From Pontederia crassipes (Eukaryota; Streptophyta; Magnoliopsida; Commelinales; Pontederiaceae): DNA of 64,000 bases. Below are positions 1-64,000 of the stretch, in pieces. A program made the translations under genes and the position numbers. Below the pieces are notes generated by a model. That model did not search any database, was not told where the DNA came from, and saw nothing but the letters and a program-made list of their open reading frames with translations. The stretch covers positions 38,333,171 to 38,397,170 of the forward strand of contig CM060194.1 of NCBI GenBank assembly GCA_030549335.1, given 5' to 3'. Numbering within the stretch: position 1 is the first letter of the stretch; each line of letters starts with the position of its first letter.

Positions 1-228
1 GAACCCAGAAAATTTTCGAGGAGGGGGGGGGGGCAAAATAATATTATAATAATAAAATATTAATTAATTATTATTAAAATATATATATCTACATATTATC
101 ATTTAAGAAGGTGAAATATTAAAATTTTAATATATATATCTACATATTATCTACACTATTTAAACTAATTAATTTTACTCTAATTTGACAGGCGGGGCAG
201 AGCGGGGCGCGGGTGGGGGGGGGGGGAC
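1..228. repeat. AT-rich dispersed repeat, copy A
   Basis: This stretch resembles 20640-20865 in the order of its parts: a GGAC-CAGAAA-like start, a G-rich tract, a run of AATATTATAATAATAAAATATT, an AT-repeat zone and a shared ACTCTAATTT end. It has G runs at 23-33 and 215-226. Two copies 20 kb apart point to a dispersed element. The family is not recognised and the copy is cut by the window edge. Confidence 0.55.
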
Positions 229-230
229 TT

Positions 231-811
231 TAATTTTTATAGATATATATATGCACTTTTTCATGTTGCATTAGAACACATTCAAACCTTTCAACAAGTA
301 CATTATGTATCCACTGGTGTCCAATAGTACATTGAGATTAAGGCAATGGTCAACTGGGTCTTCAAATCATAAAAGCTGTGTTAAGGCACAAAAATAAGGA
401 GGGCTAAGTGCAAATAACACCTCAAATGTAAAATTTAGATGTCATTTAAGTACGTTGATGAAGTTCCATTAAGAGCATAAAATCTTGAAAATTTAGATGA
501 TTCAGTGGAGAGGTGCTCCCAATTAATTTTTATAGATATATATGCACTTTTCCATGTTGCATTAGAACACATTCAAACCTTTCCACAAGTACATTATGTA
601 TCCACTAGTGTCCAATAGTACATTGAGATTAAGGCAATGGTCAACTGGGTCTTCAAATCATAAAAGCTGTGTTAAGGCACAAAAATAAGGAGGGCTAAGT
701 GCAAATAAGACCTCAAATGTAAAATTTAGATGTCATTTAAGTACGTTGATGAAGTTCCATTAAGAGCATAAAATCTTGAAAATTTAGATGATTCAGTGGA
801 GAGGTGCTCCC
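231..811. repeat. Direct tandem duplication, two ~290-bp copies
   Basis: Positions 231-520 and 524-811 are nearly identical from TAATTTTTATAGATATATAT through GAGAGGTGCTCCC, with only a few base differences and a 2-base change in a TA run. The high identity implies a recent duplication. No coding potential or known element is seen in the unit. Confidence 0.9.
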
Positions 812-3800
812 AAAATGAGATCTGACCTAAATGAAAATTTGTCCCTAGAAAAATAAGACACGGGATTAGTTATAAAAATTTATAAATGTTTAACACATAA
901 ATCAATGATACAAGGGCACATCTATCAATGTAGTACTTGAGGATCTATTCATAGAAAAAAATTAATTAAGTTTTCATACTTAATCTAATCTATTTTATAC
1001 AGAGAAGCTAAATTTCGTTATTAGAGAAAAGTATATGTAAATTGTTGAAACTTAAATGTTGCAAAAACTGAGAACTAATCTAATTTTTAGAATTCTTCAA
1101 TATAGTTTTAAAGTACATATTCCATGTATTATACAAGGTTGATAATTTATTATAACTCAAAATTCAAGATAAAGAATACAACCTAATAATATAAAAGATC
1201 TTATTGCTACAGCCAACAGAGCATCAACGGTCGCACCCTGCCAATCATCCTAATAAGAATCATGTACATCTAAGGTTCAATGCAAAAAGTCCATTCATGT
1301 AAGCTTTTAGTGGAGTTTGTGTAAAATATACGAGAATGAATATGAATATATGAGATTGAAGATGGATAATACTTTACCGAAGTAATATTCAGTATGATCA
1401 TACATTGATATAACATAAAAAATCTATGATAAAACATTCTCAATTTATCAATTATTCACTTAAGTACAGTAATCAACGGGGTTCAATATTTATGATATAA
1501 CATAAAAAAATCTATGATAACTGAATATTTTTTCTTTAACATATCTTTTTATTATATAAAAGTAAATAAATATGGGAATTAATGGGGAGAGAGGAATTAA
1601 TGGAAATAGAAAAATTAAATATTAAAATTAAAGTAAAGAAAAAATAAACATGAGAGTGATATATGTCAAAATTAATTAATATATTATCACCCTAAAATAA
1701 TATTGAAGAATAAAATAAAAGAATTAATATACTATATTAATAATAAAACTTCAAACTCTTTTTATGAAAATTAAATATTTGTTTATATGAATTGTAAGCA
1801 TTATATAATATTTATTAATATATATAATTATTTTAAATAATATTAATTTAATAAAATCCGGTTGAACCAAGTTGAATCCGATCAAATCGGTCCAACCACG
1901 ACCCAGTTGGTCATCCGATCGAGTGGCCGGTCCGATTTTAATAACATTGGATATGCTTTGTCATTTGATAAATGAGAAAGTATATGCCACTCCGATATTA
2001 AGTACATAAGTTCCAATGGTAATCAGATAAATAAAATGTGCAAATAACTGAAGTTAGTGTCTTTTGGGCCAACCATAGCATGCCAAATTACTCAACGGCC
2101 TAGTCATAATGCATCAACCAGTGTTCTTGCTACAACCAAGGTCGTAGCGCTATTGTAACCATGCTACAATCGCATCGTAGTGAGCCTCAGACGTCGATAC
2201 TGGTAGATCATATCGCATGCCTTTAAAACCATAGTGCATGACCTTGAAACTGTAATGATCACCTTTGGGGACCATAGTGATCCTTTTAGGGCCATAACAA
2301 TTTTTATTTGGACATAGATAACTAAAAAAAGTTCTAGTTTTGATATTTCTTTGTTATGAAGATTAGATTGTGAGTTTCATAAGATCTATTAGACAATTAT
2401 CTAAGAGTTTAGATTCAAATAATTTTCATTGCATTAAATGGATCGAGATCAAGCTCAATAAAAACAATCACACTCACAAAGATATAAGCTAACATATGGA
2501 GCTAACACACAAGTTGGAATGATTTGTAAGATTTTTTGTCATATTATTTATTAATGACATGGATTTTACTCATTATTGTTAGGGTAGAAACGTAATTTTC
2601 TTGATTTATGTTGCAATTAAATAACAGAAAAACTACATTTTTAACCTTTTAATGGCTATATGAAATCTCCATGTCATCTTAGCTCTTTTGCTGAAAATAT
2701 GGATAAAATCTTCTAAATTTATAAACTTTTATCTTTCAGAAGGTATCCTCACGTTGTATGAGGGTATCCAGCAGCCAAGTTAAAAGAGTCCCTACATGAG
2801 GGTATCTGACGCTACTAAAACTAGAAGTTGAGCTGGCATAAAAGACAGCTATCACCTGAAGCACGCGGGGACAAAAATAGAGTCTGTAGAAAAGGATAAA
2901 AGCACTAGGACAGGTGTCACACATTCACCTTCCTGATGAAAGAAAGAAAGGAATCAAAAGAATCAAAGATAGAATGTAGTGTATCAGGCTGGATAGGTGT
3001 TGCACGTCAAATGGCTAGACAAAAAAATGTTGTAAAAGAGACAGGTGTCAAAAGATCAAATGGTGGATAGAGATGATGCTGATACATAAAAGGGAATTAG
3101 AATGTTTCTGAAAAGGGGGTTGGCCAGCAATCATTGAGAGGCAATGGAGGCATGGAGAAGGCCAACCTGCAGGAAGGGGAGAAGCCACATTGGGGAAGAA
3201 GAAGACCAGCTGGGCCGAAAGGAAAAGCTGGAGCTCTAATCCTAATTCTGCTTGTTGCATTCTTGTTTTTCCTACTTTTCGATTGTTATTTTTTTAGTTT
3301 TCTTTATTAAACAATGTTTAGTGTTAGAATGATGATATTTTGTATTGTGATCTCCAAGGTTATGTATAACTAATCAACCAATGAGGCTGAGGAATCATTT
3401 GATGGGTTTGGACTCGATTTGATGTTCTTATTCGATTTCGAATGTCTTACTTTCATGGCATTTGATCTTATCGCTTATCTTATAAATGTTCTATTTGTAA
3501 GTTCTTCTTCATGCAACGGTATCCCTAAGAGGGGGGCATATGTCGTTAACAATATGCTATGAGCCGAAAGGTTAGCATAGTTGCAAGGAGGAACTCTATT
3601 ATTGATTTCTATTTTCCTAAGTAGAACAAATCGAGAGAAAGTTTCTACGGACTTCTAATTTGATATCATCTATTGGTGAACTGGCTCGATTCTAACACGA
3701 GAGTAGGAGAATCAAATGATACTTTTCATGAGAATGAGAAGTACCTGCTATTAGTATCGTCATCCGAATGCAACTTTAAAAGAAACATCTGTTTGCCATG

Positions 3801-4270
3801 TCCCCCCATAAGAATGATCTCTCATGCCTCTATCTTGCATACTATTGAGCAATGAGATTTTACTTTAGACTCTATTTACTTTAAGTTTTCAAGTTAAACA
3901 TAAAATCGATCAAACAAATTATAAAATTTAAAATAAAAAATACATCCTTACTTCTCTTACTATCAACGTACTTACAACCTGAGAAGTGTAATTGAGATTA
4001 TAAATTTAAAACTTGTTTACATTTATGCAAAAGCGTATCCGATCTTCACATACCCGCATCTAGCGTGCGAATGCTATTTCCCATACCTGCACAAATTTTT
4101 CACAACATTTACCATCAGGTTTGTAGAGGGCTTATGCATAAGAACAATTTATGGCAGCACCTATGTAATACAAAAGATCATTATGTATTGTAGGTTATCT
4201 TTGATCATTTTAACAAAACATTATGAAAGTTCTTCTACGAGTAGTCTAATAGATCAATGGTTGCTAGTAA
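812..4270. other. Gene-free repeat-rich stretch, possible LTR relic
   Basis: No host gene is seen. The region is very AT-rich to about 1850. From about 2930 to 4020 there is GA-rich sequence followed by AT-rich sequence with a 'gagagaaag' and intron-like texture. It loosely resembles the LTR-like DNA at 43000-44000, so it may be an old Athila-type LTR relic, but no ends or target duplication can be fixed. The small open frames here have no recognisable domains. Confidence 0.4.
1855..1957 (+). mobile_element. TIR-element fragment, CCGGTCCGAT family
   Basis: The segment is rich in CCGGTT, CCGATC and CCGGTCCGAT words and ends in ATTTTAATAACATTGG. Its reverse complement (CCAATGTTATTAAAATCGG) resembles the terminus of the element at 6566-7133. 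It looks like one end of a non-autonomous TIR transposon; the opposite end could not be located. Confidence 0.4.
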
Positions 4271-5378
4271 CACTACAAAAAAATTAGCAATTTTCGACAG
4301 ACCACTTTTGACTCTCCTTAATCCTTGATAATTTTAGAAGAATTTTGCGATGGACCATAAAACCCTTCCAAAATAGTGATGAAAAGGAATTCCTTCTGTA
4401 CTTGCGATGGAAAATGAATCATCACACGTTCTAATGGCTTCGACAGACAGAATTCAAATTTAATATATAATATATTATTATATTTCTCCAAATGTTAGTA
4501 TGTTACATTATATTATAAAATTTTTCAACAATTGGAGCAGTTGAAACTTTGGATGGATAATATATTATAATATTATTATATTTATGGTATATCATATTAT
4601 AATTATTTTTAGAATTATAGTCATCAAACTTCCAACAGAGGCTGCATCCATCGAAAGTTTCAATGGATCCAATCGTAAGAATTAAAATTTAATATATAAT
4701 ATATTATAATATTATTATATTTATTCGAACATTAGCATATTATATCATATCATAAAATATTTTGATAGTCATAGTCCTTGAAACTTTCGACTGAAGGCAT
4801 ATCCATCGAAAGTTTCGACGGCTACGACTGTCGGTACTATGGGCCACCTAGATAGTTCCAATGATTGTGGCACCCATCGATCGGTCTCATAAAACCTAAT
4901 CCCTTTCATCCCGATTCTTTCTCTCCTCTTTCTCTCACTCTCCCTCTCGCTCGTTCTCTGTCACTCTCACCCTCTCTCTTGTGACTCTAGTGATTCGCAG
5001 CTCCAGTGACTCATGATGAGATACTCTGCATTGCGACCCTCTCTCTTTCTCTGGCTGCATCGCCAGCACGCCCTTCCTTTAGGACGGCGACGCCCACTTC
5101 GCACCTGAGTGGGCTGTCATGCAACCAGATCCGGCCATTCATGGCTGAGATTTGGCTGAATCCGGTTGTGAGGTTGCCAGGTCCAACAGTTCATGACCGT
5201 TTCGGCACGTTAAAGGTTGGATTCAACCGGATTGGATGTGATTTGCTGTTTAAATTTAATATGTAATTTATAGTTGTTAATATTGTTAGATATGATGTTG
5301 ATTTATCATTAAATCAAGTCTATGAAATTATTGTTAATATTTTTTATTAATATCAATTTATAATTAAATTACTTTTAG

Positions 5379-5589
5379 ATCAGGAAGAGAAGCGGAAGGA
5401 GACATGTCTATACCGCATTGTGGAGAGACCACCTATATCAGATGCTTTTTCTTCTGACAATAATTCAACGGAGGCCACTCCTTCGCTAGGTATTGCTGAC
5501 ATGGAGACATTGCTCGAAGTTGCCACCAATGCTTCTACATCGAGACATCAGTTTAAGGAATATTTACAACCGGATGATCATTCTAGGTA
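5379..5589 (+). other. Exon-like open stretch inside the CACTA element
   Basis: An open frame of about 70 codons lies between a TTTTAG acceptor-like site and a TAG/GTAAGT donor-like site. It reads DQEEKRKETCLYRIVERPP and ends near HQFKEYLQPDDHSR. Further open pieces occur near 5690-5785 and 5873. This may be a surviving exon of an element gene or a captured host exon. I recognise no domain. Confidence 0.35.
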
Positions 5590-6565
5590 AGTGACACAAA
5601 TCAGGAAACATGAAGTTATTAGTGTGGCAATATAATAACATTTCCTATTATGTTTTTATATATTTCTATCATCAAAATCGGTTGGAGCCGCTTGTACTAA
5701 TGTACTTCTGCAAAGATATAATCAATCTTACATGAAGAGACATTCCTCATTCTATGAGAACATATGTGGTTTAGAGAATTTTAGGTTTGTATATAAATTC
5801 AAAATTATTTGTGATTTTTATTGCTATTAATTTTGAATTATTATGATATTAATTTATATCTTTATTTAAAGGCCGGTGTGTGGTGAGTGCTGAGCACATA
5901 AAAAGATTGTCTTCAATGCTATCAGATCCATGGGCTGCAGAGCAACGTCCTAATTGGATTAGCTAAACTCTATGAACCAAGTTATTAGCAAAGTGGTCTA
6001 TTGAGAAGTACATATTAAAGTGCGAAAAAAGCTAAGGCAAATCGGGGATTCGATAATGGAGTTTGTGTACACGTGGGTGGTTGTATATCTATGTCCACCA
6101 TTGTAAAAAGAATGGTATATTAACATCTTTATAATTTTATTTAATTATATTTAGAAAAAATGGCACCAATGCACTTTATTTTTAATTGCATATTTTGATT
6201 TTAATTGCAGAAAAAAGAGACGAGTAAAGTATCGAGTCAAAAAATATTTTTTTTCTCAAAACCCACAAGTGGAAAAATAAAGAGTGATTTCATCGTTTGC
6301 TCGGGAGACATACATAAGACTATAACTTTAAATAGTTAAAAAGATCATAATTTGCTTTTTATTAATAAATGTCATTCAAAGCAAAAGAAGCCGAGCGTAT
6401 TATATAGGTCACGCAAAAGGGAGTGATGTTGTTGACGCCTCGACAAATTTGGACAGATCATGTGAGCGTGAAGAAGGGTCACGTCTACAGTCTCAGATCA
6501 TCCATTAATTATGTGAATATTATATTTGGTCATAACTCGGTATCTAGTTATTCAGGTCAAGACAA

Positions 6566-7133
6566 TGTTATAAGATCCGACCCGGCCATTGACCCGAATT
6601 GCCTAACGGGAAAGGTTGGATCGAGTCGAACCGAATGGTCGGACCGGATAGTTTAAATTAGTAAAAAAATAAAATAAGTTAAGGTGGCCATTGCAATATT
6701 ATTAACATGCAATATCTTATTTAGCAAAAAATACAAAAAAATAATATAATAAAAATATTTAGATCAAATAATAAAATAAAGTAAGCATTAATTGAATATT
6801 TTCTAAATAAAAAATCTCGTGAGGTAATTATAAAAAATAAAAATATCGATGAAATATTATATATATGATAAAGAAGAATGTTGAAACATAAATTTCAAGT
6901 AAGATATATACAAATAATATTTCTAAAAAAGCCAATATTTTTTATATGTTTTATTTTTTTATATTTTACAATATGACCCATCCGAGTCGGTCAAATTCGT
7001 CGGATCAACCGGTTGAACTCGGATTTTGATCGGGTTTGACATGGTCGGATTTTGACTGACCCACAGATCGTTTAGTGCCCGAACACTGGTTTGACCAGTC
7101 CGACGGATCAGGCCGAGTTGGGTCTTACAACAC
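6566..7133. mobile_element. Non-autonomous TIR transposon nested in CACTA
   Basis: The ends are imperfect inverted repeats: TGTTATAAGATCCGACCCGGCC at the left (first 20 bases given by TGTTATAAGATCCGACCCGG) and, on the other strand, TGTTGTAAGACCCAACTCGG at the right. The roughly 570-bp interior is AT-rich and non-coding, with CCGGTT/CCGAC-rich subterminal zones. No clean target duplication was found, so the superfamily is open. Confidence 0.55.
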
Positions 7134-7858
7134 TCGATCAGGATGTACAACAGATTTTTGAAAGAAAGATATAGCATGTGACAAAAATGGTTGACAGAAC
7201 TATGACAAGAGATATGGGATGAACTACAATAATGATAGATGTTAAAAAGTCAGAATAAACAATTGAAGATCATGATGCGACAAATGATGCTTGGTCAAGA
7301 GAACAATGACGATGATGACTATTAGATTATGTAAAACATTTTAATTTAGAAAATTATGTATGAATTTTAATAATAAATTTAATCAAATTTCCAAATTTAT
7401 TATAATCAATTTTATAAAATTTATAACATTTTTTAAATTTTGTAGGAAATACTTTATTTCATCAAAATTTCATAATTTAAATGTAATTTTTGGCATAATT
7501 TTTTTTTTCAAAAATTTACCGACGGACATTTGATCCTTAAAAAATTTTGACAGTTTGAACAATTGGAACTTCTGACGGATCCTACCCGTCGAAACTTTTG
7601 ATGGATGCCTACCCCGCAGAAGTTTTGAAGGTTGGTTACTCGATGAATGTAGTCGTCGAAACTTTTGAGGAATTTTTTTCGGCCATCGAAAAATATTTTG
7701 CAAGGAACATTTTTCGAATTGAAACCTCATTTTACTTGCAAAATACGGTATTGGAGCGTTCCCATCGGAAAAGCTATGGAAAATTTGGTTTGCTGGCAAA
7801 CTTTTTGTGATTTCCGACTGTTTGGTCAGTCGAAAATTTAAATTTTTTTTTTGTAGTG

Positions 7859-9130
7859 TTATAACTTTCTTCAAGGTAGTCTCTTCATTGGAGATGATCA
7901 AATCAATAGTTTAAATAATGGACCAATCTAATAGCATGTTATTGTAAATAGAAAAAAAAACAATACATCATTCGGATTCATATCCTAAGCGTATGAACAT
8001 AATACAACATTTGGATTTCATTATCTGATTGAACGATCCATCGATGTATCGGCCTCTCCACCTTCATTTTCCATTTTCTGACTCCTACATCTTGTCGAAG
8101 TCATTTCTCGTTTCACCCCTCCAGTAGGAAGCAGAGGAAAACAAGAGGCCAGGTGGATCCACCATCCAACAAAAGGAATAATTTAGGAGATATTAAAGGT
8201 GTCACTACTTTGAGATAAATGAGGATTGATTAATTGGCTTCGTTGGAGTCTTAATGAAACTTAACTGCATTAGACGTTTTATTTCTGTATTACATAGTTT
8301 ATTATTTATGCATGATTAGACTTCAATTCCTTTATTTATTGTAAAATGGATAGAAAGTGAAGAAAAATGTCTTCTCCTATTATTTAAAACTAATAAAAAA
8401 ATTTAAAAGCACTATATCACCTTCGACTCAATATTCATTTAAAATGCATTCGTTTGTTATCTTGTTCGATTAAATTGTTTCGTTGATAAGATTAAATTGT
8501 TTGTATTACAAATTATCTTGAAAATAAAAACGAAGATAAATTTTCTTTGCGTCGTTGTAGAATTGTATTAATTGATTTAATCATTGTATTTTTAAAATTT
8601 GTAAACTTATTTTAGTAATCAAACTATTTTACAATATTTATCAATAAGTAATCTCTATATGTTAACTTAAAATCGTTGGTCACAGCGCCAAAGAAGCAAG
8701 ACTTTTAAACCCAATCGCACTCATGTGCTTTTCACATGTTTACGGTTGACCGGATTGACAAAAATAAATAAGAAGCTTTATCACCTTTTAATTACGCAAA
8801 GTCATTTATTCTTCTCTCTCTTGATCCGCTCCACGCACATTACCAACCATAAGATGCCGAAATTAATGTTGCTATGCACCGGGACTTTTTGTGTCCTTTT
8901 TTAATTTGTTAAGTGCCAAACGGTACATGACATTTCATTTATGTCTAAAGGTTCCCTAATAATAATGATTTTAATCCGATTTTTATTTTTTAGATTGCCA
9001 CTCACTCTGTATCCAGAAAGCGGCATCGTTTTATGCACACAAATCATATTGACTTATCATTTTAGACTAATTTAATGTCACCTCGGACAACACATCTTAT
9101 TACGACGGATGAGTTCATAAATATTGGAAC
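7859..9130. other. Intergenic, nothing recognised
   Basis: AT-rich DNA between the CACTA element and the 3' side of the LBD gene. I see no domain-bearing frame, RNA gene or element ends. Confidence 0.5.
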
Positions 9131-9490
9131 TCGAAATCTCTGTTTAAAGGGCGGCGAGAAACTGTCCCGTTGCAATAGATTTTAGCATACATATAATACG
9201 AAAAGAAAAGCTTTGCTGTTGTTCAAAATTCAGATGTTGAACTATGTCTAAGCGAAGCCTGAGGTTGAGAAAGCTCCGACGACAGCACGAAGCGACACTG
9301 ATATGCACGGAGAGACGAAAGACCATGTTTTATTTTCTTGGTGAAGGCGAAAAGTATCATCTTTTTTTTTTGCTGAGACAGGGAGTGCCCAAAAAGACGC
9401 GTCTGGTTCGTCACATATGTAAATATAAGCATTATATAGAGACTACATTACAAAGATAAAGAAAAAATAATAATGAAAAAGAAGCTCTTA

Positions 9491-10148
9491 TTATGTCCAC
9501 AGAGACTCTGACTTGGGAGAATCCTGAACTACATTGTTGGAGGTAGTAAAACTCATGGATGGGGGGATGCTGGCAAAGGAATTTTGCAGGACGAAGGACT
9601 TGTCGTCGGCCTCCACCATCTGCTGGACGACCAGCGAGGACTCCTGCTGCATCTGCATGCACAAGATCTCTGCTTGGGCCATGGCGAGTTGCATCCTCAG
9701 CTGAGTCACCTGGTTCTGCAGGTAGGAAATGGCTCCCACGCAGCCATAAACTGGGTCTCTCATCCTCGCGTTCGCCTCGAAGACGAGGCTGCTTACGGCG
9801 TCAGCTCTGTGGTGCAGTGGAAGCTCCTGCATGTTAAAAAAAAAGGCTATCACAAAGTGCTATGAAATTTGAACTCCTGCAAGATGTTGGATTAGCAAAA
9901 CTGTATGATAGGCACATTTCTCTCAGAATCACATATCAACGGGACTGTTCATATTTACTAATCAACAGGAAAACTTTAAAACATGGGGGAACCTGCAAGA
10001 TCTTGCTGATGTTGCTGGCACCAAAGATCTTATGGACAATGGCGAACTTGTGGGGATCGTCAGGAGGGAAATAAGGTGCAAAGATGCAGTCCTTCGCGCA
10101 TCGCCTACGCAGCAGCTTGCAGGAAGCGCATGGTGAGCTGCCAGCCAT
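9491..10148 (-). CDS. LBD12: LOB-domain (LBD) transcription factor, LBD12-like, two exons
   Basis: Plant-specific nuclear DNA-binding regulator of lateral organ and boundary development. Exon 1 is 10148-9993 and exon 2 is 9826-9491; the 166-bp intron has GT-AG ends and the phase is preserved, giving 163 aa. Residues 7-21 hold the zinc-binding motif CX2CX6CX3C (C7, C10, C17, C21). The GAS block follows (FAIVHKIFGASNISK onward, with DPVYGCVGAISYL), then a leucine-rich coiled coil (LQNQVTQLRMQLAMAQAEIL) used for dimerisation, so this is class I. The intron sits after ILQ, the usual LBD position. The C-terminus ends ESLWT, which I recall from Arabidopsis LBD12; the variable tail is shorter here. 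Paralogues such as LBD1, LBD4 or LBD11 are possible. The start is fixed by the MAGSSPCASC beginning. The family is near certain, the exact orthologue less so. Confidence 0.93.
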
Positions 10149-10264
10149 CTTTCTGTCGATCCTTGATCACAGGAGTGAAACTACGAGAGAGAAGGAGAAG
10201 AAAAAAGGGATGTGAGGAAGAAATATATGGAGGAGGGAGACTAAAAAGTTGAAGAAGCTGAGAC

Positions 10265-10271
10265 ATTTATA
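10265..10271 (-). promoter_or_regulatory. Putative TATA box of the LBD gene
   Basis: TATAAAT on the minus strand, 117 bp upstream of the start codon. A pyrimidine-rich leader (CTTCTCCTTCTCTC) lies between, typical of a plant 5' untranslated region. Assigned by position only. Confidence 0.5.
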
Positions 10272-13200
10272 ATGCTAGAGATTTAGGTAAGGTACTGTAC
10301 ATGCAATGGAGTACTTATAATAATAAGATAAAGAAATAGAGATGTCTCCTTGGATTTAACTTCGAAGAGAGAGCACACAAGTAACCATGTCGACCATTGA
10401 TTTTATGGCAGTGTTGGCCTAGTAGTCACACAAGGTGTGAATACGTCCCCTAACATTCATATAAATGCTAATTCACAAACTCCTTGCCTTTTCCACATCT
10501 CGATAATCATAAATTAACACCTCTTCTAAGAAGTCAGGGATCTGTTCGTACTAGAAAGGTGTATTACTCTTTTATCTGAAGGAAAACGGTCAATCTTATC
10601 TAACAGCGTGTACGTAATGATAGAATTATGAGGAGTGAGGCCGTGGAAAAAGTTAGTCCTGACTTTTTTGCAGCACATGAAATTTCCAATTCATCGTATC
10701 CAAAGGTCAGCCACAAGAAACCCCAGAAATTTAATCAGATCCTGCATTCATCATGAAACAAAAGCCCCGATTTAATCTTCTAATACGTCACTCCATCTCG
10801 TGCAGAAAGGCACCCTAGGTGCAGTGCATGCAGGATTTCAGTCATTGCAGCTGAGAAATAGATTGAACAATGAAACATCTAAATCAAATGTGACAAGAGT
10901 CCTCGAAATGCACAAAATCAGGCTCGCATGTGCCTAGGATTTGCATTGAACCATTCTTAAAACCACTGAATGATTATTTAATCCTTACTACATGATCTCT
11001 TTTTCAACAGGAACAGCAACAAGAAATACATTTTTAGAGGCTGAGGCGTTGAAGCATGCAAAACTGAGCACGGAGTTCAGACCTTGGGTGGGTGGCCAGG
11101 AGTTGACCATGCACCACCATGGCTTGCAAATTGGACCTCCCTCCGCATTTGAATTGGTCCATGAGTTTAGTTTAATTAGCCCCCCACGTTCCTCCATTGA
11201 CACCTCTCTGAGAAGGGGGCAGGCACTTGCTTTCGTCTCCTCATAGTGATCAATCCATGAGTGATGAATAGAAAAAAGAAAAAGATGGGGAATCGGTTAA
11301 TTTACTAATTCAGAGCAGGTTGGAAACAGCGAGAAACCCCCCTCGAATGGATGAATAGATCACAAAATGGCTCAACGTGAATGTTTGTTGGAAGGCTTTC
11401 ACGTGGTCACATCGATTTCTTGGGATAAATTAAATTTGTGACGAGATGTGTAATGTAATGTAATGTAATGTAAGGCCACACTGCAACAATCCATGATGCT
11501 GGAAAGATGTGGAGCAACAATCCAAGAAGCCCCAATCGGAGGTCGATAGAAGGGTTGGACCCACTGAGCGTGCGATGTGGATAGACACGGAGACAAATCG
11601 GAAGTCCTATATAATATTTCACTGAAGAACTTCACCATTTATAAGAAGCCTAAGCAGATGCAGAGTGGGGGGCTTTGGAGTTATCGGAGGCATAGGATTC
11701 TGTATGCAATTCAGTAATCAGGATGTGTATCAGCGACAGGTGGATGTTTTCTTAAAAAAAAAAAAATTTGTATGACCATGACAATGGAGAATTGCTAATT
11801 TTGTCTCGTCTAGCTTGATTATATTATCTCTTAGGTCGTCTACGGAGGAGAATTAAAAAGAGTAGGTGCAGTTAATCATTGGCATAAAAACACGAGTTGA
11901 TGATTCAAGCTAATCCGTATTGATCAGAAGAAAAAGATAATGATGATCGACAGAAATGCAATATAATGTTTTGAATACTTATGGATGGAATCCATTCTCC
12001 AGTTGATGTGTCAAATCCCACCTGAGATGCATATAAAGAGACAAGCGCAATTGCAGCTCTTTATTGCAACATTTTGGAGCCAACTGCAAAGAAGGAACCC
12101 CCGGAGGCAAAATGTTCCTGACCACCCTCCTGTAGAAGGCCAATATATATTGGTGGATTATATATTAAGATACAACAATTTTGTTCTACCTGAGGACAAG
12201 GTCTCATGACCTTGAGCAATGTGCCCAAAACTAAGAAGCACAAACCTGCTTTAACAATCCAACCGCATGTGAAACGACAAGGAGCAGATTCATTATAAAT
12301 GCCAATCTATCTGAACTCAAAAACATCATTGAAGCGCAGCATATTAACGGGAAGCAAAACCTTACACGACCAAAGGCATCATTGTCAGCTTGAATTTTTC
12401 GAACTGCTTCTCGTCTCATTTTCTGTTGACGTTGATGTGAAAGCTATCGCTTACATTTTCATTCTTCTTGGTCCCCCATTTGTTTTTTTCTTTTTGGGGA
12501 GTAGCTTACACAGTTACAGCTGTCTTTAGAAAAAATGAGAATATTTCGTGTTCCATCTACATGAACACACAATAAAAAAAACAACAATGTCAACCTAGGT
12601 GGAACATGAAGGAAGAAATGTCGGTAAGGCTCTGCTTATCTTCTTCGCCCTTGTTTGTTTATAAATATTAACGTACAAGTTATTGTTGTCACAGATACAT
12701 GTACATAAATCATTCTCCCTAGATTCACTTCTATGTTGGCGTAAAGAGTGTGCTATTATCAATACTATATAGTAAAGACGAGTTAGACTTCCCCATTGAG
12801 AGCTCTTGGGAGATCAACCTATTCGTCCCAGTGCAGTATGTGAAATATACATAAAAAAAATGTATTGTTCATAGGCTGGAAAATCTTAGGCTATAGCATA
12901 AAATGGCTTTCCTGATGACAGAATATAATCATTGCTACATATGTGAGATAATCACAAACATCACGCAGCGTAATTAATCTTTAAGTTTCTGTATTGGTAA
13001 TAAATGATGTTGCCTTGGAGTCTAATTTTGCCCTTAATGAATCAGAAAGTAGGCTGATACCCAAACCTAAAGTCTACTGAGGGCTTAATTTATAAATAAA
13101 CCGAAACGTAAGATAGCATGTATTTTCAGCAAATAAGATATTACTAAGTTATTGGTCTAAGATTCAACCTATTGCGAGGTAGCAGAAGTTGAATTCACAA

Positions 13201-15050
13201 GTTCCCATAACGCAAGTTTAATTGTTCATCTCCGTGCATTTAATGTGTCACATGTCAACATTTGCTGATTATTCTTTCTTCGCTTCCCTTCTACAAGGGT
13301 GAGCAGTTGCCACCCTTCACCTTTTCTTTTTGTTCAAGTCCTAGTAAATTGAATACTCCTAGTTTTCATGCTCTTGCTTAAAGAAGAAACGAAGGCATCT
13401 TTAACATGTAAACAATGATGACAATTGCATTTAAAGCGTCGTTCAATAGACCCTAGATGCTAGAGAAATAACAATTAAACAAAGGAGAAGAAAAAACAGA
13501 CATCTTTCCCTTCCATGGAGAAAAATGAAAAAAACAAGGCTACAACTCAAATGTTAGATAGCTTGCCATAAAGATTCGTTTAGGCTAAAGTAAGAGACTT
13601 CTAGACGGAAGCGCATGCAATTGCCAGCATGACGAGTTCAGTCTTGAAAAGGTTCATGTCAGGTGAGAATTAGCACAGTCCTATTACTTTATAATTGTTA
13701 TTACAAGGGGATGTTATGTGCATCAAACATAGACAAACCTTATTTTTCTTTACCGAGAGTTAAATACATAGTGATATATCAAATATCATCAATAAATTTT
13801 TAATGCGACAATTAAAATGATATGAAACGTGTCCCTTGTAATAATTCGATATGGCCCTTGATTTTATTCATTTATATTGTATTAATATGGCCCTTGTATA
13901 ACACCAGTGAAACTATCAAAACTTTATCCCCATTATTTATCGTTTTGTGTTATCATCTGTGTTCCACCTCGTAATGAGATATTAACAAAAAAGTGGTTCC
14001 ATCAGTTCATGGTCGCAGTGACCTTATTAAGTTCACATCAGATTGTATCATTTTCGAGAATGTGGTTCAGACATATGTTGGGAACTTACTTTAAAACATG
14101 CAGATATCTTGCAAGCATGATGGTTCAAGTCAAAACTTTGAAACAAAGGCATCTTCAGTCCAACAAGTAGCTATGGTGGACTCAACAATCTTTAGGTCAG
14201 GCTCAAAATATCATTTTCGCAAGGCATGAACTCCATCTGGCCATCTAACCTCTCTTTCAGTATTTGCCTACATACATGCACAAGTAACAACACTGAATAT
14301 GAGATAGTAAACAAAATGTGAAGATCAATTCAACACTACCTTCAACATCCAACATAAATTTGGTACCAAAGGCTTGACTGAAACGCAAATAGTATACATA
14401 CATTAAATGAGCAAGTTCATGATTAACTGATTGAAGGATGAAGACAAAAACATAAGGTTTTTTTTTTCCTTAGCATCATGGTTGGAAAAGCATAAAAAAC
14501 ACGATAAACTGCACTGAAAATAGTCGGGATAACAAAATCAAAGAGGAAACATAGATAAAAAGAACTTTTGGCATCCCACCAAAAAAGTTGTGATACCCCG
14601 GCAATCCCCAGTGAGTTGACAGCCCCAATCTGGCGGCTCTTCCTACCCTGACTCAATCTGAGTTCCCCTCATTTTTTTTCGGTCCGAATCATGGAATTGC
14701 TAATGTTCAGGATTATTAGAATCAGATTACTCTTAGCGGACTAATCTAATATTTAGGTGGGGAAAACCGAAAAAAACCCTGAACAAGTTGGGGACTTCAT
14801 AAATTCCCTCATTAACTCAACCTTTCACTCCAAACACTATCATACAACTAAAGAAAATGTAACAATTATTGTAGCACAATGTTGTTAAAGGAAAAAAAAA
14901 TCTTGTAAAGGCAAGAATATCCTTACTTTACTTAGATTGGTGATTAAGTGATTCTTTCACTCAACTCCTATGCATGGTGCCAACCATCAATGCCAAAAGG
15001 CCCAAAACACTACATAACCAAGTGTAACTAGCAAGCTGCAAAGCATCTGA
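10272..15050. other. Intergenic DNA upstream of the LBD gene
   Basis: No gene supported. There is a small (TAATG) microsatellite at 11451-11473. The short open frames lack domains. The part nearest 10272 probably contains LBD12-like promoter sequence, but no specific operator could be recognised. Confidence 0.5.
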
Positions 15051-15056
15051 TAAACG

Positions 15057-15253
15057 TACAACAACAACAACAACAACAAAGCCTTATCCCACTAGGTGGG
15101 GTCGGCTACATGGATCATACGACGTCATTCCGCTCTATTAGTAACCATTCGTTGATCCATATTCATAAGATTCGACAGGATTTTACGCTGGCTGTCGGGG
15201 CCTAACACAACCCTCCTCCTTTATCCGGGCTTGGGACCGGCTATAAAATATAG
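15057..15253 (-). mobile_element. Au-like SINE, copy 1
   Basis: Read on the minus strand, it runs from a GGTCCCAAGCCCGGATAAAG start region to CCGACCCCACCTAGTGGG and ends in a (TTG)n tail, seen on the plus strand as (ACA)n at 15057-15079. A (TTG)n tail after a GACCCCAC stretch marks plant Au SINEs and the RTE LINEs that share their 3' end. The second copy at 15935-16110 begins at the same 5' point, favouring a full SINE over a truncated LINE. No clear target duplication. Confidence 0.7.
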
Positions 15254-15934
15254 AAGTATAAATATATATACACATTATGTACATATTTCGAGAGCAACAA
15301 AGCAGATGATATTCTCATTATATAACAAATTACACATACCAAAAGATGGCAGTGGCATAAAATAAATAGTTCTAACTTCAGATCATATCTTTGCCGTGTT
15401 TTCTTAGAATACCCAAGGACGCTCCCTTTGGGGTCAATAATCAATAGTGCTACGTCATGCTAATTGCTGGGAAAGGTCAGTTATAACCACTTTTAGGAAA
15501 TGTAATATTTTTTCAAATTACAATATGTGATGACATAAAATGCCATCATATTATGTGACTTTCAAGAGGCAACTTTTTTTAATGGAAGAAAATGGTCCAA
15601 CTTTTTTAAAACAACCTTGTGAAAAAAGTGGAAGTATTCCTTTTGACTCTGCACTAAGATCTGAAGTTATTTTCCTGGAGGTAAAAATGCATTTTAAATT
15701 GTATCCTGAAATGATTAAATCTAGAATTTCGATAGTATGCAGGCTTGAGTTTAGTGTTTAAATTAATTTATTTACCTTGCATGTATTCCACAATTTGGGA
15801 GAAGTCGGAAGAATCCTAAAGTTGTATGTATCAGGAAGAAATCAAAATTGCTTCTATTTGAGAATAATAAATTGTTCAGATTAAAATTTGAAAGGATTGA
15901 TTCTGTTTTTTTTTTTTTCATGACAATGAACTCA

Positions 15935-16110
15935 CACACACACTTACAAAGCCTTATCTCACTAGGTGGGGTCGGCTACATGGATCATATGACGTCAATT
16001 CGTTGATCCATGTTCATGAGATTCGACAGGGTTTTACGCTGGCTGTCGGGGCCTAACACAACCCTCCTCCTTTATCCGGGCTTGGGACCGGCTATAAAAC
16101 ATAGGCGGAG
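15935..16110 (-). mobile_element. Au-like SINE, copy 2, with 18-bp target duplication
   Basis: This is the same family as 15057-15253 but lacks a short central segment. It is flanked by exact 18-bp direct repeats, TTCATGACAATGAACTCA, at 15917-15934 and 16111-16128, which fixes both ends. Perfect duplications and a simple tail point to a fairly recent LINE-mediated insertion. Confidence 0.85.
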
Positions 16111-16128
16111 TTCATGACAATGAACTCA

Positions 16129-17493
16129 ATCATAAAAAAAATGGGGGGTTCTATTTTGTGAGGATTTTTCACGTTATCAATATAAGTTCAATCATTCAAT
16201 AATGGGGTGTCATAAGGTATATTCTGACTTTATCATTATCATTGTAATCTCTAATTTCTGAGTTCTTTGATCAATTTTGTTTCTTTTTTATATCTTACTT
16301 CTCAAGTACAAAGCAAGATTAATAGTAGATATTAACTTAGTCTTCATGGAATCGACAATTGTACTTTTACATTTTATTACTTGTGCAACTTGTTATCAAC
16401 ATTTACCGCATAATGGCCATCCTGAAGACTTTAATAAGGATACTTCTCATTTGTTCGGGTATATTGTGGCCTAAAGGATGTAGTTGGCAAGTAGATGTCC
16501 TTGGTTAAACTTTTCAGATTTTCAGGGTAGGAGGCAACAGGTTGATTCGTTATAGTCTAAGCATTGAAGATGGATAGTGCTCTAGCGTCAGCCATATGAA
16601 CATAAAGGAATGCATATTTGTCTAAGGATTGTGACCACTTGGAATGCGTACATCTGTAGGGGGGAGAGATGTTATGCCGAAATATTAAGCATTGTGGTCA
16701 GACATCAGATTGAGAGCAGGGTGTGAGCAGGGGCGTACCCATATATAAGCCAGGAAGCAACCTTTTAAACTATGACAATATATGTTGACATATTAGCTTT
16801 TAAATTAAAATTTAATCTGATCCCCTTAAATATTTATGTTATGACATTAAAACATAAATAATAACTTGTCATATTGATTGACAAAGAGATAAGAAAAACT
16901 AAACAGAATTAGATTAACTCAAATATATAATCACCTACAAATTCATTTTGCTTGAACACCAGAACAAGTGGAATGTGGTAGTTTTCATTGGTTCGAAAAA
17001 ATATTCATGTCATTTATTTTGGTTTTGTCAAACTTTTTTACCTTCTTTAGAATTTGAACTAATAATATCTATTTCATGGTTCTAGAATCTATCACACTAA
17101 AACAAAGATATTGAGAAAGAATTGTGCATGACACCCAAAAAACAACTGTCCATGTATTTGATTCATCTTTCTTGATGTTAGTGGATGGTCTCCATAGTTT
17201 CAAGGAATGAAAGAAGTTATGCATTTTGATGTTTTATGCATTTAGATCAAGGTCATCAAAGGTATCAACAATAGCATACATTGAAAACTCAACTGCAGGA
17301 CTTAGACCACCAGTTGAGTATGGTAAGAAAGAAGTATGGAAATTCAACTAGAAACACAAAACTAAAACATCAAGCAGTAAATCAAACTTTTTTCTCGTTT
17401 TCTATTTCAAAATAATTAAATATTGCATATTATTCTGACGAAATGAGTTGGAAACCTTACCTCATACGTCAATCAAGATATACTTTAACATCC
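16129..17493. other. Intergenic, 3' side of the DFO-like gene
   Basis: AT-rich, with no recognised frame or element ends. The part nearest 17493 should hold the 3' untranslated region of the minus-strand gene; an AATAAT word lies near 17430 on that strand. Confidence 0.45.
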
Positions 17494-20333
17494 TCATGTC
17501 AAACATCGACTTTTATGCAATTTTTGCATGTTCCTCTTCTTAATCCCATATCTGAAGAATGAACTTGCAATCATGTTTGAGTTAACTGAGCTTGAACTCT
17601 GCTCTTGATTTTCTTGTATTTTTTTTCTTTTCAAATATTTAGCTGACTGTGTCTGAACTGGTTAGAGAAATACACATATTAAATCATAAATAAAATGTGT
17701 TCAATGAGCAAAAAGAAATTTCTACCTGCATAAACAAAAACAACAGAACCTATTTTCAAAGTAATGTCCTAGATTTCACAGCATGATTATGGAAATTTGG
17801 CATACTCCAAACAAATTTAGGGTCCAGCTAACAGTTCAGTCATGAATGCATGAGGGTGAAACCAATCATGTCAAGGGGTTCCAAACAACCTAAATGATGC
17901 AGATATTGAATAGCTATGCCAGGGATATTAATGTCTTTTCATGCACATTCCACTAATAGTATGTGCATAAACCACTTTTACAAGGACAAAAGGACACACC
18001 AGAATTTGATGCAACTAGTGCTGTTGCCATTTCTTTTAACCTCTTAATGTCATCGATAATATGTTCCTTCACACATGCAACAACTGGTTCTGGTTCTTCT
18101 TTTTGATCAGACTGAAAACACAAAAGTGCACTTTCAAAGCCCTGCATTAAATAAGCAAGATCCCAAAGTTCAAATTAACAAGAATAAGAATGTAAAGCTC
18201 ATTCCATTTTGAAAAATAATGTGAAACCAAATATAAGAATGACAAATTGAACTCCATTAACAAAAAAAGTTGGTGTACTATCAAAGTGTGAAACATTCGC
18301 AACAGACAATAATAACGTTTAACATGTGAATTACATAAGCATGTGTGATTCCTTGATGACATATATGCTCATCGAAAGTTGAACCAATTCCACAGTGAGT
18401 ATTATAATCTTACACAAGTGACTTCTAAGTTCCAGCAAGGCATAAACAATTTAAAATTATTAAATTGATCATAAACATCATGCCATGGACAATGAGAGCT
18501 CTCTCAAAAATAAAAATGGTTAATGATAGCCCATCAATCATTTCATGATTGACAACCCAGCTTGTTTACGACAATGACACAACCATATGAATTCTGCATG
18601 AAGATGAACCAATCTAAAGGTACCAGTAGTTATGATATGAAAACTGATTGATAGAATGCCTAAAAGATAATGTCTTTCCAACCAATAGTGAGGCATACAC
18701 GTTTCTGCCAACAGATAGAGGTTCTAACCATCTTTACTTTTTTGGCACATTTCTTCTACGCTGAACAGTTTACTTTGTCATGCAACACTTTAGTAGCATG
18801 CTATATCATAGAGGTAGTTCACCAGTTCCAATATGTACAACAGACGTTTTAAATTCATTAGTTAAATCAGAATATCTAAAGCATAGGAATTGGTTTTGTT
18901 TAATTCCATTGCCCAGATGAAACCAAGGTTGATGTACTGATTTGCTTATAACATATATCAGCATCACTTCTCAAATGTATCACATCACACATCCGTGGGC
19001 ATGATCATGGATCAAATGTATTGAAGTTTAACTTGTCTGATGCTTAACCCCATTAAAAATTTGCCAAAAACAGTTATCATAAGTCACAAGTCTGAAGTTG
19101 ATAACAATCTAGGTGGAAGTTTGTGTACATGCTTGGGTTAAGCTTTTCATCATAAGCACCCTTTTAAAAGGTGCAGTAACACCAAAGTATCAAGATCAGA
19201 AGGTAATAGTTCCACTCGTAAAAGGTTTTTGGCACATCAATTTCTTCAGATAACTGTTTTTGTGATATCATTGATCTCTTTTAAACCTGGATAAACTATA
19301 GTCATGGTCATAAAAACGACCACGCGGAGTAGTAGTTCCACTACTGAAGACATTTTCACAACTTCGCAGTCTTCCACAGAGTCCATATTCATTGATTATC
19401 TAATGATCCAACAATAACTTGGGTTACACTGTTGGGAGACTGACATTTTTCAACGTAACAGAACGACTTCCAATTTGTCCAATGGATCATACCTTGTGTT
19501 CAATTTTTTTTTTTTTCATTAGAAGTAATGAACAAGGATTAGAAATGAAGATTTGAGCTTAGTAGGACAACACTACAACGAAAATTCAAAAGTTAGGCCA
19601 CAACATTTGTTGTTCTATAAACAAAAGAACATTATATGAAGGAATATAACAAAATAAAAGAAAGAATACATGAACTTCACTAGCATTTACCTTCACGGCG
19701 TTAGCGTAAAAACCATTCTCAAGGGAGTCTTTAGCAAGACAAAACCATTCTTCATAGGATACTCGCAAGCTACAACTTCTGCGGCATATCATCTCCCGTA
19801 GGACCAGTGCTTCATGCCTCAATGCTAAGCAACTCTAAGATGGCATGTTTTCACGTAGTGTAAATACTACTTTAGCAAATCAGAAATTTTAGTACATCGC
19901 CGCATTAGAAAAAAAAAAGGAGAAACCAAGAAAGAGGCAACAGATTTCACCTCAACATCCCCGACGAGAGCAAAGGACTTGACAAAGAAATCGGCGACGC
20001 AGAGCTTCCAATCCACGTCTTTCTCCGAAATTTCTCCGATGACGGCCATGGCTTCGGATCGCAATAGCTCGCGCAATGCTGACTTTATGTCCACGAGGGA
20101 TCGGACATCTCGGGCGACCACAATCGACTCCAATATTCGGAGGGTTTCAGCCCCGAATCTGGCGAAAAAGTCGGCAAATTTGGAACACAAAACGAGCAAA
20201 AACCAAAGGCAGTCGAATCGGAGAAGAGACGATCGATAAGAAGAGGGGGATATGGAACAATTAGGGCACGATACCTTCGGTTCTCGAGGCGGGAGCGGAT
20301 GAGGGAGATGCTCTCCGATATCGCGTCCGCCAT
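17494..20333 (-). CDS. DFO: DOUBLE-STRAND BREAK FORMATION (DFO)-like meiotic protein, five exons
   Basis: Likely the plant-specific factor needed to form meiotic DNA double-strand breaks, hence meiotic recombination, in nuclei of meiocytes. Exons: 20333-20275, 20158-19951, 19834-19691, 18141-18000 and 17657-17494. All four introns are GT-AG, phases agree throughout, and the product is 238 aa. Exon 2 reads TLRILESIVVARDVRSLVD, exon 3 contains SYEEWFCLAKDSLENGFYAN, and exon 5 starts VQTQSAKYLKRK and ends in a basic tail (FFRYGIKKRNMQKLHKSR). These blocks, in this order, match my memory of Arabidopsis DFO; that is recall, not a search. The protein is mostly helical with no catalytic motif, so the function rests on family identity. 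Intron 3 is long (1549 bp) and AT-rich. The start is the only in-frame ATG next to a good donor. The gene model is strong, the name moderate. Confidence 0.75.
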
Positions 20334-20640
20334 TTTTTTAAAATGGACAACTCGAGCGCAATGGCGGTTGGTTTTGAGGAGGGGAAGGATTTAAAGCCTT
20401 TTTTTTAAAATCGTATTTCAAGACGATTGTTTTTCCTAATATATCTATTATCGTTTTAATACGATCTTTTGGACTATTTCACCTCTCATGTATGCACATT
20501 TCCTTCTCACTATATTTATTTTTTTCACATTGTTTGTGTATATTTACCAGCTAATTTAATATTTCTTTATAATAACAGTTTTCTCAAATTCTTGATAAGA
20601 AAAAGAAACAAAATAAAAGAAAAGTGAATGTTCCAAGCAG
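20334..20640. other. 5' flank of the DFO-like gene
   Basis: Short upstream region with a TTTAAAT word about 60 bp before the start codon on the minus strand, a weak TATA candidate. Beyond it is AT-rich DNA running into repeat copy B. Confidence 0.35.
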
Positions 20641-20865
20641 GGACGGACCAGAAATTTTTCAGGGGGGCCAAACTAATATTATAATAATAAAATATTAAAT
20701 TTAATTTAATAAACTTTAACTTAATTTAAGAAGCTCGACTATTAAAATTTTAAGCATCGCGCGCACATATATATATATATATATATATATATTCTAAACT
20801 AATTCATTTTACTCTAATTTAGGGGAGGGGGATACAAATTATTTTAAAGATAAGAAAATAATGTC
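20641..20865. repeat. AT-rich dispersed repeat, copy B
   Basis: Related to 1-228. It starts GGGACGGACCAGAAATTTTT, then has a G run, AATATTATAATAATAAAATA, an (AT)n microsatellite at about 20769-20792, and ACTCTAATTTAGGGGAGGGG. The family is not recognised. Confidence 0.55.
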
Positions 20866-21009
20866 AAATTAGACCTCAAAAAATAGAACGAATGAACTAG
20901 ATAACTAGTGAGAATAGTGTTTTCTGGATAATATAGTTATTTTAATTTTTATATTTGTCTTAAAATTTATATTTAAGGATACTACCGAACACAATTTAGT
21001 TACTTAATC

Positions 21010-22393
21010 ATGCGGAGTGTTTTTTCAATCAAAAATAGGTAGATTATATATAAAGAAAAATAAGTATATTGCATGCTTTTTTTAAAACAAAATTATATGG
21101 TTGCATTAAGTAGTAAAGTTCAAGTACAAGTTATTGCGAAAATCCGGAGGTGGAGAATCCTCCCAAAAAAGATCGGTATCTGATCAACGACTAAAAGATG
21201 CCGACAAGTCGACCTCACAATAACATTTCTATTGACATGTTTACACGCAAAATTAGATAACATGGTATAGCGGCTCAGAAATCATTAATGTCGTCCTAAT
21301 GCACCATGGGCAGGGGGAGTCTATTGATTATTGCCACCGCGCACATAGAATTCGTCTTCAAAATGAGGTGCTCAATTCTAATTCGAAAATAATGCAGAAT
21401 GCCCTGGAGGATGGCCCAAACCTCAGCTTCCAAAGTCTCATTTTAAAGCCCTTGCACACTAAAAAGAAGAGTTAGAAGAATGCACGATATAACCTGCCCT
21501 CACCCCCCCCCCCCCCACCCCACCCATCCCTTCTCGAAGCCCTGACGAATGAATCATCCGAGTTCAATTTGAATCAGGATTGGGGAGGAGGCTCCAAAGT
21601 AACTACAGTTGGATTAGATTGAGGACGTCCCTTAGTGTTCTGGATAAGAATCAACTCATGGTAGTAAGCCAAACACTTGCGACTAGACCCTAGTTGTGAT
21701 TGTCTGAGTAGGTCGAAAATGAGCATCATTTCTCCACTTCCAAATCCCCCCAAGGTTAAAGCAAAAAAGGTTTGAAACTAAGCACGAGAAGGAGCGTAAA
21801 TGATTTGGTGACCCTCACGAATTCGGTTACCAGATGCCCACGAATCCATGAAACAAAATGAGAAATCGGTTTGGGACTGAAACAAATTCCAAACAGCTCG
21901 AGTAGATATACATTCAAAAAATAAATGAGTATTAGTTTCCATGGAGCTGCCACAAAGAACACAAAAGGGGACTAAGTCGGAATTGAACTTAGAAAGCATA
22001 TGAGTAGTAGGAAGGCGATTATGTGCCAATTTTCACAAAAACACTTGAATCTGGGGAGGGACTTGATGCTCCAAATTTCCTTCCAACCAGACCATTCAGC
22101 AAACCTAGGTGGCACAAGAGGCTTATTAATGTAGTTATACACTTTGCAGTTGGATACTTGAAAAGCCTGGGTCCAGGTCCAGTTATCCTCATAGGGAGAA
22201 GCAGGCAATCTAATCGAAAGAATTAAATTAAAGAGGAGTTCACATTCACATAAGTAGGCAAAAAACACAGAGGCACATTGAACAGCCAATGATCACTAAA
22301 AGCATGGGTAGAAAAATCATTACCAATCAGCTTTTGAAAATCCAACTTAATGTTATCAAGAACTTGTAAAAAAAGCAACCGACTCCTTGTCAG
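21010..22393 (-). mobile_element. Degenerate non-LTR (LINE) 3' remnant
   Basis: On the minus strand, 22290-21778 encodes the zinc-binding region found after plant LINE reverse transcriptases: AHNRLPTTHMLSKF followed by CVLCGSSMETNTHLFFEC (Cys-Cys-His-Cys) and RAVWNLF. Further 3', near 21590-21540, a FKLNSDDSF stretch resembles the start of the RNase H domain that follows in such LINEs. The frame is broken and the 5' portion (endonuclease, RT core) is missing, as in a 5'-truncated insertion. The 15-bp word TTTAGTTACTTAATC occurs at both edges (20995-21009 and 22394-22408), a plausible target duplication. A C run lies at 21503-21516. Confidence 0.7.
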
Positions 22394-22814
22394 TTTAGTT
22401 ACTTAATCGTGTGTAGTATTCGCGATAGATAAATTCAGATAGTACTTGGTATGATCAAAAGTTTTTCTATACACAGATCATCAAGTAATTCAACACTTGC
22501 TTTCTAAGAAAGATGCTAAGCCTAGACTTACAAGATGAATCTTTCTACTCCAAGAATTTGACTTGAAAATTAAAGATAAGAAAGGAGCATAGAATCAGGT
22601 TGCAGATCATCTCTCTCATCTTCAGCTATCGAAGAAAGGAAGTCATCCTATGTGTTCCAAAAGAAGAACAAAATACTATACTTGAAGAGTGTCATTCATC
22701 GCTCTATGGTGAACATGGAGGGCACCGAAAGACTGCTTCAAAGGTGCTTTAAGCCGATTTTTATTGGCCAACTTTATTTAATGATGCTTCCACTTTGTCA
22801 AGTTTTGTTACAAT

Positions 22815-23420
22815 CAAGATAGTCAAGATCAGAATCTTACATAAGATCAAAAAGGGTCCGTGAGATCGAAGATCCTGAGATCGGATCGAGGATCGTAAGA
22901 TCATACCTATATATTAAAATATTAATTTAATATATAAATTTATATTAAAAATAGCTTTTAATAAATCTATAATTATTTAGATTATAGATAATATTAAGTT
23001 AACTATTATCCCATTAAGATTTCCCTGCACATGTATACATGTATTACTTATCTAATAATAATTTAATATTAATTGACAAAAAAATGATAACAATATGATT
23101 AATATGAAGTAAAATTATATAAAATACATTTTAATATATATTGATATTACATTTATTTTGTTAAAAAATAACTTTAAAATTTTAGTTATAACCAATCATC
23201 AACTTATTCTTAATTTTATTTCTCTAAAAATCATGTTTGTACTTAGTCAAAATTTAAAAAAGTTGCAAAAAAAAGGAACAATATTAGTATAATCGGTAGG
23301 ATCTTACGATCTTACCGATCCTACAAAAATGATCTCAAACATGAGATCGAGATCGTCTACCCCAGGTAGGATCGTAAGACCGTGCGATCTTATGATCAAG
23401 ATCGCAATCTTGACAACTAT
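22815..23420. mobile_element. GATC-rich MULE-like MITE inserted in Gypsy integrase
   Basis: A 606-bp insertion splits the Gypsy integrase sequence at a point where the reading resumes directly at 23421. Its ends are imperfect inverted repeats: AGTCAAGATCAGAATCTTAC at the left and, on the other strand, AGTTGTCAAGATTGCGATCT at the right. Both subterminal zones are dense in GATC/GATCTTAC words around an AT-rich core. The flanks TGTTACAAT (22806-22814) and GTTTACAAT (23421-23429) match at 7 of 9 bases, consistent with the ~9-bp duplication of Mutator-like elements. It is non-coding and non-autonomous. Confidence 0.65.
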
Positions 23421-25033
23421 GTTTACAATTGTCAACGGACTAAAAATATTGGTCCAAAAAATAAAGCTCCTCAGCAACCAGTACTTGAAGTCAAAATTTT
23501 TTATGTATGGGGAATTGATTATATGAGTCATTTTCCCAATTTATTTGGATATAAATTCATCCCTCTAACAGTAGATTATGTTTCAAAATGGATTAAAGCA
23601 ACCCTCATAATTGCAGCAGATTCCAAATCGGTCACTAAGCTTTTCAAAGACATCATGTTTTCTGAGATTCGGAATACTCATATTAATAATTAGTGATGGA
23701 GGCTCTCACTTTATAGAAAGAAGCTATGAGAATCTGCTGATCAAATATGGGGTCAAACACCGGATATCCACTGCATATCACCCGTAAACAAATGGACAAG
23801 TTAAAGTCTCAAATAGAGAAATCAAAATGTTCTTGGAAGAGACGGTTTCAGTAACAAAAAATGATTGGAGCGAGAAAATTAATGAAGCACCATGGGCTTA
23901 TCGCACGACATACAAGACTCCGATTGGCACAACCCCATTTTGGCTAATCTACGAAAAACATTGCCATCTACCGGTAGAGATGGAGTATAAATCATTATGG
24001 GAAATCAAAATACTTAATTTTGACCTATACGCTGCTATAGGAAGAAGATTATTACAGTTAAATTAATTGGATGAGCTTCGGCTGGGTGCATATAACAACT
24101 CTCGCTTATACAAGGAACGTGCGAAGAGATGGCATGACCGTCGAATATTGCATAGGAATTTTAAAAAAGGTGATCAAGTTTTATTATTCCATCTCTCTTA
24201 TGACTCTTTCCAGGTAAGCTTCAAACAAGATGGTCAGGACCATTCATCATTGAAAAAGTTTACTCGCATGGAGCCATTGACATAAAAAATGGCAATTCTG
24301 AAACTTTTAAAGTCAACGATCAGCGACTAAAATTGTATAATCCAGGAGCATAATACCTTAAAGAAGTCCTATATCTACAGCTTGTTCAGTGAGAAAATGG
24401 TCGCTTAATTGAGCCAATGACTTTAAACAAATGTACTACTAGGAGGCAACCCAACTGAATAAACTATCATTCGTCATGTCAACAGAGACACCAATTCAGA
24501 AGTCCCAAACCAACCAAAAAAGTGCATGAAACTAGATTTTGTTAGGAATCCCAACAGAATCCAAGGGTATATCTTCTTAACTGCCCATACAACTACTTAT
24601 AGGTCAACGTTGCTTCGAATTCCTCTCTCCGCACATGAACCGACTCGGATACGATCTCGCCCAAAACCCTCTTTTTCACTAACGTTCTCCCGTTGACAGT
24701 AGAATTCCTCCATCGTCTTCTATAACAAAAATCTTGAAACATGAAGCGTGCTTATTCTACTAAATGGTAAGACATGGAAGGTTCCTTTGACGACGGACAA
24801 CTCTGTATTGGACCTGGCGGGCTTCTAAAGCAACCAAAAGGAGGTATTCGGTCGACATGCGGTGAAGAAAGGCAACACATTGCGAATGGCCTCACAAGGA
24901 GATGGTACTCCACTAGGTTCTTAGATGTTTTTACTCTTGAAGTTCTTGGTTTCCTCAATGATGTTCGATTCTTGCTGAATCGGAGCACATGTGATGCCTT
25001 TCTTCATGAAAAGTTGTGATTTATATGATTACA

Positions 25034-25258
25034 TCACAATAGAGTTCATCGGAACGGTAAAAGGCATGTCTATTGATTGCAATGGTGCATACATCATAAT
25101 AGAATTCATCGGAATGATATTGATTGCAATGGTGCATACATCATAATAGAGTTCATCGGAATGGTAAAAGGCATGTCTATTGATTGCAATGGTGCATATA
25201 TCATAATAGAGTTCATCAGAATGGTAAAAGGCATGTCTATTGACTGCAATGGTGAAAC
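25034..25258 (+). repeat. 62-bp minisatellite in the Gypsy second ORF
   Basis: About four tandem copies of a ~62-bp unit containing ATAGAGTTCATCGGAATGGT and CATGTCTATTGATTGCAATG; one internal copy is shorter. It is in frame locally, producing repeated EFIGMVKGMSIDCNGAYIII-type peptide. Generated by local slippage or unequal exchange within the relic. Confidence 0.85.
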
Positions 25259-27012
25259 AGATGGCATCGAATTTCGTTTCTTTAACAAAAAATTCACGCT
25301 TAGTCTCGATGAGTTCAATAGAATTTTTTATTTACCAACTTCTAGTTCACGGATACCACCTTCTGATTTTCGATGTTTGGTACCAGCTCATGTGATCTGA
25401 ACTAATGATTCTCACCAACTTTTAGCTCACAAGCTGAAGAATCATGTTTTCCGGTACTTACATTTTCTTCTAACTAATATTGTCTTGGCTCGACCGTGTG
25501 ACCTAGCCATGGATTTGGTTTCCAAAGATGAATTGTGTATTATCTAGTGCCTCCTTACTAATACAGAGATAAATTTAGGTGTTTTCTTCTAAGGAACATT
25601 CTCCTAGAACCCGTGCGAGAATGCACTCTTGTTTTACTAGGAAACTATGTCACCGCAATAGCCGAGCATTGTTTGTTCCTTGGACATGTCAAGCATGTTT
25701 CTGCATGGAAGCTAGATTTAGAGTACTTAAGAGAAGGAGTGATTACCACTGATAACATACATTATTGCAAACAAATAGTTTCTACAGTCCAACTACCATC
25801 GCCGGATGCAAGAAAAATAGGAATCCCGCAGGGAAAGAATTAGTGGATGAATGATAATGTAAAAGTCTCATGTCCTATTCTGGGCATGCTGCCAATTGTA
25901 TTTGAAGCAAAGTCATCTGTACGCCTGCCACCTACCACAAGACAAATTAGACACCAAGCAGGGTACATCTGAATCCTCATATGCACCTCACCACCCAAGA
26001 CCTGAAACCAGTCAATTCTGTAGAAAAACTTGACTTGATATTGGAAAAAGTAAAATGTCTGGTTGAAGAAAGCGTCAGACAACGAGAAGATGTTCAAGCT
26101 CTCAAAGATCAATTGAATAATCTTGAGAAACATGATTTCAATGCTGCTAACGGGATTCAGGATATAGAAACTGCCAATGACTCTATTTTTACCACCCTCA
26201 GTGACTTGCTGCCACATATTGGCACTAATACCTCCTCCCGATCCCTCTTCCTGGCACGATCAACATTGAGGACAATGTTAATAACAAGCTTGGGGGAGAG
26301 GGAAGCTAGAACATTTCTACTCTTACTATTTTTAGTTAAACTCCTTTTAATTAATATTATCTTTTTTATGCTTGAAAATTTTTACTTTAATATAAGTTTT
26401 CTTTTCTTCCTCATGAAATTTTTATGTACATAATGTTACGTGATTTCCTAGAATAAGGAATGCTCTAACTGTCCTATTAATTGCATATTCTTGATCCCCG
26501 TTCATGAACTAGAAGGCAGCTAGAGAAAATTAGCTTATTCACAACATATCTCAGTTTGCATGATTAACACTTGCACCCCTCAATTAAATAATTGAACCAT
26601 TAAATGACTTTGGAATCTAATCAAAACAGCTATGACAATCCATGACATCCCTTTGTCCTAACGATCTCTAGTAATTAGGTGAAAACCCCTGAGTAATGAA
26701 ATCAAAACCCCCATCTTGGACTAACTATGAAGAGTACGCAAAATCTGAAAAGAGCCTGATGCATGTAAATATGCTCGATCACTACTTATAATTATTGCTG
26801 AAAATAACGTATTTTTAAAACTATGCAAAATTCAAAAGAGCCTGATGTATGTAATATGCTCGGTCACTAGTTATAATTAAGAGCTGATGAACATATTTTC
26901 AATCTGATCAGTTATCTCTGATCCAAGTTTAGGGGAGTTTAAAGATTCAAGAAACAAAGTAAAAATAGGAAGGCACATGTGTTGCAGAAAAACCTTGATA
27001 CCAACAAACTAT

Positions 27013-27429
27013 TGATATCGATGTCTAGGAGAAATCGATGAATAGATAGTGGTAGAGTAACAAGAAATCACACATAGAAAAAACACAAATTTTACGTGAT
27101 CCGGATATTGTCTCCTACGTCCACGACTGTCTCGTAGAGTTTTCACTATGTTCAGATGTTTCAATTTTTTGTTACAAACATTGTTCACATATCTCTCAAT
27201 ATATGGTGCATAATCACCACCGGATATGAACCTTAAGTGACAACCCAAGATAACTGAATATCTATCATAATCTCACTATAAACTCCATATCTAACAAATA
27301 AGATAGTTATGATAATCACTCAATCAATCCACATTATGATTATAAGTTACAATCGCTCAGATCCTCCTTATCATAACTAATAATAAATTAGTTAAGCCCA
27401 AATCAAACTTCACCTAACTAACTCCAATA
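27013..27429 (-). repeat. Outer Copia LTR, left copy
   Basis: 417 bp, matching 42324-42716 along its length (ATAAGATAGTTATGATAATC, CATATCTCTCAATAT, ACCTAACTAACTCCAA). Lies on the 3' side in element orientation. Confidence 0.85.
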
Positions 27430-28883
27430 ATCTCTCACTTGGAAACTAATTGAGTTGCACCTTCTTGTGCTCGAACTCTGGATGACTCCTCCCTACAACT
27501 AAGTTTGTAGGGAACTCAAGGTTGCACTGAACCTCGATTTTTTATGACTGTCACTGACTTGTACACCCACTTCTCGTGCAATGCCTTTTCATATTTAGGC
27601 AATTTTATTGGCACCCAAGTTTTATCTTTGTATAATAAATTCATTGCATCATGTCTTGCTAACTCCCACTTGATCGAATCATCAACCATCAAGAATTTCC
27701 TGAAAAACTCTGGTTTACTGGCATAGTTAACAATAAAAAATTCTGAGAATGAGAGTACCTCATAGGTGGTCCTATCTCCTGAGTAAATCTTCTGATAGGG
27801 GTGGAGTACTCGACTCAGTCTAATCACTTCAGACTCCTGTTGAACAATATTCATCTGACATACTCTCAAGCTTCACTTGAGCTTTGTCTTTTTCTTCTGC
27901 ATTCTCAGATTTTGCAACACATATAACTTTATACATGGTTTTTTCATAGAACACCACGTTTCTTTTCCGGATAATTTTTCTATTCTCATCATTTTAGAAA
28001 TGATATCTAAATTTATCAAATCCGTAATCAGCATATCCTAAATTTAGCATCTACCTTATCTCTATATGCACATATGATAGGCAACTAAAAATTCTCATAT
28101 GAGAAATATCTACCTCCTCAGCACTTCAAACCTCCTATGGAAATTTATTTTTCAATGGTACAAATGATTTACGGTTGATCAGGTATGCCATTGTGTTCAT
28201 TGCATATCCCCAAAATGACTTTGGTAGACTTGCATATATCCTCATACTCCTGATACCCTCATTTAGCGTCCTATTCATCTATTTAGTAACCCTATGGCAT
28301 CCTCGATACTATCATCTTTATCTTAATTCCATGCTCCCCACTAAACTCTTTGAACTTATAGTTCACATACTCACGGCCATTGTTCGACTGCAAAAATGCA
28401 TGTTTCATTCTCTACTTGTGTCTTCATTTCTTGAAAGTGAGAACACATCAGATTTAGTTTTCAAAAAATAATCTCATACCTTCTTGGAATAATCATCGAT
28501 GAATGTCACATAATACAAAACCACCGAGAGATAGAATTGGAGATGGCCCTCACACATCCGTGTGTACAAGTTCCAACTTGCTACTCTTCGGCATATTTGG
28601 CATTTTGTTGAAAGTGACTTTCTTTTGCTTCTCAGCACACAACCTTCACAAAGTCCACCATCGACTAATTTTAAATATGGTAGTCGATCCATCTTGTGCC
28701 GAATTTTCATCCGCTTTTCACTCATATGTTCAAGTTTACAATGTGAGCAGACATATCATCTAAATCAATTGCTGTAATAATTCTTGTGTTCGACAACAAA
28801 GTACCCAACTTGCTGCCCCGTGCGATCACTATATTTCCTTTGGTGACCTTCCAAGTATTAGCTACAAATACCGTAGTGTAACC

Positions 28884-30111
28884 TATTGGGTCAAAGTTTT
28901 AATGCCATATAAAATTATATTTTGATAATACAAACCTCGAATGATTAAAGATAAAATGTTGAAAAAGTTTAAAGAAAAAAAGATAACTTTATACACCACA
29001 CTTTGATTAAATAATTGACATCGGTCTTATTAGAATCTGAATAAATTATGAATATCAAACTTGTAGAGAATCCTATTAGCTATCCATATAATCTAAGATT
29101 ATCTAATTTGGATAACTGTGTAAAAAGTTATGTTTAAAATAGTGCAGGTCGATCAACCTTCCAATCAAGGCAAAGAAGGTCGGTTGACAATACCGGTTGA
29201 CCAAATAGGAGATGTCGGTGGACCGATCCAAAACTAGTTGACGCCGAGATAATATCGGTCAACACTCTGATCGAAGCACCGGTCGACCGATCAGCTCAAC
29301 GGCTATAAAGCAAAATGACGAGACTATATCGGTCGACTGATCAAGTGCGGTAACTGGAGAAATCAGCACAACGGTCATATACACCGATCGATCAGTCCAT
29401 AAGTGTGGTCGACCGATCTATTGCTGTAATGAAGAGTAACGGCTATATTTCTAAAAAAAATTTGTGGAATAATTTTTGGACGAGTTTTCCACATACTAAA
29501 GGCTATAAAAGGAGTGTCAAAGGCAAAGGCAAAGGCATCCATTCACTCATTAAAGAAAAACTTCAAGCTATCAAAAGAAGACCATTTACTTGAAGTTTTA
29601 ATTTTATAGTTTTCTCTTCTTTCTCTCTTCTCTTCTTATGAGCATAGAATTGCAAAAGAGAGAAAACATTTTTGTTGAGAAAAAATTCTGAGAGAGCTTC
29701 TGTGAAAAAGATTCAAAATCTTACCTCTTGAACGAGAGAAAAGATTAGCTTCGTTTAAGGAGATGTGAGCCTTACCTTTCGAAGCGGAGAAAAGACGGTG
29801 TTGTAAAGAATTTTTCTTTCTTGTCCCATTTGGAACAAAAAAAGAGTTTTAGTGAAATCTCCAGCGGTCTCGAGGTCGAGAAGTCGGAGCGGGGACATAA
29901 ACCAAGGTGTGGCCAAAACTCGTCAGTAACCATCGTGCATCTTTGTGTTTGATTTTCTCTCTCTCACTCCCTCTCATATTATGACTAAGATATGATTTGA
30001 TTTGTTTTGAGTTAAAGAATTATGAATCGATTTTGTGCTTTCGTGACAATTTTTGTGAAATCGACATACCAATTCACCACTCCCCCTCTTGGTATCCTTT
30101 GGGATCCTATA
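28884..30111 (+). repeat. SIRE-like 5' LTR
   Basis: 1228 bp. Shares its start (TCAAAGTTTTAATG) and end (CTTTGGGATCCTA-like) with 40260-41214. Contains repeated CGGTCGACCGATC-type palindromic words at 29150-29420 that are much less frequent in the other LTR. Confidence 0.88.
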
Positions 30112-30113
30112 AT

Positions 30114-30125
30114 TGGTATCAGAGC
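30114..30125 (+). other. Primer-binding site (tRNA-iMet)
   Basis: TGGTATCAGAGC two bases after the 5' LTR, complementary to the 3' end of plant initiator methionine tRNA, the usual Copia primer. Confidence 0.9.
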
Positions 30126-31792
30126 ATGTTGCTCTTGTTTTGATTTTTTGAATCATCTTATTTTAAAATCTAATCATTTTTAGATCTAATAATTTTAAGA
30201 TTCAATTGTATTATTTTAAGATTTAACAATTTTTAGAGCCATGGGCATTAAGTGGATTTAGTTTTGCCGAAGGACAATCAATTAGACGTCCTTCCCTTAT
30301 AAATGCATCAAATTTTGCATATTGGAAAATTAGAATTCAAGTATACATTTGTTCTATTGATATTAACATGTGGGATGTCGTTGAAAAATGTTATTATCTT
30401 CATCAAAAGTTACTTACAAATTCAAAAGAAAGAGAAAAGATTTTTGCAAAACTTGATTGGAAAGCCAAAACTATTTTTTTATTGTGTTTTGGATTCAACG
30501 GAGTTTAATCAGATTTCAAGTTGTGAAACTACAATCGAGATTTAGGAAAAGCTCATTACTACTTATGAAGGAACCGACAAAGTTAAAGAATTTAAATTGA
30601 ATAATCTAAATTATCAATATGATTTTTTCAAGATGTATGAAAATGAATCCATAAATGATATGGTTGTTAGATTTAATGATATTGTGAATTGTTTAGCCTC
30701 CTTGGGCAAGCCAAGAACTAACTCCTAAAGAGTGAAAAAGTTTCTCAGTTCGCTCACCTCCAAATGGCATACGAAGAGGACATGATCGAAGAAAAAGATT
30801 TAAACAAATTGGATTTCGATTATCTAATTGGTTCACTTCTAACCTATGAGATCTCAATCCAAGGAGAAAAAGCACCCAAGAAGAAAATATTGGTATTGAA
30901 AACAAATGCAAAAGAAGAAGATTCGAGTGAAGAAGAAGTGGACGACAAGAGACTCGTCTGCTACAGAAGAAAACTAGATAAGTATCTCAAATTTGTGAAA
31001 AAGAAAGATAAAAATGTGAAGAAGAGACATCTAACAAAGGGAAGAAGAAAAATCATGAAGAGACAAGTGAAGATGAATCAAATGACTCATCAAGTTCTTC
31101 TAGTGAGAATGCATACTTCTGCCTAATGGTACACAATGATGAGGTAACTTCAAATTCTTCAATTTCAAATAATGACTCATCGAGCTCTTTCGAAGAAAAT
31201 CTTTCCTTAGATGTGAATAAAGAACTCTCCTCTCTTATAAAAAGATATTTTTCAATTAAAGAGGAAAATAAAAAATTAATACATGAGATTGAAAAATTAA
31301 AATAAAAAAGGATAATTTTTTTATGAAAAATGAAAACCTGAAAAATGGAATTGAAATTTTGAAAATTACGCATACATGTTAAATTGTAAAACTAACATGT
31401 TCTTTAGAAAAAGTTAAACAAGAAAATGCTTCTTTGAAAAATTCACAAAATAATAATAAAACTTGCTCTTATGCAAAGAAAGATGATTCTAGAAAATACT
31501 TAGAATATGAAAACTCTTATTGGAAATCCAATCATTCATATGATAGAAAATCTTATCTCAAATGTTTGATATGCGGATTTCATAGTCATTATGCATATCA
31601 ATGTAAAATAAGTAAATTATTACAACATGGCATAATTTGGGTTCTGAAAGGAATAATATCTAACAAAATTTGACCCAAATAAGTTTGGGTACCAAAAGTT
31701 ACTTAATCATTTTTTTAGATGTGCCTCACATGTAAAGCAAAAGACGAATGAAAATGTGAAGGCACAAAAGTTATGGTAAAAGTATCATACTC

Positions 31793-32060
31793 TGTTAGTG
31801 CTAGGCTTGAAAGCAATGCAATTTTACGAGAAAGCAGTAGAGAGGAATAGCAGAGAAAAAACTATCAAGGATTTTGTCGCAGCCAATTATCTGCTGCATT
31901 TTCTGGTTTCATATTAATAGAGACAAACTCCTAAAACAAACTACGAATGTGGACACGATTTCAGCCATTAGTTGCTGAAGAATCGATCTTAACAAACTAC
32001 CTAACCAACTAACTACAAAGAAAATATTCCCTAGATATTGCACGAGATTATTTGCTAACA
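31793..32060 (-). repeat. Inner Copia LTR, left copy
   Basis: 268 bp with TG..CA ends and TGTTAG/CTAACA short inverted termini, directly inside the TACTC duplication. Confidence 0.9.
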
Positions 32061-33224
32061 TATCACCCTCCTAATCCCGTTGCAACTCCACTACTCATAG
32101 CTGCTGTCGAAACTCGACAAACTTGACTCGTCCCAGTGCTTTGGTCAGTATATCCGCCAGCTGATTGTTGGTGTCAACAAGATGAATATCCACCTTCTCT
32201 TCATCAACATATTGATGTACAAAATGATACCGTGTGTCAATATGCTTGCTTCTCTCATGATGTATTGGATTTTTACTGAGTGCAATAGCCGATTTGTTGT
32301 CGACCAATAGCTTCACTTGTGATGCTTCTTTTCCTGTTAATTCACCGAGGACACGAATGAGCCATATGCCTTGACATGCTGCTGCTGCACTTGCTATATA
32401 CACTGCCTCACATGAGGAAAGTGCAATCACTTTCTGCTTTTGTGACATCCAGCTAATCAAAATCGAGCCCAAAAAGAAAATAAACCCACTGGTGCTTTTC
32501 CTATCATTAATGTCTCTGGCATGATCATTGTAGCTGAAACCCACCAACTTAGGCTCAGCAATTTGTGATTCACTATACCGAAAACCATAATTGATGGTCC
32601 CTGCCAAATACCGAAAAATTTGCTTCACGGCTGCCAAGTGCTTGGTTGTAGGAGCCTCCATGTACCTGCTCACAATCCCCACTAAATAAGTTAGATCAGG
32701 CCGTGTATTGATGAGATAATGCAGACTTCCAACCATGCTGCGATATCTTGTTGCATCCACAGGCTCACCTTCTCCCTTCCTATTGAGCTTAAGTCTACTC
32801 TCCATTGGGGTGTGACACGACATCTGGCCATCCCTGTATTCTCTAATAATTTATTAGCAAATGCACTTTGACATATGGTAATCTCACCTTTCTTTTGGCA
32901 GACTTCAACTCCTAAGTAGTAGCTCAGCAGGCCAAGATCACTCATGCTGAACTTCTCTTTCATTTCAGCCTTGAATGCTTCAATGTCTTCCTTGATCGGC
33001 CCGGTGATGATGAGATCATCAACATACACACCGACTAGCAAATAATTTTGCCCCGACCCACATCTGTACACAGCATGCTCTAGTGGATTCTTCATGAATC
33101 CTAACCCAAATAGCTCCTTGTCAAGCTTGGCATTCCAAGCTCGTGATGCTTGCCGCAATCCATAAAGCGCCTTCCTTAACTTCAACATTTTAACGCGATT
33201 GTTGCTGTTGATAAAGCCAGGAGG

Positions 33225-36200
33225 CTGCTGCACATACACCTCTTCCTCCAAATCTCCATTCAAGAAAGCAGACTTCACGTCCATATGATGTACCTACCAG
33301 CCACCATGTGCAGCTAGTGCGAGCAGCAGCCGCACAATCTCCATTCGCGCCACTAGTGCAAATACTTCCTCAAAATCTACACCTTGACATTGTGCATTCC
33401 CCTTGGCGACGAGACAAGCTTTATGTTTGACAATATTTCCCACCAGATCTTTCTTGACTTTGAAGACCCACTTCAAACCTATCGCCTTGTGTCCTGGTGG
33501 GAGCACAGCAAACTCCCATGTCTTGTTGTCTTGGATAGATTCCATTTCTGCCTTCATTGCTTTGCGCCACACGTCTTCCTCCAATGCATCTTCAACACTT
33601 GAAGGTTCCTCAACTGCAAGTAGACACATGCCGCCGTAGTCATATGCGGTGATTTCTTCGATGGTGTCAAGCAGGTTCTGTAGCGTCTGATATCGCTACG
33701 GTACTCCCTTGGAGTCATAGGCACCATCCGTCAACGGTGTCGCGAACCTGATTGCTAGTGTTGCAACCATTGGTGTTGATGGAGATTGTGGCTACAACGG
33801 AACATCATCTACATGTGTTTCTACTTCCTTGACTATGGTGAAGTACTCAACATCAAACGAGGCTGATGGGGCAGCTTCACCATTCTAATCGCTCCAGTCC
33901 CACGCATGGTGTTCCTCGAACACCACATCACGTGTGACATGCACCTTCTTTGTCACTGGTTCGTACACCCTGTAGCCTTTCGTTCCTCGTTTGTACCCAA
34001 GAAATGCCATGGGCACGAATCTGTGTGTGAGCTTGTTGATGCCAGGCCCGATGCGCTTGACGTGGGCGATGCACCCGAATGTCCGAAGATGCTGGACATT
34101 AGGCCTCCGGTTGCACCAGGCCTCTATCTTCCTCTCCAAGCATCTGGTTGGTGCACGGTTGAGAATGTAGACGGATGTCATCACCGCCTCGCCCCAGAAA
34201 TAGGCCGGCATGTTCTTGCTCTTCAGGAGGCAGCGCGCCATCTTCACGACGGTGTGATTTCGGCACTCCACAACACCATTTTGCTGTGGCGAGTATGGCG
34301 TGGTGGTGAAGTGCTTGATGCCGTGCTCATCGCAATAGGCTTAGAACTCCAGTGAATTGAATTCGCCCCAAATCTCCAAATCTAAATCTCCATTTTGCTC
34401 ACATACACCTCTTCCTCCAAATCTCCATTCAAGAAAGCAGACTTCACGTCCATATGATGTACCTGCCAGCCACCATGTGCAGCTAGTGCGAGCAGCAGTC
34501 GCACAATCTCCATTCGCGCCACTGGTGCAAATACTTCCTCAAAATCTACACCTTGACATTGTGCATACCCCTTGGCGACGAGACGAGCTTTATGTTTGAC
34601 AATATTTCCCACCAGATCCTTCTTGACTTTGAAGACCCACTTCAAACCTATCGCCTTGTGTCCTGGTGGGAGCGCAGCAAACTCCCATGTCTTGTTGTCT
34701 TGGATAGATTCCATTTCTGCCTCCATTGCTTTGCGCCACACGTCTTCCTCCAATGCATCTTCAACACTTGAAGGTTCCTCAGCTGCAAGTAGACTCATGC
34801 CGCTGTAGTCATATGCGGTGATTTCTTCGGTGGTGTCAAGCAGGTTCTGTAGCGTCCGATATCGCTACGGTACTCCCTTGGAGTCATAGGCACCATCCGT
34901 CGGCGGTGTCGCGAACCTGATTGCTGGTGTTGCAGCCATTGGTGTTGATGGAGATTGTGGCTGCAACGGAACATCATCTACATGTGTTTCTACTTCCTTG
35001 ACTATGGTGAAGTACTCAACATCAAACGAGGCTGATGGGGCAGCTTCACCATTCTAATCGCTCCAGTCCCACGCACGGTGTTCCTCGAACACCACATCAC
35101 ATGTGACATGCACCTTCTTCGTCACTGGTTCGTACACCCTGTAGCCTTTCGTTCCTCGTTCGTACCCAAGAAACGCCATGGCATGGATCTGTGTGTGAGC
35201 TTGTTGATGCCAGGCCCGATGCGCTTGACGTGGGCGACGCACGCGAATGTCCGAAGATGCTGGACATTAGGCCTCCGGTTGCACCAGACCTCTATCTTCC
35301 CCTCCAAGCATCTGGTTGGTGCATGGTTGAGAATGTAGACGGATGTCATCACCGCCTCGCCCCAGAAATAGGCCGGCATGTTCTTGCTCTTCAGGAGGCA
35401 GCGCGCCATCTTCACGACAGTGTGATTTCGGCACTCCACAACACCATTTTGCTGTGGCGAGTATGGCGTGGTGGTGAAGTGCTTGATGCCGTGCTCGTCA
35501 CAATAGGCTTAGAACTCCAGTGAATTGAATTCGCCCCAAATCTCCAAATCTAAATCTCCATTTTGCTGCACATACACCTCTTCCTCCAAATCTCCATTCA
35601 AGAAAGCAGACTTCACGTCCATATGATGTACCTGCCAGCCACCATGTGCAGCTAGTGCGAGCAACAGCCGCACAATCTCCATTCGCGCCACTGATGCAAA
35701 TACTTCCTCAAAATCTACACCTTGACATTGTGCATACCCCTTGGCGACGAGACGAGCTTTGTGTTTGTTCCCACCAGATCCTTCTTGACTTTGAAGACCC
35801 ACTTCAAACCTATCGCCTTGTGTCCTGGTGGGAGCGCAGCAAACTCCCATGTCTTGTTGTCTTGGATAGATTCCATTTCTGCCTCCATTGCTTTGTGCCA
35901 CACGTCTTCCTCCAATGCATCTTCAACACTTGAAGGTTCCTCAGCTGCAAGTAGATACATGCCGCTGTAGTCATATGCGGTGATTTCTTCGGTGGTGTCA
36001 AGCAGGTTCTGTAGCGTCCGATATCGCTACGGTACTCCCTTGGAGTCATAGGCACCATCTGTCAACGGTGTCGCGAACCTGATTGCTAGTGTTGCAACCA
36101 TTGGTGTTGATGGAGATTGTGGCTACAACGGAACATCATCTACATGTGTTTCTACTTCCTTGACTATGGTGAAGTACTCAACATCAAACGAGGCTGATGG

Positions 36201-37862
36201 GGCAGCTTCACCATTCTAATCGCTCCAGTCCCACGCACGGTGTTCCTCGAACACCACATCACATGTGACATGCACCTTCTTCGTCACTGGTTCGTACACC
36301 CTGTAGCCTTTCGTTCCTCGTTCGTACCCAAGAAACGCCATGGCATGGATATGTGTGTGAGCTTGTTGATGCCAGGCCCAATGCGCTTGACGTGGGCGAC
36401 TCACCCGAATGTCCGAAGATGCTGGACATTAGGCCTCCGGTTGCACCAGACCTCTATCTTCCCCTCCAAGCATCTGGTTGGTGCATGGTTGAGAATGTAG
36501 ACGGATGTCATCACCGCCTCGCCCTAGAAATAGGCCGGCATGTTCTTGCTCTTCAGGAGGCAGCGCGCCATCTTCACGACGGTGTGATTTCGGCACTCCA
36601 CAACACCATTTTGCTGTGGCGAGTATGGCGTGGTGGTGAAGTGCTTGATGCCGTGCTCGTCACAATAGGCTTAGAACTCCAGTGAATTGAATTCGCCCCA
36701 AATCTCCAAATCTAAATCTCCATTTTGCTGCACATACACCTCTTCCTCCAAATCTCCATTCAAGAAAGCAGACTTCACGTCCATATGATGTACCTGCCAG
36801 CCACCATGTGCAGCTAGTGCGAGCAACAGCCGCACAATCTCCATTCGCGCCACTGATGCAAATACTTCCTCATAATCTACACCTTGACATTGTGCATACC
36901 CCTTGGCGACGAGACGAGCTTTGTGTTTGTTCCCACCAGATCCTTCTTGACTTTGAAGACCCACTTCAAACCTATCGCCTTGTGTCCTGGTGGGAGCGCA
37001 GCAAACTCCCATGTCTTGTTGTCTTGGATAGATTCCATTTCTGCCTCCATTGCTTTGTGCCACACGTCTTCCTCCAATGCATCTTCAACACTTGAAGGTT
37101 CCTCAGCTGCAAGTAGACACATGCCGCTGTAGTCATATGCGGTGATTTCTTCGGTGGTGTCAAGCAGGTTCTGTAGCGTCTGATATCGCTACGGTACTCC
37201 CTTGGAGTCATAGGCACCATCCGTCAACGGTGTCGCGAACCTGATTGCTAGTGTTGCAACCATTGGTGTTGATGGAGATTGTGGCTACAACGGAACATCA
37301 TCTACATGTGTTTCTACTTCCTTGACTATGGTGAAGTACTCAACATCAAACGAGGCTGATGGGGCAGCTTCACCATTCTAATCGCTCCAGTCCCACGCAC
37401 GGTGTTCCTCGAACACCACATCACGTGTGACATGCACCTTCTTTGTCACTGGTTCGTACACCCTGTAGCCTTTCGTTCCTCGTTTGTACCCAAGAAATGC
37501 CATGGGCACGAATCTGTGTGTGAGCTTGTTGATGCCAGGTCCGATGCGCTTGACGTGGGCGATGCACCCGAATGTCCGAAGATGCTGGACATTAGGCCTC
37601 CGGTTGCACTAGCCCTCTATCTTCCCCTCCAAGCATCTGGTTGGTGCATGATTGAGAATGTAGACGGATGTCATCACCGCCTCGCCCCAGAAATAGGCCG
37701 GCATGTTCTTGCTCTTCAGGAGGCAGCGCGCCATCTTCACGACGGTGTGATTTCAGCACTCCACAACACCATTTTGCTGTGGCGAGTATGGCGTGGTGGT
37801 GAAGTGCTTGATGCCGTGCTCGTTGCAATAGGCTTAGAACTCCAGTGAATTGAATTCGCCCC
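33225..37862 (-). repeat. Fourfold tandem array of an integrase/RT segment
   Basis: Four head-to-tail units of about 1.16 kb: 33225-34370, 34371-35537, 35538-36700 and 36701-37862. Each unit spans the last half of integrase (ECRNHTVVKMARCLLKS, FLGY(K/E)RGTKGYRVYEP) and the first part of RT ([27 protein letters not shown]). Units are mostly above 95% identical by eye. A recurring junction (GAATTGAATTCGCCCCAAAT) joins each RT start to the next integrase end. Shared variants group the RT halves of units 1-2 and 3-4, but the integrase halves of 2-3 and 1-4, a chained mosaic. Confidence 0.9.
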
Positions 37863-39492
37863 CCCCCGATCAGATCGGAATGCTTTGAGCTTCCCACCTT
37901 GCTTCGTCTCGGCCAATGCCTTCACGCATTTTAATGCCTTGAAAGCTTCATCTTTTGTTGCGAGCAGCTCTACCCACATGTAACGGGAGTAATCATTCAC
38001 TATAAGTATAAAATAGCTCTTACCACCTGGCCGCAAAGATCGATGTGGAACAGATCCAGGCTTCGCTCACCACGATGTGCTGCTGCTTGTGAGAACGGGG
38101 CACGCTGCTTGCCCAATGCACACCCATCATAGAATTCTTCCAACCTCTCGACCAGAGGAAGACCTTCCACCATATGCTTCAATCCCAGCTCTCGAAGAGC
38201 TCAGAAATTCAGATGACCATAGCGTGCATGCCACAGCCATGCACGATCATTGATCTTTGCCATCAAACACACTGGGGCTGCAATGTGGATCTTCAGCAAG
38301 TACAGGCGATTGTGGGCATGTGGTGCACAGACCAGTAGTGTATGTTTACTATCGAACACACTACAAAATCCATCCTCCAGCTCGACTTTGCACCCCCCTT
38401 CTTCCAACTGCCCAAGGCTCACGATATTGCTATTTAATTTTGGTATGTAATACACCCCAATGAGTACCTTGTGGCCGTGATTCCTCGTCTGCATCACCAC
38501 TTATCCGAGGCCGCAGATCTCGACGACAACCCCATCTCCAAAATGTACAGATCCGCGCACACTCTAATCGAGTGTGGCGAGTGCGGATCTACACCCCGTC
38601 ATGTGATTACTTGTGCCAGTGTTGAGCACCCACTTGTTGTCGTCATGGTCCGTCAGATGCACCTTGTTCTCGTTAAGGTGCACAAAATGCATCATTGTGT
38701 GCTCCTCAAAGGTTGGCGTAGCTACCAGCGGCACCGACGATCTGTGCCCCTCAGTGGTCGCCGTAGCCATCAGCAGCGCCGGCTGCGGAACCTGGTCCTC
38801 CATCCTTGCAACATGAGCCTCCTCCTTGTGATCACGCCATGGCTTCCTGCACTCCTTCACCTAGTGTCCATATATGCCACAATTGTGACATTTGCCTCGA
38901 CGGCGCGGCTTGCCATCGGTGGTTGACTTTGCTGCGGTATCACGACCATCAGGTCGCGCTCCGCCCTTCGCCTTTCCTTGGACCGCCTTGTCGCTGCTCG
39001 ATGATGATTCTGACTAGGGCTTCTTCTTGTGCTTGGCCAGCCAATCCTCCTCAGCGAGAAGGAGACGCCCAGCCTTGTCGGTGATTATGCTGATGTCGAA
39101 AGGATCCTCCGCTGCACGTAGTTGCCCCACCAGCTCCTCAACCGAGATCGTCTTAAGATCAAGCAATGTCTCGATCAAAAGAGCGATCTGTGAATACCGT
39201 GGTGGCACAACGTGTAGGATCTTCTTGATGACATGCACTTCCTCCATCGTCTCACCAAGAGCCCACAAATTGCTTGCAAGCCCGGCGATGCGCATGGCAA
39301 AATCATCGATAGGCTCGCCATCCTTGAAGCTGATGTTCTCAAACTCCTTCAGCAACCTCTGGGCGTTAGCCTCTTGCACACGAGCAACACCCATGCGCAT
39401 CACCCATATTGTTTCCCAGGCCTCTTTTGCTGTCTTCTTCATTGCAAGAGTCGACCGCATATCAGCCGGCATTGTGCGAAGAAGAGCGGCTA

Positions 39493-39655
39493 GTTATCTG
39501 CTGCATTTTCTATTTCATATTAATAGAAACAAACTCCTAAAATAAACTATGAACGTGGATACAATTTCAGCAAAAAATCGGTCTTAACAAACTACCTAAC
39601 CAACCAACTACAAAGAAAATATTCCCTAGATATTGCACGGGATTATTTGCTAACA
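39493..39655 (-). repeat. Inner Copia LTR, right copy (partial)
   Basis: About 163 bp matching the right part of 31793-32060 (ATCTGCTGCATTTTCT, CTAACCAACCAACTACAAAG, GATTATTTGCTAACA), ending at the TACTC duplication. Confidence 0.88.
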
Positions 39656-40259
39656 TACTCTTGCATCTTTTTTAAGTGTTAAGCCTATTTTTTTAATTTC
39701 ACTCAAAAATTTCAAAATGACTATTTCTTTGAAAGAAAAGAAAGGAACAAAAGAAAATTGGTCATAGTGATAGGGGGAGCACATTAAAACTTTTCAATCT
39801 TATTTTGACATATCATGAATATCATTGTTGTATCAAAGTTTTAATTTTTATTTCTTAATATATTTTTTTGTGGCTTTCATTATAAAATAGCCATAAATTT
39901 AGGGGGAGTTATTTTTTAAAATCCTTATGATGCAATACTTTAAATGTCTATTATATGACAAAAGGGGAAGAAGAAATTTTTGAAAATATGATTAATGAGG
40001 ACTTACACATTGTTTCTTATATGCTTCATATAAAAATTATTCTTTTTTATGAAACAAAAGGGGGAGAAATATATGAGAAATATGATATGAATATCACTTT
40101 ATATGAAGAGTTCCTTACATACTTATGTGAATATCTACTATTTAAGGAAAGCTATGTATTAGGGGGAGTAAAATTGATTTCTTAAGAATTTTACAACTTT
40201 TTTCTCAACTTATATATTTTTCATATTTCTCATTTTGTCTTCATAAAAAAGGGGGAGAT

Positions 40260-41214
40260 TGTTGAGTCAAAGTTTTAATGTCATATAAAATTATATTTTG
40301 ATAATACAAACCTCAAATGATTAAAGATAAAATGTTAAAAAATTTTAAAAAAAAAGATAACTTTATGCACTACACTTTGATTAAATAACTGACAATGGTC
40401 TTATTAGATTCTCAATGAAATGAATATCAAATTATAGAGAATCCTATCAGCACAACGGTCATATAGACTGGTCGATCGGTTCATAAATGCGGTTGATTGG
40501 TCCATTGCTGTAATGACAGTAACGACTATATTTCAAGGAGAATTTTGTGGAATAATTTCTGAATGAATTTTTCACATATTGAATCCTATAAAAGGAGTGC
40601 CACAGTTAGAGGCAAAGACATCCATTCACTCATTGAAAAAAATTCAAGCTATAAAAAAAAGACCATTTCCTTGAAATTTTCATTTTATAACTTTCTCTTC
40701 TTTCTCTCTTCTCTTCTTGTGAGCATAGAATTATAAAAGAGAGAAACATTTTTGTTTAGAAAAAATTCTAAGAGAGCTCCTATGTAAAAGATATTCAAAA
40801 TCTTACCTCTTGAGCGAAAGAAAGATTAGCTTCATTTGAGTAGAGGTGAGCCTTACCTCTCAAAGCAGAGAAAAGGCAGTGATGTAAAGAATTTTTCTTC
40901 CTTGCCCCATTTGAAACAAAAGAAGAGTTCTAGTGGAATCTTCGACGGTCTCGAGGTCGAGAAGTCGGAGCGGAGACATATGCCAAGATGTGACCGAACC
41001 TCGTCAACAACCACCGTGCATCTTTGTGTTTAATTTTGTCTCTCTCACTCCCTCTCATATTATGACTAAGATCTGATTTGATTTGTTTCGAGTTAAAGAT
41101 TTGTGAATTGATTTTGTGATTTCACGATGGTTTTTGTGAAATTGACATATTTTATTGAATACCAATTCAACCCCCCCCCCCCCCCCCCCTCTTAGTGCCC
41201 TTTGGAATCCTACA
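40260..41214 (+). repeat. SIRE-like 3' LTR
   Basis: 955 bp, starting TGTTGAGTCAAAG directly after the polypurine tract and ending in ATCCTACA. Contains a run of 19 C at 41171-41189, where the other LTR has only a short C run. Confidence 0.88.
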
Positions 41215-42323
41215 TAACCTTCTAAGTCAAGTTATTCAATCGAGATCAGATTTCTCTTCAATCTTGGTGTGTTCAAACATCTTTCAACTTTCAGACTGTC
41301 TCATTGTTAGTGACAATATTTATGGTCCTCTTCCTCACAACATCTAAGGCTATATCATCAACGAGATAATCTTTGTCAAAGTTATCGATAGTGTAATTTT
41401 TCATATACTCCGTTTGTGATGTAGAATGGTATGAAGCTCTAGAATTCAAGATCCATAATTCTTCCAGACTGTCAACACTTAAAACCAATGCACCAGCGAT
41501 TTCTTCCGTAACAACATTTGCCGAATCCTTATTGGTCTTCTTCTTAGGTGTTCTACAATTCTTTTTAGGTGATCTTTCTTCCCACAATTTCAGTATGCGA
41601 ATTCATCATATCTTGACTGACTTCATCGTCTTGTGTTCATCTTTCTTGGTTTTGTCCTCAATGTTGTGTACTTCCCCTACCCTTTACACTAGCTTGAGGC
41701 TTCTCTTGATTCTCTCCTGTGGACGTCTTTGCTCAAAATCAGATCTCGAATATCATCGAATTTTAACTTTGCTAAACCGAAAGGATTGGTGACTGTCGTC
41801 ATAGTTGCACCCCAACTTTCTGATAAGGAGGATAACAAGATTAAAGGCCTCACTTCATCATGCGATACTCACCGAATTCAATTGTGTTATGATAATGTTG
41901 AATTCGTTGATGTGATCCCCGATTGAAACTCCCTTATATATCTTCAGGTTGAACAATATTCTCATCAAAGACACCTTATTTGATGCAGACGACTTCTCGT
42001 ACATGTTTGATAATGCCTTCATCAAACTCGTTGTGATCTTCTCGTTCAAAAGCTATGTTCGGTGCCAACGTCAACCTGATAACACCAAGCTCTTATCAAT
42101 CAAGAAGCGCCTAGTTTGCGTCGCTCATTATCATCGACTTTTCCTCAAATGCATTTTCTATTAGGTGTTTGGGGCTTTTTCTTAGAGAGGCTCATGCAAT
42201 TTCTTTTGATATAGATAGTCCTCGATCAGCATCTTCAGAAGCCAAAGTCTCTACCATCGAACTTCTCGATCTTGACCTTTTTGTCGTCTGCTGTCATCGC
42301 TCCTGCTGCTCATAAAACATCGT

Positions 42324-42716
42324 TGATATTGATGTCTAGAAGAAATCGAGAATTAAATAGTCAAATTGTAATAAGAAATCACATACAGAGAAAGACACAC
42401 AAATTTTATGTGGCTCGGAGATTATCTCCTACGTCAACGACCGTCTCAACTGTTTCGTTACAAACATTGCTCACATATCTCTCAATATGGTGCATAATCA
42501 CCATCGGATATAAGCCTTGAGTAACAACATAGGATAATCGAGTATTTATCATGATCTCACCATAACTCCACATCTAACAAATAAGATAGTTATGATAATC
42601 ATTCAATCTCTTCGGATTATAGTTACAAGAAAGTTACAATATCTCATATTTTCCTTACTATAACTAACAACAAATTAGTTATGTCCAAATCAAGTTCCAC
42701 CTAACTAACTCCAACA
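42324..42716 (-). repeat. Outer Copia LTR, right copy
   Basis: 393 bp, the 5' LTR in element orientation; starts TGTTGGAGTTAGTTAGGTGG on the minus strand and is followed almost directly by gag. Confidence 0.85.
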
Positions 42717-44029
42717 ACATTTATATGATAGTGATCATTAGAACTAAGGGTCGTTTTTAAAGTAAATATGGATATGATAAGGTATTCAAACCATCTCTTT
42801 GATGGCTATTTCAGTTATTAAATTTTTCGAGATAAATTGATAATTAATCCATGTAATTGATGCCTGAGGCAACCATGTGGAATGAGCTTATTGTGTAATA
42901 GCTCTTTACTTTAATCTTTTTAGCCTTTGCTTGGAAACAAGAAACAATTCAAGTTTGGGAGAGTTTGATCATCACTTATTCTACTCATTTTATACATAAG
43001 GCGCATATTATTTTTGCCACCTTTTTGCATGAGAATTCTTTCTAATTTAAATATATGAGCACATTAGTTAATAACTTTGGATTAGTCCATAGTGGTTTAA
43101 CAACCTTTTGAAATTTGAATGAATAGGGAGAAAAAGGGAGAATTAAAGGGAAGGCAGGAAGGCTTGAAAAGGGGGAGGATGTTAGAGAAGAAGGAGAGAC
43201 GAGAGGATAGAGATTTGGGAAGGAAAGAATGAAGACAACTTTGATCATTTTGTTTATGCCAATGTTTGGCTAAAAATATTTGTTCCTTTATGGTGTAATT
43301 GTGTAACTGTTGTGATTTGATTTCCATTTTGTCGTCTTCATGGACATCTACTTAATTAAGTTGCACACTGAATTGTGAATGATTTTGACGCATTTTGACA
43401 TTTCTTATGATCGATAATTGACTCTATTTGTTCTATCTTGTCGAGAGAAAGGGCAGACTACATTTTAAAACATTAGCGATATTATTCTTTGATTGTTCTT
43501 TTAAACTCTAATTGATCACATTGTGAGACGAGAGTGAATAATGTTGGCACTTGTCTGAGAATAGATTTTTATGCTAGGATTAGGAATCATATTAATACAA
43601 AAGATTGAGAGATCAACAATTACATGATCAGGACCTAGAGATCGATTGATCATCAAATTCAATTTTCATCCGGCTTAGCCTCTATCATTCGTAGAGAGAT
43701 CGATGGATGATGGAAGAGAGTAGATTGGATTCCATGTTAAGCATCGAGAGATCACTTACTCTCAACGGGAATCATATCAACAACACTGACCAATTCATCA
43801 TAGGGGACCTTCTTATTCATCTGAGTTCCTAGTCTATTAGTTATTTCTTACTTATTCCTCGTTATTTGTAGTCGTGATAATTTGAGATATATTAGTTGGG
43901 AGTTAATATAAGTCAATGGGGTTACGCCACTCGTGGTTTCTACTCTAGAGTATATTTTAATTTAAATGACATTTAGCTGGTGTGAGAAATCATAACTTCT
44001 AAAGTTTGCATCAGCAACATCCATAAGTT
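42717..44029 (+). other. LTR-like flank, possible continuation of the Athila-like relic
   Basis: No gene. A CAAGTTTGGGAGAGTTT word at about 42950 resembles CAAGTTTAGGGGAGTTT at 26928, and the GA-rich then AT-rich texture (43100-43990) is like Athila LTRs. This suggests that the Copia nest split an older Gypsy element. The inference is weak because the flanking duplication at 27013/42716 is not clean. Confidence 0.35.
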
Positions 44030-44559
44030 AAGGAAGGGGATGACCTCATCATATGCGGTAACAACCCTCAGTGGCGATGACTTTGCACTAGGTGGCTACA
44101 TCCGAATGGATGACCTCACACAAGAAGGAAATATCCTTTAGTGGAGATGACCCGCACATGGTGGAAACATTTGTATCAGTCGAAGAAAGGCCTTACCCAA
44201 GAAAGGGCAGGTGCCTTCTTCAGGGAAGTACGACAAACAATAGACTTCTCATCTAGGTAACCATGATATACCTCCATTTACGTCTTATATCTTTATTAAC
44301 CTATTAATCTATCTATTGATCACAAGGATCATTCATGTGGACACCGAATAGATTCGGTCATCTGATTCTGATACTTCGCTATATTCTGTCGTTCGATAAC
44401 AGATCCAGAATCAATCGACCATTTCTACTAGGCAGAACCGTAGATCGTTGCAGAGGTCGTTATGTTTCCAATATAAATTACATCTAACACTAACTAGCAT
44501 CTTGAGGAAAGTGAGCATGATTCATAAGCCCTATTCCGTTATAATCATCACAAGAGTCA

Positions 44560-44885
44560 GGATAAATTACACGAATCGTCTCTCAATTTTGAGTCAATTT
44601 TTAAGTGGTCCCCAACTTTAATTTATAACCAGAACATTCCTCAACTTTGAGTTGATTTCTAAAAGATCCCCAACTTTAATTTGTATCAAGAAAGTTCCCC
44701 AACTTTTATTTTCTTACACGATTAGTCCCCTTGATCGTTGATAGTGATTTTTTTGGTTGCCTTGCGTATGTGGCTGCCACCTATGCTGCTTCTCACTCAT
44801 CCACATCACTAGGGAAAAAAGAAAATATAAATCATCTACGTCAGGAGGGAGGCCAGCCGGCGCCCCCTATGCAAGCTCGCACGTC
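44560..44885 (+). repeat. Pack-MULE left terminal inverted repeat
   Basis: Pairs with 45845-46118 through GATCGTTGATAGTG, CTTCTCACTCATCCA, AAAGAAAATATAAATCATC and the GAGGCCAGC region. Longer than its partner because of an internal duplication of the TCAACTTTGAGT..CCCCAACTTTAATTT segment. Confidence 0.85.
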
Positions 44886-44892
44886 GATGAGT

Positions 44893-45560
44893 TCACAAGG
44901 GGCCAGAGCCCCCCTCTTCTACCTCGCGTGTGGTGAGGAAGAAGGGCTGACACCCCCCCCCCCCCCCCCCCCCCTCCACGTAAGCTGGGGTGTCATAAAA
45001 CATGTGGAAGAGGTCATTGTTGCGGATATGCTCAAAGATGGCAGAAAGACCAAAGTCAGAGACTTTGAGGTCGCCTTTCACGTTAATGAGAAGGTTCTCT
45101 GGATTGAGGTTGCAGTGGAAGACGCCACGGGCGTGGCAGAAGTCAACAGTGGAGATCAGCTGCTAGAAGTAGCTGTGGGTGACATCCTCCCAAAGCTGCC
45201 CGTTTGGGATGCGGGAGAAAAGATCGCCGCCCTGCACGTACTCCATGACGAAGTAGATCTTGGTCTTGGTGGCCATTACCTCGTGAAGCTGGACAATGTA
45301 CGAGTGGCGGGACGCGCCGGAGGATGGTGATGTTGCCCTTGATGTGGGCGGCGAGGCTGACCTTCACGCTCCTTGTCCGGAGCCTTGATGGCCACCACCT
45401 CCCAAGTGCGCATGTTCCATGCGACGTAGACCTTCGCGAAGGTCCCATGCTGAGCATCCTCCCGACCTCGAAGTGGCCTAAGAGGAGTCTGCCTTCCTTC
45501 CTGGACCTCTTCTCGGCTGCCTTTGTCACCGCCATTGGAGATCGGCCATTCCGACCGGAG
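44893..45560 (-). pseudogene. Captured CIPK (CBL-interacting protein kinase) fragment
   Basis: The minus strand holds the N-terminal half of a SnRK3/CIPK-type Ser/Thr kinase. Starting near 45534 it reads MAVTKAAEKRSRKEGRLLL, then [88 protein letters not shown] and TPAYVEGG. The ATP-binding Lys and DFG are recognisable. It is not functional: there is a frameshift between the glycine loop and the AIK region, another before VQLHEV, an in-frame stop after HSYF, and the catalytic HRD is replaced by HCN. The activation loop end runs into poly-C. The NAF regulatory domain is absent. CIPK genes are often intronless, so genomic capture or retro-capture cannot be told apart. The donor gene should lie elsewhere in the genome. 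Confidence 0.87.
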
Positions 45561-45844
45561 AGGGCGAAGAAGCTCGCAACCTTGCAAGCTTCCTCTAATC
45601 ACTCGACAAAACTTTTGCTGCTATGGTGGCAACGACTGCAAGAATGGAAATGCCTCGTGTGCCCTGAGCTCGCACAGGGGGCGCCGACCTCCCCTCTTCT
45701 TCCTCGCCGTGCACGAGGAAGAAGGGGAGGACCGGCCCCCCTCGCGAGCTCGACACGTCTGCAAGCTCGACACGCGGGAAGGAAAAAAAGGAGGACGGGG
45801 GTGGGGGTGGCGGCGTAGACCCCCCTCGCGAGCTCGTCGACGTG

Positions 45845-46118
45845 TGAGCTTGCACGCCATCGAGCTAGCACAGAGGGCGTCAGCTGGCCTCCCTTCTAAC
45901 GTGGATGATTTATATTTTCTTTTTTTTTTCCTAGTGACATGGATGAGTGAGAAGAAGCTTAGGTGGTGGTCACTTATGCAAGGCAATCAGTAAACCCACT
46001 ATCAACGATCAAGGGGACTAATAAAATAAAAGTTGAGTGACGTTTTGATTACAAATTGAAGTTGAGGAACAGTTTAGAAATCGACTCAAAGTTAGAGAAC
46101 GATTCGTGTAATTTACCC
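45845..46118 (-). repeat. Pack-MULE right terminal inverted repeat
   Basis: Inverse of 44560-44885, beginning near the GCAAGCTC words and ending TTCGTGTAATTTACCC. Confidence 0.85.
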
Positions 46119-47395
46119 TAAGAGTCGGGAATTCATAGTCACTTCCTATTTCCATGTCATGTACTAGTTCATTCATAAGATGAAACAATTAACTTTCTAG
46201 CATCCATAATATTTGAGTAATCATCACTTTTCATGAAGCACCATTCGTGTCCATCAGCAAACTACTTAGCAAAACATACTAATGAGACCTTAATATCAAG
46301 CACTTCTAGGTATCATCATAAGATAGGAATTATAACCTAACTTCAAGACCTTAAACTTGCATCCTCGTATGTACATAATCATCATATAAAGTCTAAAATC
46401 ATGTCATTCATGGCCATCAAAATCAGCATGCTAATCATTCCAATCATTCATTATATAAGTAGTTATAAGCATAACATATCCTAAAGAAGTGGAGAGCTCA
46501 CCATATGCGGTAACACCCCTAATGGAGATGACCTCGCACTAGGTGGCAACGACCATATAAATGACCTCACACAAGATGAAAACGCCCCTCGGTGGAGATG
46601 ACCTCACACTTGGTGGAAACATTCGTATCAATGGGAGAAAGGCCTTACCCAAGAAAGGGCAGGTGCCCTCTTCAGAGAAGTACGACGAACAATAGACTTC
46701 CCATCTAGGTAAGCATGGCATTCCTCAATTTACGTCTTTTATCTTTATTAACCTATTAATCTATCTCTTGATCACAAGGATCATTCATGTGGACACCGAA
46801 TAGATTCGGTCGTCCGATTTTGATAGTCCGCTATATTTTATCGTTCGATAACAGACACCTAATCTAGATTGATCGACCGCTTCTACTTGGCAGAATCACA
46901 AGTCATTGCGGAGGTCTGTTTCCAATCAATTTTTGATAACATAGCATTCTACAAATAATCTAAATTACATCTAACACTAACTAGCATCCTGAGGCAAGTG
47001 AGCATTCCGTTATAATCATCATAAGAGTCATTGGGAATTCATAGTTACTTGCTATTTCCTTATCATGTACTAGTTCATTCATAAGTTGAAACAAGTAATT
47101 TTCTAGCATCCATAACATTTCAGTAAACATCCCTTTTCAGTAGCATTAGCATAAAGCACCCATTCATGTACATCATCAAACTACTTAGCAAAACATACTA
47201 ATAAGACCTTACATCAAGCACTTATAGGTATCATCATAAGATGGGAACTATAACCTAACTTCAAAACCTTAAACATTCATCCTCTTATGTACACAATCAT
47301 CATTAAAAGTCCAAAATAATGTCATTCATGGTCATCAAAATTAGCATGCTAATCATTTCAATCGTTCATCGTATAAATAGTATATAAGCATGTAA

Positions 47396-48329
47396 GAAAG
47401 ACAATAATTCATGGCATCATTCTACCCTTCATCTAACATGTACCTAGGCCTAAACCATCCTTAGATACCATACTAAAACCCTCTGAAAACCCCTTATAAC
47501 TCCTTTAAGCCTAGTTTTTCCGTTGCTTTCTTCGATGGATCAAGCTCTAGTCTTCCTCCTTTGTCCTGCGTTGTCCACTTGTTCAATGCCTCCAAAGTGT
47601 CCTCCAAGGCCCTCTGGTCGAGCCCACCATAATGAAGAGGTAGCCACAACAATGGTGGATGAGAGGGATGAGAGAAGATGAAATAAAATGAAGAAAATGA
47701 AGTAACAATTGGATTTTAATAAGGAAAAAAAATGGGAGGTTGTTCCCTCTGATTCCCAAGAGTCAAGAAAAGGAAAAATTTCCCAAATTTCCAAGAGTCG
47801 TGAAGTTACAGAGGTATCCCAAATCTCCAAAAGTTGGAGTGAGAAAACATTAGGCGAAATCAAATTTGTCCTCTTCATCTCATGGGTCATAAAGATGAAT
47901 GATCATCACAATATTTCAAGGGTTGTAGTGTGACAAAAGGAGTCAAAGTTGAATTTGACTTCTCTCTTTATGAAAATCCTAATCATGAAAATCATCCTTA
48001 AAAGCATGCATAATCATCAAGAAATTACCCATGACATAGATCCCTAATTACACACCTTTTTGACGATCTCTTCGTTTTATCTTCACTAAATTATGTTCTG
48101 ATTGTGTCCTCCTTGTAATGAGGGAGAGAGAGATTAAAATTGATCTCGTCATCCTTTTGTTCGTTGTACTTTCGGACGTCCGAGAGTGTTTCAATCATTT
48201 GGTAGAGTGTCAGTTGAGGTCACCAATCGGTTTGCGTCTAATTTTGAATGTCCGATAGTCCGACGTCAGCATTATAAAAAGATTTAAATTTTTACAATTT
48301 TTTATGTGTTACATAGAGGATCTTGTTTG

Positions 48330-48387
<58 letters not shown>

Positions 48388-48567
48388 AAGTAATATGAAA
48401 CTAAAAGTTATAGCGTCCAACAAATATTAACACTTGAAAGATAGTTATGTGAGTGCATATTAATTTTAATAAACTCGCATTGAAATATATAGAGGTTGAT
48501 ATAATTATAAGTATATAAGTGGACAAAAAGAAAATCAAATTATTGATGTTATTAATTTGTTCTTTAA
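47396..48567. other. Gene-free stretch with (TTA)n microsatellite
   Basis: No host gene supported. A (TTA/ATT)n microsatellite of about 17 repeats lies at 48331-48382. The region 47500-47900 has GA-rich texture like LTR leader DNA, but no ends can be set. Confidence 0.5.
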
Positions 48568-48832
48568 GGTTGCATTTGAAGTAGCTCCATGACTAAATAA
48601 GCTTAATATCAACTCCAGCTTTATGCAAAGAACAAAGGATTGTTTGGGGAGGCTTCACCCAAAAGCAATGTTCATAAAAAGCATGTTGTGAAGAAAATGA
48701 GACTACATCTGCTTTGGAGTGTGGCCTAGTGAATTTTGTAAAAAAAAAAGTATCTACATTGATTTTTACCAAACACCAATTTAGAAAACGCAAGCTTTTT
48801 TAAGTCCCAGAAAAGCTATCTCAAATACAGCC
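48568..48832. mobile_element. Candidate MITE with GCATTTGA-type inverted ends
   Basis: Left end GGTTGCATTTGAAGTAGCT pairs with the inverse of 48811-48832, GGCTGTATTTGAGATAGCT, giving an element of about 265 bp. A further related word (AAAAGCTGCCCCAAATGCAG) follows near 48938, perhaps from a second copy. No target duplication seen. AT-rich, non-coding. Confidence 0.4.
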
Positions 48833-51800
48833 AAAATGTGTTATGAACCAAGGAAATGAGAAGAAGTTATTTTTAAAATTATCACGAAACATCAAATAAG
48901 AAAAAAAATTCATCTTGCTAACAAAGTAACCTAGAAAAGCTGCCCCAAATGCAGCTAAATTTGCATTTGATAATACTTTGCACACATACTGCCGTCAAAA
49001 AAAATTGAACGTAGATTGCTGTTATTTGGTGTAGCACTTGAGGAAGATGTGAGAAAAAAATAAAAAAAATTAATTAAACTTGAGATCTAATTCACTGGAT
49101 TATGAAAATTAACTGAATTATGCATTCATTATTGTTAAGCGCAGCCTAGCCATTTGGTACCAGAATAAAATAAGAACAACATTTTGTTCCTACTTTTTTT
49201 CACCAAACAGTAACTTTTAAAGTGCATGCCTCAAAACAACGAAAAAATAAAATAAATGAATTCCTGTTCAACCCAAGAACAAGATAGGTCTTGGGACAAC
49301 GTAGAAGATGCCAAGCAGTGTAGGAACTAAAACTAATTCCTACATCCACATTCATTGGATTTGAGATCTCAATTCAATTGGATTATGCATTGTTTAATCG
49401 CCAAGTTATGCCACAAGAAAATCCATGATGATGGAGACCTATTTAAATAATCTTTTATGTTTGCTTCTCAAACAATTTGGTGGCGGTGTTTATATTTAGA
49501 GTTCAATTATATTCATGGAAATGGTCACCGTCTCCGACGTGTCTGCACAGTGGCTAAAGTGGCATATGTCCAATGCATTGGCTTGTGGCTTGCACAGGTA
49601 ACATGTTACCAGACAAAATAAACAAGGGGTCCATTGTAGCCGCTCCTTTTTAATTTTTATGGACCGTAGAATCATTTAGATTATTATATACGTTAATCTT
49701 CCAAGTTAACTACTAACTTTAGTTTTTTCAATTATGAGTTAAGATTTGAGTGAAATATTTTTTAGCCCTCGTGTTGTATCATAAATCTTAGTTTGAATGA
49801 CTGGAATGGTATTTGCATGAGCTCTACTTTTCTTTCTTTTTTTTTTACAGTCGTATGTCAACTTTTGATGTTAAAGTACATAGAAAAAGTCTGTCCTCCT
49901 TCCTTTTATTTTGGGTCAATTAAACAACATAAAAATAAGCTTTAATGGAAGTTTTGATTTTTATTTCACATCTATTCTCAACTTGTACTTTTATCTAAAA
50001 AGAATTATCAATTTAAATTTATTACAAATATAAACCTCGTCATTATTTCAGGGGAAAAAAACTGTTATCAAGTGTTGTCTCATTAATTTTCATTATGATA
50101 CATTTAGACTTTTATGAACAACAAAAGTACTATTATTTTCATTGATATTGCATAAAATTTAAAGGGTCTTAGTTGAGAATCGTTGATGAAATTTACTCAG
50201 ATTGGGAGGTGAGTGAAACCAGTCAAAGATAAATAAATCCCGGTCCATACGCAGTTGGAAGTAGGAAGCGTTTCAAATTTCAATCGACCTTGTAGGAAAA
50301 TAGGCACACATTGTATCTAACGAAGACCTTGACCAGATACATGACGTTTGAGTTCTCTAGAAATCGAGAGAGAGAGAGAGAGAGAGATTGAAGGTGGAAT
50401 GGAAGAAAGCCACGGCCACTGAGGAAAGGGGGGAGGCAATTAATGGTGGTGAACAGTGGCGTATTGGAGCTTCCAACTCAACAATGTTTGGATCTTTTGG
50501 TTTGTGGGGGGATTCTCAACTCCGAAACATATCCACACAACGCGCGAGGTCGCCACGCGCCTTTGTCAAAAAGGTTATCTAGATGACTTCATTCATATCT
50601 CTCTCTCTCACACACACACATATAATGACCGGTCGCTCTCTCTCTCTCTCTCTCATATAATGACCAGTTGCTACCAAACCTCAATTATTTTTCTTCCTTT
50701 TCCTGCCACACTCCCTCAATCCCAATCTCCACAAGGACCACATCTATTCACGAAGAAAATAAATTCTCATATTTTTTTTTCATCAAAAGTGATTTATTTT
50801 CTCAAATGTTTTTTTAACAAAATATTCATAAATTCTGTAGAGTTTTTTAGTAGAATTTTGAGCTGAGTTGGGCGAGTTTTAGGAGCTGCCAAGAAAATTA
50901 TTCTGGTGTGTATGTAGGTAATTTTCCTGAGTTTTTTTATTTTATTTTCCAATGAGTTGATGTCAAAATCTTCACACATGATATGCCTATATTATTATCT
51001 TGCGAAATATATGACTATAATTTTGATAAAATAAATGGGTTGTAGGGCTATAGGAAAAAAGGGTATAGAGCACCTAATTCAATAATAGTATATTTTAAGA
51101 GGCTGAAAATTGTGTGAATTTAAAGTGAATTTATATATGTGAACTGTCGTTCATCTATGAATTAGTGATAATCTTAAATATTTTGTAAATTTATTTTAAA
51201 AAATATTTATAAAAGAATATTATTAATTTATGAATCGTCTATTTTGAGTCTACACATTTAATGCTAACCTTTTCTATAGGAAGATGCTGATCGCATAAGT
51301 CTATTTGTACTTCTATGTAATTATTTCACTCTCTATTTTCATTATAAAATTGATAACCCAATTTCCCTTCCAAACTGTTTATTATGCTGAATGCAACTTT
51401 TTATGGTGCTTATAATTTTAAATCAAAATGCAAAAAAACCTCCAAAAAAGGTAGTTTTGCTTATATTATAGTGGACAAAAAAATTCATCATCTTTATGCC
51501 TCACGGAAGATATCCATGGAAACAGGAGGCGCTCACGGTTTCAAGCGCATTACACGAATATTTTCTTCTTTTTTTTTTCTCTAATAGATGATGTTTACAA
51601 CAATAATTATTAATTAATCAATTAATTAATTAACCTGAGCATTATTTTACCCCCTCCAACAGCTTTTGTCCCATTCGGTTAAAGAAATGTTTTCCAGATG
51701 GATTTGTGGCCGAGTTGTTGGAGACTCGGAGCTTTTATGATTTTATCATTTAATTATGCCAATAAGTTGGAGCCAATGGAAATAATTAATCCACAACTTT

Positions 51801-52900
51801 ACAATAAGGTAATCTTACCAGCTAATTCTTTTTTTTAAAAAAAAGTTAGAAAGGAATGGTCACCATGTTACCATGTGCTTTCCTTCTTAATCAACATTAA
51901 TTAAAAAAAAATATCATAACGAGACGGGCTCGTAAGTAATGTTAAAAATTCTAGAATTAATTTAAACAAAAGGAGTCCCATCACGATCAAATCCACTAAT
52001 AACATTTTAAACATGATTTTACTTTTATTATGTTATCAAATCAGTTTATTAAGCATCATTAGTTAGGTATATGTAAGCCGTTCGTTATGGTTCAAGTGTA
52101 TCCAAAAAAATAAAAAAAAATAAAAAAATAAAGATAAAAGGACATGTCAAAATACATTCCCGTAATATACTGCATAAATCGTATCATATTTCATGTCAGA
52201 TTAGTTGAACGATTTTCCATATATTTTGCAAGTTAAAAAAAATGAGGTATCAGTTATTTCTTCGTATCATTTGAATTTTAGAGCATTTTCACTTTATTTA
52301 TCTTTTAATGTTTCTTTTCTTTTTCCCTCCAAATATCTATATTTTGGCCTTTTTTTTAAAGAAAATAAAAATATAAAAACTACTACCATGGCGTTTAAAA
52401 AATAAAAAGGGATTAAGAAAGCACATCCTTTGATTTTCAAAGAATACTTTTTCCTTTTCTTTCCAAAAGGTAATATACAAACTTGTTTTTTGATGGCAGG
52501 AAAATAAAATAAAACAAAGAAAGAAAATAAAATTTAGCAGGAATTTTGATGGCACGACAAATGTGTCAGGTAAAAAAAATGTCAGATGCACAATGCAAAA
52601 TATAGATACAAATAAATATTAATGATATAAATAAAATAATCTTATTATTTTTTTGCAATTGAAATTGAAATGATAATAATTATGCATTCATTTGTTGCAT
52701 AGTTAATTTACATTTAATAATGAAAATATTGAATGAAAAGTTATTGAACCACTAAAAAAAGGAGATTTCTCATTTGATCTCCTATAGTAATAATTCGAAA
52801 TTAAAAAAAAGGATAAAAATCAGTATATTTTTAACCATTCAAAAGAAAAAGAAAAAGAAAAAGAAGAGAGGAAACAAGAGGATATTTCGGAAAGATCCTC
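48833..52900. other. Intergenic DNA upstream of ferritin
   Basis: No gene, element ends or RNA gene recognised. Contains (GA)n at 50366-50387 and CT/CA arrays at 50597-50620 and 50635-50654, where the word ATATAATGACC is repeated on both sides of a CT tract. Otherwise AT-rich. Confidence 0.5.
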
Positions 52901-52949
52901 CTAGCGGCCACCCACCAATCCGGGGAGCCTGCCACATCCGTGAGACGAC

Positions 52950-52963
52950 CACGAGCCCTCCAC
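52950..52963 (+). promoter_or_regulatory. Iron-dependent regulatory sequence (IDRS) of ferritin
   Basis: CACGAGCCCTCCAC fits the known plant IDRS consensus CACGAGNCCNCCAC at every fixed position. In maize and Arabidopsis ferritin promoters this element mediates repression when iron is low. It lies 215 bp before the ATG and about 90 bp before the TATA-like box, where a promoter element is expected. Confidence 0.85.
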
Positions 52964-53051
52964 GCGCTCATCTATTCCGCATCAATCTCCACCGTCCAAG
53001 CGTCGCGCATCCACCCTCCCCCACGAACCCCTAGCCGCCCACCTCCCCCCT

Positions 53052-53058
53052 TATATTA
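53052..53058 (+). promoter_or_regulatory. TATA-like box of ferritin
   Basis: TATATTA, 120 bp before the start codon, followed by a CTCCTCCTCCTC-rich leader typical of plant 5' untranslated regions. Confidence 0.55.
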
Positions 53059-53177
53059 CCCATCTCCTCCTCCTCCTCTTTCTGCATCCATTTCTCCATA
53101 ATCGCCGGCCTTCTCCCTTCACTCCCTTCGTCTTCCTCCTCTGGGCCTCAGTAGTAGCTTCGCTGGTTCTAGCGACA

Positions 53178-55806
53178 ATGCTCCTTAAGGCTTCTTCCTC
53201 TGCTCTCTCGCTCCTCGCGCCGGCCTCTTCCGAGGCTTCGCCGCAGGTGGCCGCTCTGTTCAGCGGCGCCTCCCCCTGTGTCTCTGCCTCCTTGAGCCTT
53301 CCCAGGGGGAAGAAAGCCAGAGGCCGCGCTGTCGTGACCTCTGCTGCCAGCGGACAGGCGATTACGGGGGTCATCTTTGAGCCCTTCGAGGAGCTCAAGG
53401 GCGAGCTCTCCCTCGTGCCCCTCGGCTCCGACCAGTCCCTCGCCAGGCAGAAGTACACGGACGACTGCGAGTCTGCCATAAATGAGCAGATCAAGTGCGT
53501 TTATTTTCATAATAATAAAAAGATCAACTTTTAAGTTTGTTATCTTGTTTATTTTCATAATAAAATGGAACGCTTTTAACTGGGATTAGACTTTCTTTTA
53601 AAGTTGTCCATTAACTGATTCATGTTCTTGAAGAAAAGAGACTGGCAGCTTTTTGCTTTTAGATTCATGTCGGGACTTGTGTTATAAAGATTTTCTTTTT
53701 GGTATAAAAAAGCTTCTTTTTGGTGTTCTGTTCGTTCAGGTTCTAAAAAAAGGATATTTTGCCCTTAATCAACGTATTGTCTAATCTTCTCCTTAATTTT
53801 GTTTCATTTTTCAAATCTTTTGATGAATTTGATTAACAAAATTCTGGGGAAAAGATGTAATATCTGTTTATACTTCTAACTTCATGTTCTGTCCTGTTTC
53901 TTGTGTTCTTTGATTCCAGCAACTTTTGCTGATACTATGGCTTTTCTTGTACTATTTTAATTTCAGTATTGAATACAACGCTTCATATGTGTACCATGCT
54001 CTGTTCGCTTACTTTGACCGTGATAACGTCGCCCTGAGGGGGATGGCCAAGTAAGCTCATGATTTCATCATAGATCTGGTGTTTTTTTTACACTTTCTCA
54101 CTTAATCAAGATATTAAGCGCCGATATGCTGCAATTTCAGGTTCTTCAGGGAATCAAGTGAAGAGGAGCGTGAGCATGCTGAAAAATTGATGAAGTACCA
54201 GGTATTTACAGCTGAACTTCTTTAGTTGTCAATTCTGAGCAGTAAACTTGTGATATAATATTCTGAAATGTTCTTATTTTAACTGAAAACTGAGTGGGTG
54301 TTTCATGTACCTAGAACAAAAGAGGAGGGAGAGTGAAGCTTCAGACTCTGGTATCGCCCCTGACTGAGTTTGATCATCCGGAGAAAGGCGAAGCTCTCTA
54401 TGGTTAGTCCAAATCCACGTCTCTCATTTAATAAGAGAACTTTATCCTTGGGAATCAGTGTGGTTAGGTTGTGCTTACAGCTGTTCTGCAAATAGTGCAG
54501 ATTGTAGATTTGTCTGTTTCTTTGGATGCCATGAAGTCGTAATCTGATAGTTTCATCGTCCCAACTCGTTAGGAAGTACAACCGAACCAAGATGTTCTGA
54601 CATAACTGGGAGAGACTAAGATGTCTGTTTGCTTGTAGTTGAATCGAATTGAATTTAATTATTATACTTCATTCATGTACCCTTCGAATGGTGTCAGTTA
54701 TGTATTTTTTTCGGTGAACCACCTATTTTGTTATCAACATAGATCGATGCTTACTAGATATGAGTTTTTTCATGCTTGTTCTTTTTGCTAGACCACATGT
54801 TTTAAAAGGCCATTTCATGTATTCTTTTGAAGTTATTTTCTTCATTATTTCTTCTTACAATCATAATATCTCGTCCAGCAATGGAGCTGACATTGTCTCT
54901 GGAGAAGCTGGTAAATGAGAAACTACTCAAATTACACGCTGTAAGTAATAATCATCTCTATGCCTTCTAGTTAAGCAAGCATTAATCATCTTCAATAGGA
55001 TCTTGTGTTATTTGCTTCCCACATTGTTTATTAATTTGTTTTGATTTAAATGCTTGAACAGGTGGCGGAAAAGTACAACGATGTGCAGTTACAAGATTTT
55101 GTTGAGAGTGAATTTCTAGGAGAGCAGGTCAAATCTATTCCCTAATATTGATGATGTTCTGTTCTAAACTTTGTATATTCATTGGGCACTTTCTGGAACT
55201 CAGGACATGAATATATTAATGTACTAAAGGACCAACATTATAAGTTGTAAAGTTCCAACAAATAATTAATTCAAGTAGTGCAAATAATTGTGGAGAGTGG
55301 ACAGATGTACTGCTTGAAAGTGTTATTATGCAAAGGGAGAATAATAATAACTATGTTTATCTTGTTACAGAAGCATTTACTTTCTTCCATCTAGTTATCT
55401 TGGTTGTGGCTGACGGATGCAGTTTTAGTATAGTTGGCTCCTGATAAGATGTTCTCATCTTTCTACTGGTTGTTCAATTTCAAATTGCTGAAACAACCAA
55501 AAGTTAAATCACTGTTTAATGCCAACTTCTCTGATCCTTTACTTGGAGCAATACATAACGATTCTTTGCCAAGAATGTCTGACTCTTGTCTTTCCAATAC
55601 AGGTAGAAGCCATCAAAAAGATATCTGAATATGTTTCTCAGCTGAGAAGAGTAGGAAAAGGACATGGTGAGGCCTTCTGAAATTATTAATCTTGCTAAAT
55701 TTCTGAGTCAGATCTGTAATCTTTTATGGGGTTTCATTCTTTCTACTCCTCTACAGGGGTTTGGCATTTTGATCAGATGCTTCTCCATGAGGACGATGCC
55801 GCCTAA
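53178..55806 (+). CDS. FER: Plastid ferritin, eight exons
   Basis: Iron storage protein: 24 subunits form a shell that oxidises Fe(II) and stores it as a mineral core in plastids. Exons: 53178-53494, 53967-54050, 54141-54201, 54315-54402, 54879-54940, 55062-55127, 55603-55666 and 55757-55806. All introns are GT-AG and phases match, giving 263 aa, the usual plant length; eight exons is the plant ferritin pattern. Residues 1 to about 50 form a Ser/Ala-rich transit peptide, followed by the plant extension peptide ([16 protein letters not shown]), then the four-helix ferritin fold. All ferroxidase ligands are present: E108, Y115, E142, E143, H146, E192 and Q226. A run of acidic residues suits H-type activity. 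The start is the first ATG and opens a proper transit peptide. Iron control is expected through the IDRS at 52950. Isoform number cannot be assigned. Confidence 0.97.
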
Positions 55807-56123
55807 GTGATCAGGGGAGCTACACTTCTGTTCATCATAGTCTTTAGGTTGTTCAACTAGTTGAGCTCTTTTCTGTAACTTCCAAGGTCCTGCTCCTATG
55901 CGTTTCCTTCAGTGTCATTATGAATCCGTGTTAGATTATGTTGTCAAGGAGATCGAGTGTGACTGGGAAGAAGTGTAAAACTCTTCTTGCAATAATTTTC
56001 TCAATGTGAGCAAAGCCAATGAGCACTGTGTGTTAATATTGTTCTGATGCCATGCTGCCCTCTATAAACTACTTTGTCCCAAAGAGAGCACAAAATTGGA
56101 AAATTATTTTTTTAATTAAAATT
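55807..56123 (+). other. Ferritin 3' untranslated region and spacer
   Basis: Downstream of the stop codon the sequence is T-rich, with an AATAAT word near 55989 that may serve as polyadenylation signal. The LTR element begins at 56124, so it is inserted within about 320 bp of the ferritin stop. Confidence 0.5.
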
Positions 56124-56315
56124 GAAGGAATTAGTACAATAAATAAAGGGTATTATCGGACTATCTTGGAATAGAAGAACGAATTGTCGGAGATTGTTTT
56201 ATGTTATTTTGAACACGGTCATCATCGGAGAGCATTAAATTGCTTTTGTAGTTTTATCCATGCCAAAAAGCATGGTGGCTGGTAGTTGTCAAGTCCATAC
56301 AATTCATTTTCAGCA
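56124..56315 (-). repeat. LARD-like LTR, left copy
   Basis: Begins TGAAGGAATTAGTACAATAA and shares TTTATCCATGCCAAAAAGCA-like and CTGGTAGTTGTC stretches with 61628-61949. Confidence 0.75.
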
Positions 56316-56523
56316 ATCTTCCATTTACGTGTAATGAGTTGATTCCTATATATTATGTTCATTTTTTATAAGTGGATCGTGTGACTCATGAGTACATCCA
56401 CAATTAAAAAATTATGATATATCAGAGATATATAGTCACTCAACCATTTGAAAGTTTATACTATAATTTATTAGGGATATATAGTTGTTCGATCAATTTG
56501 AGAGTCAAAAGTTATGACCACGT

Positions 56524-57588
56524 TAGCAGTGGCACTCGACCTATTCAGGGTTCGACTGACCCTTGCTTCCATCCCCGCCCCGAATTCTTGGAGCGAGGGA
56601 AATTTTATCCCCCGCTCCGATTTCTGCGGGGCCTCGAACTCAGGCGGGGACCTCAATTCCTGCTCTTAGAGATCTAACCTCATCGGCCACCGAGAAGGAC
56701 GAGCTTTGCCCTTCGCCAAGAAGAACGATTGTCTTCGCCCTTCGCCATGAAGAACGATTGTCTTCACCCTTCGCCATGAAGAACGACTATCGTCCTCTGC
56801 CGAGACATTGGTCGTCACCCTTGATCGAATTGGAGTACCACCGCCCTTCGTGGAGGTCCAAGCATCCACGTCTAGCCACCCGTCATCGCAAGCGCTCCCT
56901 CCTCCAGCGTCCGGCCATCGTCACGAGCGTCGACATCCTCGATGGTGATGAACGTAGAAGTTGTTGTGCTTATTCGAAAGCCGCCAACGTCGTGGAGGCT
57001 GCCGATGTTGGAGATCGAAACGCATCGAGCGCTTGCACTGCCCTCCTCACTGGTGATGAAAGTGGAAGTTGCCGCGTCCGTTCGGGGGACCGATGTCATG
57101 GAGTTCGAAGGCCGTCGACGATGGAGGTCGAAACCGTAAAAACCGCCCGCTCGGTGACGCCCTCCTCACTGGTGCCGTTCTTTAGTAGCGAGCGTCATCT
57201 TCGCCATCCCCTCGCTAGTGACAAAGATAGCTGGCCATCGATGTCATCGCCGTCCGGAAGGGGGCAGCTTGAGGAGAATCAAATGTTAGGGTTAGAGAGG
57301 AAGAGAAGAATTAGGAGGGAGAAATAATAGGTTTTATATATAAAATAAAATAGACAGTTGAGATTTAATACTTTAGACTAGGTGATTGATGATTTATAAT
57401 AAATTATATAGATAATTTGGGTGCGGAGATTCGGGAATCCGACAATTCATCTCTCCCCGAACCTTGAAGGGGGGGAGGCAATTTGCCCTCCATACCCAAC
57501 CCCACGGGAGTAAAATTCTTCGAATTCGGGTCACCGATCGATAATTCTCTACGGGGCCCATGGGGGTCGGGGAATATTGTCATCCCTA
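56524..57588. mobile_element. hAT-like non-autonomous element nested in the LARD
   Basis: A GC-rich 1065-bp block in AT-rich DNA. Ends TAGCAGTGGCACTCGACC and, inverted, TAGGGATGACAATATTCCCC are short and imperfect. The 8-bp flanks GACCACGT (56516-56523) and AACCATGT (57589-57596) match at 6 of 8 bases, differing only by transitions, as an aged hAT target duplication would. Inside is a ~30-bp tandem repeat (CCCTTCGCCATGAAGAACGA, about three copies at 56708-56795) and a 254-codon open frame (56563-57327) with no recognised domain. No transposase. Confidence 0.6.
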
Positions 57589-57596
57589 AACCATGT

Positions 57597-60500
57597 AACT
57601 GCTACGTGTGAGCTCATGTTATAACTTATCATCATTGTTGATTATAAAAATATAAAAATACATAGTTGCTTGAACATTCATGTTCCTGGCTTTGTCATAG
57701 AAACACATTGCATGAATACTCTAGACGACACATATCTTCTTGTGCACAATTTCGATTTCTTTGTAATTGTATGTTTGGCCAATTGCATTAGGCGAGCCAC
57801 ATAAACTTTTAACCTTTGAGTACCTCACTAAAGTAGTTGTGCTAACTATTTTCTTAAAATATAATCAAGACTGTAAGAACAATCTCTGAACTTGTTTAGT
57901 CCTTATAGATTTACACGCTGACGAATATTATAAATTATTTGTCAAGTCTTAGAATCGATTTAGCATAGTAGGTATACAACCAAGTGCTGCAGTGGAGACA
58001 CCCACTTAAGATGGGTATGTCACAAACTTATAATACTGCACATACTGAAGTCCATACGTCTACCCATGATACTTGACTTGAGTTTTCCCACTAATCGCCC
58101 AAAAATTAGCGCTACAAGATCTCACATTTCGCTTCTCTTATCACAACTACATAGAGTTATGTATAAACTTGTATCATCCATCCAGAACATATCAGAGCGA
58201 TCTTAGATTATATGCTTGGGACTAAATTATTTCATATCCATTCATTATACACTAAGTGCCGGAGATGATTATCACGTGATTGATAATCTCGTACCTAATT
58301 GACATACTCTACATGCACTATAAAAATCATTAACTAACTTCAAAATAAAACTAACGTATTTTTATTCATCGTAAAAAGATTTAGAATTCATCATCGCATA
58401 AACCTTGTGAATGTTCATACGTGAGTCGAACATGACTTAATAAGTATCTCATACTTACACATGTATTCATTAACATAATTTTCTTCACATTGTCAAGTCA
58501 TACTAAACATCAATGTGCTTTCCCTTATGATAGTTTAACCTTTAATCAAGTAATAGTGACATACTTATTACAATAAAATGGTATATTTGACCATTGTCAA
58601 TACAGGAATAAAAGAATCTACTTAACAAGATGACTTCATCATCATTGAGTATAATACAAACTCATTTTTTTACAGTTGACAATTTCATATAATTTTTCTT
58701 TAGCTAATCTTTGCAATGAATACCATTCTATAACATAAAGACATAATTGGAGATAAGCTTTTCCTTCTTCATATCATTATCTTAAGAGGTATCTATTTAT
58801 TAAACAAGTCTCTAAACTGATATCATGGTGCAAAACAAGAGCCAACAATGCCCATAAGGTGTCTCACTATTATCTTCATCGCCATTTAACATAGCTACTT
58901 GTGTTAGTATGTAAAACTTATTATTTGTTTTTTTACCAATGACACATAAACAAATATCAACCTGCTCAACTTATTGTGGATGTCCGATCACTAACCATGT
59001 TTATAAAAATTATTTCCTTTTGTTAGTGATAGAGTCTTAAAGAATATCATGAGATTTAAAATGTATATCTTATATAAAGAGTACCGTTGGGTTTACAGTT
59101 CTCCGTGGAACATTTAATTCATCTTTATGATAGACCACACTTGCTATAAGTAATAAATTTATTTGAATAATTCTTATTTAAATTTTACACTCGGTGTGAA
59201 TAATTGTCTCATACATGTCATTTTTATGAAAAGACATTAAATTCGTCATTAATAGAAGAATCCCTTATTAGTTTTAACTATTCATAATAGTAATGTAATG
59301 ATAATATATTTATCCATAACTAATGGAACAGAATTGATAGTACTTATATCATTATTTAGATAAATATTGAATTCATAAATGGACTGTCGCAAACTACATA
59401 TTGCGCTCAATACTTTTATATTGAAGTATTCAAATAGTTTTATGTAATTTTTATATAATACATATGAAAATCAATGGTTAGACTTTGAAGAGCAAGATAG
59501 AATTATAATAATTTCTTTATAGTTAGCAATCCTTTTTGCGACTATTGCAGTTTGTCACTTTTAGATCTCTTATCATCCACATTAACTTATTTGGAACGCT
59601 TCTTTTTTATATTGTCTTTTGACAAGTCATATTATTTGACAAGTTTCTAACTTCATTTTCTTTTTTGACTCTAATTCTTTACATCAATTCATTTTGTTTA
59701 TCTAGGCACGAGAAAGCCTCCATCATTTGTTTTAGGCTCATGTTTATTTCATACAGTCATTTGACATTAATAATGTGAAACACTATTCATACGTTTCAAT
59801 AAATGAACATTAATCGTGAGTTAATTCGAATTGATCCCACTTGGATTGAAGTATATGCAACATTTATCATTACAAAGAAAATATAGTTAGTCTCACAAAT
59901 ATATTATTTCATCACTAGACTATTTGAATGATCTCAACTATTTCACAATATCAATTTACTTAGCAAGTCATTAATCTTATGATTAAATTGACTCTCCATC
60001 TAAGTTCATGAATTTTTATAAAATAATTCATGTCATCAACTTAAATAAATTATATGTATGACTTTATAATGCAAAAATGTGATGAAAGAAATCATATAGG
60101 ACCTTAGACTTTCAATAAAGCACAAAATTGACTATTGTATATTTTATGTTCATAAATAATTTTCTTATTTGTTGTCAATTAGACATTATCACAAATAGAC
60201 AACAATAACTTTAGCGACAAAAAATATTTCTATAGTTAGTATAAAATTTATATTGCCTCAAAATGTCATAAATTGACTAGTCAAGACTTCTAACGTACTT
60301 ATTTATGTCACGTGAGACATAAAAAATCAACTTGAATACTAAAGTCAAGACATAACAAAATCATTTTTTTTACAAAATTCTCATAAAGGAGCTTCATTAA
60401 ATACGAAATTTAATGATAAAGGTGAATACATAGCTATGTTTATTCAAAAATAAAATGTAAATACTATATACATATTCACTTTAAAATAGTGGTACAATAA

Positions 60501-61615
60501 CACAATGAAAAAAAATATTTATTACAAAATGAAATTTTGCCAGTCATAATCTTTTTAATTCTTACTTTTATATTATTTTCAACTATGTCCTTTAGTTTCA
60601 AGAATAAGTCATATAGAGTATTCATCATTCTTTAAATGTATGATAAGTTTCTACAAGAATCCACCGTCCGCAAAGGACGGGTTTCAACAACAAATCAATA
60701 TTATAATCAAACAAAATTAACATATGGTCATATCAAGATTTTTCGACTTAGTGAAATCACGAACAAAAAGTATCGCATATGCCACATGTGATTATTTTGC
60801 TTTTATTAACTTTGTCACCACACTTCTTTAATCGACATGAGCAGCTTGAGCGCTTCTTAGTATTTGTACATTTTTTAGGATCATGATATCTTCTCAAGAC
60901 TCGCAACAATTCTTATTTTTGACCTGGACAACAAATGTTTTGAAGATGACACATCATCTTCAAATAAATGTCAAAAGATTTGATATTTTCACTAAATATT
61001 AATTAAATGCACAAGCTTACTATATTCATTACAAGGGAGTACCTTAAGATTGCTACAATGTGGTCATTCTAAAAGATACGACCAAGATTCTCCAGCTCCA
61101 TCAAGTTTGTCATCAAACATGTAGAACATATTTGATATGAATAAAACTTATGTAAGAGCCATATTTTTCTTGATGATTTCATCATCTTAATTTCGTGAGA
61201 ATCATGATAGTAATCATGCTCTGTAGAGATCAATCTTTGTCATGTATTAATTTTGACTTATTTCCTTTAATTTGGTCACTCCAGAAAGACTTATTTTTGT
61301 ATCACTATCTATGGTCAATTTACATAAGGGAAATGAGTTAGATTTTCTCATGTCTTTCTATCACATATATTCATAAATAATGACATAATAATATTTTTAA
61401 AGCAGTGATATCGGTCGCTAAGCTCCCACTCATACCCCACTATCCAAAGAAATCGTTATCATTCATAAAAAATAATTTACTTACAATAATAAAGAAGTTA
61501 ATAAATAATTTCAATTTTTAAATTTATTGTAAGTGGATTTTCGTTATCATTCATATAATCGAAAGTGTAAAAAATTATACAGTCCAAAATTTTATAAATG
61601 AAAAATCATTTCGAC
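57597..61615. other. Interior of the LARD-like element
   Basis: About 4 kb of AT-rich DNA without any domain-bearing frame, tRNA or clear nested element. Confidence 0.5.
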
Positions 61616-61627
61616 TCTAATACCAAT

Positions 61628-61949
61628 TGAAAGAATTAGTACAATAAATAAATGTATTACAAAATACCTCACAGTGGAAGAACAGATCGTTGAAAATTTT
61701 TTTAGACTCGGGGTCGAAAATTCAATCACGAGGAAGAAGAGTGTTTGTAACGTCGTCGGAATCCAGCAATCCTACGGTGGTCATCGTTAGATAGCTGATA
61801 GCATGCCAACATAACTCATGGACACAATGCATGTTATAGTGCATTAATACCTCAACATGGAGGAGTTAATTAAGTTGTTTTTGCAAGTTTATCCATGTCA
61901 AAAAGCATGGTGGGCTGGTAGTTGTCGAACATATGGGCGGTTTCCAACA
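61628..61949 (-). repeat. LARD-like LTR, right copy
   Basis: 322 bp, TGAAAGAATTAGTACAATAA to TTTCCAACA, directly next to the primer-binding site on its left and the AAAAT duplication on its right. Confidence 0.78.
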
Positions 61950-61954
61950 AAAAT

Positions 61955-64000
61955 AAATCTAAAATTTAGGATTTTTTAAAGAAAATTAAAGTTTGAAAGA
62001 AAATGAAAATGTAGTTGGATGAATGGATGAGGAATAAGACAAAACGAATAGAAGTATAGTTATATAAGCAATAGAAAAAAGGGAAAAAATAATTCTAATT
62101 AAATTAGGTGTTGAATATAAATAGGATTAGGAATTTAAAATTGAATTTGAATCTAACTATAAGTTTATAATTTCAAAGATTCCTAATAAGAGTTAAAATA
62201 AGAATTTTATGTTAATTAAAATTATTTTAAAAAATAAAATAAAATAATTATTTTATTTTGAAAATTAAAATATAAGAATAATAACTATTTATTTATTTTA
62301 AAAAATTAGGAATAATAATGTTTGGGAGATAGAGAATAAAAGAAGACAAGTAGAGAGGATTAGAAATCAAATTTGAAATAAGATTAAATTTAGGACTCCT
62401 AATGAGACTTAAAATAGATGTTTATAAGTTAAAAACATTCAAAAAATAATAAATTATTATTTTAAATCAAAAAATGAAGAAATAGCGATATTAATTAATT
62501 ATATTAATAAATCTGTGAAAAATAAAAAAATGTTATGCATATGAAATAATTATATCAAAATTTGTGAGACTTTTTTCTATAAATAGAATCTCAAAGATCT
62601 CTTCCAATTTTTCTTGTCTCTACGTTTGTGTTTTTCCTCTAACTTTACCCTACATTTTCTTCCTCATCGGTCCTTGTGTGTGATTAAAATTATTGACAAC
62701 CTCTTCGTGGTACATCCCACTATCAAAGGATGTTGGATTCTTCATCGGAAAATAAGCATGGTCACTGAAAAACTTGTCTGAACAAGTACCGTGCATATTT
62801 GGGTTCACTTTTGAATGCAATATCTTGATATAATAAATAAGATAAGAGAAGATTAAGATATGGTTTTATGTTCTATGATGATCAAAAAATAGGTTCCATT
62901 TTTTTCTATATCAAAAGCATGCCTATATTGCTCAAAAAATTAGGTTAAAGTTTTGAAATCTGACACCAATATTCCTATGTATAGGAAACCGGTCCAAAGT
63001 AATGGAACTCGGCCTGAGTTCGGTAATTGGATTAAACTTCGCGCAGTTTGAACAAACCTTACTCGAATTTGTCCTGCATGACCTAGCCCGAATTATAAGG
63101 GACTCGGCCCGAATTACAAGAGACCCGGCCCGATTTACTAGGAACCCAACCCAAGTTTTGGTAAGAAAGTGTGATAGGATAAGCCGTTGAGGTCTTTACT
63201 CGAGTTACCTTCAACCGACCTCTACCCTTCACAAAACCGGCCTAGGTTTTATTGTACTCGGCTTGATTTCTGCCCTATTTTCAAGGTTGTTTTTATATTG
63301 AACTAATGAAGTGTTAATTATCTTTTTGCCCACATTGATTGTTCATTTTGATAGATAAATGATAATATGAGTGTCCACTAAATTGATAAAGAAGTTAATA
63401 AAGAAATTACATTTTATTCATTGATTCATTTATGGGGTCAAAGAAAATGACTTGGTAGAAAAAATCAATTGGTCAAAGAAAATCCACTCACACGGAAAGA
63501 ATAAAGAAATAAAGTACAATCACACAATTTACTTACAATGAACAAAGAAAAAAGATCAAATTGTATTGATCATAGTTCAATCCTATTTGATGAAAAAAGT
63601 AAAGTTCAAGTTATGCATGTAATTAATAATAAAAAGAATGATAATAGTAAAATGAAAAGAAAAGAAGAGAAATGTTATTGCATGCTTTATATGATTATAG
63701 CATGATTATGTTTTGAAAGTTAAAAATACTTCTATTTGAGTTATTTCATCCACTTATAGTATCTGATGTATTGAGTATTTATTACTCATGAATTTTTTTT
63801 ACCTATGTTTGAACCCCATAGCTAGTTGAACTAAGTAGTAAGAATTGAAGCGTGTACACCGATGAAGTTCATGATAGTGTAAATTGTATGTGGGACTAAG
63901 TTATTAAACTATTTATGACTTTGTAATATAAAGCTATTTGAAAGTAGATAATCTTTGGAGGATGATTAGAAAAGAATAATTAGAAAGTAAATAACATTTC
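61955..64000. other. Gene-free tail, possible promoter and minisatellite
   Basis: AT-rich. A good TATA word (CTATAAATAG, 62577-62586) precedes a CT-rich leader-like stretch (62605-62665), but no gene could be built downstream. Three ~21-bp imperfect tandem copies around GGACTCGGCCCGAATTAC lie at 63083-63152, encoding a repeated ARI(I/T)RD-like peptide in a 62-codon frame. The texture is LTR-like; no ends seen. Confidence 0.4.
63083..63152 (+). repeat. 21-bp imperfect minisatellite
   Basis: Three to four degenerate copies of CTCGGCCCGAATTACAAGAG. Unit length is a multiple of three, so the local frame stays open; this explains the ORF at 63002-63190. Confidence 0.7.

Follow-up and report, generated by a model that had tools for sequence, protein, structure and literature searches.

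A non-autonomous Mutator-like element (MULE) of the Pack-MULE type has, with very high probability, taken up a GC-rich 5' segment from a CIPK gene without introns. It lies at a tandemly repeated intergenic site, is flanked by a 9-bp target-site duplication (TSD), and its captured part has decayed as a pseudogene with a methylation-like CG bias. The element occupies positions 44560-46118 of the window, i.e. of the whole stretch of 64,000 nucleotides analysed here (C12 38,333,171-38,397,170, in an assembly of 1.13 Gb in 43 contigs). It measures 1,559 bp and has inverted ends. A preliminary description had proposed a Pack-MULE with a CIPK fragment, and this was supported by the TIR family, the TSD and an intact donor elsewhere. 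Beyond that description we report the donor pair, the pattern of decay and additional captured CIPK pieces on C17, C12 and C33. The element is a textbook Pack-MULE and ordinary biology, with one small peculiarity: other transposons of this genome copied pieces of other CIPK family members. It offers a clean case of gene-fragment capture in which the sequence reveals the donor pair, the site of insertion and decay of the methylation type.

Structure of the element and its insertion site

The long inverted repeats announced in the preliminary description were recovered as two pairs of arms. Positions 44643-44879 aligned with 46093-45861 at 81% identity over 242 columns, and an outer pair, 44559-44657 and 46119-46020, at 80% over 101 columns. 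The left tip reads GGATAAATTACACGAATCG; the right tip, read inward, is GGGTAAATTACACGAATCG. Within the left terminal inverted repeat (TIR) a 58-bp tandem duplication is located at 44582-44706. On the other side of the element, a stretch beside the CIPK piece (45666-45779) also matched at many other loci and was taken as MULE subterminal sequence. Together, TIRs, subterminal sequence and CIPK piece span the entire element apart from roughly 75 bp at the junction on the left. As had been noted before, the interior is GC-rich: in 200-base windows the GC content inside the element was 0.50-0.66 versus a window mean of 0.37. A Pfam match was absent from the three element ORFs tested; the element carries no transposase, as is characteristic of a Pack-MULE. 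The features are compiled in Table 1.

Table 1. Coordinates of the element, its parts and its insertion site (window positions).
Feature	Position	Strand	Remarks
Left target-site duplication, CAAGAGTCA	44551-44559		7/9 match to right copy
Left terminal inverted repeat and GC-rich subterminal part	44560-44902	+	tip GGATAAATTACACGAATCG
22-base C run	44953-44974		adjoins junction of left TIR side and captured CIPK piece
Captured CIPK fragment	44978-45650	-	85% to C2:7143775-7144465, 84% to C1:30680258-30680952
79-nt run identical to C2 donor	45224-45302	-	inside otherwise decayed copy
GC-rich subterminal sequence	45651-45860		45666-45779 also matches many other loci
Right terminal inverted repeat	45861-46118	-	ends in ACGATTCGTGTAATTTACCC
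Right target-site duplication, TAAGAGTCG	46119-46127		7/9 match to left copy
Unoccupied relative of insertion site	47005-47060		next tandem unit; outside element

The element sits inside tandemly repeated intergenic sequence with a unit of about 0.9 kb. The neighbouring unit has retained an unoccupied version of the site (CATAAGAGTCATTGGGAATTC at about 47020-47040), and both units align on either side of the insertion point; the right flank of the element is devoid of 3 bases found in the unoccupied unit. Target duplications of about 9 bp, claimed previously, were identified as the two near-matching 9-mers of Table 1. When 200,000 random pairs of 9-mers were drawn from the window, an agreement of 7 or more occurred in 0.25%. 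We count the two mismatches out of nine bases and the 3 missing bases of the right flank against our explanation. The tandem units of about 0.9 kb extend over window positions 44029-47391, and many chromosomes carry parts of them at around 75-85% identity.

An allelic empty site was sought on the presumed partner C11. With the queries 46119-49000, 42700-44559, 55800-58200 and 48600-53000 none was found, and the other matches of these queries look like dispersed repeats. The stretch 48600-53000 had no other match above approximately 200 bases in the assembly, C11 included. This search, which ignores very common words, suggests that the window region may be without a counterpart on C11. At 32691-39472 the window also contains broken coding pieces of a Copia-type retrotransposon (RVT_2, Retrotran_gag_2).

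The TIR family in the genome

The terminal 20-mer GGGTAAATTACACGAATCGT matched the genome 1,039 times with at most one mismatch (532 + 507), whereas the reversed control gave 0 + 0 matches. The TIR family is dispersed genome-wide. Searches with the arms yielded 3,037 and 2,645 first-look candidates, of which 40 each were scored. After identical cores had been dropped, 25 loci with paired tips were available, i.e. the window element and 24 others. The sister copies anticipated in the preliminary description thus exist with paired TIRs: at 15 of the 24 a duplication of 9 bp (8 loci) or 10 bp (7 loci, one of these duplications being a TAT microsatellite) was present with at most one mismatch. A 9-bp duplication with two mismatches was seen at 2 of the 24 and an 8-bp duplication at none. 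At 7 of the 24 loci no duplication was recognisable, a point against our explanation; these comprise L012 and L013, which have shared flanks and are not independent. For sister loci with several tip pairs, the pair with the best 9-bp agreement was used. In several sisters the outer tip is followed, about 200-230 bp further in, by another tip-like site; in the window element a single tip was recognised at either end. Because of the long TIRs, the 9- and 10-bp duplications and the tandem-TIR-like sisters, we placed the element in the Mutator superfamily.

The genome is rich in MULE transposases: of 2,217 candidates 150 matches were scored, those listed exceeding the cut-off. When the transposase matches were compared by eye with roughly one in ten of the 1,039 tips, no autonomous element was recognised. 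The nearest transposase-tip pair among those compared was on C13, 7.3 kb apart, with the transposase outside the tip. Movement of the element would have relied on a MULE transposase supplied in trans.

Pack-MULEs have reportedly been described genome-wide in rice. Plant Pack-MULEs (PMC4858842 and PMC13317346) resemble the element in their long TIRs, 9-10-bp duplications and absence of a transposase, and likewise in the decayed copy of a GC-rich 5' stretch from an unlinked gene of the host. Nothing essential differs; in the present genome three different CIPK genes have contributed captured pieces. PMC3310237 describes MULEs whose TIRs are multiple and mostly in tandem. The second tip-like site of several sisters and the 58-bp duplication in the left TIR of the window element are similar to these, whereas the single recognised tip at each end of the window element is not.

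The captured CIPK fragment and its donor

The homology to CIPK was confirmed, but the limits given for it earlier, 44893-45560, had to be shifted to 44978-45650. The copy starts in the donor 5' UTR, continues to roughly codon 192 (TPAYV included) and ends beside the 22-base C run. The search for the donor succeeded as foreseen: intact CIPK genes are located on C2 and C1, both as uninterrupted intronless ORFs (488 and 487 aa), and tips of the element TIRs were absent within 1.5 kb of either gene. The C2 protein contains a kinase domain (PF00069, E=6.3e-74) and a NAF domain (PF03822, E=2.4e-24); CIPK23 and CIPK24 are its best relatives of solved structure. The GC content of the captured donor part is 0.63, compared with 0.52 in the rest of the donor CDS and 0.32 in the donor 5' flank; the CIPK copy today has 0.55. 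GC-rich capture by MULEs is reported in PMC4858842, and the high GC of the captured donor part is in line with such a bias.

CIPK matches recur on the chromosome pairs C1/C2, C3/C4, C5/C6, C9/C10 and C13/C14, which suggests that the paired chromosomes are homologues or homoeologues. In a tree from all CDS sites the element joined the C1/C2 pair with a bootstrap of 100 and C2 itself with 98 (200 replicates). With purine/pyrimidine coding, the grouping of the element with C1/C2 versus C5/C6 was supported by 96, and the element was placed outside C1+C2 with 67 (200 replicates). At the 36 sites which differ between C1 and C2, the element agreed with C2 at 27, nine of which fall in ten adjacent, badly aligned UTR columns (146-155), and with C1 at 9. 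C2 as the only donor was considered, yet this assignment is weakened by the purine/pyrimidine tree, by possibly convergent C>T sites and by the misaligned UTR columns. For these reasons we name the donor as the C1/C2 pair only; it would be the ancestor or one member of this pair.

How the CIPK piece entered the element can be outlined. It would have been captured as DNA through gap repair or template switching, models mentioned in PMC8277862 and PMC4858842. Since the donor has no introns, these cannot serve to distinguish a DNA from an RNA route of capture. A second copy of the window capture was detected neither among 31 scored candidates nor among the best 40 of 177; therefore, movement after capture is hypothetical. 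A multicopy form of this capture was considered but not seen among these matches. The only other scored place that combined CIPK-like and TIR-like sequence was the C17 locus, and its CIPK piece was 79% identical to C6:25.38 Mb versus 70% to the window copy. Multicopy status does not define Pack-MULEs; according to PMC8277862, about one third of them are multicopy.

A special form of our explanation is that a plain MULE came first and that a later break in it was filled with CIPK sequence, in which case the CIPK-bearing form never transposed. It would account for the fact that no second copy of the capture was seen among the scored matches, and it has a precedent in animals, where single-copy Pack-TIRs are mostly explained by gap filling (PMC8277862). 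The window element resembles those animal elements in having host DNA between TIRs and in being apparently single copy, and is unlike them in its plant genome, MULE-type TIRs and 9-bp duplication. However, the donor is on another chromosome, and neither an empty nor a MULE-only allele was found. We treat this order of events as a tentative option of some weight within the Pack-MULE explanation.

Decay of the copy

The captured piece has changed extensively. Compared with the inferred ancestor, 65 of 555 sites differed, and 50 of the 65 polarised changes were C>T or G>A. These 50 changes were distributed over CG, CHG and CHH contexts as 39, 8 and 3 (sites available 139, 63 and 160, respectively). 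Compared with C2, differences were present at 46 of 155 CG sites versus 27 of 478 others (P=7e-14). The branch of the element, 0.129, was about twelvefold that of C2, 0.011. Such CG-biased changes would be the expected mark of methylated-CG deamination in a silenced element; the element, judged by its substitution pattern alone, is presumably CG-methylated.

At the codon level, 42 changes relative to C2 were non-synonymous, including the stop Q130*, and 16 were synonymous. The exchanges R147C and D148N hit the HRD motif and remove its catalytic Asp. In addition, the copy contains three gaps, 12, 1 and 5 bp long, and one inserted base. A functional kinase is ruled out by the stop, the frameshifts and the lost catalytic Asp. 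The CIPK copy is dead and its coding capacity is gone. Translation of the captured piece into a chimeric or shortened kinase-like protein was also considered. One frame does still match part of the kinase domain (PF00069, E=3e-24 on 44983-45303, with one TAG read as X). Yet such a product is contradicted by the frame-breaking indels, the stop at codon 130, the missing catalytic Asp, the 42 non-synonymous among 58 changed codons and the failure of the three tested ORFs to match Pfam, and we give it next to no credence.

One part of the copy stands apart. The 79-nt run that is identical to the C2 donor exceeds the length expected under plain decay (p=0.0029 and p=0.0016 in CG-stratified permutations, for a run picked after the fact), and we count this against the Pack-MULE explanation with free decay. 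It may be due to chance or gene conversion. Alternatively, the element might be a regulatory locus from which antisense or hairpin-derived small RNA tunes or silences parental CIPK genes, and part of the copy would be kept donor-like for this reason. Besides the unchanged run (p=0.0029), perfect matches argue for this possibility: within 44900-45760, 77 of 841 21-mers and 62 of 838 24-mers are identical to the C2 CIPK gene, and 64 21-mers and 56 24-mers to the C1 gene. A precedent comes from maize, where, in a review (PMC13317346), TE-captured sequences are treated as siRNA reservoirs able to act on donor genes. However, most of the copy decays freely, and the unchanged run in the separate CIPK fragment on C17 (42 nt) is not significant (p=0.36). 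We consider the regulatory locus very unlikely. Antisense or siRNA regulation of CIPK by the element, as the preliminary description envisaged, would be possible as far as the bare sequence goes. For a decayed Pack-MULE, most likely there is no present role for the plant; at most, small RNA would silence the element itself.

Other CIPK captures in the genome

A search with the C2 gene resulted in 61 candidate places. The best 40 were scored; 48 rows represented 40 loci, and 19 of the 40 were examined. At fifteen of these 19 loci there is a CIPK gene whose open frame starts at ATG, spans 342-505 aa and keeps HRD(L/V)K and DFG. Paired tips of either TIR family described here were present at none of the 15 intact genes. 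The remaining 4 of the 19 are in MULE-like contexts: the window element and loci on C17, C33 and C12.

The C17 locus (L036, C17:17494664-17498051) carries a decayed CIPK fragment at 1489-2872, with the match at C17:17496165. Among the CIPK loci compared, the nearest to it were C6:25.38 Mb (79%) and C5:45.1 Mb (78%). It has the right end of the TIR family of the window element and GC-rich subterminal repeats; a left terminus was not found (best local score 26.0; shuffles had a mean of 26.5 and a maximum of 39). Its decay is CG-biased as well, with changes relative to C6 at 35 of 144 CG sites versus 45 of 543 others.

Pieces of a third CIPK gene are contained in the C33 locus (L073, C33:719000-721400) at 796-2277 and in the C12 locus (L072, C12:23611600-23614000) at 853-1735, with the CIPK matches at C33:720107 and C12:23612743. 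Their identities to the C6:53.8 Mb gene, the nearest among those compared with its C5 partner left out, were 89% and 86%, respectively. Both loci have a common left-end sequence and the same CIPK junction. The C33 element has inverted arms of 78% identity, and both its tips, at 796 and, with mismatches, at 2277, read GGGTTATTTCCTC, a different family. At the C12 locus the left tip was present and a right end was not found.

Thus three CIPK donor genes were sampled, one form being present at two loci, and capture recurred at least three times. A literature search that paired Pack-MULE with CIPK returned no title on CIPK capture, and a broader one listed no paper with the term Pack-MULE. With several CIPK paralogs affected, one could ask if capture prefers intronless genes rich in GC or is merely frequent. 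A further-reaching proposal is that MULEs in this genome repeatedly took kinase-coding parts of CIPK genes (three donors, at least two TIR families, four loci), that the copies jointly form a source of small RNA acting on the CIPK family, and that the 79-nt stretch is a retained targeting region. We regard this combined proposal as highly improbable.

Some minor observations were made at the intact CIPK loci. One of them (L077) shows one isolated site resembling a tip, at up to 3 mismatches. At three of the 15 (L007, L033 and L079) the fetched stretch contains an unrelated-looking inverted repeat. In L079 (C9:44705600-44707900) it lies by the intact CIPK at 249-713 and has 76% identity over 146 columns, and in L033 (C5) it pairs 111-172 with 3174-3237, again by an intact CIPK, at 83% over 64. 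The repeats of L079 and L033 are possibly remnants of other transposons.
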